Shown here piece after piece: positions 1 to 64,000 of a DNA stretch of 64,000 nucleotides. The translations under genes were made by a program, and so were the position numbers. Numbering within the stretch: position 1 is the first letter of the stretch; each line of letters opens with the position of its first letter. Source of the stretch: Crocinitomicaceae bacterium (GTDB lineage Bacteria > Bacteroidota > Bacteroidia > Flavobacteriales_D > Crocinitomicaceae); the NCBI GenBank assembly GCA_022447665.1, contig JAKVAQ010000020.1:7707-71706 (forward strand), written 5' to 3'. Below the pieces are notes generated by a model. It saw only the letters and a program-made list of their open reading frames with translations. It had not been told where the DNA came from and did not search any database.

Positions 1-848
1 GGTTTCCCATGGATAAATACTCGCTACTTCCAGAAATGTTATTACATGACGGAACTCTAACAGAAGATAATTTCTTTCATCCGGAACCATTAACTGAAGA
101 GCAAGTATTAAGAACACATTCAAAAGAATTCTGGGATAAGCTCAAAAATCAAACGTTGACTCGTCAGGAAATTAGAGCTATGGGCTTTCCTTTTCATGAA
201 AGATTAGTAGAGAGGGCCCTTCATATTGCTAATGGATCTCTAGAGTGCGCAAAACATGCGATGAATGATGGTGTATCTTTAAACATTGCAGGGGGAACGC
301 ATCATTCGTATGCTGATAGAGGAGAAGGTTTTTGTTTACTGAACGACTTTGCGATTGCATCGAACGAATTATTGCACCAAGGTTTAGTAAACCAAATTTT
401 GATAGTAGATCTAGATGTCCATCAGGGAAATGGAACGGCAAAGATATTTGAGAATGAATCGCGAGTATTTACATTCAGCATGCACGGAGAGCATAATTAT
501 CCTTTGCGAAAAGAAAAATCAGATTTAGATATTGGTGTAAAAGATGGGATAGAGGACGATGAATATCTTTCCATTCTCAATGATACACTTCCAGGTTTAG
601 TCAAGGACGTTTCTCCTGATTTAATCTTTTATCTGTCAGGTGTTGATGTTATCTCAACTGATAAACTCGGGAGGTTGGCGCTAAGTAAGCAGGGCTGTAA
701 AGAACGTGATCGAATTGTGTTCAATGAATGCAAAAAGAACGATATTCCTGTTGCGGTTGCCATGGGAGGCGGCTATTCTGTGGCAATAGGAGATATTATT
801 GATGCACATGCCAATACCTACAGGGTAGCCAAGGAACTATTTTTTTAG
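1..848 (+). CDS. Histone deacetylase family protein, 5' end missing
   Basis: Zinc-dependent deacetylase of the arginase/deacetylase fold, which removes acetyl groups from acetyl-lysine or acetylpolyamine-like amines; the substrate cannot be told from sequence. The frame is already open at the window edge: bases 3-8 encode Phe-Pro before the ATG at 9, and FPM-x-KY is a normal internal stretch of the family, so the ATG at 9 is probably not the start. Visible landmarks are GGTHHSY (active-site His pair), DLDVHQGNGT (metal-binding Asp and His), the later metal Asp in SGVDV, and GGGYS near the end (active-site Tyr region). About 20-25 N-terminal residues are probably missing. It converges on the next gene. 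Confidence 0.9.
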   Translation, partial: FPMDKYSLLPEMLLHDGTLTEDNFFHPEPLTEEQVLRTHSKEFWDKLKNQTLTRQEIRAMGFPFHERLVERALHIANGSLECAKHAMNDGVSLNIAGGTHHSYADRGEGFCLLNDFAIASNELLHQGLVNQILIVDLDVHQGNGTAKIFENESRVFTFSMHGEHNYPLRKEKSDLDIGVKDGIEDDEYLSILNDTLPGLVKDVSPDLIFYLSGVDVISTDKLGRLALSKQGCKERDRIVFNECKKNDIPVAVAMGGGYSVAIGDIIDAHANTYRVAKELFF

Positions 849-850
849 AA

Positions 851-874
851 ATGACGGGATAAAGTTCCCGTCAT
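851..874. terminator. Hairpin between convergent genes
   Basis: A perfect 9-bp stem ATGACGGGA / TCCCGTCAT (851-859 and 866-874) with a 6-nt loop lies 2 bases after the deacetylase stop and 8 bases before the end of the convergent gene. The T-tract is weak on both sides, so a shared bidirectional terminator is inferred mainly from position. Confidence 0.55.
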
Positions 875-882
875 ATTTCTAA

Positions 883-1860
883 TTATAATTCTACCTCAAT
901 TTCTTTTGATTGTTGTGGAATTAGCAATAATAATCCTATGTTTCCTCTGTACGGAGTAATTAACTGCACATTTCCATTTAATCGATTCTTTAGGGCATAT
1001 TGAAAATCAGCAAAGAACTGAATCTTGTCGTTCATAAATGCCTTAATACTTGCATTTGCATAGTGAATCTCACCCCCAGTATCATCATGTTTTATATCGG
1101 ATACATCCATAAATGAAAACTCATTATAGTAACCACAACTAATAATGAGGCTCGAGTTCTTTATGTTAAACCGATAACCCAAATCTATTCGGTTGTTCAT
1201 AATACTTCCGTAGCGGTAATCTTCATTATTCTTCCCATTTCTTCGGAATGAATTAACTCCCTCAACCACAATATTATTCAACTGTAAGGTATAGTTTAGG
1301 AGTCCCATACCATCCCAGCTCCCTGAGCCTGGTTGAAGGTCTAGATTTGGTGTTTCATTGTTGACTCTCAAGGTAGTACTTCCTAAGGGACCCTTTATAC
1401 CAACTCCTAGGTTCAGATTAAACTGCACATCTCCTTCATTATCTAATTCAACAATTCTTCTTTCAAGAATGAGAACGGGATCACCTATGCCATTAACTGT
1501 AAATCGTTTGTAGTCATTAATAAACTGAGAATTGATATGATAGGGGAGTTGCGCACTTAACCTCATTTTACCAAAGGCCCATGCCCCCCAGAGTTCAATG
1601 GTGTTGTAGTGCTCAAATATATCATTACTCCAGAACGCAGGATCATTTCCATGCCCTGTATGTCTTGTCATCATTTGTTGACCAAATGGAGAATAGGAAC
1701 CATGCATACGACGATAGCGGTACACAATACCAATCTGACTTACGTTAGACTGTATAGACGGAGATACATAAACGTTACATCCATCGCAAGTTAGTCCTTG
1801 TTGAGGAATCAGGACAGTGAGCAGTATAACCGCCAACCATCCAATATTTATTTTGCTCAT
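883..1860 (-). CDS. Exported beta-barrel outer-membrane protein
   Basis: 325 residues with a signal peptide of about 24 residues followed directly by a CDGC motif and then a long stretch of alternating hydrophobic/polar strands typical of an outer-membrane beta-barrel. I do not recognise a specific family; it resembles the transporter-like barrels that sit beside MbnP-type genes in Bacteroidetes. Its start overlaps the stop of the MbnP-like gene as ATGA, so the two are translationally coupled. The Cys pair at the mature N terminus and the neighbours suggest metal traffic across the outer membrane; this is inference from context. Confidence 0.6.
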   Translation of the reverse strand: MSKINIGWLAVILLTVLIPQQGLTCDGCNVYVSPSIQSNVSQIGIVYRYRRMHGSYSPFGQQMMTRHTGHGNDPAFWSNDIFEHYNTIELWGAWAFGKMRLSAQLPYHINSQFINDYKRFTVNGIGDPVLILERRIVELDNEGDVQFNLNLGVGIKGPLGSTTLRVNNETPNLDLQPGSGSWDGMGLLNYTLQLNNIVVEGVNSFRRNGKNNEDYRYGSIMNNRIDLGYRFNIKNSSLIISCGYYNEFSFMDVSDIKHDDTGGEIHYANASIKAFMNDKIQFFADFQYALKNRLNGNVQLITPYRGNIGLLLLIPQQSKEIEVEL

Positions 1861-2609
1861 TCTACCAGCTTAATTGAGGCAGCGAAGTTGTCGCTGATTC
1901 TATTTGCTAAATCTATATCAGCTGCAGCTGTACTTCCATGATATTGATTTTCCGTCACAATATCTATTTTGCTGGCAGCGCTGGCATCGAAGAAATCATA
2001 AACATCTACCTCAAAATTTGTGGTGTAAGTCTCTTTCTTCTTTAGTGAGAGTTCTACAGGGAATTCTACGTTTCTGTACGAACTATTGTAGCCTGTATGC
2101 ATAGACAATAGGCCTTCGGTTGAACCATCACCATCCGCGTCAAACCTTCCTTCATACATAACAAAACGATACATTGCGGTCCAGCCCCAGTATGTGCTAT
2201 TAAGACTATTTAATGGGTGGTCTGGATCTGTATTATAATTCGAAGGATCGGCAGAATTAAGTTCTTCTGGAACTCCGATGCCAAATTTTATATTCGAATA
2301 TTTGTCTACTGGTAATTCAAAATTTACCGTAGCTATTCCGCTAGTGTTAAATGTAACAAGCTCAATGTCCTTGGTAAGTACATCTTCATTCTCATCATTT
2401 ACAAAATAAAGGTTGGCCATATAGAATCGCACCGATTCTAAACTTGTACTTATGTTATCGCTCGTATTGTAAAGCGTTTCTAGTGAATAGTTTGAACCAC
2501 CATTCACCAACTGGAAGTTTAATGTATAATCTACTTTATTTTTGGTCTTATCGCAGCTATTCAGAATCAATAATCCTCCTGCAAGTGCTAGATATATAAT
2601 ATTTCTCAT
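1857..2609 (-). CDS. MbnP-like lipoprotein
   Basis: 250 residues. The lipobox LNSC near residue 19 indicates a lipoprotein. The body carries the aromatic-rich core YWGWTAMYRFV and a later LSMHTGY segment that match MbnP family proteins, which in methanotrophs are linked to methanobactin and copper and are common in Bacteroidetes without methanobactin. It is the middle gene of a minus-strand set: DUF4625 lipoprotein 9 bases upstream, outer-membrane barrel overlapping by 4 bases downstream. Role in copper or other metal acquisition is by family association; no methanobactin synthesis genes are in the window. Confidence 0.65.
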   Translation of the reverse strand: MRNIIYLALAGGLLILNSCDKTKNKVDYTLNFQLVNGGSNYSLETLYNTSDNISTSLESVRFYMANLYFVNDENEDVLTKDIELVTFNTSGIATVNFELPVDKYSNIKFGIGVPEELNSADPSNYNTDPDHPLNSLNSTYWGWTAMYRFVMYEGRFDADGDGSTEGLLSMHTGYNSSYRNVEFPVELSLKKKETYTTNFEVDVYDFFDASAASKIDIVTENQYHGSTAAADIDLANRISDNFAASIKLVE

Positions 2610-2618
2610 AATTAAATT

Positions 2619-3008
2619 TTATTCCTCAAAATGCAACATCCATTTAGCTGTCGCTGTGTTATCCTCTTCGTCTGTTACGGAAAAATGCACCCAACGTGCC
2701 ATCATAGCACTATCAGGGACCGTAAAGTGTTCGTGAAGGTGATGATCTTTACCTTCTATTGATCCAGAAACCACCCAGTTAAAAGTCATATCAAATTCTC
2801 CATTTGAATCACCGATCATAACCATATACGATTTTAGACCTCTATTGTCTTTAAATTCTGCATCGAGATGAATCATTTCTCCCCATTTAAAAGTTGAGTG
2901 CTCTGCAGGAGTCTCAACAGTAATTTTTGGGGATTTACTATCCTTTAAACAGGAAGTTATTCCAATGGCAGCGAATAAAATCACCGCCATATATTTTAGA
3001 TTTTTCAT
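2619..3008 (-). CDS. DUF4625-like lipoprotein
   Basis: 129 residues from the ATG at 3008. A Met nine codons further upstream exists, but the one chosen places a Lys-containing n-region (MKNLKYM) before the hydrophobic core and the lipobox ITSC. The rest looks like a single Ig-like beta-sandwich (KITVETPAEHSTFKWGE at its start). A His-rich stretch (DHHLHEHF) sits in the middle and could bind metal. Function unknown. It is first in the minus-strand set with the MbnP-like protein and the barrel. Confidence 0.6.
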   Translation of the reverse strand: MKNLKYMAVILFAAIGITSCLKDSKSPKITVETPAEHSTFKWGEMIHLDAEFKDNRGLKSYMVMIGDSNGEFDMTFNWVVSGSIEGKDHHLHEHFTVPDSAMMARWVHFSVTDEEDNTATAKWMLHFEE

Positions 3009-3101
3009 TATTCTAAGTTGATGGTTTAGCCCCATCTATTTAAGGTGCTAAACTCCATTAATAAAACGTAAAAATTGGGTTATTAGTTTGGTACTATGGT
3101 T

Positions 3102-3485
3102 CTACGCTTTAATTTCTGGAGGAGATAGAATGATCTCAGTATCAATATTAGACCAGAGCGATTGCTCAAGGAAGATTTTTTCCTTTTTAATTAGACGTTC
3201 AAATGTAAAATCTTCAGAAAGGTTTTGAAAGAAAACGAACGAAAAGAAGTAATTGGATGTGAATGATTTAGGTGTTGATTTTTCCTCTTTCTCAACCTTT
3301 AATTCTTTCTTCAAGTAGCATTTACCATGACAGTTCATTTCCGGTTTCGTCTTGTTAACACAATGTTCGTTAATGACCTGTTCTTTATTGATCTCGTAAT
3401 CAAGCACTACATAGCCTGAATAGGCTATTCCCATGAAAAATGAAAATATGATTATTAGTGCAGTGATTCTTCTGAAGAACAACAT
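3102..3485 (-). CDS. Small membrane-anchored Cys-motif protein
   Basis: 127 residues with an N-terminal hydrophobic segment (residues 8-28) followed by the motif CVNKTKPEMNCHGKCYL, which has three cysteines and one His. Small proteins with this C-x-NK-x(4)-M-x-C-x-GKC pattern recur in Bacteroidetes near metal-uptake genes, and their function is not established. The tail is Lys/Glu-rich and then aromatic. It lies upstream of the MbnP-like set on the same strand and divergent from the HMA gene, with a palindromic site in between. A metal-binding exported protein is the best guess. Confidence 0.55.
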   Translation of the reverse strand: MLFFRRITALIIIFSFFMGIAYSGYVVLDYEINKEQVINEHCVNKTKPEMNCHGKCYLKKELKVEKEEKSTPKSFTSNYFFSFVFFQNLSEDFTFERLIKKEKIFLEQSLWSNIDTEIILSPPEIKA

Positions 3486-3503
3486 GAAACAAATTTAATC
3501 AGA

Positions 3504-3543
3504 AATACGAATTTCTTAAGTGACCTTTATCACATTTCGTATT
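3504..3543. promoter_or_regulatory. Palindromic operator candidate between divergent genes
   Basis: A perfect inverted repeat AATACGAA (3504-3511) / TTCGTATT (3536-3543) encloses AGTGA-N6-TCACA (3519-3534), which matches the TGTGA-N6-TCACA layout of CRP/FNR-family sites in all but one base. It lies between the divergent Cys-motif and HMA genes, and its centre is about 65 bases before the inferred start of the rightward transcript. Binding is inferred. Confidence 0.4.
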
Positions 3544-3577
3544 GAGCAGAGTAATCTTTTCTAGCATCTTTCTAATC

Positions 3578-3585
3578 TATTTTTG
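3578..3585 (+). promoter_or_regulatory. -7 promoter box for HMA gene
   Basis: TATTTTTG fits the Bacteroidetes -7 consensus TAnnTTTG, 14 bases before the ATG at 3600. No clear -33 TTG is seen, which is compatible with an activator-dependent promoter. Confidence 0.35.
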
Positions 3586-3599
3586 GATAAGAAAATTTA

Positions 3600-3878
3600 A
3601 TGTACATGATTGATAAGATTAAAGTTCAGAATTTAAAGTGTGGTGGCTCTGAAACCACTGTGAGAATTGGACTTGAAAAGGTGGATGGAGTAGAGGAGGT
3701 GGTAAAGATTGAGGCAGAAACAGGAGAGATAGAATTAAGATTGTCATCTGACATTGATATTGTTGAACTGAAAGATAAATTAAATCAAATGGGGTATCCT
3801 ATGGAAGACAATGAGAATACCCTTGGAATGAAAATTAAGTCCTATGCAAGCTGTATGGTAGGTCGAATAAGCAAATAA
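3600..3878 (+). CDS. HMA-domain protein with altered metal motif
   Basis: 92 residues with the ferredoxin-like heavy-metal-associated fold seen in copper chaperones and P-type ATPase N domains. The metal loop reads LKCGGSE: Cys14 is present, but the second Cys of the usual CxxC is Ser17. A later Cys sits at SCMVGR near the C terminus. With a single loop Cys it may bind metal as a dimer, use the C-terminal Cys, or not bind metal. It starts at 3600 or at the second Met two codons on. The next gene begins 2 bases after its stop. Confidence 0.75.
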   Translation: MYMIDKIKVQNLKCGGSETTVRIGLEKVDGVEEVVKIEAETGEIELRLSSDIDIVELKDKLNQMGYPMEDNENTLGMKIKSYASCMVGRISK

Positions 3879-3880
3879 TT

Positions 3881-4291
3881 GTGAAAAAGGAAGAACTATT
3901 TAAAGCAATTTTAGCCCAAAAAGAGGAACTTTTAAAGGCAATTAAATCTAGTGTGGCAACCTATGATTCTGGAATGGATTTGGACGAAGAGGATACAAGG
4001 GATCCAGAAGACTTTTCTCACCAAACTGAATCTGGTGAAATGAAACACGTTTCGGAGGATCATAGAGATATGCTTCAGAACGAAATTGATCACATTAAAG
4101 GAATGGATTTATCGCCGAAAGAGCATGTAGCTCAAGGTTCGCTGGTAGTGACTGAAAATGCCGAGTTTTTAATAGGAATTAGTTTCAATCACTTTGAAAA
4201 CAAGCCAAATCTTCATGGTGCTGGACAGGATTCACCAGTATACAATGCTTTTTTAGGTAAAGAAGTTGGAGAATCCATTGAAGTGAATTGA
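3881..4291 (+). CDS. GreA/GreB C-terminal-domain-like protein
   Basis: 136 residues starting at GTG, 2 bases after the HMA stop. The first 50 residues are acidic and helical. The C-terminal half has the pattern of the FKBP-like C-terminal domain of GreA/GreB transcript cleavage factors: VAQGSLVVTENAEFLIGIS, then DSPVYNAFLGKEVGESI, comparable with the SPIGKALLGKKVGD ending of GreA. The long antiparallel coiled coil of GreA is absent, so cleavage-factor activity is not implied; it may bind RNA polymerase through the secondary-channel surface. Family match by eye only. Confidence 0.5.
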   Translation: MKKEELFKAILAQKEELLKAIKSSVATYDSGMDLDEEDTRDPEDFSHQTESGEMKHVSEDHRDMLQNEIDHIKGMDLSPKEHVAQGSLVVTENAEFLIGISFNHFENKPNLHGAGQDSPVYNAFLGKEVGESIEVN

Positions 4292-4317
4292 GCGAACTAT
4301 ACGGTTAAAGAGATACT

Positions 4318-7300
4318 TTAAGATAGTTTAAATCCAATTACACAAACATCGTCGACTTGTTCGAAAGAGCCTTTCCATGCTTCGAATTTTTGATCAAGTT
4401 CGACTTCTTGACCTTTGAGCTTTGATTCTGTTAACGAAAGCAGTAACTGCTTGAAAGGTTTGTATTTGAGTTTTTTACCGCCAGGCTTGGTAGTATTGTT
4501 TCTCTCACCTCCAAATTGATCCGGGAATCCATCAGTGAATAGGTAGAATACATCTCCAGGTTTCGTTTCGACTACTTTTTCATTGAAAGGCACTGCATGC
4601 TCATGGATGCCTACAGGTTGTTTATTGCCCTTTATTTCGAAAAGACTTTTTAACTCTCCTTTTATGGTGGATTTTTGAGACGCTTGTTCCTCCGAGATAA
4701 AAGCATTGTCTCTTACTATCCATAACGGATTATTTGCACCCGCAAAGATCACTTTTTCTTCATACAAGGCGCAAAGTGCTATATCCATTCCATCTTTAAC
4801 ATCGAACGTGCTTTGGGCGAAAGTCTCAATTACCAATTCTCTTGTTTTATCAAGTATTTCAGAGGGCTTGGTAATTTTAAACTCTTTTATTGATCTATTT
4901 AATGCGTTTGAACAAACAACACTCACCATTGCACCAGGAACACCGTGTCCAGTGCAATCAGCTGCTGCTATAAATGAAATTTCTTTTTCATTATTTGATG
5001 GATCTTTAATGGTCTGAAACCAGTAAAAGTCCCCACTTACCACGTCCTTCGGTTTGTAGTACACGAAATAATCAGAAAGCACTTTATCTATTCGAGCGGG
5101 ATCAGGCAAAATAGCATCTTGTAAACGCTTAGCGTAATTAATACTGTCGCGTATTTCTTCGTGTTGGGTCTCGATTTCAATTTTTTGAAGGTTGATTTCT
5201 GCTGTTCTTTCTGCAACTGTTTGCTCAAGAGCTTTGGCGCGTTTTCTTACCAGAATAGTTCGCCATCTAAAGAAGCCATAAAAAAACAATCCAAATCCAG
5301 TAATAATGAGTATCCAGAACCAAGCTTTTTCTGTAATAGGCCCAATAATTGATACTCGTAATGATATTGGTTCTGATTCCACACCATTATGTGCAATTGC
5401 TTTAAAGTGAATTGTATGCTTACCAGAAGTTAATCCTCCGAATCGAAAATGCGGGTTACCAATAGGTTCTGACCAATCATTATTATCGATTTTAAAAGCG
5501 TACGACTGTTTAAAATGGTCTTCGTAATAAATAGAACTAAGGTCTACCAATAAATTATCTGTGTAAATAAAGCTTATTTCCTTTGGTGTTTTGTACAACA
5601 TGCCTGGATACCACATGAACTCTAAATATGATTCATCATCTATAGGTTCTATTGTTATCTTTTCAATTAATAAATGATCAGGACCATTGTCTTCTAGCTC
5701 TTTGGTGTAGATGAATTGAGGGGCTGTATGCCCTGTTGTCGCATAAGTAACCAAGATTCCACCTTTAAGCATTTGTGTATGTCCAAATTCTGAACCTACT
5801 AATCCATCGTCTCGGTCAAATACTTCGAATTCATATTTTCTAAGAAAGTCATCAGCATTGTAAACTTCCATTTCTGGATCGATACACTTTAACCAAGCAA
5901 TTCCAGCGTCAGTGCTAATAAAGACATCAAAATTCTCCTCAGAGGTACCAATCTCTTTAACCGTTGCTCCTGGTAGGCCGAATTCAAATTTTACACCTAC
6001 ATCTCCTGCAGTTTTATTGTCAATATATTGAAGTCCTCCTTCTAGGTCAACAATCCAAGAGTTTCCTTGTCGGTCCTTAATTATGTGACGTAAAATGTTT
6101 AACTGGGCATCTCCTCTAAAATATTCCGCGCTGTTTGGTGTAACTTTTAGGTAATAATTACCCCAGGTGGTCAGAATAAATGTAGTATCATTGATATAGT
6201 GACAACCGGTAATGTTACAAGTGTCTCCTCCTATTGGCCCCATCAGCAATTCGGCATGATCAGTATATTTATAGATGTAGCCATTGGCGTCTCTTGTTGG
6301 ACCATCACTATCAACTCTTTTTAATATAAAGACCGCTTCATTCGTGCTTTTGATGAAATTATGGGAGCCTTTCATATCATCAGTAGTAATATGCATGCTA
6401 CTCTTTCCATTATAAAAACCTGCTTCACCATTCTCAGAATATCCTAGAATTCCCGTTTCGCAAGGATAGAACGCTTCGTATTTGTGATAGAATTTATTTG
6501 GATGTTCAATTAATTCTCCTGTTTGAATTACATAGGCTTTTGTGATTCCTGGACCTTTTACTGCAATGGTGTCCAAGAATAGGTCTACATAAATTTTATT
6601 CTTTCCTTCTTTGTCAATTATTTTGGAAATTTTAATGGTCTTGCCCGAATCTGGTCGAGCTAGGTAAATAGCCGAATCGTTTTGAATTGTAGTCAATAGT
6701 CCTTTATTGTGATGGATTCTGTAGTTTTCTAGTGTTCGAATAGACAAGTCATTAAACACAAAAACGCCCCTATTATTTGTCGTGACCCAGATTCTATCTT
6801 TGGAGTCGATGAAGAATTTGTTAAGATTGAATTTAGCTTTCGAATCAAGGATGATTTGTTTTTCTCCATTAACAATTTTGTAAAGTTGAGTAGACTCCTT
6901 AGCAAATAATTCTCCTTTACTATTGGTTTGAGCGCTATGGAATCTCGTGCCAAAAACAAATGGAAAATCCTCCACTTTATCTTTCGTTACTTTATAGCTT
7001 GCTTTACCGGGATAAACAACAAGAATATAATTCTGACCTGCAAGAGCAAGTTTAGGTTCACCTTTGAAAGGAAACTCATGATCATAGATGTAGACCTTTT
7101 CATTTTCGATATAGCAAATCTGCTTTTTCATGACAAACCACACTCTATCTTCACCATCAATGATAAGATTCCTTGCAATTGCTCTTTCGTTTTCTTCAAA
7201 ATCAAATGGGAGTTTATCGTTGCTAGCTCCATAAATGACTACTGTGTCTCTTGAAATTCTTGTAACGCCGTTAAACGAGGTTCCTACCCAAAGATTATCC

Positions 7301-7770
7301 TTACTGTCCATGCTCATTGCACTGATGTGAGGGTCTCCAATATCATAAGTACTTGAGTCAGGGAATAGAAAAGGACTTTGCACATACCATTCTTGTACTA
7401 GGGGATAAACAAGTGCTTGAATCCCCGTTCCATTACCGCCCACATACACGCGACCTTTCGAATCACAAGTAACATATTTCATGCGGTTTTGAAACCCTAT
7501 TCTGGAGTTGTATTGATATACTCTGCTTCCGTCAAATGCTGCAAATCCGGTATTGCTACCTACAAACCACATTCTACCGTAGGCATCTTCAAAGACATGC
7601 CTATTATTATTACCATAAAAGTTATTGTCAATCGAATAATTGTCTGCCGGATAATTGAACGTATATCCTTTATACGGACTTTCTACCTTTTGAACTGGTG
7701 GAGGATCATACGGTCTGAACCACTGGGCAAAAGAATCACTTGAACTCAAAAGAATCAAGCTCAGTAACAA
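4318..7770 (-). CDS. Beta-propeller sensor with SpoIIE-type PP2C phosphatase
   Basis: 1150 residues. Order of domains: signal peptide; periplasmic two-component-regulator propeller repeats (about 40-720, with repeated D-x-x-GR-x-WF/YVG units); a Y_Y_Y-type Ig domain (about 730-806); one membrane helix (about 816-838); a coiled coil (about 840-890); and a SpoIIE/PP2C serine phosphatase (about 895-1150) with metal residues in DVVSGDFYW, AAADCTGHGVPGAM and DGMDIAL. This is a periplasmic signal receiver controlling a cytoplasmic phosphatase. The start is uncertain: TTG at 7770 leaves no basic n-region, whereas an in-frame ATT at 7800, overlapping the upstream stop, would add KEQQKIFRY and give a normal signal peptide. 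The SiaC-like protein at 30056 is a possible kind of partner. Confidence 0.85.
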   Translation of the reverse strand: MLLSLILLSSSDSFAQWFRPYDPPPVQKVESPYKGYTFNYPADNYSIDNNFYGNNNRHVFEDAYGRMWFVGSNTGFAAFDGSRVYQYNSRIGFQNRMKYVTCDSKGRVYVGGNGTGIQALVYPLVQEWYVQSPFLFPDSSTYDIGDPHISAMSMDSKDNLWVGTSFNGVTRISRDTVVIYGASNDKLPFDFEENERAIARNLIIDGEDRVWFVMKKQICYIENEKVYIYDHEFPFKGEPKLALAGQNYILVVYPGKASYKVTKDKVEDFPFVFGTRFHSAQTNSKGELFAKESTQLYKIVNGEKQIILDSKAKFNLNKFFIDSKDRIWVTTNNRGVFVFNDLSIRTLENYRIHHNKGLLTTIQNDSAIYLARPDSGKTIKISKIIDKEGKNKIYVDLFLDTIAVKGPGITKAYVIQTGELIEHPNKFYHKYEAFYPCETGILGYSENGEAGFYNGKSSMHITTDDMKGSHNFIKSTNEAVFILKRVDSDGPTRDANGYIYKYTDHAELLMGPIGGDTCNITGCHYINDTTFILTTWGNYYLKVTPNSAEYFRGDAQLNILRHIIKDRQGNSWIVDLEGGLQYIDNKTAGDVGVKFEFGLPGATVKEIGTSEENFDVFISTDAGIAWLKCIDPEMEVYNADDFLRKYEFEVFDRDDGLVGSEFGHTQMLKGGILVTYATTGHTAPQFIYTKELEDNGPDHLLIEKITIEPIDDESYLEFMWYPGMLYKTPKEISFIYTDNLLVDLSSIYYEDHFKQSYAFKIDNNDWSEPIGNPHFRFGGLTSGKHTIHFKAIAHNGVESEPISLRVSIIGPITEKAWFWILIITGFGLFFYGFFRWRTILVRKRAKALEQTVAERTAEINLQKIEIETQHEEIRDSINYAKRLQDAILPDPARIDKVLSDYFVYYKPKDVVSGDFYWFQTIKDPSNNEKEISFIAAADCTGHGVPGAMVSVVCSNALNRSIKEFKITKPSEILDKTRELVIETFAQSTFDVKDGMDIALCALYEEKVIFAGANNPLWIVRDNAFISEEQASQKSTIKGELKSLFEIKGNKQPVGIHEHAVPFNEKVVETKPGDVFYLFTDGFPDQFGGERNNTTKPGGKKLKYKPFKQLLLSLTESKLKGQEVELDQKFEAWKGSFEQVDDVCVIGFKLS

Positions 7771-7795
7771 ATAGCGGAATATCTTTTGCTGCTCT

Positions 7796-8497
7796 TTAAT
7801 CTTTGAAAAGTGTTATTTCCTCAATTATAATATCAGCAGCTTTAACATCATCCATGTCTGAATTAAGTTCCATGTCACCAAGCAACTCTCCTGGCATATC
7901 ATCCCAATTTTCTAAATCTAGTCTGAAATTAGTTTTACAGTTTTCTAGTTCACCACCGTTCATGTTCATTACGCTGCCTGCAAAGTCCCAAGCGAATCCA
8001 GAGAAATTTAGCGGTGCTCTATTCAATTCAACAACATCTGCGAGTTTCATTCCTGTATAAATTCCACATGATGATTCCACTTTTTGAGTGCTTTCGACCT
8101 CGTAGTTTTCATTGACAATGTTATAGTGAACCTCAATCATTGAAACCTCAGAATCATCTTCTTCTTCCATCACAAATTTTATAACTTGAGCATTCTCTGG
8201 ATTTGTATAAACAATATGTTTGAATTCAACGGTGCCTTCAGCGTACCACGAAGATCCTTCTTTTAAGTTTTCTTCTCCAAGTGTCTCGAAGATTTCTTCT
8301 TTATTTGTTAGAGATAAATAGTCTTCAAAATATTGGAATGTGTTGGTTTCTTCAATAATTTCTTCTTCTACGTTTTCTACAGAAGTGGTGTCCGTAGTAA
8401 GATTTTCTTTTGTCGATTGAGGTTCTTCATTATCAGTGCTTTCGGCGCAAGATGCTAATAATAATATTGATAATCCGGTTATTAATTGAAGTTTCAT
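7796..8497 (-). CDS. Lipoprotein of unknown function
   Basis: 233 residues. The lipobox LLASC at about residue 17 is followed by a Glu/Thr-rich acidic linker (about 18-60) and a globular domain with two cysteines that could pair (SSCGIYTGMKL and LENCKTNF). No family recognised. The gene sits immediately before the phosphatase sensor and its stop overlaps the alternative ATT start of that gene, so the two are almost certainly co-transcribed; it could be a periplasmic accessory of the sensor. The Thr-Gly-Met-x-Leu stretch resembles the GM-x-L turn of small periplasmic lipoproteins such as the one at 22632. Confidence 0.6.
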   Translation of the reverse strand: MKLQLITGLSILLLASCAESTDNEEPQSTKENLTTDTTSVENVEEEIIEETNTFQYFEDYLSLTNKEEIFETLGEENLKEGSSWYAEGTVEFKHIVYTNPENAQVIKFVMEEEDDSEVSMIEVHYNIVNENYEVESTQKVESSCGIYTGMKLADVVELNRAPLNFSGFAWDFAGSVMNMNGGELENCKTNFRLDLENWDDMPGELLGDMELNSDMDDVKAADIIIEEITLFKD

Positions 8498-8591
8498 TAT
8501 TTATTGGTTTTTTGCAAAACTAAATATACTTTTTAAACTTTGAAAGGGGGGTAAAAAGTGATTTTTAATTCTCAAAATGAAGTCATTACTT

Positions 8592-8599
8592 TAGATTTG
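8592..8599 (+). promoter_or_regulatory. -7 promoter box
   Basis: TAGATTTG fits TAnnTTTG, 14 bases before the ATG at 8614. No good -33 element is visible. Confidence 0.35.
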
Positions 8600-8613
8600 A
8601 TAAAAACCTAGCT

Positions 8614-8997
8614 ATGGAACCAAATGTACGAACCATCTTATCTACGCTAACTGCTGCTGTCACAGGGATTGTTATTTTGCCCATAGCTCAAATTTTAATG
8701 GCTAGTGTGTTATCGCTTGAATTGTTCTTGTCCCCATTACCTTATGGAATAATATTCCTGTTATTAGGGATTGCAATTGGAGCTGTTTCGGGATTTATAG
8801 ATCCAGAACGCAAAATATCTTATGTTCTATCTGTTGTATTTGTGATACTCTTTGCCTTCTACATTATTGGTTCTGGACCAGGCTTAAGAGTACTAATTTT
8901 TCCTATGCTACTGGGAATATTAATATTAGTAACGTCGAGTTTCTCAACCCATGCGCGCATTAGACGAGGAATTTTAGAAAAGAGAGAAAAGAAATAG
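8614..8997 (+). CDS. Small four-helix membrane protein
   Basis: 127 residues with about four hydrophobic segments (about 10-32, 40-62, 70-90, 92-112) and a short basic C-terminal tail (RIRRGILEKREKK), so the C terminus is probably cytoplasmic. No family recognised. It is a single gene between divergent and convergent neighbours and ends 4 bases from the stop of the TolC gene on the other strand. Confidence 0.6.
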   Translation: MEPNVRTILSTLTAAVTGIVILPIAQILMASVLSLELFLSPLPYGIIFLLLGIAIGAVSGFIDPERKISYVLSVVFVILFAFYIIGSGPGLRVLIFPMLLGILILVTSSFSTHARIRRGILEKREKK

Positions 8998-9001
8998 TTG
9001 C

Positions 9002-10393
9002 CTAGAAATTCATTGTTTGAAACTTGAAGTTCGCTTCATTAAACAAATGAATTGTGATTATTTCGATAAGTTTAATCTGTGCATCTATATAATCCTGATC
9101 TCTCACATTTACAAGAAACATTGAACTCTCACCAGCATTGAACAAGGCAAGTTCGGCGAAATAAAGGGCTTGATAATTGTTTGCTGCGATTTGCATAATA
9201 TTTACCTGTTCAACAGTACTTTCCCAATTGTTATAACTCGCCAAGATTTTATACTTTATCAAAGCTTCCTTCTGAGCAAGATTTGCTTCTTCATTTTCTA
9301 CTTTAATTCGCGATATTTCTACGTTAGCTCTTTCTTTTCTAGTGAATATAGGGTAGACAAAAGTAGCTCCCCAATTATAGTTCTCAATCGTGTAATCGTC
9401 AATTACCCCTTGTCCTAGATCTCCAGCTAGAGCGTTGTATTTTACTTCAAGGGTGGGTTTTAATGCTTCTCTTTGTAAACGGTAATCAATCTTATTAATG
9501 TCTATTTTGTTTTGCGACATTATGATTTCAGGATGACGTTGCACCAAAGTATCTAGTCCGTCCACTAAATTTAATGCAGGTGATTCTATGGCTAGGTTCG
9601 GGTAAAGGTTGGGAACCAGGTTTTCTGAAATTTCAAGAGGTGCAAATCCATCTTGCCATAAAAATGTTTCGAGCAAATTTCTCTTATTTACAAGGTCTAA
9701 TTTAGCTTGTTCCAGTTTAAGAGATCTATCTTGCACCTGAATCAATGCTTTCAGCGTATCGACATATGGCTTGTCGCCTAGTTCTGCTGTGCTTTTAGTA
9801 TTTTCAAAACGTTCTTGTGCAACACGAACAGCATTCTCATAGACTTTCACTTTGTTGTATGCTTTGAACCAATTGAAGTAGCTAACAGAGGCATCTAAAA
9901 ACAGTTGATTAACCATGAGCTTTTGTTCCTGCTCTGTGCTGTTTTGATAGATTTTAGCTTGCTTGATATCAGCACGCCTTTGATCAATAAACATCCCGTT
10001 TCCTAAATTAGCCGTTATTCCAGCATGCCAAAGAGGAATATCGTTGGTGTAGCTTTCTGAGTTTAAGCGCTCTCCGTTATTTTGATCAACTCCTCCTTGC
10101 AGTGAAACACCAAACCAAGTTGGTATTTTGAGCCCTGCATTCAGATAGCTATAGTACTGTTTCCCATCATAATATTTCTGTTGGGCATTCCCATAGAGTT
10201 TTGGATCGAACCCTCCTCGCGCTTTCTGCACATAAGCGTCTCCCAATCTTTGTTGAAGATTCGCCTGATACGCCATTGGGTGATGTTCACCAACGATTTT
10301 AAGGAATTCTATATAAGAGAAAACACTTATAGAGTCGTTTTGTCCGTAAGAGGTAAACGATAGGAATAATAAAAGTAGAATGGTGCCGCGCAT
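9002..10393 (-). CDS. TolC-family outer-membrane efflux protein
   Basis: 463 residues with a signal peptide (cleavage near SYGQ) and the long heptad-rich helices of the TolC/OEP family in two internally similar halves (for example QAKIYQNSTEQEQKLMVNQL and VENEEANLAQKEALIKYKIL). It forms the outer-membrane channel of a tripartite exporter. Last gene of the TetR-ABC-HlyD-TolC operon, 3 bases after the HlyD stop. Confidence 0.85.
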   Translation of the reverse strand: MRGTILLLLFLSFTSYGQNDSISVFSYIEFLKIVGEHHPMAYQANLQQRLGDAYVQKARGGFDPKLYGNAQQKYYDGKQYYSYLNAGLKIPTWFGVSLQGGVDQNNGERLNSESYTNDIPLWHAGITANLGNGMFIDQRRADIKQAKIYQNSTEQEQKLMVNQLFLDASVSYFNWFKAYNKVKVYENAVRVAQERFENTKSTAELGDKPYVDTLKALIQVQDRSLKLEQAKLDLVNKRNLLETFLWQDGFAPLEISENLVPNLYPNLAIESPALNLVDGLDTLVQRHPEIIMSQNKIDINKIDYRLQREALKPTLEVKYNALAGDLGQGVIDDYTIENYNWGATFVYPIFTRKERANVEISRIKVENEEANLAQKEALIKYKILASYNNWESTVEQVNIMQIAANNYQALYFAELALFNAGESSMFLVNVRDQDYIDAQIKLIEIITIHLFNEANFKFQTMNF

Positions 10394-10396
10394 TAC

Positions 10397-11746
10397 TTAC
10401 TTCTTTTTAGGTGTTTCTGTTTCTAAGCCTTTGTAGTAGTCTGGTGGGAATCCGTTGATTCGTCGCCATAATTCATACCAAATAGGCACATCGTTTAATA
10501 GAATCATTGTGGATGTTCCTGAACCATACCTCAAGGCCTCAGGCCACGGATAATCATCTGGATCAGGTTCAATTAATACGCGGTACTTCCCATTCGCACT
10601 AATGAATTGATCTATTGCATAGATTTTACCTCCATATGTACCGTGGCTAGCGTTTGGCCAACCAGAGAAAACAATCGCAGGCCATCCATCAAACTGAATT
10701 CTAACTTTTTCTCCTAGTTTAATTAGCGGTAGGTCAATAGGCTCAACAAAAACCTCTACTGCTAAGTCATAATTTCGAGGCATCAAGGTTAATATTTCTT
10801 GGCCTTCTTTTAATGTTTCACCAATACCAGTAGATGAAGTTCTTGTAATATAGCCATCTTGAGGTGCTGTGATGTAATAGAGTCCATTACGATAAACGTA
10901 ATTGCTGTATTGATTTTCAAGCTTTACGACTGAAGTTTCTGTGTCTAATTTTAAGGATTGCGTTGAAAGTTTATCCGCGAGAAGTTTATTGTAATCAGCA
11001 TTGAATTTCGTCTTAATGTTTGAAATCTCAATCTGCAGTGCGATTAATTCGTTTTGTGAATTCAACCACTTGTTATTAGCTTCTGTCTCCTTGCTCAACG
11101 ATTCTTGAAATTTCAACCTTTTTTGTTCAACTTGAGTCAAAGACTTTAAACCAAGAGCATATAAACTATCAGTACGTCTATACTGGCGCTCAGCGTTGAT
11201 TGCCTGCACCTGCATGGCCGTGAAGGATATACTATCGTTTTGAACCTTCAATGTAGCTTGCTGTAGCTTAATCTTTGCTTGTTCAAGCTTTAAGTCCCTT
11301 TGCTCAGCAAGAATAACCATTTGCTCCTCTTGCGTTTTGATCTTGTCTCCGTAAGCAACAACGGACTCTTTTTTTAAGTTTACCTGGTTTTCTGTCCTCG
11401 GTAATAGTTGATCATCGAAGTAGGCATCCTTTACTTCTTTTATTTTAAGAATAGTATCGCCTTTAGATACGTAATCACCTTCTTGGACGTACCACTCTTC
11501 AACTTGACCAGCGATCACTGTGTTTAAACTTTGAGGACGTTGATTAGGCCTTAGTGTAGAAACCGTTCCATACGATCGGATATTCTGAGTCCAAGGGAGA
11601 AGGAGTATCAAAATGGATAATCCAAAAAACATGTAAATGAGCCTTCGTAGGACTTTGCTAGTTCTTTTACTCTCAACTTTAACCAGGGTACCGTACTTAG
11701 ATTTATCCAAGTATTCGGTAATACTATTTTCAGAAATATTAAGCAT
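10397..11746 (-). CDS. HlyD-family membrane fusion protein
   Basis: 449 residues: a short cytoplasmic N terminus, one membrane helix (about 32-50), a split biotinyl/lipoyl domain with a long coiled-coil hairpin (about 130-290) inserted, then beta-barrel segments (FVEPIDLPLIKLGEKVRIQF). It bridges the inner-membrane transporter to the TolC channel. It follows the ABC gene after a single base. The hairpin is full length, as needed to reach a TolC-type channel. Confidence 0.85.
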   Translation of the reverse strand: MLNISENSITEYLDKSKYGTLVKVESKRTSKVLRRLIYMFFGLSILILLLPWTQNIRSYGTVSTLRPNQRPQSLNTVIAGQVEEWYVQEGDYVSKGDTILKIKEVKDAYFDDQLLPRTENQVNLKKESVVAYGDKIKTQEEQMVILAEQRDLKLEQAKIKLQQATLKVQNDSISFTAMQVQAINAERQYRRTDSLYALGLKSLTQVEQKRLKFQESLSKETEANNKWLNSQNELIALQIEISNIKTKFNADYNKLLADKLSTQSLKLDTETSVVKLENQYSNYVYRNGLYYITAPQDGYITRTSSTGIGETLKEGQEILTLMPRNYDLAVEVFVEPIDLPLIKLGEKVRIQFDGWPAIVFSGWPNASHGTYGGKIYAIDQFISANGKYRVLIEPDPDDYPWPEALRYGSGTSTMILLNDVPIWYELWRRINGFPPDYYKGLETETPKKK

Positions 11747-11747
11747 G

Positions 11748-13421
11748 CTAGTCTTTAATTTCGTGTAACAATCCGTCTTTTGCGAGTATTAAACGGTCTA
11801 CTTTAGATTGAATCATTTTATCTTTTGATGCGATAATTAAGGTCCAATCGTTTTCTTTTGCAGTAAGGAAATTCATGATACTTTCACGTTCTTCACCAAT
11901 AAGTGATGAGAAAGCATCTTTAATTAATAATAACCTTGGCTTATCTACTATACTTCTGGCTAGAATCAATTTGTCTACAATACCTTTAGAGAATTGCTTC
12001 CCTTGTGGTCGAATAACAGTATCGTAACCATTAGGCAGTGTTTTAATAAAATCTACTAAGCCAAGGTTTTCTATTGCCCATTGAACATTGTCGAATGTTG
12101 CCGAATCTCTACCCATGGTTAGATTTTCCATGATGGTTCCTTCAAAAAGAAGTTCGTCCATCAAACAGTCACCTACTATCGTTCTAAGATAGTTTGGGTT
12201 TAGGTTTCCTATTGGTAAATCGTTAAATCCAATTGATCCTTCTTTCACCTTATAAAGACCTGACATGATATAGAGCAGTGTGGTTTTACCCGAATCACTA
12301 TCTCCCATAACCATCACTTTTTCTCCAGATTCAATTTTCAACGATGCACCATTAAAAACGAGCCTTTGCTGTTCTGGATATGAAAACTTAATTTGGGAGA
12401 TTTCTACTTTTAAACCTTTGCGCACATCGGTTTCAAGAATATTCATTCCAGTATTGCTTTCAAGTTCCATATCCGTTACTTGCCCCACTTTTTCTAATGA
12501 AGTAACAACGTCATAGATAGTCTCAAGGCTCAGGATTAGTTTTTCTACAGCTCCTAAAACGAGTAGTATAATAATCTCTGCAGCAACGAATTGTCCAATG
12601 TTCATTTGCTGCTCAATAACAAGGATACTTCCCGCCACAAGCAGTCCGGAAGCTACAAGTACTTTAAAAAATACAAGAAGAATATACTGGTTCTTCAAAA
12701 TTACGAAGTGCTCTTCACGGGCATCTACATATTTATTAGTTGCCTTATCCGTGCGTCTTAGTGGAAGTTCAGTTACACCTGCCATTTTGAAACTTACACT
12801 TGTGCGTGCTAACTCCTGCAGCCAGTGCGCAACGTTATATTTATTTTTTGATTCAACTAAACTCGTTTCTAAACCACGCTTCGATGTTAATTTAAAGATT
12901 GCGTATACCAGTGCTATCAAAATCAAACTGAATACAATGAAGAACGGGTGATAAAGTGATAGTAATAATAAACCGAATACAGTTTGAATGGATGCTGTGG
13001 AGAAATCCATTAGAATCTTTGACAGTCCTTTTTGAACTGAAATAATATCAAAGAAACGGTTCATCAGCTCCGGCGCGTATTTTCCGTGTAAAGCTCTTAG
13101 TTTTACCTTAGGTATTCTATAGGCAAATTCAAATGCAGCTCTGGAAAAAATCTTTTGCTGTAAGCTCTCCGTAATCCTCAACTGGTTAATTTGCAAAATA
13201 CCAGTAATCATTATCCCTAGAATAACGAAGATGACTAGAATTACCCAAGATGTACTCATTTGCCCTCCTTGGATGAGGTTGATAATACTTTGAATTCCGA
13301 TTGGTAATGACAGATTTACTAGACCTATAAAGACAGCGTAAACGTAAATGTTTCTAATTTCTCTACTGTCGGGTTTAAGTAAGCGCCAAAATCTTTTTGT
13401 AGGTGTCAATTGATTGCTCAT
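11748..13421 (-). CDS. ABC exporter with degenerate ATPase motifs
   Basis: 557 residues: a type-1 exporter membrane domain with about six helices (20-310) fused to a nucleotide-binding domain (345-557). Walker A is intact (GDSDSGKT, residues 373-380), but the other motifs are not. The signature that should read LSGGQ is FSKGI (Ser478-Lys479-Gly480), the Walker B/catalytic pair reads IKD (Lys501-Asp502) where LDE is expected, the H-loop position reads SKDK, and the Q-loop lacks a clear Gln. There is no N-terminal C39 peptidase domain. Its start overlaps the TetR stop by 4 bases (ATGA). ATP hydrolysis by this subunit alone is doubtful. Confidence 0.8.
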   Translation of the reverse strand: MSNQLTPTKRFWRLLKPDSREIRNIYVYAVFIGLVNLSLPIGIQSIINLIQGGQMSTSWVILVIFVILGIMITGILQINQLRITESLQQKIFSRAAFEFAYRIPKVKLRALHGKYAPELMNRFFDIISVQKGLSKILMDFSTASIQTVFGLLLLSLYHPFFIVFSLILIALVYAIFKLTSKRGLETSLVESKNKYNVAHWLQELARTSVSFKMAGVTELPLRRTDKATNKYVDAREEHFVILKNQYILLVFFKVLVASGLLVAGSILVIEQQMNIGQFVAAEIIILLVLGAVEKLILSLETIYDVVTSLEKVGQVTDMELESNTGMNILETDVRKGLKVEISQIKFSYPEQQRLVFNGASLKIESGEKVMVMGDSDSGKTTLLYIMSGLYKVKEGSIGFNDLPIGNLNPNYLRTIVGDCLMDELLFEGTIMENLTMGRDSATFDNVQWAIENLGLVDFIKTLPNGYDTVIRPQGKQFSKGIVDKLILARSIVDKPRLLLIKDAFSSLIGEERESIMNFLTAKENDWTLIIASKDKMIQSKVDRLILAKDGLLHEIKD

Positions 13422-14098
13422 TCTTCCGAAATTGTTTTTAAGACTAAGTTTATGTAAAATGTTGAAATGGCGTCTTCTCCTTCTATCTCATCGGTTAATC
13501 GAGGAAGGTGTTTTGCAAAGAATCTTTGGTGATGTGCCCCTTCAATGATTGTAGAAACCAACATGTGTGGGTATTTAAATTGAGGGTTTATTTCAAGAAT
13601 GAAATCTGAAACCCTTTGAACTACCTCTTGGTATTGTCTAAAGAATCCCAAAGCATTGTCTTGATCTACTTTTTTACTCAAGTAAATCTTTGATGATTCT
13701 GCATTTACTATTCGATTCAATTTGATCTCGTTCACGCGAGAGAATGTACTGTCTTCTTCTATTTTCTCCGTAAGTAGTCGCATGGCCCTTCTCAATTTTA
13801 CCTTTGGGTCTTCTATATTCAGCGTGTTCATGACAATTCTATATTCTTGCCATCCCCAATACCAAAGTACTAAATAGACCAGAAGCGTATGCTTATTTTC
13901 AAAGTATCGGTAGATCGATGCTTCAGTAGAGCCTATCTTCTTCGCTAATTTTTTAAAGGTAAAATCCTCGAATCCTAGTTCATCAATTAGATCAATTCCA
14001 TGTTCAACAATCCGTTGTCCTAAATCAGAACTTTCCGGATCTTTTAGAAATACATTCTCGTTGACCTTAATGTTTATTTTACTAAAAAGATTATTCAT
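13418..14098 (-). CDS. TetR-family regulator
   Basis: 226 residues. The N-terminal helix-turn-helix (about 25-75) has the usual TetR pattern IVEHGIDLIDELGFEDFTFK followed by STEASIYRYFENK; the C-terminal ligand domain is helical. It probably represses the exporter operon it heads: the ABC gene overlaps its stop by 4 bases, and the upstream small gene overlaps its start by 8 bases. Confidence 0.85.
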   Translation of the reverse strand: MNNLFSKINIKVNENVFLKDPESSDLGQRIVEHGIDLIDELGFEDFTFKKLAKKIGSTEASIYRYFENKHTLLVYLVLWYWGWQEYRIVMNTLNIEDPKVKLRRAMRLLTEKIEEDSTFSRVNEIKLNRIVNAESSKIYLSKKVDQDNALGFFRQYQEVVQRVSDFILEINPQFKYPHMLVSTIIEGAHHQRFFAKHLPRLTDEIEGEDAISTFYINLVLKTISEE

Positions 14099-14387
14099 TA
14101 ACAGGAATTTTCGTGTTAGAAAGAATCATTTGAGCGTTGTTACAATCCATATTTACTATTGGTAATGAGTAAAGTATATGCTCGTTCTCATTAAAGAGCT
14201 CGCTTAATAGTTTTTCAATTTGAGGATACAAAATGGCTCTAGTTACTCCGGTGATTTTTAATCTTTTTCCGATAGATTCATGTTCGGAGTGCGTGATCAT
14301 ATCCATAACCAAATTGTTTCCTACCAGAAGATCTATCACTTCTTCCGCTCTTTCTTTTTCTGGTATAATTAATACAAACTGTATCAT
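14091..14387 (-). CDS. Small CutA/PII-like protein, putative
   Basis: 98 residues from the ATG at 14387. A start 21 codons upstream would add a hydrophobic stretch unlike anything in the family, so the MIQFVLIIPEKE start is preferred. The beta-alpha-beta spacing (MIQFVLII, IGKRLKITGVTRAILY, LYSLPIVNMDCNNA) recalls the CutA/PII ferredoxin-like fold, but the cation-tolerance signature residues are not clear. It heads the TetR/ABC operon, with its 3' end overlapping the TetR start by 8 bases. Function unknown; fold assignment is tentative. Confidence 0.5.
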   Translation of the reverse strand: MIQFVLIIPEKERAEEVIDLLVGNNLVMDMITHSEHESIGKRLKITGVTRAILYPQIEKLLSELFNENEHILYSLPIVNMDCNNAQMILSNTKIPVNE

Positions 14388-14525
14388 GATTGTTTGTTTA
14401 CGGTGCAAATGTAATAGTATTACTATCGAAAAAACAAGTAAAACATTCAAAAAGTTTGTTAAGCCAATATTAAACTTTTTAATTTGCTGAAATACAGGTT
14501 TTAAACGATTAGTTAATTTGATCCT

Positions 14526-14533
14526 TATATTTG
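14526..14533 (+). promoter_or_regulatory. -7 promoter box for radical SAM gene
   Basis: TATATTTG fits TAnnTTTG, 14 bases before the ATG at 14548. No TTG is seen at the expected -33 distance. Confidence 0.4.
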
Positions 14534-14547
14534 CTCTTAGCTTAGAA

Positions 14548-15675
14548 ATGAAGAAGAAACCGTTCTGTTTAATGCCTTTTTTACATTTTCATGTCGGAGA
14601 TAGAGGAGATGTTAGGGCTTGTTGCGTTGGAAATATTCCTTACGGAAACGTGAATAATAATACAAAAGAAGAAATCTGGAATGGGGAAGCAATAAATGCG
14701 CTAAGAGAGAAATTTTTAGAAGGGGAGAGCGATAATCGTTGCAAAGTATGTTTGGATCTCGAGAAAAATGGGGCCAAAAGTATTCGAGAAGAGACCTTTG
14801 AACGATTCCCAGATTATAAAGTAAGTGAACACGAAGGACCGATTTACTTTGATATTCGATTTTCAAATGTTTGTAATTTCAGGTGCCGAACCTGTTGGCA
14901 TGGTGCAAGCTCAAAGTGGTTTAATGATGCAAAAACATTAGGAACTGCTATTGGAAATAAGGCAATAATTGGGAATCTACATGACTTTGATAAGTTTATT
15001 CAGGAATATGGTTCTGATTTAATACGAGCCGAAGAGATTTATTTTGCCGGTGGTGAACCTTTAGTCACCGAAGAGCATTATCAATTGCTGAATTGGCTGA
15101 TTGAGAGAAAGTCGACAGACATGCGATTGCGGTATAATACGAACTTCTCTATTCTTCATTTCAAAAACTACAATGTATTGAAGTTGTGGGAAAGTTTTCC
15201 AAGTGTTGAGGTCATGGCAAGCATTGATGCTATGGGGGTAGAGGGGGAGTACATAAGAAAAGAATTTAGCTGGGAAGGTTTTGTGCAAAATGTCAAAGAA
15301 ATTAAAGATTATTCTCACATCAATTTCAAGGTAGCACCTACTATATCAGTATATAACGTAAAGCTTCTGCCTGATTTTTATAAGTATTTAATAGAACAGG
15401 AGGTTATAGAGAAAGAGGACTTCTACGTAAATATTCTGCATCGTCCAGACTATTTCAATATTCAAATTCTACCTAAAGAGAAGAAAGAAGCGGTCAATAA
15501 ACTTTATAGTCAATTTTTGAAAGAGAATTTCCCGACTAGCATATTAAAAAAATTCAAAGAGATCGTGACTTATATGAATGCAAGAGACCGAAGTCATTTA
15601 TGGAAAGTTTTTCAAAAGAAGAGTAGCGAATTAGACGAGTTGAGAGGCGAGTCGTCTCATGCTATTAACTATTAA
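14548..15675 (+). CDS. Radical SAM protein with N-terminal SPASM/twitch-like Cys region
   Basis: 375 residues. The radical SAM cluster motif is CNFRCRTC (C-x3-C-x2-C), with the GGEP motif in IYFAGGEPLV. Before it lies an extra Cys-rich segment (CLMPFLHFHVGDRGDVRACC, later CKVC), as in proteins whose auxiliary iron-sulfur-binding twitch/SPASM half precedes the barrel. Such enzymes modify peptides or small molecules; no precursor peptide gene is seen nearby. The ATG at 14548 was chosen over an upstream TTG because the Cys region begins right after it. Single-gene unit facing the DUF6691 remnant. Confidence 0.8.
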   Translation: MKKKPFCLMPFLHFHVGDRGDVRACCVGNIPYGNVNNNTKEEIWNGEAINALREKFLEGESDNRCKVCLDLEKNGAKSIREETFERFPDYKVSEHEGPIYFDIRFSNVCNFRCRTCWHGASSKWFNDAKTLGTAIGNKAIIGNLHDFDKFIQEYGSDLIRAEEIYFAGGEPLVTEEHYQLLNWLIERKSTDMRLRYNTNFSILHFKNYNVLKLWESFPSVEVMASIDAMGVEGEYIRKEFSWEGFVQNVKEIKDYSHINFKVAPTISVYNVKLLPDFYKYLIEQEVIEKEDFYVNILHRPDYFNIQILPKEKKEAVNKLYSQFLKENFPTSILKKFKEIVTYMNARDRSHLWKVFQKKSSELDELRGESSHAINY

Positions 15676-15697
15676 ATCCTTTTGTTGATTTAAGTTT

Positions 15698-16111
15698 CTA
15701 ATGCGGCAGTTTATTCTTTATAACACCATATAAAAATGTTCCCAAAAGTGCTCCTCCAATTACAAGCAAAATAGGCCAAGCTCCTTTTCCTAAAAGTACG
15801 AACATCGGCCCCGGACAAGCTCCTGTCATTGCCCAGCCTAATCCAAATACAGAGCCGCCAACAAGATAACGTACTACACTTTTATTTTTTGCGGTGAATT
15901 TGATTTCTTCGCCTTCAGTAGATTTTAGTTTAAACTTTTTAATCAAATAAACAGAAATCATTCCAAGCTAAACGGCTGAACCAATTACCCCATACATATG
16001 AAACGATTCAAATCGGAACATTTCATAGATTCTGTACCATGATATTATTTCTGCTTTACTCATGATAATACCAAAAATGAATCCGACGATTAAGAATCTG
16101 ATGAACTTCAT
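15698..16111 (-). pseudogene. DUF6691 (YeeE/YedE-type) gene interrupted by in-frame TAG
   Basis: Read from ATG at 16111, the frame encodes 47 residues ([20 protein letters not shown] and a segment ending GVIGSAV), hits TAG at 15970-15968, and continues in the same frame as LGMISVYLIKKF and the GWAMTGACPGP motif to the stop at 15698. Joined, the two parts give 137 codons (one of them the TAG), the usual DUF6691 length. The family is half of a two-gene membrane transporter for thiosulfate or related sulfur species, with the ACPGP Cys central to transport. Here one base change has broken the gene; an internal ATG at 15961 could yield an 87-residue C-terminal part. The usual YeeE partner gene is absent. 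Confidence 0.75.
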
Positions 16112-16112
16112 A

Positions 16113-16280
16113 CTAAAAATTGAAAACTAGATTGAATTGATTGAAATTGAATTTGTTAAAAGTTTGTTTATTGGTTATATCATACCATAAATCATTTCTG
16201 AAAATATAAAGAAATCTCATTTCAAGTCCTTCGAGTTTATCGGAAAAGCTACAGTTAATATCTAAATTAAACTGATCATA
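16113..16280 (-). pseudogene. C-terminal fragment of an outer-membrane barrel protein
   Basis: The minus frame from 16280 to the TAG at 16113 encodes about 55 residues with alternating strands (YDQFNLDINCSFSDKLEG ... [11 protein letters not shown]) ending in Phe, the C-terminal signature of outer-membrane beta-barrels. The 5' part is cut off exactly where repeat copy 1 begins. Its stop lies 1 base before the DUF6691 start, so the two were probably one operon. Remnant status is inferred from the lack of any start or signal peptide. Confidence 0.5.
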
Positions 16281-16311
16281 AGAGTGTATGGGAGCGCCTG
16301 ATTGTGGGCAC

Positions 16312-16341
16312 AAAAAAAAGCCTCATGTTTCCATGAAGCTT
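16312..16341 (-). terminator. Rho-independent terminator, repeat copy 1
   Basis: Stem AAGCTTCATG / CATGAGGCTT (one G-U pair) with a GAAA loop, followed by eight T on the minus strand. Duplicate of the terminator after tRNA-His; it no longer follows a complete gene. Confidence 0.75.
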
Positions 16342-16345
16342 AAAG

Positions 16346-16382
16346 GGTGGAAGATCGGTCTCGAACCGACGACCTCCTGAAC
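16346..16382 (-). pseudogene. tRNA-His 3'-half fragment
   Basis: 37 bases identical to the 3' part of the intact tRNA-His (variable loop, T arm, 3' acceptor strand). The D arm, anticodon and 5' acceptor strand are missing, so it cannot fold as a tRNA. Confidence 0.85.
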
Positions 16383-16444
16383 TAAGAAATTCATGAAATG
16401 AATTGAAGACTGAGTTCGATCTGAAAAGATCGGTAAACGATGGG
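16383..16444 (-). other. Unique spacer between repeats, barrel-like coding scrap
   Basis: 62 bases between the repeat copies. On the minus strand, bases from about 16444 read PIVYRSFQIELSLQFIS then a stop, which looks like a last beta-strand of an outer-membrane protein and shows a similar polar/hydrophobic alternation to the fragment at 16113-16280. Possibly a piece of a related barrel gene; too short to be sure. Confidence 0.3.
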
Positions 16445-16545
16445 AGAGTGTATGGGAGCGCCTGATTGTGGGCACAAAAAAAGCCTCATGTTTCCATGAA
16501 GCTTAAAGGGTGGAAGATCGGTCTCGAACCGACGACCTCCTGAAC
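16445..16545 (-). repeat. Direct repeat copy 2, containing 3' half of tRNA-His
   Basis: 101 bases matching copy 1. Its right edge at 16545 falls inside the anticodon loop region of tRNA-His, the position where many tRNA-targeting integrases leave the crossover. Confidence 0.9.
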
Positions 16546-16560
16546 CACAATCAGGCGCTC
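16456..16560. repeat. Inverted repeat of tRNA-His anticodon arm
   Basis: GAGCGCCTGATTGTGG at 16456-16471 is the exact reverse complement of 16545-16560, which is the D-stem/anticodon part of tRNA-His. The same 16 bases occur again at 16292-16307 in repeat copy 1. A 16-base identity with the adjacent tRNA is unlikely by chance. Confidence 0.8.
16474..16504 (-). terminator. Rho-independent terminator of tRNA-His
   Basis: On the minus strand, stem AAGCTTCATG / CATGAGGCTT with GAAA loop and a run of seven T, beginning 4 bases after the tRNA 3' end. Confidence 0.85.
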
Positions 16561-16583
16561 TAACCAACTGAGCTACAACCACC
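16509..16583 (-). tRNA. tRNA-His (GTG)
   Basis: 75 bases. D stem GCTC/GAGC, anticodon stem CCTGA/TCAGG with loop TTGTGGT (anticodon GTG), T arm GTCGG-TTCGAGA-CCGAT. It has the extra 5' G paired with C73 that marks tRNA-His. CCA is not encoded. The acceptor strands GTGGTTG and CTTCCAC leave two adjacent U-U mismatches (5:68 and 6:67). The 3' half is shared with the downstream repeat copy. Confidence 0.9.
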
Positions 16584-16622
16584 GTTTCTCCTGTTAAAAG
16601 CTAAAGTTAGCTAAGGAGGGCG

Positions 16623-16630
16623 CAAATATA
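16623..16630 (-). promoter_or_regulatory. -7 promoter box for tRNA-His
   Basis: On the minus strand TATATTTG fits TAnnTTTG, about 40 bases before the mature tRNA 5' end. No obvious -33 TTG. Confidence 0.4.
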
Positions 16631-16652
16631 ATTCTTTTTTAAATAATCTTGA

Positions 16653-19600
16653 CTAACGCGGTTCTGATTTTTTAAAGCTAATTCTAGCAAATAATTTCTC
16701 TGTTGCGTCTAGGAATCTCTTTAAGGTATCAAAATATAGCGTAACTATCAGTATAAAAGTCATTAACCATATGATGATTGAATTTGCCATGAAAGTAGAA
16801 ATCTTTGAACCAAATAAATATTTGTTAGGAGCATAAAACTGAGCACCGAAAAATCCAACTGTTTCTGGGTTAAGGTAAATTGGATCGGCTTTCTGAATTA
16901 ATTCTCCATTGGATTCAACGATTTTACCTGCAAGATCAGCTTTGTTGGTAGCGAATTGCTCTAAAGCCTCATTTGTATTGTTATTCACAAGCTCTAAATA
17001 GGCGTCTTTACCATTTTTCTCAATGTATGCACTCATTGTTCTGTCAATTCTTGCACGGTTTGAGTCAACAACACTTTTGTAATGTGCTTTTAATATCGCA
17101 AAGTACCCTTTGGTATCATTATAAGGCTTGTCAATAATTGTTGCTGCTGTGAGTTGTTCTGAATCGTATTTTTCTTTCTCTGTACTCGAAGCAAAGTTCA
17201 ATTCATACCAATAGGTAATTCCAGATTCATTCTTTTTCTTTCCGATTGTTACCGTTGGGTCAATCTCAGGAATTTCTTCATCCTCCTTTAGTGTGCGAAC
17301 CGTTACTTTTGAGTCTTCACTATACAACATCGGATTCAGCGCAGCAAGATCTATTTCGCCACTGCAGTCACCGCAAGGATTTCCTTGTATATAAGATTCT
17401 TCTTTTTCAATTTCGTTCTTAAGCACTAAAACGGCATTTTTAGTCTCTTCAATTTTAGAGATATCGCCGTAATTCGTAATTAAGTAATCATTATATGCTG
17501 TCAATTCTTGAAGCCAATAATCCTTTTTCCATGCTGCAGTACTCTTTTTCCTCTCAAATTCGAAGTAGTCTTTTCTGTAAGCATTTTCCTTAAACTGTGT
17601 AACTGCCATTGCTTCGTAGGCCCATCTTGAAGCCATAACGTTACCAATCAATGGTACGCCACTTTCTTTACCGAAAATTGGATTTAGCTTATCGAATTTC
17701 ACAATCACCCCAGAAAACAATAGCTGAGGAATAATTAGGATAGGAATAAGTATGTAAATAACCTTAACTGAATTAAAACTAGCTGAGATATTGAGTCCAA
17801 GTATATTTGCGAAGCAAGAGAGTGAGAATAGGACGAACCAATAATAGAACCACATCCCTTTGATTTCTAATATGAAATTACCAATGGCTACAAATAGAAG
17901 CATTTGTATTGCCGAAATTATGAACATGATGGTAATCTTAGACATTAAATAGGAACCCTTACTCAAGTTTAGGAAGGACTCTCTTTTGAGAATCTTTTGA
18001 TCTTTAATAATCTCCTCGGCAGAAACTGTAAGTCCTATGAATAAGGCAACAATGACCGCAATAAATATAAATTGTGGTATGTTCTGATTGTCTCTAAATA
18101 CATAGTCCGTAGACTCCTTCATGTTGAAGTACTTCACAAAAAACGCCAATATAAAGGCAAGTGCAGGGGCTTCAAGTAAATTGATAAGGATGTATTGTCT
18201 GTTCGTTAATTTTGATAATACATCACGCACGAAGAATACTTTTAACTGAGAAAAGAATCCAGGCTTTTTGAATGTACTTTCTGGAATTTCTTCCTCATCT
18301 TCAAATCTATTAGGATCTTCTTCTAATTCTTTTCTATAGGCTTCATTCCATTCTTCTGGTTGAATCTTTCTATGCTGAGTAAGATTTCCATATTCATCGA
18401 CTACTGTTGAGTCTATAATATTAAAAATCAACTCTGGATTTACATTACCACAGGTTGGACATTCACTTTCTTCCGACTTAACATGGTTGATTTGACGCTT
18501 AAAGTACATAACAGCATCAACCGGATTCCCATTATAAATTGGGTATCCTCCTTTATCCAGAATTACCAGAGTATCAAACATTTTGAAAATGTCTGATGAT
18601 GGTTGATGAATTACGACAAAGATCAACTTTCCTTTTAATGCAAGTTCTTTAAGTAGATCCATGATGTTTTCTGAATCACGTGATGACAATCCAGAAGTTG
18701 GTTCATCAACAAATAATACAGAAGGCTCACGAATCAGCTCCAAAGCAATGTTCAAACGTTTTCTTTGACCACCTGAAATAGTTTTTTCGAGCGGAGATCC
18801 AACTTTTAAGTCTTTTGTTTCATAAAGACCCAATGAAAGCAAGGTTTTTAATACACGCTTTGCAATATGCTTATCACTCAACCCTCCGAAACACAATTTT
18901 GCATTATAAAAAAGGTTCTGGAATACTGTTAGCTCTTCTATAAGCAGGTCATCCTGAGAAACGTATCCAATTACACCTTCTATCTCATCTTTTTGATGGT
19001 GTATATTAACTCCATTAACAGTTACTTCACCTTGTGAAGGCACGTAGTTTCCGTTAAGGACATTCAGGAGCGTAGATTTACCTGCACCCGAACCACCCAT
19101 AATTCCAATAAGCGATCCTCCTTCTTCAGCAAACTTGAAATCATGCAGTCCAATTTTACCTCCCTTAAAATGGTATTGGATGTTATCGGCCTTAAAAACA
19201 ATTTTAGTCTCGGCCGTATCAGAAAGGAATCTTCCAATAATATCACTGTAGTAGATTGGCTGAACTCTTGAAGAACGAATACTTGAACCTTGGTTCAGAA
19301 TAACGTGTCTTCCTGCCAATAACGGCTGGCCATTTAGGTTTAAGCCTTGCTCACCCAGGTACTTGAAAAAATAGAAGTTTACACTTGAAATTCGGATTAC
19401 TCTAATTTCTCCTTCAATGCCTTCAGAATAGATATGTCGAGCAGATTCAAAGTATTCAGTTTCATTAGAAGTGATGTATAACCAGTCAGGGTCATCAATC
19501 TTTTCGTTAGTATCAGCCTCAACAAATTTTTTAATCTTTTTATACTCGTCAACAGAAATATTAAAGGTGTCCGCTACTGTCTCTGCAAATTCTAATTCTT

Positions 19601-19964
19601 GTGGGGCAATGTTTTCGTTGGCATTGATAAATTCAAGAATTCGAACCAGTACGATTATTTTCTGCCGTTGTGTAAGCTCTTCATTAACCTGCGTACAAAT
19701 TCTTAATACTTTAACAGAGTGAAGTGAAGTTTTCTTCTTCTTACCATCTTTCTTCTTTGAACCACCTTTATAGTTGATTAAGAATTCATCAAATAACAGC
19801 AAATACTTTTCTACCGCAGCTGATCCTAATTCTTGTCTGAGAAAAGCTTTTACAATGTTACGGCCTGCCCCGGATGTATTCGGTTCACCGGTATCAATAT
19901 CGTCATCAACCCTTGCGATAATCGCAAAGAGCTGCATAAGTGCTTTGAGTATCCTTTCGCTCAT
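16653..19964 (-). CDS. ABCG-like ABC transporter with N-terminal extension
   Basis: 1103 residues. An N-terminal acidic/helical part (about 1-150, starting MSERILKALMQLFAIIARVD) resembles TerB-like domains. A linker follows, then an ABC domain (about 255-480) with Walker A GGSGAGKS (290-297), signature ISGGQRKRL and Walker B VLFVDEPTSGL, all intact. A small CPTCG motif follows, then an ABC2-type membrane domain (about 570-1103) with a large soluble insertion (about 770-1050) before the last helix. The ATPase-first order is that of the ABCG group. Substrate unknown. Two exported proteins are encoded immediately upstream on the same strand, 15 and 2 bases apart, probably one operon. Confidence 0.8.
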   Translation of the reverse strand: MSERILKALMQLFAIIARVDDDIDTGEPNTSGAGRNIVKAFLRQELGSAAVEKYLLLFDEFLINYKGGSKKKDGKKKKTSLHSVKVLRICTQVNEELTQRQKIIVLVRILEFINANENIAPQELEFAETVADTFNISVDEYKKIKKFVEADTNEKIDDPDWLYITSNETEYFESARHIYSEGIEGEIRVIRISSVNFYFFKYLGEQGLNLNGQPLLAGRHVILNQGSSIRSSRVQPIYYSDIIGRFLSDTAETKIVFKADNIQYHFKGGKIGLHDFKFAEEGGSLIGIMGGSGAGKSTLLNVLNGNYVPSQGEVTVNGVNIHHQKDEIEGVIGYVSQDDLLIEELTVFQNLFYNAKLCFGGLSDKHIAKRVLKTLLSLGLYETKDLKVGSPLEKTISGGQRKRLNIALELIREPSVLFVDEPTSGLSSRDSENIMDLLKELALKGKLIFVVIHQPSSDIFKMFDTLVILDKGGYPIYNGNPVDAVMYFKRQINHVKSEESECPTCGNVNPELIFNIIDSTVVDEYGNLTQHRKIQPEEWNEAYRKELEEDPNRFEDEEEIPESTFKKPGFFSQLKVFFVRDVLSKLTNRQYILINLLEAPALAFILAFFVKYFNMKESTDYVFRDNQNIPQFIFIAVIVALFIGLTVSAEEIIKDQKILKRESFLNLSKGSYLMSKITIMFIISAIQMLLFVAIGNFILEIKGMWFYYWFVLFSLSCFANILGLNISASFNSVKVIYILIPILIIPQLLFSGVIVKFDKLNPIFGKESGVPLIGNVMASRWAYEAMAVTQFKENAYRKDYFEFERKKSTAAWKKDYWLQELTAYNDYLITNYGDISKIEETKNAVLVLKNEIEKEESYIQGNPCGDCSGEIDLAALNPMLYSEDSKVTVRTLKEDEEIPEIDPTVTIGKKKNESGITYWYELNFASSTEKEKYDSEQLTAATIIDKPYNDTKGYFAILKAHYKSVVDSNRARIDRTMSAYIEKNGKDAYLELVNNNTNEALEQFATNKADLAGKIVESNGELIQKADPIYLNPETVGFFGAQFYAPNKYLFGSKISTFMANSIIIWLMTFILIVTLYFDTLKRFLDATEKLFARISFKKSEPR

Positions 19965-19979
19965 TCTTTAGCTGAGAGT

Positions 19980-20414
19980 CTATTTTTTAAATCCAATTAA
20001 TACTACTAAACAACCAGACACTTTTTTGTCAATGTCCAGATATGCCTCAACGTAGCAATCTAAAGTGTTGTCTATTTTAAAATCCCAATAAGGCTCATTG
20101 TTGAAATCCTTATTTGTAAAAAGTAAGTTTCTGTCTTGGTCATAAACGTTGAAGATCACATAATTATCCTTCGTTCCTGCAGTAGAAGCAATTCTGTAGA
20201 CAGAACCACCGTAGAAGGTCACCTTGAACTCTGCGGATTGATCTGCATCTACAAAAGCTTTATAAACCTGTCCATCAGAAATAAATGATTCACCTTTTTG
20301 CACATCAGCAGAAAGGTAATCATAACATATATTCACTAATGAATCACATTCTTGTGCTTTAGATCCAAATGCTGACAACGCAATAAATGCTGTTAAGAGT
20401 AATGCTTTTTTCAT
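19980..20414 (-). CDS. Exported protein of unknown function
   Basis: 144 residues with a signal peptide (cleavage near SKAQE) and a compact beta-rich domain with four cysteines in the mature part. The C-terminal strand (VSGCLVVLIGFKK) is hydrophobic but not a membrane helix. No family recognised. It lies between the lipoprotein gene and the ABC transporter gene, so it may serve the transporter. Confidence 0.6.
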   Translation of the reverse strand: MKKALLLTAFIALSAFGSKAQECDSLVNICYDYLSADVQKGESFISDGQVYKAFVDADQSAEFKVTFYGGSVYRIASTAGTKDNYVIFNVYDQDRNLLFTNKDFNNEPYWDFKIDNTLDCYVEAYLDIDKKVSGCLVVLIGFKK

Positions 20415-20416
20415 GT

Positions 20417-21331
20417 TTAACCTATAAGATCCTCTCTAATTAATTTAATTTTCTCAATGATCGCTGTAAGCACCCCTTCTTCCGCGTTCACAGAAGATTT
20501 ACTCTTTATCTGTGTCATTTTATTATTAGGATCATGAATTGGTTCAATGTACTGATAGTTGAATGTCATTTTATCGAACTCCATTTTTAAGTCCTTTAAT
20601 TCTGCGATTAGTTGAGAATAATACTCATCTGAGTTATAGTCTTCTAGCAGAGATATTATCGTTTTAAGACCAGTTTTTTGTTCTCCGATTCTATTGGCTA
20701 TTTCTTGGTCTTCCGTTGCTTCATAGGTTCTTGCAGCAAAATGCAACGACTCAATCCAACCTCCAGTTAAAATCAATGTTGCTACATCATGTTGTTCATT
20801 ATCTTTAAGAAACTTATCACCTTCTCGATAGCCTTCGGACATGATTACGAGCATAGAATCTTGGTTATTGCCATTCTCTATAAACCGCTCAAGTAATCCT
20901 TCATCAAAAGCTCCTGCAATACCCAATTCGTCTGATAATTTTTCAACCGAGCTCAAATACGAAACAGCTTTTGCATTGTTTTCATAAATCGTAGCATAAC
21001 CTAAGTCTGCACCATAAATACCCATGTTAATAGCACGTTTGAAAGTAGTTGTGAAGTTTCCAACATTCTCTGGGTTTGTTAGATTTCCTTCATCGTAAGT
21101 ATCTACTTCGTTCTTAATCAAGGTTGCCATTTGAATCGGAGAAGGAATGCTAAACATTTTCCCGTTTATAGCTGTGTTCAATGATTGTGCTGAATCTAAG
21201 ACTTCATCTCGAATAACCGTCAATTCGCTGTCTTCTGATTGAGAGTTGTCTCCATCAGAATCTCCACCGCAGCTGAAGAAGATAAGGGGGGCTCCAGCAA
21301 AGAAGAAGATTGGTAAGAACCTTTTTATCAT
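20417..21331 (-). CDS. Lipoprotein of unknown function
   Basis: 304 residues. The lipobox FFSC at about residue 20 is followed by an acidic linker and then an all-helical domain with a conserved-looking opening IPSPIQMATLIK and INMGIYGADLGYATIY. Proteins of this type are frequent in Bacteroidetes and have no assigned function. First gene of the probable operon with the ABC transporter. Confidence 0.6.
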   Translation of the reverse strand: MIKRFLPIFFFAGAPLIFFSCGGDSDGDNSQSEDSELTVIRDEVLDSAQSLNTAINGKMFSIPSPIQMATLIKNEVDTYDEGNLTNPENVGNFTTTFKRAINMGIYGADLGYATIYENNAKAVSYLSSVEKLSDELGIAGAFDEGLLERFIENGNNQDSMLVIMSEGYREGDKFLKDNEQHDVATLILTGGWIESLHFAARTYEATEDQEIANRIGEQKTGLKTIISLLEDYNSDEYYSQLIAELKDLKMEFDKMTFNYQYIEPIHDPNNKMTQIKSKSSVNAEEGVLTAIIEKIKLIREDLIG

Positions 21332-21505
21332 TGGATATGATTTTTGTTTTATGGCAATCGAAATAGGCTATTCACCAAAATTTCAATCAACCTCAAAACT
21401 AAAAAAAATAATCGTATTTATGATAGTTCTAAACCTATCTTTTAAAGAATTCAGAAATAAATAAGTTTCAGTCCTTTAAATCGTGAGAATTATTGAATTT
21501 TAAGG

Positions 21506-21513
21506 TATTTTTG
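21506..21513 (+). promoter_or_regulatory. -7 promoter box for hemB
   Basis: TATTTTTG fits TAnnTTTG, 17 bases before the hemB ATG. Confidence 0.35.
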
Positions 21514-21530
21514 GATCAATTATTTTACGC

Positions 21531-22496
21531 ATGTTAAGACCAAGAAGAAATAGAAAAAATTCAGCCATAAGAGAAATGGTTGCGGAAACTAATTTATCGG
21601 TTTCCAATTTAATATTCCCTTTGTTTTTAGAAGATGAGAATTCGGCCAAAATAGAGATCAACTCAATGCCTGGGATTTTTCGTTATGGTGAGTCAGAATT
21701 ATTTGCTGAAGTAGAATCTTGTCTAGAACTTGGGATTAACAGTTTTGTTCTTTTTCCATCAGTGAAGGAAGAATATAAAACGGATGACGCCGCCTATGCA
21801 GTATCAGATGAAAACTACTATCTAAAAAGAATTTTAGCTCTAAAAGAAAAGTTTCCGAGCATCACATTAATGAGTGACGTTGCTCTCGACCCTTATTCAT
21901 CTCACGGACAGGACGGTTTGGTTAAGAATGGTAAAATATTGAATGATGAAACAGTTGAGATTTTATCCGAGATGTCAGTGCTTCAGGCGCAGGCTGGTAT
22001 AGATATTATAGGGCCTTCGGATATGATGGATGGCAGAGTAGGGGCGATTAGGTTGAACTTAGATGTTAATGGATATGAAGACGTATCTATTATGTCTTAT
22101 ACGGCCAAATATGCGTCTGCTTTTTACGGCCCGTTCAGAGATGCGTTAGATTCTGCACCTAAAGGAGGAGATAAAAAAACTTACCAGATGAATCCTTCCA
22201 ATAAAAGAGAGGCGTTACTTGAAGCACAATTAGATTTTGAAGAAGGTGCTGATTTTTTAATGGTAAAACCGGCTTTGTCTTATTTGGATATAATTTCGGA
22301 TTTATCAATGAATTTCGATATTCCTATTGCAGCGTACAACGTGAGTGGAGAATACGCAATGGTTAAAGCCGCAGCTGAAAAAGGCTGGATCAATAGTGAT
22401 GCTATAATGCACGAAATTTTATTGAGCATAAGAAGAGCCGGAGCTACTTCAATACTCACTTATTTCGCTAAAGAGTTCGCAATTAAAAACTCTTAA
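21531..22496 (+). CDS. hemB: Porphobilinogen synthase
   Basis: 321 residues, full length. It condenses two 5-aminolevulinate molecules to porphobilinogen in haem synthesis. The Schiff-base Lys is in MVKPALSYLD; a second active-site Lys is in the APKGGDKKTYQM region. The metal site reads DVALDPYSSHGQDG, the DxALDxY form of magnesium/zinc-independent enzymes, not the DxCxC zinc form. Single gene with its own putative promoter. Confidence 0.95.
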   Translation: MLRPRRNRKNSAIREMVAETNLSVSNLIFPLFLEDENSAKIEINSMPGIFRYGESELFAEVESCLELGINSFVLFPSVKEEYKTDDAAYAVSDENYYLKRILALKEKFPSITLMSDVALDPYSSHGQDGLVKNGKILNDETVEILSEMSVLQAQAGIDIIGPSDMMDGRVGAIRLNLDVNGYEDVSIMSYTAKYASAFYGPFRDALDSAPKGGDKKTYQMNPSNKREALLEAQLDFEEGADFLMVKPALSYLDIISDLSMNFDIPIAAYNVSGEYAMVKAAAEKGWINSDAIMHEILLSIRRAGATSILTYFAKEFAIKNS

Positions 22497-22631
22497 CTGC
22501 GTTTAGTTTTAGCTTCTTTTTTGAAAAGCCGATTAAAATTAAGTTTGTATCTATTGATACTTTCTTCTTTTTAACTTTACTATTATTCAATTTAAACATA
22601 ACTCTAGTTTAGGAATTAACATCCAATATCC

Positions 22632-23240
22632 ATGCCAAGAATCCGAGCGAAAAAAAGTCTAATTCTTTTAATCTCTACATGTCTAACAATTTTAACGTCT
22701 TCATGTACAGAGGAAACCACAGTGCAGGAGGTGCAAGAAATTGTTGCTGAAGAAGTGTGTAAACCCAAAAAAGTTGATGATTTTGATCAATTTATTGGAA
22801 TGGACTATGGATACAAAGAGATTGAGCTTGAACAGCGATTTGGGGAGTTGTATTTTGGCGAGTACTCTGAGGACTCCCTCTCTTTTCTTTACTATTTTGA
22901 AGGTGAGTCTAGAACCCCAATAACAGTTGCTTGTGATGCAAAGCAAGGACTCGTCACAAATATTTTGATAGAAGTGCTCACTTTAGATGAAAACTTTGAT
23001 AAGGATGTAGATGTAATTTCTGTCAAGTATGATTTTTCGGAATGCGATATGCAGTATTTTGGAATGACAGAAAAAGAGATTAAACAAGAGCTTGGAGAAC
23101 CTCTGTATAACGAAGAGCTAGAGGGTGGTGTAAAATCAATAACATATCAGACGGAAATCAAAAAAGTCGCCGTTAATTTTAAATTTTACCCTGAGCAAGA
23201 TTACGTTTGTTCATCCGTAATGATTCTTTGGTTCTATTAA
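22632..23240 (+). CDS. Lipoprotein of unknown function
   Basis: 202 residues with the lipobox LTSSC. The mature part contains two GM-x(3)-E-I/L-x-x-x-x-G-x-x-like units (GMDYGYKEIELEQRFGELY and FGMTEKEIKQELGEPLY), which look like an internal repeat of about 85 residues, similar to BamE/SmpA-like lipoprotein folds; that comparison is tentative. Its TAA stop shares bases with the stop of the convergent thioesterase gene (TTAA at 23237-23240). Confidence 0.6.
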   Translation: MPRIRAKKSLILLISTCLTILTSSCTEETTVQEVQEIVAEEVCKPKKVDDFDQFIGMDYGYKEIELEQRFGELYFGEYSEDSLSFLYYFEGESRTPITVACDAKQGLVTNILIEVLTLDENFDKDVDVISVKYDFSECDMQYFGMTEKEIKQELGEPLYNEELEGGVKSITYQTEIKKVAVNFKFYPEQDYVCSSVMILWFY

Positions 23241-23665
23241 CCGAGCTTATCGAGATCAATAGGGCTCTTCATAAATTGCCCTGTGCCTTGGGCGCATAAT
23301 TTACCATCCTCGTCAAATAGTTTCGAAGAAGCAGTAAAGATATTGCGACTCAATAAGTCAACGGACCCTTGGGCTATTATTTTTCCTTTGGTTACAGGTC
23401 TGAATAACTGGATATTGAAAGTTGATGTAAGGATAAACTTATCTGTAACTTTTGATTGAACAGCGAAATAAGCTGCATCATCAAGAAGTTTAAAGTAAAC
23501 CGAGCCATGCGTGCTTTGACCAGCATGAAAATATGAACTATTGATCTCTAAATGTATTGTGGCTTTTCCATCTTCAACAATCAAAGAGATTCCCTTATAG
23601 AACTCATGAATAGGAGCAATAGAGTAGATATGTTCGAGGTGATCAAAATGATTTTGCATGCTCAA
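23237..23665 (-). CDS. PaaI-type hotdog thioesterase
   Basis: 142 residues of the hotdog acyl-CoA thioesterase family. The motif HAGQSTHGSVYFKLLDDAAY corresponds to the HG-x(3)-T-x-x-D-x-A-x-x helix region with catalytic Asp/Glu. Substrate (phenylacetyl-CoA or other acyl-CoA) unknown. The start could be the first or third codon Met. Convergent with the lipoprotein gene, overlapping at the stop codons. Confidence 0.85.
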   Translation of the reverse strand: MSMQNHFDHLEHIYSIAPIHEFYKGISLIVEDGKATIHLEINSSYFHAGQSTHGSVYFKLLDDAAYFAVQSKVTDKFILTSTFNIQLFRPVTKGKIIAQGSVDLLSRNIFTASSKLFDEDGKLCAQGTGQFMKSPIDLDKLG

Positions 23666-23756
23666 AATTAACTCAAAATCCTTTTAAATACCTGATGGAA
23701 TAGCTAAATTCGCGCAAGTTGTGATTCGGACCATTTGGCATTAATTCTAAACTTTC

Positions 23757-23791
23757 CGAAGTACGATTTTTGTAAATCAATATCGTATTCG
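23757..23791. promoter_or_regulatory. Inverted repeat upstream of acnB
   Basis: CGAA-(G)-TACGAT (23757-23767) is mirrored by ATCGTATTCG (23782-23791), a 10-bp inverted repeat with one bulged base around a 14-base T/A-rich centre, 56 bases before the acnB start. Candidate operator; its core recalls the AATACGAA/TTCGTATT repeat at 3504-3543. Confidence 0.35.
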
Positions 23792-23846
23792 AAACCCTAT
23801 GTTAATGATAAGTTGGTCATTTTAAATTAGTTGAAAAATAAGTGAA

Positions 23847-26627
23847 ATGAACATTTACGAAGAGTATTTAAAAGAAATTGAAAGTCGAAAAGAGCAAGGA
23901 CTACATCCTAAGCCAGTTGATGGAGCAGATTTAATTTCTGCAATTATCGATCAAATTAAGGATGTAAATCATGAACATAGAGCTGATTCTTTAAAGTTTT
24001 TTATTTATAATACGTTGCCTGGCACTACTAGTGCTGCAGGTGTAAAAGCTAAGTTTTTAAAGGATATTATTCTTGGTAACGAGATTGTAAAAGAGATTTC
24101 AGTTGATTTCGCATTTGAGCAACTTTCGCACATGAAAGGCGGCCCTTCGGTAAAAGCTTTACTTGATCTAGTGCTAGACCAGAAAGATTTTGAAATTGCT
24201 CAAAAAGCTGGCGAGGTATTAAAAACTCAGGTGTTCTTATACGAAGCTGATACAGCTCGCTTGGAGGCAGCGATGAAAGAAGGTTGTCCGGTTTCTAAGG
24301 GAATTATCGAAAGTTATGCTCAGGCAGAATTCTTTACTAAACTTCCAGAAGTTGATGAAGAAATAAAAGTAGTAACGTACATTGCTGGAGTAGGAGATAT
24401 TTCAACTGATTTACTTTCTCCCGGAGCAGATGCCCACTCTAGATCAGATAGGGAGTTACACGGGCAGTGCATTTTCGAACACAACAAAGAAATGCAAAAA
24501 GAGGTACTTGCTTTAAAAGAACAACACCCAGATAAACGAATTATGCTAATAGCAGAAAAAGGAACAATGGGTGTAGGTTCATCGAGAATGTCTGGTGTAA
24601 ATAACGTTGCGCTTTGGACAGGTATTCCTTCAAGCCCTTATGTACCTTTCATAAACATTGCGCCTGTAATAGCGGGTACTAATGGAATCGCGCCGATTTT
24701 CTTAACTACCGTCGGGGTAACAGGAGGTATTGGAATCGACCTTAAAAACTGGGTTACAAAGAAAGACGCAGAAGGGAATACTGTTTACGATGCTGACGGA
24801 GAACCTGTTTTAGAGCATATTTACTCGGTAGACACTGGAACAGTACTTACTATCAATACGAAGACTAAAAAATTATACAACGGGGATAAAGAGTTAAAAG
24901 ATATATCGACTGCATTAACCCCTCAAAAAATGGAATTTATTAAAGCGGGTGGTTCATACGCTGTTGTTTTCGGGAAAAAACTTCAGACATTCGCATGCAA
25001 AGCATTAGGAATTGATGTTCCTCAGGTCTATGCGCCTTCTAAGGAAATTACGATTGAAGGACAAGGGCTTACAGCAGTAGAGAAGATCTTTAACAAAAAC
25101 GCGGTAGGTAATACACCTGGCAAAACACTTTACGCCGGATCAAATACGCGTGTGGAAGTGAATATAGTAGGTTCGCAGGACACTACTGGTTTAATGACTT
25201 CTCAAGAGTTGGAGATGATGGCAGCTACGGTGATTTCACCAATTGTTGATGGCGGATATCAATCAGGATGCCATACAGCTTCAGTTTGGGATGATAAGTC
25301 AAAAGCAAATATTCCTAGGTTAATGAAATTCATGAATGACTTTGGTTTAATTACTGGCCGTGATCCAAAAGGGCAATATCACGCAATGACCGATGTAATT
25401 CATAAAGTATTAAATGATATTACCGTAAGTGATTGGGATATTATTATCGGAGGAGACTCGCATACACGTATGTCCAAAGGTGTTGCTTTTGGTGCCGACT
25501 CAGGAACTGTTGCTTTGGCGCTAGCTACTGGTGAAGCAACAATGCCTATTCCAGAATCTGTTAAAGTTACCTTCAAAGGTGATATGAGAAGCTTCATGGA
25601 TTTCAGGGACGTGGTTCATGCTACGCAACAGCAGATGTTAAAACAATTTGGTGGTGAGAATGTCTTCCAAGGAAGAGTTATTGAAGTTCATATTGGTACA
25701 TTAACTTCAGATCAAGCCTTCACATTTACTGATTGGACGGCTGAAATGAAAGCGAAAGCATCTATTTGTATTTCAGAGGAAGATACTTTAATTGAATCGT
25801 TAGAAATTGCTAGAGGTCGTATCCAAATAATGATTGATAAAGGTATGGATAACGAAAAACAAGTACTTCAAGGACTTGTTGATAAAGCAAACAACAGAAT
25901 TACTGAAGTTAAAACAGGAACTAAACCAACATTGAAACCAGACGCTAACGCTAAATATTATGCAGAAGTAGTCATTGATTTGGATGAGATTGCGGAACCA
26001 ATGATAGCAGATCCTGATGTAAATAACGATGATGTTTCTAAGCGATATACGCATGATACTATTCGTCCATTATCATACTATGGCGGCACTAAACAGGTTG
26101 ATTTAGGATTCGTTGGTTCATGTATGGTGCACAAAGGGGATATGAAAATTTTAGCTCAAATGCTCAAGAATATCGAGAAGCAACACGGAAAAGTTGAGTT
26201 TAAAGCTCCTTTGGTAGTTGCTCCACCAACATACAACATTGTCGATGAATTAAAACAAGAAGGTGATTGGGATGTACTCGAAAAATATTCAGGCTTCGTG
26301 TTCAATGATGAAGATCCAAAAGGAGCGGCACGTACTAAATATGAAAATATGCTTTACCTAGAGCGCCCGGGCTGTAACCTATGCATGGGTAACCAAGAGA
26401 AGGCAGAGCCGGGAGATACAGTTATGGCGACTTCTACAAGATTGTTCCAGGGTAGGGTAGTAAAAGATTCTAATGAGAAAAAGGGCGAATCTTTATTATC
26501 ATCTACGCCAGTAGTGGTTCTTTCTACTATTTTAGGAAGAACTCCAACTATGGAAGAATATGAAGCAGCAGTTGATGGAATTGTATTAACTAAATTCAAA
26601 CCTTCTGCAATGAAACTAGTGAGTTAA
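23847..26627 (+). CDS. acnB: Aconitate hydratase B
   Basis: 926 residues. Interconverts citrate and isocitrate in the TCA cycle and often also 2-methylisocitrate. Domain order is AcnB-type: N-terminal HEAT-like domain (about 1-160), swivelling domain, then the catalytic domain. The [4Fe-4S] ligands are in GSCMVHKGD and CNLCMGNQ (three cysteines), with the substrate-loop GGDSHTRMS. Slightly longer than enterobacterial AcnB because of an insertion (about 640-745). Followed by a strong terminator and then a second, unrelated aconitase. Confidence 0.95.
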   Translation: MNIYEEYLKEIESRKEQGLHPKPVDGADLISAIIDQIKDVNHEHRADSLKFFIYNTLPGTTSAAGVKAKFLKDIILGNEIVKEISVDFAFEQLSHMKGGPSVKALLDLVLDQKDFEIAQKAGEVLKTQVFLYEADTARLEAAMKEGCPVSKGIIESYAQAEFFTKLPEVDEEIKVVTYIAGVGDISTDLLSPGADAHSRSDRELHGQCIFEHNKEMQKEVLALKEQHPDKRIMLIAEKGTMGVGSSRMSGVNNVALWTGIPSSPYVPFINIAPVIAGTNGIAPIFLTTVGVTGGIGIDLKNWVTKKDAEGNTVYDADGEPVLEHIYSVDTGTVLTINTKTKKLYNGDKELKDISTALTPQKMEFIKAGGSYAVVFGKKLQTFACKALGIDVPQVYAPSKEITIEGQGLTAVEKIFNKNAVGNTPGKTLYAGSNTRVEVNIVGSQDTTGLMTSQELEMMAATVISPIVDGGYQSGCHTASVWDDKSKANIPRLMKFMNDFGLITGRDPKGQYHAMTDVIHKVLNDITVSDWDIIIGGDSHTRMSKGVAFGADSGTVALALATGEATMPIPESVKVTFKGDMRSFMDFRDVVHATQQQMLKQFGGENVFQGRVIEVHIGTLTSDQAFTFTDWTAEMKAKASICISEEDTLIESLEIARGRIQIMIDKGMDNEKQVLQGLVDKANNRITEVKTGTKPTLKPDANAKYYAEVVIDLDEIAEPMIADPDVNNDDVSKRYTHDTIRPLSYYGGTKQVDLGFVGSCMVHKGDMKILAQMLKNIEKQHGKVEFKAPLVVAPPTYNIVDELKQEGDWDVLEKYSGFVFNDEDPKGAARTKYENMLYLERPGCNLCMGNQEKAEPGDTVMATSTRLFQGRVVKDSNEKKGESLLSSTPVVVLSTILGRTPTMEEYEAAVDGIVLTKFKPSAMKLVS

Positions 26628-26651
26628 TTAATTTTCACACTTAATCTTCAG

Positions 26652-26679
26652 AGGCCGAGCATTTACTCGGCCTTTTTTT
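26652..26679 (+). terminator. Rho-independent terminator after acnB
   Basis: 8-bp stem AGGCCGAG / CTCGGCCT, 6-base loop, seven-T tract. Confidence 0.9.
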
Positions 26680-26707
26680 GTGTCTTAACAAATACATAAC
26701 GAAAATA

Positions 26708-26744
26708 TTTGTTTAAACACTAATCATAAATTTCTGTTTAATAA
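26708..26744 (+). promoter_or_regulatory. Two TGTTTAA motifs before second aconitase
   Basis: TTTGTTTAAACAC (26708-26720) and TTCTGTTTAATAAT (26732-26744), 24 bases apart, match the motif repeated in the carotenoid control region (49.4-50.0 kb). Two copies in AT-rich DNA are not strong on their own. Confidence 0.3.
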
Positions 26745-26781
26745 TTATATTGGGAGAACTGAATACAAGCAAAATGTAAAT

Positions 26782-29049
26782 ATGGCATTTGATATTGATA
26801 TGATAAAGGAGGTGTACTCAAGGTACCCTTCAAGAATTGCGAAAGCAAGAGAGATCCTTAATAAACCTCTAACGCTTTCAGAGAAAATTTTATACACGCA
26901 CTTATGGGATGGTGATGCCACTGAGGCGTTTGAACGTGGTAAGGCGTATGTGGATTTTGATCCAGATAGAGTAGCCATGCAAGACGCTACTGCCCAAATG
27001 GCTCTGCTGCAATTTATGCAAGCAGGTAAGAAAAAAGTGGCCGTTCCATCAACTGTGCATTGTGATCACTTAATACAAGCAAAAATAGGAGCGGATAAAG
27101 ATTTGCAGAATGCTCTTAATACGAGTTCAGAGGTTTTTAATTTTCTAGAGTCTGTTTCAGATAAATATGGAATAGGATTTTGGAAGCCAGGTGCAGGGAT
27201 TATACATCAAGTAGTTTTGGAGAACTATGCTTTTCCAGGAGGAATGATGATTGGTACTGATTCGCATACGGTAAATGCCGGGGGGTTAGGAATGGTTGCC
27301 ATAGGAGTAGGGGGAGCTGACGCGGTAGATGTTATGGCTGGTATGCCTTGGGAACTTAAATTTCCTAAGCTAATCGGTGTTAAACTAACAGGTAAATTAA
27401 ATGGATGGACAGCGCCTAAAGACGTAATTCTGAAGGTTGCTGAAATTCTTACTGTAAAAGGTGGAACTGGTTGTATTGTTGAATATTTCGGCGATGGTGC
27501 TACCTCTATGTCTTGTACAGGTAAAGGAACCATTTGTAATATGGGTGCAGAGATAGGGGCAACTACTTCAACTTTTGGATACGATGATTCTATGCGCAGG
27601 TATTTAAACGCTACAGATAGAGTAGACATCGTTGAGGCAGCAGATCAAGTTGCAGAGCACCTGACTGGTGATCCTGAGGTATATGCTAATCCGGAAAAAT
27701 ATTTCGATCAAGTAATTGAAATTAACTTGGATACCCTAATCCCTCACTTAAATGGTCCATTTACTCCAGATTTAGCTACTAAAGTCGGTACAATGACTGA
27801 TAAAGCGATTGAAAATGGATGGCCTTTAGATGTTCAATGGGGGTTAATTGGTTCTTGTACGAACTCTTCTTATGAAGATCTCTCGAGAGCGGCTTCAATA
27901 GCGAAACAAGCACTCGAAAAAGGACTAGAAACTAAGGCGAAGTTCGGTATCAACCCAGGATCAGAACAAGTAAGGTTTACAGCTGAAAGAGATGGGTTAT
28001 TAAAGATTTTTCAAGATTTGGACGCAACTATTTTTACCAATGCTTGTGGTCCGTGTATAGGGCAATGGGCTAGATATCAAGACCCTAAGAATGCGCCAAA
28101 AAACAGTATTGTACACTCGTTTAATAGAAACTTTGCAAAGCGTGCTGATGGAAACCCGAATACTCATGCATTTGTTTGTTCGCCAGAAATTGTTGCAGCC
28201 ATTGCTATCTCAGGACGATTAGATTTTAATCCGATTAAAGATTCTTTAGTGAATAAAAATGGAGAAGAGGTTCGTTTTGATCCACCAACAGGAATTGAAC
28301 TTCCAACAAAAGGATTTGATGTTGAGGACAATGGTTATGAAGAGCCAGCTGAAGACGGAAGCAATATTGAAGTGAAAGTAAATCCAGATTCAGAAAGACT
28401 ACAGTTGTTAACACCTTTCCCTGCTTGGGACGGTAAGAATATTTCTGGGGCGAAACTTCTAATCAAAGCTTATGGGAAATGTACTACTGACCATATTTCT
28501 ATGGCGGGTCCATGGTTAAAGTATAGAGGTCATTTGGATAATATTTCGAATAACTGTTTGATTGGAGCTGTGAACGCATTTGGTAAACAAACCAACGAGG
28601 TAGTGAATCAATTAACGGGAGAGAAGTCAGAGGTTCCTGCTACTGCAAGAGCTTATCAGGCGGCCGGCGTTCCTAGTATCGTTGTTGGTGATCACAACTA
28701 TGGTGAAGGTTCTTCTCGAGAACACGCAGCAATGGAACCAAGGCATTTAGGTGTAATAGCAGTTATTGTTAAATCATTTGCCCGAATTCACGAAACTAAC
28801 CTTAAGAAACAAGGTATGCTTGGTTTAACATTTGCTAATGAGAATGACTATGATAAGATTCTTGAGGATGATACTTTCGATTTTGTTGATCTTGAAAGTT
28901 TTGCTGCAGGCAAACAGTTAACGCTATTAGTGAAACATGCTGATGATAGTTCTGATGAATTCAAATTGAACCATACCTATAACGAGGCCCAAATAGATTG
29001 GTTTAGAGCGGGATCAGCGTTGAACTTAATTCGTACTCAGAATAACTAA
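26782..29049 (+). CDS. Aconitate hydratase, mitochondrial-type
   Basis: 755 residues, the length and domain order of mitochondrial-type aconitase: three alpha/beta domains holding the cluster, then the swivelling C-terminal domain. Cluster cysteines are in [10 protein letters not shown] and [11 protein letters not shown]; substrate residues include [11 protein letters not shown] and, in the swivel domain, the [10 protein letters not shown] motif. Same reaction as AcnB but a different aconitase branch. It has its own leader after the acnB terminator, so the two can be regulated separately. Confidence 0.95.
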
Positions 29050-29068
29050 TCAAAAGATATTTATCTTT

Positions 29069-29098
29069 AATCCCGGTTCATGCAGGATCGGGATTTTT
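29069..29098 (+). terminator. Probable terminator after second aconitase
   Basis: 7-bp stem AATCCCG / CGGGATT with a 13-base loop followed by five T. Confidence 0.6.
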
Positions 29099-29106
29099 AA
29101 TATATC

Positions 29107-29937
29107 ATGGAATCATTTTATTTATTTGAAGCAGGCTCTTCAAAGACAACTTTAGCCGATTGTTCAACCGAAGGGGTTTTAAAGATTGATCTTCCAGGTG
29201 TAAATCCCAATCGCAGTGTTGAAGAGTTTAAAGCAGCTTTACAGAGGGTATTTCATCCTAAAAATGATAAGCCTGTGTTTTTTTATGGTAGTGGCTTAGC
29301 CTCGCATGAAAACAAAGCTATAATTATTTCATTGTTCGATCAATGGAATATAAAGAGCATAGAAGTATTCGATGATTTATTAGGTGCAGCAAGGGCGCTA
29401 TATTCTGATGAAGCTGGTATAATGGCAATATTAGGTACGGGAGGCATTAGTGCCTATTATAATGGTAGGTCAATTGTAGAAAGAAGAGGAGGGTATGGCT
29501 TTCTTATCGATGATTTAGGAGGAGGTTATGAACTGGGAAAGGTAATTATAGCAGCTTGGTTAAACAATGATTTAAATTCTGATTTAGCTCACAGAATTCA
29601 GGAGTATTTCGGTGTAAAAAAAGAGGAGTTTACTTCATGGTATTATCAAAGAAAGAACTTAAAGCTTGTTTCGGACCTTGTGCCGTTAATTGCGGATTAT
29701 AAAGAAACTAAGGAAACACGTGAGCTTTTGCTCACTTATTTCAAGAGATTCATGCATAAAAACATACTCCCCTTAGTTGAAAAGCATAACATGAAAAGCA
29801 TTAAGTTGTCTGGTTCTATAGGCAATGCTTTTGCTGATTTGATAACCAGTGTTTTAGAAGCTGAAGGGTTGGCGTGTGAGGAGATAATAAGTTTTCCAAA
29901 GGACCGATTAATAGCTTATCACAGGAGAAAACCCTAA
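29107..29937 (+). CDS. N-acetylglucosamine kinase-like (BadF/BadG family) protein
   Basis: 276 residues of the ASKHA kinase fold. A first phosphate-type loop is EAGSSKTTLADCS, a second is AILGTGGISAYYNG, and the DLGGGYELGK motif matches GlcNAc kinases of the BadF/BadG/BcrA/BcrD group. Probably phosphorylates an amino sugar in cell-wall recycling. It is shorter at the N terminus than typical members but has both phosphate loops. Stands alone after a terminator. Confidence 0.8.
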   Translation: MESFYLFEAGSSKTTLADCSTEGVLKIDLPGVNPNRSVEEFKAALQRVFHPKNDKPVFFYGSGLASHENKAIIISLFDQWNIKSIEVFDDLLGAARALYSDEAGIMAILGTGGISAYYNGRSIVERRGGYGFLIDDLGGGYELGKVIIAAWLNNDLNSDLAHRIQEYFGVKKEEFTSWYYQRKNLKLVSDLVPLIADYKETKETRELLLTYFKRFMHKNILPLVEKHNMKSIKLSGSIGNAFADLITSVLEAEGLACEEIISFPKDRLIAYHRRKP

Positions 29938-30055
29938 GAATCTTATCCGTCATGCTAAAGAAAAGATTAGTCTAAAAATATCAACGATTCGTAGAAATTA
30001 AAGAAGCCTATTGGATTTAAATTCGGATATTTAGAGTAACCAATCAAGGAAATTT

Positions 30056-30454
30056 ATGAATCCGTTAAGAATCCAAGCAACAGCTAAAACTCCAGAGGTT
30101 TTGTTGGATCCTTCGAACAATATCTTCGAGATTAAAGGTAAGTCTGTACCGGAAGATGCTGATGCGTTTTATAACCTTATTTTAAAATGGTTTGACGACT
30201 ATGTTGTACAACCAAACGAGTCTACATTATTAAGGGTAGATTTAGAGTATTTCAATATTTCATCTTCGAAAAGATTATTGTTTCTGTTGTATAAGTTGAA
30301 TGAGCTTCAAGCGAGAGGTGCTGATGTGAAAATTCAATGGTTCTACAGTGAAGCAGATGAGGACATGTTCGAAGTAGGTCAAGACTATGCATTTATGGTT
30401 AAAATTCCTTTCCAATTTGTTGAAAGAGAAGCTGAACTAGAACTTGCTAGTTAA
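30056..30454 (+). CDS. SiaC-family regulatory phosphoprotein (DUF1987)
   Basis: 132 residues matching the SiaC/DUF1987 family: MNPLRIQATAKTPEVLLDP at the N terminus and the central YFNISSSKRLLFLLYKL. In Pseudomonas, SiaC is phosphorylated by SiaB, dephosphorylated by the PP2C phosphatase SiaA, and activates a diguanylate cyclase. From memory, the phosphorylated residue there is a Thr in YFNTSS; here that position is Ile68, with Ser69-71 next to it. No SiaB or SiaD is adjacent; the PP2C protein at 4318 is the only candidate partner in the window. Confidence 0.85.
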   Translation: MNPLRIQATAKTPEVLLDPSNNIFEIKGKSVPEDADAFYNLILKWFDDYVVQPNESTLLRVDLEYFNISSSKRLLFLLYKLNELQARGADVKIQWFYSEADEDMFEVGQDYAFMVKIPFQFVEREAELELAS

Positions 30455-30475
30455 AGCTTAATACATAGATATTTG

Positions 30476-30500
30476 AAGGCGGCCATTGGTCGCCTTTTTT
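30476..30500 (+). terminator. Rho-independent terminator after siaC-like gene
   Basis: Stem AAGGCGGCC / GGTCGCCTT (one G-U pair), ATT loop, six-T tract. Confidence 0.9.
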
Positions 30501-30575
30501 GTTAAAAAAAATTAAGATATTTCTTTAATTCAAAACAAAGGCCGTTGTTTGAATACGGCTTTCAATATATTCTTG

Positions 30576-30583
30576 TAATTTTG
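30576..30583 (+). promoter_or_regulatory. -7 promoter box for OmpH-like gene
   Basis: TAATTTTG fits TAnnTTTG; a TTTG lies 24 bases further upstream (30548-30551), slightly farther than the usual gap of about 20. Confidence 0.4.
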
Positions 30584-30611
30584 GCGGCTGTTAAATGTTT
30601 AAATAAACAAA

Positions 30612-31277
30612 ATGCAAAACAACAATTCTTTGGCAAAAATCTCATTGGCAATCAACGCACTTCTAGTTATTGCGGTAATTATTCTATTTACGCGTGGAGG
30701 AGGAAGTAGTGATTCATCGCAAGTAAATGAAGGTGATTCAACAACACAACAAGTGGTAATGCCTAATGACGGTGAGTTAAGAATTGGTTATTTCAATACC
30801 GATTCTTTAAATAGCCAACTTTTTATGATAAAAGATTTAGAGCAAGAAATGGCTGATGCTCAAAAAAATGCTGAAGATAAAATGCAAAAGGAGCAAAGTA
30901 AAATTGACAGCTGGAATAAGAAATGGGAGGCAAGAATGCCTTTATTATCGGGAGAGCAAGAAGTTTACCAAAGAGAAATGCAAAAAATGCAACAGGATGC
31001 TATGATGGCCGAGCAATCAATTCAAATGGAACTTGCACAGTCCCAAGAAATGATCATGTTTAGTCACATTCAAAGAATTTCGAATTTCACAAAGATTTAT
31101 GCAGAAAAGAATGGATTTGATATGATTATGTCTTACCAAATTGGTCAAAATCCTATCTACATTCACCCAAGTATGGATGTTACTGCAGGTGTGGTTAAGT
31201 TAATGAACGATGATTACAATAGCATGTTCACCAGCGATCCTGGTATGGATGCTGAAGAACCTGTAGTAGAAGAGTAG
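30612..31277 (+). CDS. OmpH/Skp-family protein
   Basis: 221 residues: N-terminal hydrophobic segment (about 10-26) serving as signal or anchor, an acidic/Ser linker, then the Skp-like core with a long coiled coil (about 75-165) between short beta strands (RIGYFNTDSLN at the start, YAEKNGFDMIMSYQI after the coil). Skp/OmpH proteins chaperone outer-membrane proteins in the periplasm. The hydrophobic segment is not followed by a clear cleavage site, so it may stay membrane-anchored. Followed by the DUF4924 gene after 11 bases. Confidence 0.75.
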   Translation: MQNNNSLAKISLAINALLVIAVIILFTRGGGSSDSSQVNEGDSTTQQVVMPNDGELRIGYFNTDSLNSQLFMIKDLEQEMADAQKNAEDKMQKEQSKIDSWNKKWEARMPLLSGEQEVYQREMQKMQQDAMMAEQSIQMELAQSQEMIMFSHIQRISNFTKIYAEKNGFDMIMSYQIGQNPIYIHPSMDVTAGVVKLMNDDYNSMFTSDPGMDAEEPVVEE

Positions 31278-31288
31278 TAAACCTAGTA

Positions 31289-31840
31289 ATGTTAGTTGCT
31301 AAAAGAACAAAAGAAACGAACATAGCGGAACATGTAATTTATATGTTCCAAATTGAAGATTTGATCAGGGCCAATAATTTTGACCTTGAAACAATCACCC
31401 ATCAAATAATATTACCTCAAGTACAAGATGATGCGCTTATAGAAGAATATAAGCTTTGGTATACCGGATTCATCAAGGAAATGAAAAATAGAAAGCTTGA
31501 GGAAAAAGGGCACCTTCAGGAAGTTGAAGAAGTTTTAATGGAGCTCCTAATGCTACATAATACCTTGCTCAATATTGTACAGGATAAAGAATATGCCGAG
31601 GCATACGAATCGGCTTTGCCTGCAATAAAAGAACTTCAGTTCAAAAGTAATTCAAGTAACCTAAATGTTGTTGAAGTTGCTTTGAATGCTATGTACGGTA
31701 AATTACTTTTAAAGCTCAAAAAACAACCTATTTCTAAAAGTTCTGAAGAAGCTTTCTCTCAGATAGCCAAAATGTTAGCTAACTTAGCATTGAGTTATAA
31801 TAAAATGAGAAAGGGTGAACTAAATTTCACCAAAAACTAG
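31289..31840 (+). CDS. DUF4924 family protein
   Basis: 183 residues, helical and cytoplasmic, matching the DUF4924 pattern (MLVAKRTKETNIAEHVIYMF at the start, SNLNVVEVALNAMYGKLLLKL later). Function unknown in the family. In an apparent operon: OmpH-like gene 11 bases upstream, acyltransferase 22 bases downstream. Confidence 0.75.
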   Translation: MLVAKRTKETNIAEHVIYMFQIEDLIRANNFDLETITHQIILPQVQDDALIEEYKLWYTGFIKEMKNRKLEEKGHLQEVEEVLMELLMLHNTLLNIVQDKEYAEAYESALPAIKELQFKSNSSNLNVVEVALNAMYGKLLLKLKKQPISKSSEEAFSQIAKMLANLALSYNKMRKGELNFTKN

Positions 31841-31862
31841 ACTTGTTTACAACAGTAGAATT

Positions 31863-32807
31863 ATGAATCGCTTTTTCTATTACGTTCTAGCCATTCCTTT
31901 TTCACGTTTACCCATGGGCGTGCTCTACTTTTTTGGAAGTATATTTTATTTCTTCCTTTGTAATATAACGCCTTACCGCAAAAAAGTAATTGACGCCAAC
32001 TTAAAGTCTTCTTTTCCAGATAAGTCTGATCAGGAAATCAAAGCATTAAGAAAATCTTTCTACCGATATTTTTCAAATTTATTTGTAGAGTCATTAAAGC
32101 TGCTTACGATAAAAGAAAAAAATCTTCTAGAGAGGATTAAAGTCAATAATCCTGAAGTCCTTGAACATCTTTATCAGAAGAATAAAGGGGTAGTGCTCAT
32201 TTCTTCGCATTTAAATAATTGGGAATACTTAATATTAGCACAAGATTTATTATTTAACTACCAAGCTTTCGGAATTGGTATGCCGCTTACAAATAAGTTT
32301 TGGAACCAAAAGCTTAATGAGCGTCGTGAGCGTTTTGGTATGATTGTTACAAATGCCGGGAATTACAAGGAAAAACTAGCCATGAATCAACGAGGACCTT
32401 CGGCTACGCTAGTGCTTAACGATCAGAGTCCTGGAAAAGAAGAGAATTGTTATTGGACGAATTTTCTTAATCAAGAAACTGCATTTTTCTTTGGTGCAGA
32501 GGTGATGGCCAACCAACTTGATCATGCTGTTGTTTATGCTGAGCTGGAACGTGTCAAAAGAGGTTATTACCAACTAGAATTAACGGTCATAACAGACGAT
32601 CCTCATAAGGAAGAATATGGCTTTATTACTTCTAAGTATGTTGAATTACTAGAGAAGGGTATTCTAAAGCAACCAGAAGTATGGTTATGGTCTCATAAAC
32701 GTTGGAAAAAAACAGTTCCTACGAATCTTGATGCCCTTAAAGAGAATCACAAAGAAAGATTTAATAAACGTTTTAGAGCTGGATCAAGCCTTAGGGAAAC
32801 CGCTTAA
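31863..32807 (+). CDS. Lipid A biosynthesis-type acyltransferase
   Basis: 314 residues of the LpxL/HtrB lysophospholipid acyltransferase family: N-terminal membrane segment, then the catalytic SSHLNNWEY (H-x4-E) and the later NDQSPGKEENCYWTNFL substrate region. It transfers acyl chains onto lipid A or aminolipids at the inner membrane. The 3' end overlaps the convergent DinB gene by 24 bases. Confidence 0.85.
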   Translation: MNRFFYYVLAIPFSRLPMGVLYFFGSIFYFFLCNITPYRKKVIDANLKSSFPDKSDQEIKALRKSFYRYFSNLFVESLKLLTIKEKNLLERIKVNNPEVLEHLYQKNKGVVLISSHLNNWEYLILAQDLLFNYQAFGIGMPLTNKFWNQKLNERRERFGMIVTNAGNYKEKLAMNQRGPSATLVLNDQSPGKEENCYWTNFLNQETAFFFGAEVMANQLDHAVVYAELERVKRGYYQLELTVITDDPHKEEYGFITSKYVELLEKGILKQPEVWLWSHKRWKKTVPTNLDALKENHKERFNKRFRAGSSLRETA

Positions 32808-33371
32808 ATTCTTCACTTTTTTTGCTTGTTCAATGTGTCTCTCAATATGGTAACTCATATAAACAAGAGCATCACCAAGATTTAGCTTCACAACAGGTCT
32901 AAGCGACAAGGGACATTTGGTCTTTCTAAGATTTATCTGCGTCGCCTCTTCAATAACATCATCAAAAGCAAGTTGATGCTCTAGAAACTCAGCGACAGCA
33001 TTATCTGTCATTAGTGCTTCGTTCACCAGAGGATTGTACTCTTTCGGAGACTTGAGCTTACGCTTCACATTTTTTACCTTACCAAGTTTCACAGATCTAT
33101 ACACAGCTACTCCTAAAGGACTACTATTAAAATAATCTACTGGTTCACGAAATCGAGAGTTCGAAATCTTTCCTTTAAAAACAGGCAAATAATAGCGGAA
33201 ATAGGCGTTTAAATGCTCTAGGCATTGGCCAATACTCCATGATTTGTCATTGGGTTGCCACTCAAGTTGAGTCTTAGATAAATTTGAGAAATTATCGCGC
33301 ACATCTTGTGCTGAAAGAGCACTCATGCTTTTCAATTTTTCCTTTAAATCAGAAAGTGCGATTCTTTTCAT
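32784..33371 (-). CDS. DinB-family protein
   Basis: 195 residues of the DinB four-helix-bundle fold. Candidate metal ligands are the His in SIGQCLEHLNAYF and the HxxxH in YMSYHIERHIEQ. Members include mycothiol- and bacillithiol-dependent transferases, but most are unassigned. Convergent with, and overlapping, the acyltransferase. Confidence 0.75.
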   Translation of the reverse strand: MKRIALSDLKEKLKSMSALSAQDVRDNFSNLSKTQLEWQPNDKSWSIGQCLEHLNAYFRYYLPVFKGKISNSRFREPVDYFNSSPLGVAVYRSVKLGKVKNVKRKLKSPKEYNPLVNEALMTDNAVAEFLEHQLAFDDVIEEATQINLRKTKCPLSLRPVVKLNLGDALVYMSYHIERHIEQAKKVKNLSGFPKA

Positions 33372-33496
33372 TGAAATTAATTAGACTTCTATAATTACCA
33401 AGTAGCTTTATTTTTCTCGCCCAATATGTAACAAACCTACAAACAATATGGTAAATATAAACTAACTTTAACTAGAAAATAACAGGACAATTCTGA

Positions 33497-36400
33497 ATGG
33501 CAGGACCTAAAAAATTCGGGACCTTTGCGGGTGTTTTTACCCCATCAATTCTAACTATTCTGGGGGTAATTATGTACCTCAGAATGGGCTGGGTTGTAGG
33601 TAATTCTGGTGTAATCACGGTATTGATTATTATCGGGCTTGCACATGTTATTTCAGTTTCTACAGGTTTAAGTATTTCATCAATTGCTACAGATAAAAAA
33701 GTAGGTGCGGGTGGAGTTTATTATGTGCTTTCCAGAAGTTTAGGGTTACCCATAGGTGGTGCGCTTGGCTTGGCTTTATTCGCGGCTACAGCATTTAGTA
33801 TAGCCCTTTATATGGTAGGGTTTGCTGAAATTTTCAATGAATATATTTCCTTCGGAGATTTTGGAGTAAATGGTGAGTTTATTAATGACCCGAATAACAT
33901 CAGAATTACAGCAAGTTTAGGTTTACTTATTCTGACTGTAATTGCTTTCATAAGTACTTCAATTGCGCTAAAAACTCAGTTTTTTATACTTGCTGTAATT
34001 GTACTTTCCTTATTCTCCATATTTTTAGGTGATCCGGCTAATGTAACTGTATTTGAGGTTGCGGATGGAGTAGAAACACCACGCGCAGGCTTTGCCGCTA
34101 TCTTTGCCATCTTCTTCCCCGCAGTTACAGGTTTTACTGCTGGTGTGGCAATGTCAGGAGATCTAAAAGACCCTAAAAAAAGTATTCCAGTAGGTACGAT
34201 GGGTTCAATAGCTGTGGGGCTCATTATTTACACGGTTTTAGCGTTATTTCTTGCTTATTCTTTAGACCCGGAAACTTTAATTAATAATCCGAAGGCGATC
34301 GTAGAAATGGCGGCCATTGGACTTCTTGTTTATATAGGAGTTTGGGGTGCAACATTATCTTCTGCTTTAGGAGGCATACTTGGAGGACCAAGGATTCTTC
34401 AGGCCATGTCTATAGATAAGATTACACCGAAGATTTTTGCAAAGGGGGTAGGGAAAGACAATGAGCCAAGAAATGCACTCATTTTAACGGTAATAATAGC
34501 AGAGGTAGGTATTTTAATTGGAGATTTGAACGTTATTGCAGAAATAGTGTCCATGTTCTATTTGGCCGCGTATGGTTTTATAAATATCTCTTTCTTTCTT
34601 GAAAGTTGGGCCAGTGCAGATTTTAAACCAACGTTCAAAGTACGTAAATGGATAGGTTTACTTGGTTTTATCGCCACCTTCGCTATTATGTCTCAATTGA
34701 ACATGATGGCAATGATTGCTGCCTTTATAATTATCGGTGGTATATATTTCTACCTTTCAAGAAAGCAAATAAGCTTAGGAACTGGAGACATTTGGCAATC
34801 CGTATGGTCCACCATAGTTAAGAAAGGACTTAAGAGAATGGAGGAGGGGACAGACCATAAAAGAAACTGGAAACCAAATATGCTTCTATTCAGTGGTCTA
34901 ACGGAGTACAGATCCCAAATGATAGAGTTTTCCAAAGCGATTTCGGGGCAATATGGAATTGTTACAAATTTTGATTTAGACGAGAATCCCGAGGCTACTG
35001 TTTTATTTCCTAAAAACAAACAAAGCGTAGATGACGACGAGTTAGAGAAATATGGAATCTTTGGAAGAAAGTTAGAAGTTCAAAACGCATTTAAGGGAAT
35101 AGAAAGTATTGCTTGTACTTTCGGTTTTTCTGGAGTTGAGCCGAATACGGTATTAATGGCCTGGCCGGGTGAAACCAAAGATGTGAAGTGGTTCACCAGT
35201 ATGACCCAAAAATTGATGGATCTAGATTATAACATTTTATATCTGGATTACGATAAACGTTGGGGCTTTAGAAAAAAGCAATCTATTGATTTATGGTGGA
35301 GAGGAATGGGATCGGATGCGGAACTTATGCTAATGATTGCCAAATTTATTGCGAATTCACCAGAATGGTCCCAAGCTCAGATTAGAATACTCGTAGTCAA
35401 TGACACTAATGTCAATCATCAACTAATTGAAACGCGCATAAATAATCTTCTTGACCTATTCAGAGTAAGGGCCGCTATAAAGATTTTAAATAACGAGGTA
35501 GATAAAAAGCCGCTATATGAGTTGATGAAGACTTATTCGCAGGATGCCGATCTTGTTATAGCAGGTGTTCCAGAGATAGCTGAAAATGAAGCAGGAAGAT
35601 TCGTTTCTAATACGAACGAGCTTGTTGGTACTATTGGAACTACATTATTAGTACGCGCATCAAGCCAGTTTGATGAAGCCGATTTGAGTTTTGAAAAAAT
35701 CCAATTAGGGGAGACTGATACGGAAGATCTTCAAAAAGGAGTTATCCCGCTAGAGTTCGATATAGAAAATGAATTATCTCAACGTTTTCATAAGTTGGAT
35801 ACAGATTTAGAGACTGCGGCTAGTGAACTTCTAAACAATGGAGTAGATCCTCTTCAATCATTTCATCATGATTTATTGGCAAGGGTAACCAAACGAATAG
35901 ATGAAAGTCTTGATCAAGCATCCAAATTTGAATCAAAAGAAAAAGTACTCGAATTTCTTTCTGCAGAACTCTTTGAGTTAAATGAATTTTATACGAATAG
36001 AATCATTCATCAGCTAGAGGAGGTTTGTCAGCTCTTCGCAACAGCCATGGATTCTTATATTTTCTCAAAAGAGAATCTAATTCATAATGTAGAGCGGAAA
36101 ATAAAACTGCAAAGTACCATTGATCAGGATGGTAACCTGGTTCCTGTAAAACAAAAGGTACGCTATAAAAATGCTATGCACAGGGTATGGCTGAGCGAAG
36201 GAATCACAGAGGCCTATGATGAGTTTTTGAAATTAGGTTACAATAGTTTTCTCATTATCCATCAATCCAAGAATATACTCCACAGAACAATTTGGGATCT
36301 ATTGCATGAAAATTGGGATGATGATATTGCTCAAAAATTGAGTCAAGAAAAATCAATATTTGAGCAAGCCCTTGAAGAAATCGACAAGAATACACTTCAA

Positions 36401-38533
36401 TTGTCTAAGTCATTCTATATCAGTCTTAGAAATAAGGAGAGGGAGAATATTAGAGAGTTAGTAAACCTTTTAAGCCAAAAAGGATATCAAAGAAAGATTG
36501 AAGAACGTTTTCCTCTAATGTCAAATAAGAAGATAGAAGAGGGGCGCCAAAACATTTCAAACTTCCCAGCTCACCTATTTAGAAATTCTATTTTCTTCAC
36601 GTATCATTTACAAGCAGACTTGTCGTTACTGGCGTTTTCCATGCAAACAAGTCAACTTTTCATTGATCTGGAACATCAATGGAAAAGAGATCTAGAAGAT
36701 ACTTTAATTAAGGAGTTTGATATTGCTCAACAGTATACCAATGATTTGATTGCTTTGGTTAATCAAAATAAATCAAAAGAAATTGGGGCGTATCAAATAG
36801 AAAGACAGGCTGAACTTATTATAGACTTTTCAAAAGATATCAATGAATTAACAAAGTCTGCTATTCAAAATTTAAAACCGATTCCAGAGGCCATTGAATT
36901 AATTTCGGCCAGTTCGCTCAACGAAATTAGAGAAATTCAAAATGAATCTGTAGCTACCGAAGAGGTAAAGCTGAATGATATATCTGAATTCTTATTCCAG
37001 ACGAAGCTCCTAGAGCCACTGAACACCCAGTTAAAGAATTATGAAAGTCAAATAAGACGTCATTATAACTTGTTATTGAGTCAAATGGCAACCCTTCAAA
37101 AGAATTTGAATGACTTTGTCCTTTCACAAGACGCAGAAAGTTTATCTCCCATTTTAAATGAAATGTCGAACACTTTAGCCGATGGAAAGGAACAAATGTT
37201 AGGATCGTTGAATGGAGCTTACGGAGAGCTAAGGATTAAACGTGAAGAGATAAGACAAGAGTTTGATATCAACAATATTATAGAGCAAGTTGAAGGATTG
37301 CACGCCTTTGTTAAAGAAAATAAAGGAACTCAAGGAATCATAAAAAGCCTTCAAAAATCCGTAGATTTTATTAATGCATCATATTCAAAGGCTTATGATT
37401 ATGTTGCTAATCAGCGTAAAGAGAAAACAAGTCTTGAATACGTCAGAAAACATAGCCATTTAATTTCCGAACAGGACGTCATCGCCGGATTCATGGAGAG
37501 GATTCAACCGATTGAACTAGTACCATATTCTTACCGACAAATTTTTGGTGAAGGATATTATCTGGATGAAAAGACATTTAGTATCAGACAGCGAGAAGTA
37601 AATATGGTTCAAAAAGGAATAGCAAGAATTGAAGCTGGGTCCAAAGGGGCTATTCTTGTATTGGGTAGTGCTGGATCTGGTAAATCTGCGTTTACTGACT
37701 TTATTGCTAATGGTATCATTAACAATAAACCTTTTTACATAGCACCTGGCTCAGTTGGTAGCAACGGAGCTTTACTTGAGGCTTTTAAACGAGGTACTTC
37801 GGAAACAGGAACCATAAAACAAATCCTTAATGGGCTTCCAGAGAAATCTGTATTTATTTTCAACGATCTTGAACAATGGGTAGTAAGGTCTTCAAACCTC
37901 TATCAAAACTATTCAAAACTTGCTTCTATTGTCAAGGAGTTCTCTCAAAGGCATTATTTCATATTCAATGCTAACATCCATGCATATACGTTAATTCGCA
38001 ACAATACCGATTTTGCCAGCGCAATTATATCTACTACCATCTTACCTCAAATTAATCAAAGTGAGCTAGTAGAAATTATTCGTCAAAGACATCATGATTC
38101 TGGAATGAGAATCGAATACGAAGGAACATTGGAACATTTTATTAAAGAAGGTAAGCTCAATAAAATTATTGGTTCCATTGTTTCACCAGCTAAGGGTAAT
38201 ATCGGTTCAGCTTTGAGTCTTTGGTTGGCGAGCATTGAAGGTAAGGTTGATAACGACTTAGTCATTCAAAAGAAAGCGGGAATTGAATTCCCTTTTATTA
38301 AGGATATAGAACTACAAAATCTAATCTATCACTTATTTATTTTTAAATCAATTAATAAAAAAGACTTGGTGAAGGTATATGGACCTGAATATCAAATGTG
38401 GATTGATAGATGGGTTGAAGCATTGTTAAATGTGAATTTATTGGAGTGGAATAAGAACGGTAACTTGGAAATAGCTTCAGTTGCGCGTCCGTTTATAGAA
38501 AAGTGGTTAAATGAGTTGGGGTATACAGCATAG
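33497..38533 (+). CDS. SLC12-like cotransporter fused to coiled-coil and P-loop NTPase
   Basis: 1678 residues. Residues 1-430 form an amino acid-polyamine-organocation transporter core of the cation-chloride cotransporter (SLC12) type, with the opening FAGVFTPSILTILGVIMYLR and about twelve helices. Residues 455-740 form an SLC12-type soluble C-terminal domain (RNWKPNMLLFSGL, DLVIAGVPE). Residues 740-1370 are long, highly charged helices with no recognised domain. Residues 1370-1678 contain a P-loop NTPase: Walker A GSAGSGKS at 1390-1397, Walker B-like VFIFNDLE at 1452-1459, followed by a winged-helix-like tail ending SVARPFIEKWLNELGY. Bacterial SLC12 proteins usually end near 740. The frame is unbroken, so the fusion is real at sequence level. 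The next gene overlaps its 3' end by 23 bases. Confidence 0.8.
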   Translation: MAGPKKFGTFAGVFTPSILTILGVIMYLRMGWVVGNSGVITVLIIIGLAHVISVSTGLSISSIATDKKVGAGGVYYVLSRSLGLPIGGALGLALFAATAFSIALYMVGFAEIFNEYISFGDFGVNGEFINDPNNIRITASLGLLILTVIAFISTSIALKTQFFILAVIVLSLFSIFLGDPANVTVFEVADGVETPRAGFAAIFAIFFPAVTGFTAGVAMSGDLKDPKKSIPVGTMGSIAVGLIIYTVLALFLAYSLDPETLINNPKAIVEMAAIGLLVYIGVWGATLSSALGGILGGPRILQAMSIDKITPKIFAKGVGKDNEPRNALILTVIIAEVGILIGDLNVIAEIVSMFYLAAYGFINISFFLESWASADFKPTFKVRKWIGLLGFIATFAIMSQLNMMAMIAAFIIIGGIYFYLSRKQISLGTGDIWQSVWSTIVKKGLKRMEEGTDHKRNWKPNMLLFSGLTEYRSQMIEFSKAISGQYGIVTNFDLDENPEATVLFPKNKQSVDDDELEKYGIFGRKLEVQNAFKGIESIACTFGFSGVEPNTVLMAWPGETKDVKWFTSMTQKLMDLDYNILYLDYDKRWGFRKKQSIDLWWRGMGSDAELMLMIAKFIANSPEWSQAQIRILVVNDTNVNHQLIETRINNLLDLFRVRAAIKILNNEVDKKPLYELMKTYSQDADLVIAGVPEIAENEAGRFVSNTNELVGTIGTTLLVRASSQFDEADLSFEKIQLGETDTEDLQKGVIPLEFDIENELSQRFHKLDTDLETAASELLNNGVDPLQSFHHDLLARVTKRIDESLDQASKFESKEKVLEFLSAELFELNEFYTNRIIHQLEEVCQLFATAMDSYIFSKENLIHNVERKIKLQSTIDQDGNLVPVKQKVRYKNAMHRVWLSEGITEAYDEFLKLGYNSFLIIHQSKNILHRTIWDLLHENWDDDIAQKLSQEKSIFEQALEEIDKNTLQLSKSFYISLRNKERENIRELVNLLSQKGYQRKIEERFPLMSNKKIEEGRQNISNFPAHLFRNSIFFTYHLQADLSLLAFSMQTSQLFIDLEHQWKRDLEDTLIKEFDIAQQYTNDLIALVNQNKSKEIGAYQIERQAELIIDFSKDINELTKSAIQNLKPIPEAIELISASSLNEIREIQNESVATEEVKLNDISEFLFQTKLLEPLNTQLKNYESQIRRHYNLLLSQMATLQKNLNDFVLSQDAESLSPILNEMSNTLADGKEQMLGSLNGAYGELRIKREEIRQEFDINNIIEQVEGLHAFVKENKGTQGIIKSLQKSVDFINASYSKAYDYVANQRKEKTSLEYVRKHSHLISEQDVIAGFMERIQPIELVPYSYRQIFGEGYYLDEKTFSIRQREVNMVQKGIARIEAGSKGAILVLGSAGSGKSAFTDFIANGIINNKPFYIAPGSVGSNGALLEAFKRGTSETGTIKQILNGLPEKSVFIFNDLEQWVVRSSNLYQNYSKLASIVKEFSQRHYFIFNANIHAYTLIRNNTDFASAIISTTILPQINQSELVEIIRQRHHDSGMRIEYEGTLEHFIKEGKLNKIIGSIVSPAKGNIGSALSLWLASIEGKVDNDLVIQKKAGIEFPFIKDIELQNLIYHLFIFKSINKKDLVKVYGPEYQMWIDRWVEALLNVNLLEWNKNGNLEIASVARPFIEKWLNELGYTA

Positions 38534-39299
38534 TGATCAAGAACCACGGATGGTTCCGGAGATATCAATTCCCAATGGGGTTGAAGTTCCTGATGCGCTC
38601 AATTTTGTAGAGTCATGGAGTATCGCGTGGCCTCTTTTTTGGATAATTATTGGCCTAGGAAGTTTAGCCTTCTTCTGGTTGATCAAAAACTTTGTTACAC
38701 TAAGAGTAAAATCACGCTTGCGAAAAAGAAAACTAGATAGATTGGTCTTTATCCTAGAAATTCTGACCTATAGTTTTGTTCTACTCTTTCTCTTATATGC
38801 CATACTGAGCTTCAATTTTATTGTGTTCGGAGCAATATTAATTCTGGTGCTATTCTTTTCTCATTCGCTGATTCTTAATTTCTTCTATGGGGTTGTATTT
38901 AAGTTGAAGAATGCGTTTACTATTGGAGATCAAATAGCAATTAATCAGGTTTCTGGCGAAATACAAGAGTTAAGAACTTTCGCAATGATCATTAATAATG
39001 AACATGATGATGTTGTTTATGTTCCTTACGCGAAGCTAAAAGATGAGATTCTTTTAAAACAACACTCACAAGGTAAAATTCAATCCATGACCATTACTCT
39101 AGAGATGGATAATGAGACTATACTAACTTTACAAGAGAATGGCATTAATTGGCTGAGTAATTGCCCATGGGTAATTGGTAGAGAAGGAATCAGTGTAAAG
39201 AAAAATTCCGATAATTCTATCTCGTTCTCGTTCCAAACCGTTAATATTGAGTTTAAGAGTCGAATTGTAGCTTTCCTTCAGAATAAACTTGAAAAATAA
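38511..39299 (+). CDS. MscS-like small-conductance channel
   Basis: 262 residues (or 249 from the ATG at 38550). Three membrane helices (about 38-60, 78-100, 102-130) lead into an MscS-type beta domain: NAFTIGDQIAINQVSGEIQE, then VVYVPYAKLKDEIL corresponding to the V-x-IPNS strand, and a C-terminal alpha/beta part. Mechanosensitive channels of this family release solutes on hypo-osmotic shock. The open frame starts inside the end of the cotransporter-NTPase gene, so expression is coupled; this suggests a joint ion or volume-control system. Confidence 0.7.
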   Translation: MSWGIQHSDQEPRMVPEISIPNGVEVPDALNFVESWSIAWPLFWIIIGLGSLAFFWLIKNFVTLRVKSRLRKRKLDRLVFILEILTYSFVLLFLLYAILSFNFIVFGAILILVLFFSHSLILNFFYGVVFKLKNAFTIGDQIAINQVSGEIQELRTFAMIINNEHDDVVYVPYAKLKDEILLKQHSQGKIQSMTITLEMDNETILTLQENGINWLSNCPWVIGREGISVKKNSDNSISFSFQTVNIEFKSRIVAFLQNKLEK

Positions 39300-39350
39300 T
39301 TTTGTAAGCGAATCTTTACATCTTCGTCTTAGATGCAAGAATTAACCTGA

Positions 39351-40682
39351 ATGAAGAAAGTAGTAATTATTGGAAATGGAATATCTGGCGTTACAGCGGC
39401 AAGACACATTCGAAAAAGATCTGATAATGAAATAACGATCATTTCTTCAGAAACCAAATACTTCTATTCACGAACGGCCTTAATGTACATCTACATGGGG
39501 CACGTGCGTGCTGAGGACACGAAGCCTTACGAAGATTGGTTTTGGGAAAAGAACAGAATTGATTTGGTTCAAGGCAGAGTTTTGGGAGTGAATTACAAAA
39601 ACAAAGAACTTCAGCTAAAATCAGGTAATTCTATTAATTACGATGACTTAATCATTGCAGTAGGTTCCAAGCCCAATAAGTTTGGTTGGCCTGGGCAGGA
39701 CTTAAACGGGGTTCAAGGATTATATTCTATGCAGGATTTAGAAACCCTTGAAGAAAACACTTCGAAAATAGATACAGCTGTAATTGTAGGTGGAGGTTTA
39801 ATTGGAGTAGAACTCGCTGAAATGCTGCATTCAAGAGGTAAGAAGGTCATTTTCTTAGTTAGAGAGAGCAAATTTTGGGGTAATGTTTTACCCGAACAAG
39901 AAGGAGAACTTATCTCTAGGCATATAACGGCTAATCATATTGATTTGAGGTTTAATACCGAATTAGCAGAAATTATTGATGATGGAAATGAATGGGTAAA
40001 AGCCATCAAAACGAGTAGCGGAGAAATTATAGAGTGCCAAATGGTGGGGCTTACAGCAGGTGTGTCTCCAAATATTGATTTTTTAAAGGAATCAGATCTG
40101 GAGATAAATAGAGGTGTAAAAGTCAATGATTTTTTAGAGACCAATATTGAAGGTGTATATGCTATTGGAGATTGTGCTGAGTTCATTACTCCAGTTGATG
40201 GCCGCAGAAACTTAGAGCAAGTTTGGTATACAGGTCGTATTATGGGGGAGACAGTGGCAGCGACCATTTGCGGTGAAAAAACTCCGTACACTCCAGGACC
40301 TTGGTTTAACTCTGCTAAGTTTTTTGAAATCGAATATCAAACATACGGTTGGGTTCATGCTGAGTTGAGAGAAAATGAAACCGACTTTTATTGGGAGCAT
40401 GAAAACGGTGAACGTTGTATTCATGTTGTATGGGATAAATCAAGCGGCGTTTTCCTTGGGTTAAATACCTTCGGAATTCGAATGAGGCATGAATTATTTA
40501 ACCAGTGGCTAAGAGATAAGGTGCAGGTTACTGAGGTGATGAAGAACTTGCGTATGGCAAATTTTAATCCTGAATTTTACGCGCACTATGAGAAAGAGAT
40601 TGTGGAGAAATTTAATGCTTCTACTGAATTCAATATTCAACTCGCTAAGGCAACTTGGTGGCAAAAACTCTTAAAGGCATAA
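39351..40682 (+). CDS. NAD(P)/FAD-dependent oxidoreductase
   Basis: 443 residues of the pyridine-nucleotide-disulfide fold. FAD motif IIGNGISGVTAARHIRK, NAD(P) motif VIVGGGLIGVELAEMLHSRG, and second FAD motif VYAIGDCAEF are all present. There is no CxxxxC redox disulfide, so it belongs with the ferredoxin/rubredoxin reductase or NirB-like group. The C-terminal 110 residues (from about FNSAKFFEIEYQTYGW) are an unusual extension. One base separates it from the polyferredoxin gene, its probable electron partner. Confidence 0.85.
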   Translation: MKKVVIIGNGISGVTAARHIRKRSDNEITIISSETKYFYSRTALMYIYMGHVRAEDTKPYEDWFWEKNRIDLVQGRVLGVNYKNKELQLKSGNSINYDDLIIAVGSKPNKFGWPGQDLNGVQGLYSMQDLETLEENTSKIDTAVIVGGGLIGVELAEMLHSRGKKVIFLVRESKFWGNVLPEQEGELISRHITANHIDLRFNTELAEIIDDGNEWVKAIKTSSGEIIECQMVGLTAGVSPNIDFLKESDLEINRGVKVNDFLETNIEGVYAIGDCAEFITPVDGRRNLEQVWYTGRIMGETVAATICGEKTPYTPGPWFNSAKFFEIEYQTYGWVHAELRENETDFYWEHENGERCIHVVWDKSSGVFLGLNTFGIRMRHELFNQWLRDKVQVTEVMKNLRMANFNPEFYAHYEKEIVEKFNASTEFNIQLAKATWWQKLLKA

Positions 40683-40683
40683 A

Positions 40684-42282
40684 ATGAAAAAAGTCAGGTT
40701 CATAGGGTTAGCCATATTTCTAATTGGATTATTGATATTTACGATTCTGCCATTTACTGGTTCTTATTCATTAAGTGAAAACGAATTTCAAGAAGTTTTA
40801 AAGCCAGAGGAATTTGCCCTTTTTGGTCAAGAGGTTACTGAGAATTTTTCGAATAAGAAATATGGTTTTAGTTGGCAGCTTACTTCAGATGTATTTACTA
40901 TTTACCACGAGAAAAATGATGCTCTTAGAGCTGTTGAAGCGTGGGATCAAGTGGTTTATTCTACGGAATCTGATTTAGGTTTAAGATTAGCTCGTGCTGC
41001 TCAAAAAGGACCAGTTTCATCGGATAAAGGGCTATTTCTCTTTTTAACTTTTGGGTTAGGAATAATAGGTTCGCTAATGTGGATTATTCCAGGATTGAAA
41101 ATTGATGGACCACCTGGAATTAAGAATACTGGCATCTATCACAACTCAGCTACGAACAGAGGTTGGATTGGAATCGTGACAGCTGTCTGGTTAGTGGGGT
41201 TTTATGTGGTCCTTTACTTTAAACCTTGGATAATCGCAGAAAATATTGCTGTTGTAGATCCTCTCAAAGGACTTTTCAAAGAGGGAGCAGAAGCATCTCA
41301 ATGGTTCTTGTACGGAATTCTATATGTTGTAGCCATGAGTGTTATGGGTATTCGTATGTACATTAAGTATCGTCATAACAAATACCAGATTGTTCGAACT
41401 ACTTCTGTATTATTCTTCCAAATCATATTTGCGTTTTTGTTAGTAGAGATTCTTCCGCTATTCGGATTACCGGGAAGAGATTTAAAGAATGCAATGCCAC
41501 TAGATTATACATTCTTGTACAAGTATAATGTTCAAGAATTATTAGATGCCGGAATGTTCGGTACTTTTCTTTTGATTTGGGGATTCGTACTCGCATTAAT
41601 TGTCGTTCCTACACTAGTTTATTTTTACGGGAAAAGATGGTACTGCTCATGGGTTTGTGGGTGTGGAGGATTAGCTGAAACGCTGGGTGACCCTTACAGG
41701 CAATTGTCCAACAAGAAATTGTGGGCTTGGAAAATGGAACGCTGGATGGTTCATGGTGTTCTTGTATTCGCCTTTATTTTAACGATTTGGGTGGGTTGGC
41801 ATTCCTACACAGCTATTACTGGCCCTGAGGGTGGTGACGGACAGTCATCAATTCTTGGATTGTCCGCCTATAATATTCGTGATTGGTATGGATTTTTAAT
41901 TGGTTCTATTTTTGCCGGTGTAATTGGTACTGGTTTTTATCCTTATTTCGGAAATAGAACCTGGTGTCGCTTTGGTTGTCCCTTGGCTGCATATATGGGA
42001 ATTGTTCAACGCTTTAAGTCGAGATTTAGGATTACTACAAATGGGGGCCAGTGTATTTCTTGTGGAAACTGCTCAACTTACTGCGAACAGGGGATTGATG
42101 TTAGGGCTTACGCTCAGAAAGGTGAGAATATTGTGCGTGCCTCATGCGTTGGTTGTGGTGTATGTTCTGCAGTCTGTCCTCGTGGTGTACTTAAGCTAGA
42201 AAATGGTCCTGAAGCAAAAAGATTTGGTAATGAAGATGGTCCAATAGTACTTGGAAATGATGGATTTAAATTGCTAAAATAG
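40684..42282 (+). CDS. Membrane polyferredoxin (NapH/CcoG-like)
   Basis: 532 residues: N-terminal membrane anchor and a soluble part, five or more further helices, conserved cytoplasmic Cys motifs between helices (YCSWVCGCGG and WCRFGCPLAAYMG), then two 4Fe-4S binding motifs (CISCGNCSTYC and CVGCGVCSAVCP). The layout matches NapH/NosR/CcoG-type electron-transfer proteins without the FMN domain of NosR. It likely passes electrons from the upstream oxidoreductase to or across the membrane; no terminal reductase is next to it. Confidence 0.8.
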   Translation: MKKVRFIGLAIFLIGLLIFTILPFTGSYSLSENEFQEVLKPEEFALFGQEVTENFSNKKYGFSWQLTSDVFTIYHEKNDALRAVEAWDQVVYSTESDLGLRLARAAQKGPVSSDKGLFLFLTFGLGIIGSLMWIIPGLKIDGPPGIKNTGIYHNSATNRGWIGIVTAVWLVGFYVVLYFKPWIIAENIAVVDPLKGLFKEGAEASQWFLYGILYVVAMSVMGIRMYIKYRHNKYQIVRTTSVLFFQIIFAFLLVEILPLFGLPGRDLKNAMPLDYTFLYKYNVQELLDAGMFGTFLLIWGFVLALIVVPTLVYFYGKRWYCSWVCGCGGLAETLGDPYRQLSNKKLWAWKMERWMVHGVLVFAFILTIWVGWHSYTAITGPEGGDGQSSILGLSAYNIRDWYGFLIGSIFAGVIGTGFYPYFGNRTWCRFGCPLAAYMGIVQRFKSRFRITTNGGQCISCGNCSTYCEQGIDVRAYAQKGENIVRASCVGCGVCSAVCPRGVLKLENGPEAKRFGNEDGPIVLGNDGFKLLK

Positions 42283-42287
42283 AAGAG

Positions 42288-42968
42288 ATGCAATTTGGAA
42301 TACATGATGTTCGTTTAGCTTTATCGAAATTATACCTTGTTAATGGTCTGTCTCGTGAAGACTATGACGAAATACAAACCACTATTGGACGATCTGACTT
42401 TTCTTTCAAAGAATTAAGAAGAATAGATGAAGAAGAGCTTTTACCTCTTTTTGGCCCGCATTTGGGTTGGTTTAGATCAATGCCTAAAGAGTTGGTGAGG
42501 GTCGACTTACTATCTAAAGATGAACTACAAGCGCTAATAGAAAAGGCTAAAGTGAAGTATGATCGAATAGGAGGAGTTAGGAAATACATGATCAAATTCT
42601 TTGTAAAATCAAAGACAAAGAACTTCTGGAACTCCTATGAAATAGGTCTTTTGTTGATTTTATCCTTATTATTTATTCATGTGGAGCCAGACACACAACT
42701 GTCTGATCTAAATGATTTCCTTGTAAAGTTCGAAACTGAAAACGAAGCACCTAGTATTGAGGCTAGTTTACGTCATCTAAAATGGGTGGAGCTTGAAGGT
42801 AGCTATACGTATACTTTAACTGAGTTAGGTGAGGAGATGCTAGACCGTTTTATGAAGACAGATTATCGTGAGAGACTTTTGGTTTTAGAGAAGAATACGG
42901 ATGAGGTTCTTGATCTTTTTAGTCGATACAAAAGTCCAATTGAAAATCCAGAGTTCTATTTAAGATGA
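42288..42968 (+). CDS. Unknown protein of redox operon
   Basis: 226 residues, not recognised. Helical; a C-terminal segment (about 130-200, with EASLRHLKWVELEGSYTYTL and ELGEEMLDRF) looks like a winged-helix arrangement. One mildly hydrophobic stretch (IGLLLILSLLFIHV, about 118-131) may be a buried helix. Five bases after the polyferredoxin stop and ATGA overlap with the glycosyltransferase, so it is part of one operon. Confidence 0.6.
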   Translation: MQFGIHDVRLALSKLYLVNGLSREDYDEIQTTIGRSDFSFKELRRIDEEELLPLFGPHLGWFRSMPKELVRVDLLSKDELQALIEKAKVKYDRIGGVRKYMIKFFVKSKTKNFWNSYEIGLLLILSLLFIHVEPDTQLSDLNDFLVKFETENEAPSIEASLRHLKWVELEGSYTYTLTELGEEMLDRFMKTDYRERLLVLEKNTDEVLDLFSRYKSPIENPEFYLR

Positions 42969-43666
42969 AATCAGACCCTAAAGTAGTCGTAATAATTCCC
43001 GCTATGAATGAGGAGGGGAGTATTGGAAAAGTCATTTCCGAAATTCCAAAAGACTTAGTGAATACTGTTTTAGTCGGTAACAATAACTCTTCAGACAATA
43101 CAAAGGAGGTGGCCCAAAAGGCGGGAGCGATAGTGCTTGATGAGCCTCGTCCTGGTTATGGCTATGCGTGCTTAAAGTGTATGGATTACGCTGCTGAAAT
43201 GGAAGAAAAGCCAGACATTATTGTTTTTATCGATGGAGATTATTCTGATTATCCAGAGGAAATGCACAACGTGGTAGCTCCAATTCTTGATCAGGATATT
43301 GACTTGGTGATTGGCTCCAGAGCTTTAGGTAAAAAAGAGAAAGGGTCAATGACCTTTCCTCAGCGCTTCGGAAATTGGTTGGCTACAAGATTAATGCGGA
43401 TTTTTTACGGTTTAAAATACACTGATCTTGGTCCGTTTAGAGCAATAAAATATGATAAGTTGCTAGCACTAGGTATGGCTGATAAAACCTATGGCTGGAC
43501 GATTGAAATGCAGCTTAGAGCAAAAAGAAGAGGGTTAACCTATACAGAAGTTCCTGTCAATTATAAAAACAGAATTGGAAAATCTAAAGTGTCAGGAACC
43601 ATCAAAGGAACCATTATGGCAGGGATAAAAATTATCGGTGCCATTTACAAGTATCGAAGGGTATAA
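42965..43666 (+). CDS. Family 2 glycosyltransferase (DPM1-like)
   Basis: 233 residues of the GT-A fold, family 2: VVIIPAMNEEGSIGKVI at the nucleotide site, the metal DxD-like motif in VFIDGDYSDY, and the acceptor loop GPFRAIKY. Resembles dolichol/polyprenyl-phosphate sugar transferases without the C-terminal membrane helices. Why it is coupled to redox genes is unclear; it may build a glycolipid linked to the same membrane process. Confidence 0.8.
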   Translation: MKSDPKVVVIIPAMNEEGSIGKVISEIPKDLVNTVLVGNNNSSDNTKEVAQKAGAIVLDEPRPGYGYACLKCMDYAAEMEEKPDIIVFIDGDYSDYPEEMHNVVAPILDQDIDLVIGSRALGKKEKGSMTFPQRFGNWLATRLMRIFYGLKYTDLGPFRAIKYDKLLALGMADKTYGWTIEMQLRAKRRGLTYTEVPVNYKNRIGKSKVSGTIKGTIMAGIKIIGAIYKYRRV

Positions 43667-43678
43667 ATCACTATTCAC

Positions 43679-43845
43679 AAGTTATCAACATTTCAAGGAA
43701 GTCAGATAATCATAAGAATGAATGATCCAATTTTTTCCTAAAACGTTACAGTTCTTAATGTTTAAAGCCTCTTAACTCTTATTCATTTCGCTCCATTAAC
43801 ATCCTTCTTTTAATCCAGTTCTGGTGCGGGCTATAGTTATCAACA
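43679..43845 (+). promoter_or_regulatory. Two DnaA-box-like repeats upstream of parA
   Basis: AGTTATCAACA occurs at 43680-43690 and 43835-43845. TTATCAACA differs from the DnaA box TTATCCACA at one base. The 238-base gap between the glycosyltransferase and parA is otherwise non-coding and AT-rich. Origin function is only a possibility, suggested by the parAB neighbourhood. Confidence 0.3.
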
Positions 43846-43871
43846 ATTACAAATTGCAGGGTGGAATTTTT

Positions 43872-43879
43872 TATCTTTG
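43872..43879 (+). promoter_or_regulatory. -7 promoter box and strong RBS for parA
   Basis: TATCTTTG fits TAnnTTTG, 25 bases before the ATG at 43905. An AGGAGG directly upstream of the start is a perfect Shine-Dalgarno sequence, unusual in a genome where other genes lack one. Confidence 0.45.
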
Positions 43880-43904
43880 ATCCTCACAAGAAAGAGGAGG
43901 ATAA

Positions 43905-44705
43905 ATGGGGAAAATTATAGCGATAACCAATCAAAAAGGTGGCGTAGGTAAAACAACCACAGCAATTAACCTTGGAGCAAGCTTCGGTGTATTGGATTAT
44001 AAAACACTTATTGTGGATGCGGACCCTCAGGCTAATGCAACTTCTGGGGTAGGTTTCGATCCAAGAAAAGTTGAATTGAGTATCTATGATTGTTTGGTAA
44101 ATGACGTTCCTGCGGCCGAATGTATTCAAGAAACGGAGAACCCGAATTTGGATATTATTCCAGCACACATCGATCTAGTTGGTGCTGAATTAGAAATGAT
44201 CAACATTGCGAACCGTGAGCATAAAATGCAATTGGCTTTAGACGCAGTGAAAGATGATTATGATTTCATTATAATTGATTGCTCTCCGTCCCTAGGGTTG
44301 ATTACCGTGAATGCTTTAACGGCTTCTAACTCAGTAATTATTCCTGTTCAATGCGAATATTTTGCACTCGAAGGCTTAGGTAAACTCCTCAATACAATTA
44401 AAATCGTTCAAAGTAGGTTAAATACTGAACTAGATGTTGAAGGCATTGTGTTGACGATGTATGATACAAGACTGCGTCTAGCAAATCAAGTGGTTGACGA
44501 GGTGAAAGCACATTTTCAGGACTTAGTATTTAATACTATTATTCATAGAAATACAAGGCTCGGTGAAGCTCCTAGCTTCGGCGAAACAATCATCATGCAC
44601 GATGCATCTTGCAAAGGTTCTATAAATTACCTGAATTTTGCAAGAGAGGTATTGCAGAAGAACGATTTAACGAAGATCAAGAATAAAGATAAACAGCTAA
44701 TATAG
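43905..44705 (+). CDS. parA: Chromosome partitioning ATPase ParA
   Basis: 266 residues, ParA/Soj type without an N-terminal DNA-binding extension. Deviant Walker A KGGVGKTTTAINL, Walker A' DADPQAN, Walker B IIIDCSPSLG. It moves ParB-parS complexes during chromosome segregation. parB follows after 10 bases. Starts after an AGGAGG, the clearest Shine-Dalgarno seen in the window. Confidence 0.95.
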   Translation: MGKIIAITNQKGGVGKTTTAINLGASFGVLDYKTLIVDADPQANATSGVGFDPRKVELSIYDCLVNDVPAAECIQETENPNLDIIPAHIDLVGAELEMINIANREHKMQLALDAVKDDYDFIIIDCSPSLGLITVNALTASNSVIIPVQCEYFALEGLGKLLNTIKIVQSRLNTELDVEGIVLTMYDTRLRLANQVVDEVKAHFQDLVFNTIIHRNTRLGEAPSFGETIIMHDASCKGSINYLNFAREVLQKNDLTKIKNKDKQLI

Positions 44706-44715
44706 GAGAGTAGCA

Positions 44716-45597
44716 ATGAGTAAGAAGAGGGCTTTAGGAAAAGGACTAAGCGCATTATTAGAAAGCGCGGATGCTGATTTAGCGAAGGACTCACCAATCG
44801 GTGTTGGCTCAAAAGCTGTAGGATCGATATCCTCAATTCATATCAATCAAATTGAGGCAAATCCATTCAACCCAAGAACGCAATTTGAAGAAGATGCTTT
44901 AAATGAACTTGCTGCTTCAATTGGAGAACACGGTATTATTCAGCCATTAACCGTACGCAAGTTAGGGCGTGATAAATACCAACTTATTTCTGGTGAAAGA
45001 AGATTTAGAGCTTCGCAACTTGCTGGAGTAGAAGAGGTGCCATGCTACATTCGAGTGGCTGATGACCAAACAATGCTAGAAATGGCATTGGTTGAGAATA
45101 TTCAACGTGTAGATTTAAACGCGGTTGAAGTAGCACTCTCATACAAGCGATTAATTGATGAATGTAACTTTACCCAAGAAGAGTTAAGTAAAAAACTAGG
45201 GAAGAGCCGTTCTAATATTGCGAACTTTTTAAGACTATTAAACTTGCCTGTTCCAATTCAAGTGGGTATTAAGGAAGGACTAATTTCAATGGGGCATGCA
45301 AGAGCTTTATTGTCGTTAAAAACTGAAGAACTTCAGCTTGATGCTTTCAAAAAAGTGATTGCAGACAATCTTTCCGTGAGAGATGTAGAGGCCTTGGTCA
45401 AAGGAACTACTCCTAAAACTAAGGGAGGTACGGCGTCTAAATCTGTTTCAGCTGACTTTTCAAGTTTTCAAAGTTCTCTATCAAAGGTTTTCGGCAAGTC
45501 TGTTAAAATCAATTCAAACAATAAGGGTGGTGGTAAAGTCGTTATTGCTTTTAACTCTGAAGACGAACTTGAAAATATCATTAACCAATTGGGCTAA
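44716..45597 (+). CDS. parB: Chromosome partitioning protein ParB
   Basis: 293 residues: N-terminal ParA-interacting KKRALGKGLSALL, CTPase/ParB core with NPFNPRTQFEE and SGERRFRASQLAG, helix-turn-helix around SKKLGKSRSNIANFLRLL, and a C-terminal dimer domain. Binds parS and spreads as a CTP-dependent clamp. No parS-like palindrome was found by eye close by. The DUF5683 gene starts 1 base after its stop. Confidence 0.95.
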   Translation: MSKKRALGKGLSALLESADADLAKDSPIGVGSKAVGSISSIHINQIEANPFNPRTQFEEDALNELAASIGEHGIIQPLTVRKLGRDKYQLISGERRFRASQLAGVEEVPCYIRVADDQTMLEMALVENIQRVDLNAVEVALSYKRLIDECNFTQEELSKKLGKSRSNIANFLRLLNLPVPIQVGIKEGLISMGHARALLSLKTEELQLDAFKKVIADNLSVRDVEALVKGTTPKTKGGTASKSVSADFSSFQSSLSKVFGKSVKINSNNKGGGKVVIAFNSEDELENIINQLG

Positions 45598-45598
45598 G

Positions 45599-46207
45599 AT
45601 GTTTGCGTTAAGGCAAATTTCGATTCTCATTTTATTTCTGTTTTTTTCGAACATTTCCTTGGCCAAAGGAATAGATACTTCATATACGCATATTCGAAAA
45701 AGAGCGGCGATTTGGTCGGTGTGTTTACCAGGTTCTGGACAGATTTATAATGAAGTTGGGTATAGAAAATATGCAGGTAAAAAGCATAGGGCTTGGTGGA
45801 AGGTGCCCATTATTTACGGCGGACTCGGTGCTACTGGATATTTCTTTTACAATAATTATTCGGAGGCAAGAGGTTTAAAACAAGAGATTCTTTATCGGAG
45901 AGATAATCAGGGGATGATGTTGAATTATACGAATTATTCGAATGAAGATTCCCTCATTAATGGGTATACAGAGTATGACCCCTTTACTGATATGGTATTA
46001 ACTTTCAAGGGTTTTAATGCGAGAGCGCGTGACCGAGATTTGTTAATTTTCGCATTTGCGGGAGTTTGGCTATTGCAAACTATAGAAGCTTATGTCGATG
46101 CGCACTTTGTTACCTTCGATGTTTCTGACAAATTAACCTTCAGCTGGAATCCACGCTATTTTAACAATACCGAGACTGTAGGATTAGACTTGAGGCTGAG
46201 ATTTTAA
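45599..46207 (+). CDS. DUF5683 family protein
   Basis: 202 residues from the ATG at 45599, which gives a signal peptide (MFALRQISILILFLFF) and avoids running through the parB end. DUF5683 proteins have a PGSGQIYN motif (here CLPGSGQIYNE) and one or two membrane segments (GGLGATGYFFYNNY, DLLIFAFAGVWLLQTIEAYV). Conserved beside parAB in Bacteroidetes; function unknown. Confidence 0.8.
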   Translation: MFALRQISILILFLFFSNISLAKGIDTSYTHIRKRAAIWSVCLPGSGQIYNEVGYRKYAGKKHRAWWKVPIIYGGLGATGYFFYNNYSEARGLKQEILYRRDNQGMMLNYTNYSNEDSLINGYTEYDPFTDMVLTFKGFNARARDRDLLIFAFAGVWLLQTIEAYVDAHFVTFDVSDKLTFSWNPRYFNNTETVGLDLRLRF

Positions 46208-46651
46208 TTACTTTACCCCAGCATTCTTTAAGCACTTATTCACTTTACGCTCGTGCTTTTTGCGCTCGTCAGGAGTGGTGTTAGGAGTCGTTAGCATTTC
46301 TTTACAGTGAGAGTCTATTTCTTCCATTCTCGCAAGAATTTTATCAAATTCTTCATCTGTTTCCGCGAAATCAATCGCCTTATTCACAGAATCGTTCTTC
46401 ACTACGCAATCACAGAAATCCCATTGAACACCATATTTCTCTTCAATTGCGCTTTCAATTTCTGCTTCTTCATCAACATATCCTGCTGTATCTAAAAAAG
46501 CATTTGAAGTAGTATCAATAGCAGAGGTATCTACAAAAGTTGTGTCAACACCCATGGTATCAATATCATTTCCTTCTCCATCCGAAGATCCTCCGCATGA
46601 AGTAAAGGCTCCGAATCCTACGCAAATCGTGAAATATAGCAATCGTTTCAT
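46208..46651 (-). CDS. Small Cys-containing lipoprotein
   Basis: 147 residues with lipobox FTSC, an Asp/Thr-rich linker (about 20-60) and a helical C-terminal domain with FCDCVVKNDSVNKA, SHCKEM and NKCLKN, giving four cysteines after the linker. Family unknown. Encoded against its neighbours, tail to tail with the DUF5683 gene, so it is not part of the par operon. Confidence 0.6.
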   Translation of the reverse strand: MKRLLYFTICVGFGAFTSCGGSSDGEGNDIDTMGVDTTFVDTSAIDTTSNAFLDTAGYVDEEAEIESAIEEKYGVQWDFCDCVVKNDSVNKAIDFAETDEEFDKILARMEEIDSHCKEMLTTPNTTPDERKKHERKVNKCLKNAGVK

Positions 46652-46743
46652 AATAACGCTAAAGTAAATAAATCACCGAAACAGAACAACAATTCAAGTA
46701 AATTTTCGTAATTTTTGGTATAAGTTTTGTTACGAGTTAAGTG

Positions 46744-47448
46744 ATGAGAAAACTTCTCTTAAGCATATTAATACTATCTACCGCCGGCAAAGGCAACCTT
46801 TCTGCCCAAGTCACCTCCAATGCTGATTCATTAAGAATGGTCGAAAGTGGGGTAGTTCCGGTATATTCTAAAGCTTATTTGATAAAGTACAATCGTCTCA
46901 AGTCTATTATAGTAGAAGTATATCCTTACGCTCTTTACGCCGCGCAGGTCTTAGATGATCTTGAAGCGGAGGCAGAAGGGATTGAAAAAAAGCGCAAAAA
47001 GAAGAAGTTTTACAAAAACGCTTACAAAGGCCTAAAAGAGGACTTTAAATACGTCCTTCTAGATATGTATACGTCTGAAGGAAAATGGCTTATGAAACTA
47101 GTACATAGAGAAACTGGGATGACTGTTTATGAAATAGCTGAAAAATATAGAGGCAAGAAAAACGCGGATATATTTTCATTGATGGGAAAACTATGGAGTC
47201 AAGACCTTAAGGTGACTTTTGACGCTGATGGTGAGGATAAAATAGCAGAACATGTAGTGTCAGATATAGAAAACGGTATAATTGAACTCGACCACACTGT
47301 TGAAATAACTACAAAGGAAGAATATAAGGAAGGCATGAAAGAGTACCGTGCCAACCAAAAGAAGTACAAAAAGAAAAAGCGTAAAAACAAAAGAACCCAA
47401 CGAAAAAACAAGCGTAAAGAGAAAAAAGAAGATAAACAAGATGAGTAA
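46744..47448 (+). CDS. DUF4294 family protein
   Basis: 234 residues from the ATG at 46744, one codon after an in-frame GTG. Signal peptide (cleavage near LSAQ), then the DUF4294 core (YSKAYLIKYNRLKSIIVEVYPYALYA to YRGKKNADIFSLMGKLWSQ). The C-terminal 35 residues are almost all Lys/Arg/Glu. Predicted periplasmic; function unknown. Its last 8 bases overlap the next gene. Confidence 0.8.
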   Translation: MRKLLLSILILSTAGKGNLSAQVTSNADSLRMVESGVVPVYSKAYLIKYNRLKSIIVEVYPYALYAAQVLDDLEAEAEGIEKKRKKKKFYKNAYKGLKEDFKYVLLDMYTSEGKWLMKLVHRETGMTVYEIAEKYRGKKNADIFSLMGKLWSQDLKVTFDADGEDKIAEHVVSDIENGIIELDHTVEITTKEEYKEGMKEYRANQKKYKKKKRKNKRTQRKNKRKEKKEDKQDE

Positions 47449-48469
47449 AGTTGCAAAAGCTCTTTTCTTTCTTATTCCGATAACTGCATTTGCGCAGTAC
47501 AATTACGTTCCTAATTCTAGTTTTGAGGAGTATGTCTCTTGTCCTGATGGGTACTCACAAATGGAACGTTGTTCCCTCTGGAAAGCGGCTACCTCAGGCA
47601 CTTCTGATTATCTAAAGGATTGTGGGTTTATTTCTTCGGTTGGTGTTCCGTCTAACAATATTGGTTTCCAAGAAGCCAGAACGGGTGTTTCTTATGCCGG
47701 TATCATTGCTTATTCACAGAATTCAATTGCAGACTATAAAGAGTACATAGAAGTCAAGTTAAAAGCACCGCTCTTGGAGGGGTATCAATACACCATTTCT
47801 TATCATGTTTCCCTGGCAGAAACAGTAAGTACTTACGCTATTAAGAATTTAGGTTTTGTTCTCTCTCCCCAAGATGTTGGAGTAGATTATTTATTTGGTA
47901 CCATTGAGAATGTTCCTTTGAGCGACCCAGGAGATTCATATTATTCCAATACTTCAGAATGGACAGCATTGAGTTTTTCTTATATCGCCTTGGGAGGAGA
48001 AAACTATTTAACATTAGGGAATTTTGAAACTACACCATTTACAGAAACTCAAATAGTAAATCCCTCAGGAGATGGCTTTGCCTATTACTTTATAGACGAT
48101 GTAAGTGTTGAGTTAGATTATAACTCTGCCGTTTTTGGAGAGAATTATGGGAATGGGTACGATACAACGCAAACATCGGATAATGCTTATTATTTGGATG
48201 GAGCATTAATGGATGTGATCATACCAAATGTCATAACAATTAATGCTGATGGGATCAATGAAGAATTTTTCATCAAGTACTGGGGCTATATAAAAGCAGA
48301 GATACTCATAATTGATCGCTGGGGTAAGGAGGTTTTCAACTCTGATACGTTTATAAATGATTCCTGGAATCCGACTGATAATGCCGATGGTGTTTACTTT
48401 TATATTTTGAAAATGCTCAGGCCTGACGGGGCTTGGGACGATTTTCAAGGAGCAATACAAATCATTTAA
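47441..48469 (+). CDS. Secreted protein with T9SS type B sorting domain
   Basis: 342 residues from the ATG at 47441 (a longer frame runs upstream through the DUF4294 tail but lacks a signal peptide). Signal peptide to TAFAQ, then a beta-sandwich domain starting YNYVPNSSFEEY with paired cysteines (about 30-230), and a C-terminal gliding-motility/type B sorting domain: PNVITINADGINEEF, IIDRWGKEVF, DGVYFYILK. The protein should be exported by the type IX secretion system and held at the surface. Confidence 0.85.
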   Translation: MSKVAKALFFLIPITAFAQYNYVPNSSFEEYVSCPDGYSQMERCSLWKAATSGTSDYLKDCGFISSVGVPSNNIGFQEARTGVSYAGIIAYSQNSIADYKEYIEVKLKAPLLEGYQYTISYHVSLAETVSTYAIKNLGFVLSPQDVGVDYLFGTIENVPLSDPGDSYYSNTSEWTALSFSYIALGGENYLTLGNFETTPFTETQIVNPSGDGFAYYFIDDVSVELDYNSAVFGENYGNGYDTTQTSDNAYYLDGALMDVIIPNVITINADGINEEFFIKYWGYIKAEILIIDRWGKEVFNSDTFINDSWNPTDNADGVYFYILKMLRPDGAWDDFQGAIQII

Positions 48470-48505
48470 TTTAATCGAACCATTTTCATTGGCGTTTGTT
48501 TTAGT

Positions 48506-49384
48506 ATGGAAATGAAGGAGTATTCAATAAAAGAGATCGAAGAGTTTACGGGTATTAAAGCCCACACTCTGCGTATTTGGGAGCAGCGATATGGGCTGTT
48601 TAACCCGAAACGCTCCTCTACAAATATTCGTTCTTATTCTGACGATGACGTTAAGAAAGCTCTAAATATCAATCTTTTATACAGTAATGGGTGGAAGATA
48701 TCTAAGATAGCAGCCCTCAGCGCAGAAGATTTAATATTAGAGGCAGAGAAGATTGTAGGAGAGAGTGGTAAAAGTGATGATCAACAGCTAGATTTTATAA
48801 TAAGGTACATTGTAGCCTTTGATGAGGGAGGTATTGTAGATTCGCTTGAGGAATTATATCAAGAAAAAGGGTTGGTTCAAACCTATACGGATGTACTGAT
48901 ACCTTTACTAGTGAGGATTGGAAATCTTTGGCAAGTAGGGGCTGTATCTGTAGCTCAAGAACATTTCTTCTCCAATATCTTGCGAGAATTTATTCTGCTC
49001 AAAACCAATGAGCTAAGCATTAATGAAGGTAGTCCTAAAATGGTTTTGTTTCTGCACGAGAATGAAATGCATGAGTTGGGCCTTTTAATGACACAGTACT
49101 TCTTGAAGGAGCAAGGAATTAATTGCTTTTATTTAGGAGCAAAGGTTCCTACTGCAGATTTGAAGAAATGTGTTCAATCAGTTAAACCAGATTATCTTCT
49201 AACATCATTCGTATCTAGAATACATAAAGATCAGATAAGGGCAATCGTAAATGAAATTGCTACCTTCTTTGAACTGAAGAACCTAATTGTATGTGGATAT
49301 CAGGTCGAGCACAACCCAACATCTTTTCCAGAAGGGGTAAAGAAGGTTAAAAGAATCACTGATCTCCCTAGCTTCTTAAAATAG
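48506..49384 (+). CDS. CarH/LitR-like B12-dependent MerR regulator
   Basis: 292 residues: MerR helix-turn-helix (about 6-70, IKAHTLRIWEQRYGLFNPKR), B12-binding four-helix bundle (about 95-170), cobalamin-binding Rossmann domain (about 178-285). The capping motif W-x9-EH is present (Trp142, Glu152, His153) and the lower axial His is in ENEMHELG (His189). In Thermus CarH the residue after the Trp is His132, which ligates cobalt after light exposure; here it is Gln143. The family represses carotenoid genes in the dark with adenosylcobalamin and lets go in light. It is followed by a motif array, an ECF sigma gene and the crt operon. Confidence 0.85.
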   Translation: MEMKEYSIKEIEEFTGIKAHTLRIWEQRYGLFNPKRSSTNIRSYSDDDVKKALNINLLYSNGWKISKIAALSAEDLILEAEKIVGESGKSDDQQLDFIIRYIVAFDEGGIVDSLEELYQEKGLVQTYTDVLIPLLVRIGNLWQVGAVSVAQEHFFSNILREFILLKTNELSINEGSPKMVLFLHENEMHELGLLMTQYFLKEQGINCFYLGAKVPTADLKKCVQSVKPDYLLTSFVSRIHKDQIRAIVNEIATFFELKNLIVCGYQVEHNPTSFPEGVKKVKRITDLPSFLK

Positions 49385-50024
49385 ATATAATTACCTTTTA
49401 AATAGTTGAAGCCAGCACAGAAGTGTTCGTTTTTTTGTTTAAGCAATTTTTGCTCCTTGATCAAAGAACATGATTTTGTTATTATTTTAATAAGGAAGCA
49501 GATGGTTTTGTTTAGGCCTTCAATTTGTTTTTCAATATCTAGCTCATCAAACTACAATTTATTTAGATACTTTGTTTAATTTAAATAAAATACTGTTTTT
49601 CAGTGTTTTAAGTCCTTTTAGCTTGTTTTTGTTTAACCTGCATTGATTCTGTTTAACACTTTGTTTAATTTACTCTAAGCTTTGTTTAACGAATGTAAAG
49701 GTTTGATATTCAATGTTTAATATGGTTTTGTTTAGTTTATCCTAAGCTTTTTGTTTAACGAAATCGGAATTATAAGCTGTTTTGTTGAACAAAAACCGTT
49801 AAAAAGGGCAAAAAAACCTCCATTTTAACCTTTTTAGATGCTCAAATCCATATATTATTCTATTTTTGTTTAATTAAAAATAAAAAAAGTTAAACATAAA
49901 AACACCTGAAATACAGTTAGTTAAGTTTTTGTGTTTAACAAAAAATAAAAAAAACTCCACAAAAATTTGGAAAAGTATGTTTAGCCATGTAATTTTGTTT
50001 AAGCAATTGAGTAAAACGTTAAAC
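49385..50024 (+). promoter_or_regulatory. Gene-free region with TTTGTTTAA motif array
   Basis: 640 bases, very T-rich, with no credible gene. The motif (T)TTGTTTA(A/G)(C/T/G) recurs on the plus strand with its G at 49437, 49510, 49574, 49631, 49651, 49663, 49684, 49715, 49730, 49753, 49868, 49933, 49979 and 49997; a variant (TTTGTTGAAC) has its G at 49784. Inverted copies GTTAAACA lie at 49889-49896 and 50018-50025, the last touching the sigma ATG. Three spacings are close to one or two helical turns (20, 12, 21). The 16 bases TTTTGTTTAAGCAATT are identical at both ends (49433-49448 and 49993-50008). Probable operator array for the CarH-like protein and/or promoter elements of the sigma factor. 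Confidence 0.7.
49966..49997 (+). promoter_or_regulatory. Promoter of ECF sigma gene
   Basis: TTTG (49966-49969), 20-base gap, TAATTTTG (49990-49997): the best match to the Bacteroidetes -33/-7 consensus in the window, 27 bases before the ATG at 50025. The TTTG of the -7 box is also the start of the last TTTGTTTAA motif, so a protein bound there would block polymerase. A second -7 box, TATTTTTG at 49861-49868, coincides with another motif copy. Confidence 0.6.
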
Positions 50025-50519
50025 ATGACAACTTTTGAATTTCAAACACAGATTTTACAACTGTCCGATTTCATTGAAGGATTTGCACTGAAATTTACGC
50101 GCAATGAAGAAAATGCTAAAGACCTTGCGCAGGACACAATTTTAAAAGCATTTAAAAACAAAGATAAGTTTGCACCAAACACAAACCTTAAAGGATGGTT
50201 AATGATTATGATGCGAAATATCTTTATTAACGGAGTGCGCAAAAAGTCAAACAAAATGACAACTTATAATTCAGATGATTATAAGGTGATTAATGGAGAG
50301 ACTGATTTTTATTCGCCACACAATATTCTAGGAACAAAAGAAATTATGGCAATAATCAATGGTTTACCAGATGACTTAAGAGTGCCTTTCTATAGACATT
50401 ACGAAGGTTTTAAGTATCAGGAGATTGCAGACGAATTAGGGCTTCCTCTTGGAACGGTAAAAAGTCGTATATTTCAAGCAAGAAAGCTTTTAGCAGCTAA
50501 ACTAACAGACTTAAACTAA
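50025..50519 (+). CDS. ECF-type RNA polymerase sigma factor
   Basis: 164 residues from the ATG at 50025; upstream in-frame codons lie in the motif array and are not like a sigma N terminus. Region 2: LKFTRNEENAKDLAQDTILKAFKN and NLKGWLMIMMRNIFIN; region 4: GLPDDLRVPFYRHYEG and ELGLPLGTVKSRIFQARKLL. No anti-sigma gene is adjacent, so activity is probably set at transcription. crtI begins 3 bases after its stop; it likely drives or co-regulates the carotenoid genes. Confidence 0.85.
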   Translation: MTTFEFQTQILQLSDFIEGFALKFTRNEENAKDLAQDTILKAFKNKDKFAPNTNLKGWLMIMMRNIFINGVRKKSNKMTTYNSDDYKVINGETDFYSPHNILGTKEIMAIINGLPDDLRVPFYRHYEGFKYQEIADELGLPLGTVKSRIFQARKLLAAKLTDLN

Positions 50520-50522
50520 TTG

Positions 50523-51986
50523 ATGAAAAAGATTTCCATTATAGGGGCAGGTTTATCCGGATTGTACGCCGCATGTTCTTTGGCAAAGAAAGGCCATAAG
50601 GTCACCGTATTTGAAAAGAACAGTATGGAAGGGGGGAGATGCCGATACTTTGAAGCCGATGGCTTTAAGTTCGATATGGGGCCTTCATGGTACTGGATGC
50701 CAGATGTAATTGATGCTTTATTTGAAGAGCTCGGTGAAAACCGTGAGGATTACTTCAAAATTCAGCAATTAGATCCAGGTTACCAGGTGTATTGGAAGGA
50801 TGAATTACCAACACAAATACCAACATCTAGAGAAGGTTTAATTGAGCTTTTTGAATCACTTGAAGAAGGTGGAGGAAAGAAGTTTATAGCTTTCTTGGAT
50901 GAGGCTGAAACCAAGTATAAAATCGCTGTAGCGAAATTCTTGGATAATCCTGGAATAAAATGGGGAGAAATCATCAATTTTGACGTTCTAAGGCATGCGT
51001 TTAAGCTAGATTTATTTAAATCAGTGGCTAAAAACGTGAGCAAGAAATTTAAGTCAGATAGAGCAAGAGCGATTCTTAATTTCCCTGCCTTATTCTTAGG
51101 TGAGATGCCGGATAAAATACCGTCACTATACACCCTAATGAATTACGCAGATCTCGAGCTAGGAACTTGGTATCCAGAAGGCGGAATGCATGCTCTTCCT
51201 TCAGCACTTAGAAAAGTTGCAGAAAAATTTGGTGCAGAGTTTCATTTCGATACACCGGTTGAATCATTTTCCATTAGTTCGAAAAATATAACCACTATTC
51301 ACACATCTAAAGGAGACTTCGAGGTTGATGAAGTTATTGGTGGTGCAGATTACAACTTTATTGAGCAAAAATTAGTTCCAAAAGAACACAGAAAATATGA
51401 TTCAAAGTACTGGGATAAACGAAAGATGGCACCTAGTTGCTTAATCTTTTACTTAGGAGTCGATAAAAAAGTTGAAGGTTTACATCATCATAACCTTTTC
51501 TTTGATGAAGACTTATTTGCTCATGGAAAAGAGATTTATGAAAATCCTAAATGGCCAACTAAACCTTTGTTCTATGTTTGTGCACCAAGCAAGACCGATA
51601 AGGATGTGGCTCCAGAAGGGAAAGAAAACTTGTTTATTCTTATGCCAATCGCTCCAGATATCGAGGATAGCGAAGAAACAAGAGAGAAATATTATAAAAT
51701 CATCATGGAAAGAATGGAGTCACATTTAGACCTAAAAATTCAGGGTGATATCATTTTCAAAAAAAGTTATTGTGTTTCCGACTTTAAGAAAGATTACAAT
51801 TCTTACAAAGGAAATGCATATGGTTTGGCGAATACCTTACTGCAAACGGCAAACCTTAAACCAAAAATTAAATCGAAACTAACCAACCTTACTTACTGTG
51901 GACAGTTAACTGTGCCAGGGCCAGGAATGCCAGCAGTAATGATGTCTGGGAAAGTTGCGGCAAACCTAATTAGCCAGAAATTATGA
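50523..51986 (+). CDS. crtI: Phytoene desaturase
   Basis: 487 residues (ATG at 50523). FAD-binding IIGAGLSGLYAACSLAKKGH, then the CrtI-type GGRCRYFEADGFKFDMGPSWY and the C-terminal signature PGPGMPAVMMSGKVAANL. Converts phytoene to lycopene. First structural gene of the crt operon; overlaps crtB by 4 bases (ATGA). Confidence 0.9.
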   Translation: MKKISIIGAGLSGLYAACSLAKKGHKVTVFEKNSMEGGRCRYFEADGFKFDMGPSWYWMPDVIDALFEELGENREDYFKIQQLDPGYQVYWKDELPTQIPTSREGLIELFESLEEGGGKKFIAFLDEAETKYKIAVAKFLDNPGIKWGEIINFDVLRHAFKLDLFKSVAKNVSKKFKSDRARAILNFPALFLGEMPDKIPSLYTLMNYADLELGTWYPEGGMHALPSALRKVAEKFGAEFHFDTPVESFSISSKNITTIHTSKGDFEVDEVIGGADYNFIEQKLVPKEHRKYDSKYWDKRKMAPSCLIFYLGVDKKVEGLHHHNLFFDEDLFAHGKEIYENPKWPTKPLFYVCAPSKTDKDVAPEGKENLFILMPIAPDIEDSEETREKYYKIIMERMESHLDLKIQGDIIFKKSYCVSDFKKDYNSYKGNAYGLANTLLQTANLKPKIKSKLTNLTYCGQLTVPGPGMPAVMMSGKVAANLISQKL

Positions 51987-52819
51987 GAAAATTATTTGAT
52001 AAATATAGCTACGAAGCATCGAAAAAAGTAACAAAAAGTTACAGCACTTCTTTTTATGCAGGAGTTAGATTCTTAGACAAGAGAATTAGAGATGATGTAC
52101 ACGCTATATATGGTTTTGTAAGATTTGCCGATGAAATCGTTGATACATTTCATGAGCAGAACAAATCAGAGCTTTTAGAAGAGTTCAAAAACGATACTTA
52201 TAAAGCAATTGAGAGAGGTATTTCTATGAATCCAATCTTGAATTCTTTCCAAGCCACCGTGAGAAAATACAATATCGATCATCAGTTAATAGATCAATTT
52301 CTCCACAGTATGGAAATGGATTTAAACCCTTTGGATTATGATGATAGTAAATACAAAGAATACATTCTCGGATCTGCTGAAGTGGTGGGGCTAATGTGTT
52401 TGAAGATATTTGTTTTTGGTGATCAAGCGGAGTATGATAGATTGACGCCATTCGCAATGAAGCTTGGATCGGCATTCCAGAAAATTAACTTTCTACGTGA
52501 CTTAAAAGCTGATTTAGATGAGTTAGGAAGACTTTACTTCCCGAATATTGGACCGGAAGGAATTACTTTAGAGGACAAGCTTGCTATCGAGGAAGAAATC
52601 GAGAAAGAATTCGAAGAAGCTTACAAAGGAATTATCCAATTACCTAAATCAGCGAGATTTGGAGTGTATGTAAGCTATTCATACTATACGCGCTTATTAG
52701 CAAAGATCAAACGTAAAACAATCAATGACTTAATGAGCGAAAGAATACGTGTGGCTGATCAAACGAAGATGTTTATCTTTTTTAAGTCTTACGTAAAAAA
52801 TTCATTTAATTTGCTCTAA
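51983..52819 (+). CDS. crtB: Phytoene synthase
   Basis: 278 residues of the squalene/phytoene synthase family. First Asp-rich motif in YGFVRFADEIVD, second in FLRDLKADLDELGRLYFP. Joins two geranylgeranyl diphosphates to phytoene. The GGPP synthase gene itself is not in the window. idi follows after 5 bases. Confidence 0.95.
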   Translation: MRKLFDKYSYEASKKVTKSYSTSFYAGVRFLDKRIRDDVHAIYGFVRFADEIVDTFHEQNKSELLEEFKNDTYKAIERGISMNPILNSFQATVRKYNIDHQLIDQFLHSMEMDLNPLDYDDSKYKEYILGSAEVVGLMCLKIFVFGDQAEYDRLTPFAMKLGSAFQKINFLRDLKADLDELGRLYFPNIGPEGITLEDKLAIEEEIEKEFEEAYKGIIQLPKSARFGVYVSYSYYTRLLAKIKRKTINDLMSERIRVADQTKMFIFFKSYVKNSFNLL

Positions 52820-52824
52820 AAAGT

Positions 52825-53343
52825 ATGGAAGAAGTAATTCTTGTAGATACCCAAGATCAGGAAATTGGTCTTATGGAGAAAATGGAGGCTCATGAAAAAG
52901 GGCTCTTGCACAGGGCGTTTTCAATTTTTGTTTTCAATGACAAGAATGAGCTCCTCATGCAACAACGTGCAAAATCTAAATATCATTCTGGAGGGCTATG
53001 GACGAATACATGTTGCAGTCATCCCAGAAAGGGAGAAACCTTATTGGATGCAGGATATAGGAGACTACAAGAAGAAATGGGGTTCCAAACAGAATTGAAC
53101 ACACACTTTAGTTTTATATACAAAGCTGAGCTAGATAATAACTTATGGGAGCATGAATTAGATCATGTTCTTATAGGTAAATACAACGATAGCCCTATTC
53201 CCAATCCCGAAGAGGTAGAGCAATGGGAGTATGTAGATATAGACCATTTGAAAGAAGATATAAAAGCCCGTCCAGAGCACTATACAGAGTGGTTTAAGAT
53301 AATTTTTGAAAAAGTTTCAGAAACGTTTTCTGAAATAAACTAG
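52825..53343 (+). CDS. idi: Isopentenyl-diphosphate isomerase, type 1
   Basis: 172 residues of the Nudix-fold IDI-1 family: LLHRAFSIFVFN, the catalytic Cys in LWTNTCCSHPRKGET, and the Nudix-like helix RRLQEEMGF. Supplies the DMAPP starter for isoprenoid chains. Its presence in the operon raises precursor supply along with the carotenoid enzymes. The stop overlaps the next GTG start by one base. Confidence 0.95.
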   Translation: MEEVILVDTQDQEIGLMEKMEAHEKGLLHRAFSIFVFNDKNELLMQQRAKSKYHSGGLWTNTCCSHPRKGETLLDAGYRRLQEEMGFQTELNTHFSFIYKAELDNNLWEHELDHVLIGKYNDSPIPNPEEVEQWEYVDIDHLKEDIKARPEHYTEWFKIIFEKVSETFSEIN

Positions 53344-54818
53344 TGGCCAATTCTTCTTACGATACTATCATTATAGGTGCTGGAGTCAGCGGCCTAGCGT
53401 TAAGCCTTCGTTTGGCTGTTACGGGCAAGCGAGTTCTCGTTCTAGAACGCAATTCTACTTATGGCGGAAAGCTCTCTGAGCTTAAATGGGAAGGTTTTAG
53501 ATGGGATAAAGGCCCGTCGCTTTTTACCATGCCAAATTTAATACAGGACTTAATTAAAATTGGAGCTAAAAATCGTCAGGTTGAATTTGGTTTCTCAAAG
53601 CTGGAGAATTTAACACGCTATTATTTCCCAAATGGTAAAACGGTTGAGATGAAAGCCGACCCTGTTCAGAATTATGAAGCAATAAAGGAGGCTTTTTCTG
53701 AAAGAGATGCTGAACAATATCAAAACTACCTCAAAGAAAGCGAGCGTATATACAATAGAATAGGGGAGTTCTTTTTGGATAGGCCTAAGTTTACTGTAGG
53801 TGATGCCTTTAAAAAAGAGATGTTTGAGCGTTATCCGTTCTTTCTTTCAAAACCAATGCTTACCTCTTTAAACAAACTAAATGAGGGAATGCTTTCCAGC
53901 AATGAACTGCGTAAGGTGGCGAATAGATTTGGAACATATAACGGATCCAACCCTTACAATATGAGCGGGCTTTATGCCCTTATTCCTCACTTGGAACATA
54001 ATATTGGCACTTTCTGGCCAAATAAAGGAATGCGTTCTATTGTAGATACCATTTATGGTTTGGCTGTCGATGCTGGCGTTGAGTTTAGCTTTGATGAAGA
54101 CAATATTAAAGTCAATCCTGGGAAAGAATTTAGCGTTAAAGGAAAAGCACAAGAATTTAAGGCGGATAAAGTAGTATGTGGAATAGATCATATTCACTTC
54201 TATGATAAGATCTTAAAGGATCCTCAATTGGCCTCGAAATACGGGAAACAAGAGCGTTCTAGTGCTGCTGTTGTCTTCTATTGGGCAGTTGATGCAGAAT
54301 TTGATGCCATAGGATTACACAACATATTTTTTACAGAAGATTATAAGAATGAGTTCGATCAGATATTTAATCGAAATGAGTTTCCAAGTGATCCTACAAT
54401 TTATGTGCATAACTCCTCAGCTATAAGTTCTTCGGATGCACCAGCAGGTAAGCAAAATTGGTTTGTGATGATCAATACACCTGCAGGTAAAGTTCCTACT
54501 GAGGAAGAGTTGAAAAATATAAGAAATACAATATTCAAGAATCTTAAGGAAAGACACGGATTTGACGTAGCGGATAAGATTTTATTTGAAGAATACTGGA
54601 CTGCAAAAGGTCTAGAGTCCGATACTGGCGCAATTGGTGGTGCACTTTACGGAGCATCATCAAACGGAAAGCGCGCAGCATTGAAGCGACACCCTAATAA
54701 ATCAACCAAATACGATAACCTCTATTTTTGCGGAGGGACTGCTCATCCAGGAGGTGGTATACCTCTTGCATTAAAATCAGCAGAAATCGTTGCAAACTAC
54801 ATCAATGGCAAGGCGTAA
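53343..54818 (+). CDS. crtD: Carotenoid desaturase, CrtD-like
   Basis: 491 residues of the CrtI/CrtD FAD desaturase family, GTG start overlapping the idi stop. FAD motif IIGAGVSGLALSLRLAVTGK; GGKLSELKWEGFRWDKGPSLF; C-terminal CGGTAHPGGGIPLALKSA. As the second desaturase beside crtI and a cruF gene it most likely performs the 3',4'-desaturation of a 1'-hydroxylated carotene, the CrtD role in saproxanthin/myxol-type pathways. The substrate is inferred from context. Confidence 0.75.
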   Translation: MANSSYDTIIIGAGVSGLALSLRLAVTGKRVLVLERNSTYGGKLSELKWEGFRWDKGPSLFTMPNLIQDLIKIGAKNRQVEFGFSKLENLTRYYFPNGKTVEMKADPVQNYEAIKEAFSERDAEQYQNYLKESERIYNRIGEFFLDRPKFTVGDAFKKEMFERYPFFLSKPMLTSLNKLNEGMLSSNELRKVANRFGTYNGSNPYNMSGLYALIPHLEHNIGTFWPNKGMRSIVDTIYGLAVDAGVEFSFDEDNIKVNPGKEFSVKGKAQEFKADKVVCGIDHIHFYDKILKDPQLASKYGKQERSSAAVVFYWAVDAEFDAIGLHNIFFTEDYKNEFDQIFNRNEFPSDPTIYVHNSSAISSSDAPAGKQNWFVMINTPAGKVPTEEELKNIRNTIFKNLKERHGFDVADKILFEEYWTAKGLESDTGAIGGALYGASSNGKRAALKRHPNKSTKYDNLYFCGGTAHPGGGIPLALKSAEIVANYINGKA

Positions 54819-55425
54819 GTACATTTTTTATATATCCCTAGCAGTAATGCTCATCTTTCATATGGTGGGGCTTTACTTATTTCTAGGTGATCCTCATTCA
54901 TCGGACCTCGCATGGTTAAATATGATTCTATGCGCCGTAATCCTTTTCATAAATTCTGAGAAATATGAAATGGAGGTGTGGATGCTCATTGGTATTTTCC
55001 TCGGAGGGTATGTGATAGAAGCTATTGGTGTTAAAACGGGCTATCTTTTCGGTAACTATGAATACGATACAGCATTGGGAACCAAGCTTTTATCAGTACC
55101 GTTGGCTATTGGGTTAAACTGGTATTGTATTGTAGTAATATCAGTATCTCTTGTGCGCCGAATAAAGGCAGATAGATGGGCTAAGGCGCTAGCTGCAGCT
55201 GCTTTTGGAACAGGTATGGACTATTTGATCGAGCCTGTAGCTATTGAGTACAACTTTTGGCATTGGAATGGTGAAGGAATTCCGGTATATAATTATATCT
55301 GCTGGTTCGTGTTCTTATTTGCCTTCGCATATCTCTACTGTAGATTCACAGAAAAAAGGAACCCTATGGGAATTCCATTGTTTATAATCTGGTTCGTATT
55401 TTTTATTATTCTTAATTTTGCATAA
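54805..55425 (+). CDS. cruF: Carotenoid 1',2'-hydratase, CruF-like
   Basis: 206 residues from the ATG at 54805 (14-base overlap with crtD). Membrane protein with about seven helices and the CruF pattern EAIGVKTGYLFGNYEYDTALGTKL, VPLAIGLNW, and DYLIEPVAIEYNFWHW. CruF adds water at the psi end of gamma-carotene-type carotenoids. With CrtD, CrtYcd and CrtZ it predicts a monocyclic, tertiary-hydroxyl carotenoid. Confidence 0.8.
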   Translation: MARRKYIFYISLAVMLIFHMVGLYLFLGDPHSSDLAWLNMILCAVILFINSEKYEMEVWMLIGIFLGGYVIEAIGVKTGYLFGNYEYDTALGTKLLSVPLAIGLNWYCIVVISVSLVRRIKADRWAKALAAAAFGTGMDYLIEPVAIEYNFWHWNGEGIPVYNYICWFVFLFAFAYLYCRFTEKRNPMGIPLFIIWFVFFIILNFA

Positions 55426-55426
55426 T

Positions 55427-55861
55427 ATGTGGTTCGCAATCGCACTTATAATAGCATTTTGGTTCATGGAATTCATGGCCTGGTTCACGCATAAATACAT
55501 TATGCATGGTTTTTTATGGGCGCTTCATGAAGATCACCATCAACCTACTGGTAAAGTATTCCAGAAAAATGACTTGTTCTTTTTGATCTTCGCTATTCCT
55601 TCATGGCTATGCATAATGTTAGGCATGATGAATGGAAATTACTTTTCTGTTGGTTTTGGTGCTGGAATTGCCGTTTATGGATTCACATACTTTCTAGTGC
55701 ATGACGTACTCATTCATCGCAGATTTAAGTGGTTTGATAAAACGAATAATGCTTATTTTAAAGCCATTCGTAAAGCACATAAGGTGCACCATAAGAATCA
55801 ATATAAAGAGAAAGGTTCTTGCTTCGGGATGTTAGTCGTTCCTAGAAAATACTTCAAGTAA
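55427..55861 (+). CDS. crtZ: Beta-carotene hydroxylase
   Basis: 144 residues of the fatty-acid hydroxylase superfamily, with the four His boxes of CrtZ: HKYIMH, HEDHH, HDVLIHRR, HKVHH, which hold a di-iron centre in the membrane. Adds the 3-hydroxyl to beta-ionone rings. The ATG at 55427 was chosen over a TTG 3 codons earlier that overlaps the cruF stop. One base overlap with the cyclase gene (TAATG). Confidence 0.9.
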   Translation: MWFAIALIIAFWFMEFMAWFTHKYIMHGFLWALHEDHHQPTGKVFQKNDLFFLIFAIPSWLCIMLGMMNGNYFSVGFGAGIAVYGFTYFLVHDVLIHRRFKWFDKTNNAYFKAIRKAHKVHHKNQYKEKGSCFGMLVVPRKYFK

Positions 55862-56562
55862 TGAGCAGTGCACTATACTTGTGGTTAGATGTGCTAACCA
55901 TTCTTTTCCCTTTACTTTTAAGTTTTGATAAAAAGGTAGCCTTTGTTAAGGATTGGAAGTCCGTAGGTGTTGGCTTTTTGCTTGTAGGACTTCCTTTTAT
56001 TATTTGGGATGTTTTCTTTACCAAACACGGTGTATGGGGGTTTAATCCTGACTATTTGGTAGGTATTGATATTTTCAACTTACCTCTAGAGGAGGTTTTG
56101 TTTTTTCTGGTTGTTCCTTTCAGTTGCACTTTTATTTTCGCTTGCTGCAGAGCGTATTTTGCTAAGATTAATTTCTCGAAGTTTAATCTTGTCTTTTATG
56201 TTGCGCTTATTGTTTATTGTATCATATTATTGATTAATGGATGGGGTGGAGCTTATACAATGACCACGGTTGTTTGTGCTATTTTGATTGCACCAATTCT
56301 ATTTATTAACCGTGAAAGGTTACATCATTTGCCAATTGCGTTTTTAATTTCGGTAGTGCCATTTTTTCTTGTCAATGGAGTGCTTACTGGAGCTGTTACA
56401 CCTGAGCCAATTGTGTGGTATAATGACCTCGAAAATTCGGGGATTCGTTTAATTACCATCCCTATGGATGATATAATTTATGCCTGGGTAATACTGTCTT
56501 CTTTTATGTTGATATTCAGTAGAATGAAAAAGACTACTAAAAGAGAAAGTTTAATTAGGTGA
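55861..56562 (+). CDS. crtY: Lycopene cyclase, CrtYcd type
   Basis: 233 residues with two tandem lycopene-cyclase domains, as in flavobacterial fused CrtYcd; about seven membrane helices. Motifs: PFIIWDVFFTKHGVWGFN and PLEEVLFFLVVPF in the first half, and PMDDIIYAW in the second. Forms beta-ionone rings on lycopene, making gamma- or beta-carotene. Last gene of the crt operon; converges on the S9 peptidase gene with 5 bases between. Confidence 0.85.
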   Translation: MSSALYLWLDVLTILFPLLLSFDKKVAFVKDWKSVGVGFLLVGLPFIIWDVFFTKHGVWGFNPDYLVGIDIFNLPLEEVLFFLVVPFSCTFIFACCRAYFAKINFSKFNLVFYVALIVYCIILLINGWGGAYTMTTVVCAILIAPILFINRERLHHLPIAFLISVVPFFLVNGVLTGAVTPEPIVWYNDLENSGIRLITIPMDDIIYAWVILSSFMLIFSRMKKTTKRESLIR

Positions 56563-56567
56563 ACCCA

Positions 56568-58598
56568 CTATTTTTTAGCTAGATCAATAAGAAAAGCGTA
56601 ATTATACGCGACCTCTTTCATTGTCTCAAATCTACCTGCAGAACCACCGTGACCTGCCTCCATATTTGTTCTCAATAAAATTGGATTATCATCTGTTTTT
56701 AAGTCGCGTATTTTCGCAACATACTTTGTGGGTTCCCAATATTGAACCTGAGAATCATGTAAGCCAGAAATCATTAATGTAGGTGGATAATCCTTTGCCT
56801 CTAATTGATCATATGGAGAATAGGAAAGGATATAATCATAATACTCTTTTTCATTTGGATTTCCCCACTCTTCATATTCACCTACTGTCAAAGGAATTGT
56901 TTCATCTAACATGGTAGTTACCACATCAACAAAAGGCACTTGAGATACTATACCCGCCCATAAATCAGGACGCATATTGGCTATTGCTCCCATTAATAAG
57001 CCCCCTGCGCTACCACCCATCGCAAGAATCTTATCCGCATCGCAATAACCTTTATTTGCCAAGCCTACTGATACATCTATAAAATCAGTGAACGTGTTCT
57101 TTTTCTTTAAGAGTTTTCCTTCCTGGTACCAAGGATACCCTAACTCATCACCACCTCTTATATGCGCAATAGCAAAAACAAAACCTCTGTCTAAAAGGCT
57201 TAAACGTAAAGAACTGAAGTAAGGATCAATTCCGTTACCATAAGAACCATAGCCATAAACCAAAATAGGATTGTTGCCGTCTTTTTCAAATTTATCCTTT
57301 CGATAAACTAATGAACACGGCACTTTCACTCCGTCCCGAGCTTCAATCCAAAGACGTTCTGAATAATAGTTTTCACTTCTAAAATCACCGAGTACTGGCT
57401 GTTGCTTAATTTGTGTCCATTCTAATGACGCTAAGTCAATCGTGTAAACCGTGCTAGGTCGTGTCATCGAAGTATAGCCTATACGTAAATAGGGAAGGTG
57501 ACTTTCTTCATTTATTCCAAAATAAAGCGAGTAGGTTTCTTCATCAACTGGAATTTCTCTACGTTCAAAACTAGTATTATCAAAAATCGCTAATCGACTC
57601 AATCCATCCGTTTTTTCTTGAACCACTACGTGACGATCAAAAAGCTCATAATCTTCCAAATAAACCCTGTCATTTGGGCGAAGAATACTTTGCCAGTTCT
57701 CTTTTTCTGAATTGTTTACCGGAGCTTTGTACAAACCAAAATTCTTTCCGTCTTTATTCGATTTAATGTAGGCAAAACCATGAACAACATCTAAATAATA
57801 TTCATGCTCATATTCTCTCTCCAAGTAGACCTCTAAAGGCAAATGATCACTTAATGACTTGATGTGAAATTCGGTTGTTAGCGTGCTGTAAGAACCTAGT
57901 ATTAAGTGCTTGTCATCTGTCGAGCGTGTTAATCCACAAATGTATTTTTCATCCTTTTCTTCAAATAGAAGAGTAGATTCATTTGTAGTAATATCAAAGG
58001 CATTCACCTGATAGGCACGCAATGTTTGCTCATCCTTTTGAATGTAATAAATGGTTTTGTTATCATCGTTCCAAACCAAGTCGCTACTTGTGTTTTCTAA
58101 GGGTAACTTTCGTATTTCACCAGTCTCAAGATTTTTAAGTCTAATCTCGTATTTTCTTCTGCCTGTTAAATCCTCAGCATAGAGTAGGAGCTTGTTATCA
58201 ATACTCACCGCCATTGAGACAACATCATAATAATCGTGTCCTTCAGCATTTTTATTCTCATCAATGAGAATTTCTTCTTCACTTTCGAGTGATTCTTTTT
58301 TTCTGCAAAATATTGAAAGTTCTTTGCCTGTTTCAAATCGAGTATAATACCAATAGCCATTAGATAAGTAGGGTGCAGAAGCATCATCCTCCTTGATACG
58401 CCCTTTCATTTCCTGGAATAACTCCTCTCTCAGGCTTTCGTTATGCTTTTGAGAATGCTCACAATATTCGTTCTCAGCTTTGATATAATCGATTACCTCA
58501 GTGTTCTCTTTGTCACGGAGCCAGTAATAATTGTCTATCCTTTTATGATTGTGTGTTTCAAGTGTGTGAGGGATCTTTTTCGCTACAGGTGGGTTCAT
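56568..58598 (-). CDS. Prolyl oligopeptidase-family peptidase (oligopeptidase B-like)
   Basis: 676 residues, family S9: N-terminal beta-propeller (about 70-400) and C-terminal alpha/beta hydrolase. Catalytic Ser530 in MGGSAGGLLMG, Asp in LMISGLHDSQVQYWEP, His in EAGHGGSAGRFE. The pattern fits oligopeptidase B, which cuts short peptides after basic residues. No signal peptide, so probably cytoplasmic. Its ATG overlaps the L,D-transpeptidase stop by 4 bases. Confidence 0.9.
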   Translation of the reverse strand: MNPPVAKKIPHTLETHNHKRIDNYYWLRDKENTEVIDYIKAENEYCEHSQKHNESLREELFQEMKGRIKEDDASAPYLSNGYWYYTRFETGKELSIFCRKKESLESEEEILIDENKNAEGHDYYDVVSMAVSIDNKLLLYAEDLTGRRKYEIRLKNLETGEIRKLPLENTSSDLVWNDDNKTIYYIQKDEQTLRAYQVNAFDITTNESTLLFEEKDEKYICGLTRSTDDKHLILGSYSTLTTEFHIKSLSDHLPLEVYLEREYEHEYYLDVVHGFAYIKSNKDGKNFGLYKAPVNNSEKENWQSILRPNDRVYLEDYELFDRHVVVQEKTDGLSRLAIFDNTSFERREIPVDEETYSLYFGINEESHLPYLRIGYTSMTRPSTVYTIDLASLEWTQIKQQPVLGDFRSENYYSERLWIEARDGVKVPCSLVYRKDKFEKDGNNPILVYGYGSYGNGIDPYFSSLRLSLLDRGFVFAIAHIRGGDELGYPWYQEGKLLKKKNTFTDFIDVSVGLANKGYCDADKILAMGGSAGGLLMGAIANMRPDLWAGIVSQVPFVDVVTTMLDETIPLTVGEYEEWGNPNEKEYYDYILSYSPYDQLEAKDYPPTLMISGLHDSQVQYWEPTKYVAKIRDLKTDDNPILLRTNMEAGHGGSAGRFETMKEVAYNYAFLIDLAKK

Positions 58599-60184
58599 TC
58601 TTTAATCTTCCTTAAAGTGTTGTTTAAGTATTTATCATCACGACCATAAACATCTGGATAGAATATCGCATTTCCAGAGCTATCGCCTACAGCTGAAATA
58701 TACTCAATAAATACCTCAAACTTCTTCTTTACCTCAATAACTCGCTGTTCTTTTCGGTATACAATACTGTCAAGCGTATCGTTAATAATCTTATTCTCTT
58801 CACTCGTAATAATTGCTTTCGCTAATTCAAATGGCTGATGCAGCCTTACGCAACCATGAGAGTATGCTCGAATATCATTTTTAAACAAGTATTTACCTGG
58901 TGTGTCATGAATAAAGACCATGTGCTTATTTGGAAATAAGAATTTAATACGCCCTAAACTATTGGTATTTCCGCCTTCTTGACGAACCTTATAGGGAAAA
59001 TTGAACTGCGTTACGCCTGTCCAATCAACAGTCGCAGCGTCAACTTCCTCGCCATTTCTAAACATTTTGTATCCTTTTCTTCTGGCGTAGCTAGTGTCCT
59101 TTTTTGCTGCCCAGAAAAATTCAGTAGATGAGATAGAGAATGGTAAATGCCAATAGGGATAGGTTACCATTGTCTTCATTTTTGCATGAAACTCCGGCGT
59201 CTGAGTTGCATACGCTCCTACAATAACCCTATGTTTACGTTTAATTAAATTACTGTCTACAAAGTATAGCGTGTATTCAGGAATATTTACTCGAATATAA
59301 CGCTCTGGGTAAGGGTTAGTTTTCCAACGCCATTTTTCTAAGGCCAATGCACCCTGATAAAAGCGCTCTAAATTGCTCTGCGCAAGTTTTCTACTTGTCC
59401 ATTTGCCAACAATAGCGTCATCTAGTAATCCATTCACTTTTTGGAAGGTCTTAATGCTTTCTATGAATATCGAATCGTTTTCTGCATCAGTTGAGTCCAG
59501 AAATCCGTGTCCTAGCAAAGCTTTTTTCGTAGCCGCATAACAAGCTACAGAATCGTCTTTAAATTTGGGGATTTCATATGTGTTGGTGTCCAACGGATAG
59601 GTGTTAACGAATTCCTGCAAACCATTTTTAAGCTGGTGATATTCCCAATAAGTGGGTTCGTTTTCTGTGATTACGTTTTTTATTGAATCTTCAAATACCT
59701 TATTTAGTTGAGTTTTTAAGTCAAAATTAATGGAGTCTCCTTTCCAGAATATTTCTTTACTCGTTGAATCCATAAAACCAACTGCAAGGTCAGTTGTCAT
59801 TAAAAAGAAAGCGTTGGTGAGTAGTAATTCAGTTTTGGTAATGTCTTCCTTCATCGACTTTTCAATTGCTGAAAATCGATACATTTCAGGAAGTAAACCA
59901 TGATAGTATGCATTCTCTACTTCAGCATACATTTCTTTCCCTCTGTTGTTTAAGCTTGATTTATGGATCCAAACTGGAGCATTATCATTTTCGGCGTAAT
60001 ATTCAATGATCAATTCCTTACTCTTCAATGAAGTGCTATCGAATATTAGGTCTGGATTATTCGCCAAGGCCTCTCCTAAAAGTTCGCTTACCTGAACTGC
60101 TTCTTCAGTCAATTCTCGTCCACCACATGAAACACATGTAACGAAAAGACTCAAGATCAGTATAAAGGAGTGAAGTTTTAACAT
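58595..60184 (-). CDS. L,D-transpeptidase (YcbB-like) lipoprotein
   Basis: 529 residues. The lipobox VSC near residue 20 indicates a lipoprotein. N-terminal helical region, a peptidoglycan-binding domain (about 235-270, IKTFQKVNGLLDDAIVGKWT), then an L,D-transpeptidase YkuD domain (about 300-480) with catalytic Cys445 in YSHGCVRLHQPFE. Forms 3-3 cross-links or attaches lipoproteins in peptidoglycan, in the periplasm. Divergent from the rhomboid gene. Confidence 0.9.
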   Translation of the reverse strand: MLKLHSFILILSLFVTCVSCGGRELTEEAVQVSELLGEALANNPDLIFDSTSLKSKELIIEYYAENDNAPVWIHKSSLNNRGKEMYAEVENAYYHGLLPEMYRFSAIEKSMKEDITKTELLLTNAFFLMTTDLAVGFMDSTSKEIFWKGDSINFDLKTQLNKVFEDSIKNVITENEPTYWEYHQLKNGLQEFVNTYPLDTNTYEIPKFKDDSVACYAATKKALLGHGFLDSTDAENDSIFIESIKTFQKVNGLLDDAIVGKWTSRKLAQSNLERFYQGALALEKWRWKTNPYPERYIRVNIPEYTLYFVDSNLIKRKHRVIVGAYATQTPEFHAKMKTMVTYPYWHLPFSISSTEFFWAAKKDTSYARRKGYKMFRNGEEVDAATVDWTGVTQFNFPYKVRQEGGNTNSLGRIKFLFPNKHMVFIHDTPGKYLFKNDIRAYSHGCVRLHQPFELAKAIITSEENKIINDTLDSIVYRKEQRVIEVKKKFEVFIEYISAVGDSSGNAIFYPDVYGRDDKYLNNTLRKIKE

Positions 60185-60223
60185 TTCAAATCAAATGTAA
60201 ACCAAATTTGTTATTAGAGGCTA

Positions 60224-60850
60224 ATGGAACACCCAATTGTCATAACTTATTTATTATTAGCGGTAACAGTTCTAGTTTCCGTTAAGGCATTTGCTGACTC
60301 AGATTTCAAAAGAAGTTTACTCTTTAATGCTCATGATATTGTGCATTACAAGAAATGGTATCGTTGTTTTACGCACGGTTTTATTCATGGCGACTATACT
60401 CATTTGGCCTTTAATATGTTTGGCCTGTATGTATTTGGAATAGGTCTAGAAAAACACTTTTTAATAGAGTATGGATATCGTGGTTATTTTCTATACACCA
60501 TTTTATACGCAGCGGGAATATTGTTTGCGACCTTGCCGGCACTAACAAAGCATAAAGATAATCCGGGTTATAACTCCTTAGGTGCTTCAGGGGCGATTTC
60601 GGCAGTTATATTCGCCTATATTTTGGTTTTTCCGAATGCCCAGTTAGGATTAATCCTTATTCCAGGTTTAGTGTTACCCGCCTATATTTTTGGACCGCTC
60701 TATATTGTAGCAGAATATTTTATGGCAAAACGAGGAGGTACAGGTATTGCCCACGATGCACATATTGCCGGTGCCGTTTTTGGGATAGTATTCCTAATTC
60801 TAGTAGACTATAATTATATCCTCAACTTCATTAATGCATTTACATCATGA
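60224..60850 (+). CDS. Rhomboid intramembrane serine protease
   Basis: 208 residues with six predicted membrane helices. Catalytic Ser122 in LGASGAISA and His180 in HDAHIAGAVFG form the rhomboid dyad; the family motif HGDYTHLAFNMFGLY is also present. Cleaves membrane proteins within the bilayer. ATGA overlap with the aminotransferase gene. Confidence 0.9.
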   Translation: MEHPIVITYLLLAVTVLVSVKAFADSDFKRSLLFNAHDIVHYKKWYRCFTHGFIHGDYTHLAFNMFGLYVFGIGLEKHFLIEYGYRGYFLYTILYAAGILFATLPALTKHKDNPGYNSLGASGAISAVIFAYILVFPNAQLGLILIPGLVLPAYIFGPLYIVAEYFMAKRGGTGIAHDAHIAGAVFGIVFLILVDYNYILNFINAFTS

Positions 60851-61692
60851 GTACCTATGTAAATAATAATGGGGTGCTAATTCCTCGTGATTCTTATTCT
60901 CTTAAGGCAGGGAATAGAGGACATTTATATGGCGATGGATTGTTTGAGACTATTCGTGCCATAAATGGTTCTTGTATCAATATTGAGAATCATGTAAAAA
61001 GGCTGTTGGAGGGTATGAAGGCAATCAAAATGAGTATTCCTTCTAATTTTACTTCGGAGTTCTTCGAAAATGAAATCAACAGCCTGTTAGAGCAAAACAA
61101 TATACTTGAAGGAGGAAGGATAAGGCTTTCAGTTGATAGAAAGGCTGGAGGAACTTTTATGCCGAAGGATAATGGTGTAGATTATTACATTGAGGCAATG
61201 GCAAATAATGACAATGCCTTTAAATTAAATGAAGTAGGGTGGAAGGTTGATGAGTATCAGGAAATGAAAAAGGACATCACACCGCTTTCAATTTATAAAA
61301 CAAAGAATTCACTTATTTACATCATGGCTAAAATTACCGCAAAGGAAAAACGTCTTGATGATATGTTAATTCTAAATTACCGTCAAGGTATAATTGAAGC
61401 AGCGAGTAGTAATTTATTTGTTGTGAGCAACGGTGTGTTGTATACACCCGGTCTAGACTTGGGGCCTTTGGCAGGAACCATGCGCATGCAAATTATAAAT
61501 CTAGCCTTAGCCAATAATATTAAGGTTTACGAGTGTAACATTTCTCCCCAAAACTTATTAGTCGCAGACGAGGTATTTCTAACGAATGCAATTAGCGGTA
61601 TAATCTGGGTTCAGTCGTACAGAACAAAACAATATTTTAACTATATTTCTAAGGAACTATTGGGAATGTTAAACGACAAATACAAAGTATAA
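60847..61692 (+). CDS. Class IV aminotransferase
   Basis: 281 residues of the PLP fold type IV family (branched-chain aminotransferase, D-amino acid aminotransferase, 4-amino-4-deoxychorismate lyase). Start region GHLYGDGLFETIRA; the PLP Lys is in SIYKTKNSLIYI; EAASSNLFVV and LAGTMR bind phosphate. Length and motifs fit ADC lyase (pabC) as well as a small aminotransferase; not distinguishable here. Coupled to rhomboid upstream; TPR gene follows after 10 bases. Confidence 0.85.
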   Translation: MSTYVNNNGVLIPRDSYSLKAGNRGHLYGDGLFETIRAINGSCINIENHVKRLLEGMKAIKMSIPSNFTSEFFENEINSLLEQNNILEGGRIRLSVDRKAGGTFMPKDNGVDYYIEAMANNDNAFKLNEVGWKVDEYQEMKKDITPLSIYKTKNSLIYIMAKITAKEKRLDDMLILNYRQGIIEAASSNLFVVSNGVLYTPGLDLGPLAGTMRMQIINLALANNIKVYECNISPQNLLVADEVFLTNAISGIIWVQSYRTKQYFNYISKELLGMLNDKYKV

Positions 61693-61702
61693 CCTAAAAT
61701 CT

Positions 61703-62902
61703 ATGAAAAAAATACTATTGATACTATTAATGGCGGGCTTTGCCGTGCAGGCTCAGCCAGATAAAAAAATTGACAAATGCATCAAAGTATTCTATAAAAA
61801 AGGGATGGCAGAGGGTATTGAGAAACTCAATAAACTCATGGATAAAGAAATGATAAAGAATAGCAGTATGCCTAGCTTAAGAGCTTATGAAGTTCTAGTG
61901 GCTATGGAGTTTGAACGTTATTCTTTGTTTGCAAATATGGATATTTCTATTACCGATGAAAACGGTGAGGAGGACACTTCAATGACAGCCTTATTTGACG
62001 AACTTACGGCGATATCAGAAACTCGATTTTTAAATACCTGTCGAAGAGCTACGATCGAATCTACTTCTTACACGGCCGACATGTATTATAGAAACTTCGT
62101 TATTGATGAAGATCCTGATACCAATATTTCTGAAAAAGGACTTGAGTATTATACGGAAGCGGAGGAGTTTTTCTTAAAAGAAGACTATGAGCTTGCAGAA
62201 TTGAACTATCGAAAAGCTTTAAATGAAGATCCAGGCTACTACAAAGCCTTACTTTATTTGGGTGATTCATTCTGGGCAAGAGAAGATTATGATTCAGCGC
62301 TGGTGTATTATACACAAGCTAAAAAAATGCATCCAGAGTTATTAGAGCCTAGAAAGTATATTGTTGATGCTCTTGTTGAGCAAGAGTTATACTTCAGAGC
62401 AAAGAAAGAATGCTTAGAGGCCTTTACCATTTTTCCGGGAGCCGATATGAAACTGAAATATCAGCAAATATTATATGTAGAGAATAAATATATGGATGAT
62501 CATAGATTTTTCCGTCTATTTTATCCTAATGATATTACAAAAGAAGATCAAGATGATTTATCTTATTTAGATGTATGGGCAGACTATCGTGCCGCTAAAG
62601 TGAAAATTAGTAAATACTGCAGTGATGATGGAATCATTGAAGATAATGGCATTACAGAAGATAGATACTTAGAAGTTTATTCAATTCGAAATATGCTTCA
62701 AGCCAATAAAGGTAATTTACCTGAATACCTTCATTTTGCAGCTAAAATGGATGAAGAAGGTTATTTGGAGCCTTATGTAATGATTGGTCTGTTCCATGTT
62801 GATTTCTATCCTCAGTTCAAAGACTATATGAGCTCAGAAGAGAATAGAGAAAAGTCAATGGAATGGGTTGAGAAATATACGATTGAAACCTATAGAGACT
62901 AA
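61703..62902 (+). CDS. Exported TPR-repeat protein
   Basis: 399 residues with a signal peptide (cleavage near VQAQ). Tetratricopeptide repeats are visible at about 155-235 (AEEFFLKEDYELAELNYRKA, WAREDYDSALVYYTQAKKMH). The C-terminal half is acidic and not recognised. Periplasmic; partner unknown. Its stop overlaps the convergent glycosyltransferase stop. Confidence 0.7.
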   Translation: MKKILLILLMAGFAVQAQPDKKIDKCIKVFYKKGMAEGIEKLNKLMDKEMIKNSSMPSLRAYEVLVAMEFERYSLFANMDISITDENGEEDTSMTALFDELTAISETRFLNTCRRATIESTSYTADMYYRNFVIDEDPDTNISEKGLEYYTEAEEFFLKEDYELAELNYRKALNEDPGYYKALLYLGDSFWAREDYDSALVYYTQAKKMHPELLEPRKYIVDALVEQELYFRAKKECLEAFTIFPGADMKLKYQQILYVENKYMDDHRFFRLFYPNDITKEDQDDLSYLDVWADYRAAKVKISKYCSDDGIIEDNGITEDRYLEVYSIRNMLQANKGNLPEYLHFAAKMDEEGYLEPYVMIGLFHVDFYPQFKDYMSSEENREKSMEWVEKYTIETYRD

Positions 62903-63921
62903 TTGAAATAGCTAGAATCTAGCTCAGAGAATTTTTTTCTACCACGCAGGAACTTATCCAAGACTATACTTCTTGAGTAAGTTCCTGTTTTATTATATAC
63001 CCCAGAGGTTTTCTTGATTTCTTTACGCTGTTTTAGTAAACGAGCTAAATTGCTGTACATCGCCATATGTGCTTTAAACACGGCAATATAACTTCCCGCT
63101 TGCCCAGTTAAAAGAAACTTCCAAGCTGCAATTCCATCAATAGCAAGCCTTTTAAAGAGTTTAAAGAATAATAATCCCTCATGGTTTTTAATGATCATGA
63201 AGATGCTGTTTCTAAAGTTTAAATAGGTCTTTCTTGGACTATCATAACTAAGGGTTCCGCCTCCAACATGAAAAACTTCCGATCCATGCACATAGAATAT
63301 TTTCATCCCTCTTTTCTTGATTCTCCAACACAAGTCAATTTCTTCCATATGGGCAAAAAAAGCTTCGTCCAATCCGCCAAGCTCATGAAAAACCTTTGAG
63401 CGAATAAACATACAGGCTCCGGTAGCCCAGAATACTTCTCGAGTTTCATCGTATTGTCCTTCATCTTCTTCAGCAAATTCGAAGATTCTACCTCTGCAAA
63501 AAGGGAAATAGTCTTGGTCTAAAAAACCACCAGTCGCCCCAGCATGTTCAAAATGCGTTTGTTTATGATAAGCTTTCACTTTTGGATGGCACGCTGCAAT
63601 GGTTGGGTCTGACTCAAGTATTGCAATACATGGATCAATCCAATTAGGTGTTACTTCAATATCTGAATTAAGAAGAACGTAGTATTCCGCATCTACCTTT
63701 TTGAGTGCTTCATTATAACCTTTCGCAAAGCCACCGTTTTCAGAATTTATGATGAGTTCAAGGTCTGGGTAGTTCGTTTTCAAGAAATCTACAGAATCGT
63801 CGGTACTGCAATTGTCGGCTACGATAACTCGAGCATTACCAGAGTTAGCTACTACTGAAGGCAAGAACTGTTCTAAGTAGTTTCTACCATTATAATTGAG
63901 TATGACAACTGCTACGTCCAT
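62899..63921 (-). CDS. Family 2 glycosyltransferase (rhamnosyltransferase-like)
   Basis: 340 residues of the GT2 group: VVILNYNGRNYLEQFLPSV at the nucleotide site, VIVADNCSTDDSV, the DxD-type YVLLNSDIEV, ATGACMFIRSKVF, and the catalytic region FAHMEEIDLCWRIKKRG. A membrane-associated C-terminal helix is likely (about 245-270). Probably adds sugars to a surface polysaccharide. The upstream end is near the window edge. Confidence 0.85.
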   Translation of the reverse strand: MDVAVVILNYNGRNYLEQFLPSVVANSGNARVIVADNCSTDDSVDFLKTNYPDLELIINSENGGFAKGYNEALKKVDAEYYVLLNSDIEVTPNWIDPCIAILESDPTIAACHPKVKAYHKQTHFEHAGATGGFLDQDYFPFCRGRIFEFAEEDEGQYDETREVFWATGACMFIRSKVFHELGGLDEAFFAHMEEIDLCWRIKKRGMKIFYVHGSEVFHVGGGTLSYDSPRKTYLNFRNSIFMIIKNHEGLLFFKLFKRLAIDGIAAWKFLLTGQAGSYIAVFKAHMAMYSNLARLLKQRKEIKKTSGVYNKTGTYSRSIVLDKFLRGRKKFSELDSSYFN

Positions 63922-64000
63922 TTTAACAGTTGCCGAAGATACTAAGGATTGGTGTAATAGAGGTTACTATTTCCTCCATAATAAAGCTGCGTATTCGTTG

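Follow-up and report, generated by a model that had tools for sequence, protein, structure and literature searches.

A predicted NKCC-type cotransporter fused to an AAA+/STAND-type ATPase and paired with an MscS-like gene in Bacteroidota and other phyla

It has long been asked how cells sense their volume and relay it to Na-K-Cl cotransporters; in animals the signal passes through separate kinases. These proteins belong to the cation-chloride cotransporters (CCCs) of the SLC12 family (NKCC1, KCC; TCDB 2.A.30), whose known members, to our knowledge, stop after their C-terminal domain. In NKCC1 the side-chain ion ligands are Y383, T499, S613, S614 and Y686, and the gate is formed by R307 and E389 (PMC7889885); the C-terminal domain of a prokaryotic CCC, one of ordinary length, was solved by Warmuth et al. 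2009, as cited in that paper. Because the C-terminal domain of human KCC1 binds ATP and ADP (PMC8280820), nucleotide effects on CCCs have precedent, through a domain different from the one described below. Like the KTN/RCK (TrkA) proteins that control K+ channels and transporters (PMC2920069), the module that we describe would bind nucleotide in the cytoplasm and regulate ion transporters, but KTN/RCK has a Rossmann fold in place of a P-loop and lacks a mechanosensitive-channel-like partner.

The window analysed here (the whole stretch of 64,000 nucleotides from a Crocinitomicaceae bacterium) carries on its plus strand a single uninterrupted frame, from the ATG at 33497 to the stop at 38533, that encodes 1678 aa, and so bears out the initial annotation of one unbroken frame holding a transporter and about 940 extra residues. 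Sequence comparison confirms the predicted layout of 33497-38533 as a CCC (residues 1-735, 33497..35701), about 600 residues of amphipathic helices (residues 736-1335, 35702..37501) and a C-terminal P-loop ATPase domain of the AAA+/STAND type with a winged helix (residues 1336-1678, 37502..38530), all on the plus strand. A frameshift, an assembly chimera and a chance frame are each ruled out, because fused frames of similar length (~1630-1750 aa) are found repeatedly across many independent assemblies. The earlier reading as transporter, linker and NTPase therefore stands as far as anatomy is concerned, but it overlooked the MscS-like gene, which is translationally coupled, the fusions to exchangers and the losses in both directions that are described below.

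Residues 1-735 match NKCC1, KCC and NCC chains of the PDB in phmmer searches (human NKCC1 and KCC at E ~1e-73 to ~1e-76), the Pfam family AA_permease (E 1e-47) and the SLC12 C-terminal domain PF03522 (28.4 bits, cut-off 27), all in agreement with the previous view of residues 1-740 as a complete SLC12-type transporter with its soluble tail. On a simple scale this part contains 11 hydrophobic TM segments, and from near residue 450 on it has a cytoplasmic domain of the SLC12 type. An alignment with NKCC1, read against the ion ligands listed in PMC7889885, located the ion-site residues. At the side-chain ligand positions for Na+ (S288, S289), K+ (Y105, T211) and Cl- (Y359) the residues are identical to those of NKCC1, the pair R29-E111 equals the NKCC1 gate pair, and all of the NKCC1 Na+, K+ and Cl- side-chain ligands and gate residues that were checked are kept in 68/68 fused CCC domains; the backbone-contact positions of TM1 diverge from NKCC1 (T20 for N298, L22 for W300). 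Given this identity of ligands and gate pair across the fused domains, the transporter is predicted to be of the NKCC type. With SLC12 CCCs it shares the TM fold, the SLC12-type C-terminal domain, the ion ligands and the extracellular gate pair, and it differs from them in running ~940 residues further with an ATPase and in being coupled to an MscS-like gene. Prokaryotic CCCs of ordinary length (700-800 aa, e.g. L020, L021, L124) are of the same transporter family but come without the ATPase and without the MscS-like neighbour.

The long charged helical stretch noticed earlier between transporter and P-loop is supported by both composition and periodicity: residues 736-1335 have no TM or hydrophobic segment, 28% charged residues and 4% proline plus glycine, and their helical hydrophobic moment reaches z 6.3 against shuffled sequence. 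When the two non-transporter parts were searched separately with HMMs, as had been proposed, the helical region gave no match to Pfam, NCBIfam or PDB except helical bundles (weak profile matches) and weak chance hits, and the C-terminal part gave AAA+ and winged-helix matches. A profile of the C-terminal region (38 rows) hits AAA+ ATPases with solved structures (ClpC, E 1.4e-6; Hsp104; Cdc6, 3e-4). Its tail, corresponding to the winged-helix-like C-terminal end (~residues 1600-1678, 38294..38530), matches MarR-like winged helices (2d1h, E 1e-4) and 4mnu (2.8e-4), and two members match Pfam MarR there. Together with a Walker A motif GSAGSGKS (residues 1390-1397, 37664..37687) and a Walker B-like segment VFIFNDLEQW (residues 1452-1461, 37850..37879), these matches agree with the proposed AAA/STAND-like P-loop NTPase with a winged-helix end. 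AAA_16 is matched by 32/38 members and AAA_22 by 19/38 (E 0.01); the window domain itself reaches 24.6 bits against the AAA_16 cut-off of 32.6, and two relatives exceed the AAA_22 cut-off of 27 (L086, 29.0 bits; L082, 32.5 bits). Since it falls under the Pfam cut-offs, the window domain is, judged by its sequence, AAA+/STAND-like but outside the named families, and comparisons with Pfam, NCBIfam and PADLOC returned no known annotated family for the fusion. The P-loop, hhhhDxE, a lid-like GNxGxALxxW and the terminal winged helix are shared with AAA+/STAND ATPases that carry a winged helix (AAA_16, AAA_22, ORC/Cdc6, nSTAND), whereas the window domain reaches the cut-off of none of these families and is fused to a transporter and paired with an MscS-like protein. 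Among CCC-fused members a Walker A of the form G-x4-GK[ST] is present in 54/61 and an acidic residue at 1459 (Walker B) in 59/61; both motifs are intact in 52/61, compared with 3/23 of the other ATPase relatives tested. Walker A or B is degenerate in ~11-15% of CCC-fused members, and many relatives that are not CCC-fused read GSGR or worse at Walker A.

The gene that follows encodes an MscS-like protein of 262 aa (38511..39299, plus strand), whose ATG at 38511 overlaps the fused frame by 23 bases, with an alternative internal ATG possible at 38550. It matches Pfam MS_channel_2nd (35.0 bits, cut-off 20.2), and its AF2 model (pLDDT 88) shows three long TM helices with beta and alpha/beta domains, for which Foldseek returns YnaI, MscK and MscS (E ~1e-10). 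The partner thus resembles the MscS family in fold, beta domain and full-length Foldseek match, and departs from it in its nearly constant ATPase companion and in having no Ala/Gly-rich TM3 pore helix (mean A+G 0.16 in CCC-linked partners versus 0.46 in E. coli MscS). Beside standalone ATPases, where most MscS-like proteins are canonical, the TM3 value is 0.31, compared with 0.16 in CCC- and exchanger-linked proteins (p 7e-7, relatedness ignored). The partner is thus MscS by fold but not by pore helix, and because the Ala/Gly-rich packing of TM3 is missing, tension gating is not assured.

To quantify the pairing we used the 63 fused loci with room downstream, a few of which are present in duplicate, drawn from two collections (L015/L127, L090/L200, L117/L159). 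The MscS-like gene lies directly downstream in 55/63 of these, compared with 0/27 unfused CCC relatives, mostly at a spacing of -32 to +14 bases. Of the eight fused loci in which it is not adjacent, two (L148, L172) sit on short metagenome (MAG) contigs, and a third, L135, is a frameshifted copy with an MscS-like gene still behind it. In 4/5 of the remaining exceptional genomes a gene of the same type (238-258 aa) occurs elsewhere (E 1e-57 to 1e-68); in the fifth, G766, no dedicated MscS-like partner was found in the genome. For losses at the genome level PF03522 proved unfit as a CCC marker: some genomes with an evident CCC escaped it as well, and the CCC protein itself was used as the query. 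Three genomes that retain the CCC and lack the ATPase (G553, G645, G559) have only background AAA+ hits and only generic MscS genes. Conversely, in G013 and G251 the ATPase and the MscS-like gene are adjacent and there is no match to the CCC, and the ATPase of G013 sits within the CCC-fused clade of the ATPase tree. These losses in both directions indicate that the ATPase and the MscS-like protein travel together and that the CCC is separable. The pairwise distances of the two proteins also correlate after the CCC distance is removed (partial r 0.43, 0/2000 permutations as high), in a test limited by saturation. Since the neighbouring MscS-like gene goes with the ATPase instead of with the CCC, we reject a function tied to the CCC alone.

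A CCC-domain tree, built quickly and with many weakly resolved forks, fits a fusion that was gained a single time and lost about four times, most extensively in a marine clade of Flavobacteriaceae with Maribacter, Lutibacter and Winogradskyella; G553 and G645 are of this kind, and G559 comes from elsewhere. Fused members are found in assemblies of Bacteroidota, Chlorobi, Ignavibacteria, Marinimicrobia, Calditrichota and Gemmatimonadota, with other phyla represented by single assemblies, some of which may be mis-binned, and the fusion appears to be ancient. The survey of genomes for fused and split versions that the initial annotation had called for finds the fusion in many independent assemblies, and both unfused CCCs and standalone ATPases exist. 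Between the window and L127 the CCC is 75% identical, the helical region 29%, the ATPase 37% and the MscS-like protein 25%, so that in this pair the last three parts diverge far faster than the CCC.

Across the phylum the ATPase occurs in four settings: fused to a CCC, standing alone, in exchanger fusions of ~1500 aa, and as a protein of 750-830 aa beside a separate exchanger. The CCC-fused setting and the standalone setting of ~1000 aa both come with the MscS-like protein. The exchanger-like fusions (11-15 TM, ~1500 aa) lie at L081:3186-7691, L082:3396-7883, L083:3055-7551 and L084:1968-6464. In L081-L083 a Na_H_Exchanger domain is fused to the ATPase module, and the operon also holds an MscS-like gene and TrkH (the TrkH gene of L081 was left out of the scan); L084, whose N-terminus receives no Pfam call, shares this operon layout; all four have an upstream multi-TM protein of 414-422 aa, without a Pfam match in the two that were scanned (L083, L084). 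At L085:2789-10772 an operon combines TrkA, TrkH, an 11-TM domain (no family assigned) fused to the ATPase, and an MscS-like gene. The shorter ATPases (749-808 aa) adjoin a separate Na+/H+ exchanger-like gene, confirmed by Pfam in L098, L099 and L108 and recognised by length and TM count in L120; a short protein of 2-3 TM is also present at these four loci, MscS-like in L098 and L108 and unrecognised in L099 and L120. Standalone ATPases of ~1000-1300 aa stand beside canonical MscS channels in L086, L087, L089, L094-L097, L101 and L106. Because many standalone ATPases have a degenerate Walker A (GSGR, GNGN), some of them may be pseudo-ATPases. Two proteins of ~1700 aa with weak ATPase hits (L103, L104) were dropped as members, L104 being a kinase-AAA_16-GAF-cyclase protein. 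In a simple history, a pair of ATPase and MscS channel would have been recruited to transporters, and the channel-like protein would then have lost its pore character.

We propose that the locus would encode a two-gene salt-transport complex, in which the transporter part would act as an NKCC-type Na+/K+/2Cl- symporter and the AAA+/STAND-type ATPase, on its long helical arm, would work with the MscS-like protein from the next gene. The two would form a regulatory unit whose MscS-like part would sense membrane tension, turgor or ionic strength and whose P-loop would sense nucleotide state, and which would switch transport by the CCC part on and off; relatives carry this unit on different ion transporters, namely Na+/H+ exchangers next to TrkH. 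From the fused architecture, the intact ion sites (68/68), the pairing (55/63), the intact Walker A and B (52/61), the shared retention and loss of ATPase and MscS-like protein, and the reuse of the module in exchanger fusions, which serve as Rosetta-stone evidence, we infer a physical complex, ATP-dependent switching and osmotic control. Control of transport by nucleotide through the attached NTPase, as had been suggested for this protein, is plausible. Several points speak against such a complex: the module evolves unusually fast for a switch under tight constraint, the pore helix is changed, Walker A or B is degenerate in ~11-15% of CCC-fused members, and no dedicated partner is seen in G766. 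On balance, we consider it marginally probable that ATPase and MscS-like protein act together as a regulatory complex, gating the attached NKCC-type transport by osmotic or nucleotide state. The broader proposal is more tentative and may well not hold: that a portable unit of AAA+/STAND ATPase and MscS-like protein, on NKCC-type CCCs, on Na+/H+ exchangers and in TrkH operons, places secondary transport under the direct control of nucleotide state together with membrane tension or ionic strength, a protein derived from MscS having changed from channel into sensor or regulator.

The association of ATPase and MscS-like protein is also compatible with a structural or assembly role, in which an MscS-like ring and a helical and ATPase layer would cluster transporter dimers and nucleotide would serve assembly and not osmotic gating. 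The MscS-like protein still has the beta and alpha/beta domains from which, on the cytoplasmic side, the MscS oligomer is built, its CCC- and exchanger-linked forms lack the Ala/Gly-rich pore helix (A+G 0.16 vs 0.31, p 7e-7), and the helical region is long and evolves fast. However, most CCC-fused members keep their Walker motifs, and the ATPase and MscS-like unit survives without the CCC in G013, which argues for a role beyond organising the CCC transporter; we regard a mainly scaffolding or assembly role as rather unlikely. The ATPase could instead read cytoplasmic ATP/ADP and throttle transport by energy charge, with the MscS-like protein as a separate, physically uncoupled relief channel of low conductance for volume control. 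The binding of ATP/ADP by the C-terminal domain of human KCC1 (PMC8280820) lends this a precedent, and ordinary co-expression in an operon could explain the adjacency, but shared loss and retention independent of the CCC, relocation instead of loss of the MscS-like gene in the exceptions, and correlated divergence tie the ATPase to its partner, whose pore helix is moreover not of the channel type. We therefore judge this explanation improbable.

STAND/AAA_16 domains with a winged helix are common in conflict and defence systems, and the resemblance of the ATPase to them, together with the fast evolution of the module, would suit a defence switch with the transporter or channel as its effector. 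PADLOC left the proteins of the window unmatched, the module and the MscS-like gene included, and gave weak chance hits only, in two relatives; the inheritance is vertical with few losses, the synteny within the family is conserved and of a housekeeping kind, and the fused effector would be an intact transporter, so that this reading is disfavoured and very improbable. Just as improbable is a fusion without functional consequence, in which an ATPase gene became joined to that of a transporter and the two products are uncoupled. Although the CCC works without the module in the Flavobacteriaceae that lost it, a single gain has been kept across several phyla in constant domain order, the MscS-like partner is conserved, and the same module was fused independently to exchangers.

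If the regulatory complex is correct, a bacterial lineage appears to have its switch within the transporter chain and tied to a relative of mechanosensitive channels. The locus points to an undescribed machine in which cell pressure or energy state would be coupled to the uptake of salt, and to a portable module by which many Bacteroidota would regulate ion homeostasis. In keeping with the initial remark that the architecture had no known description, none was found for the fusion or the ATPase module in the literature searched, with preprints and subscription journals outside the search. The fusion is carried by named isolates (Mangrovivirga, Marinigracilibium, Agaribacillus, Fulvivirga and Plebeiobacterium), and the idea is thus directly testable.

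Around the fused gene, positions 26782-42282 of the window hold, in order, aconitase, a BadF-like kinase, OmpH-like and LpxL-like genes, DinB (minus strand), the fused gene, the MscS-like gene, an FAD oxidoreductase and a 4Fe-4S membrane protein. This gene order looks alike in L015, L016 and L017, with all names except DinB read by eye. On a contig labelled SAR324 (L189), four more MscS-like genes lie near the fused locus (829-3018, 6456-7370, 18724-19578 and 19575-21134).
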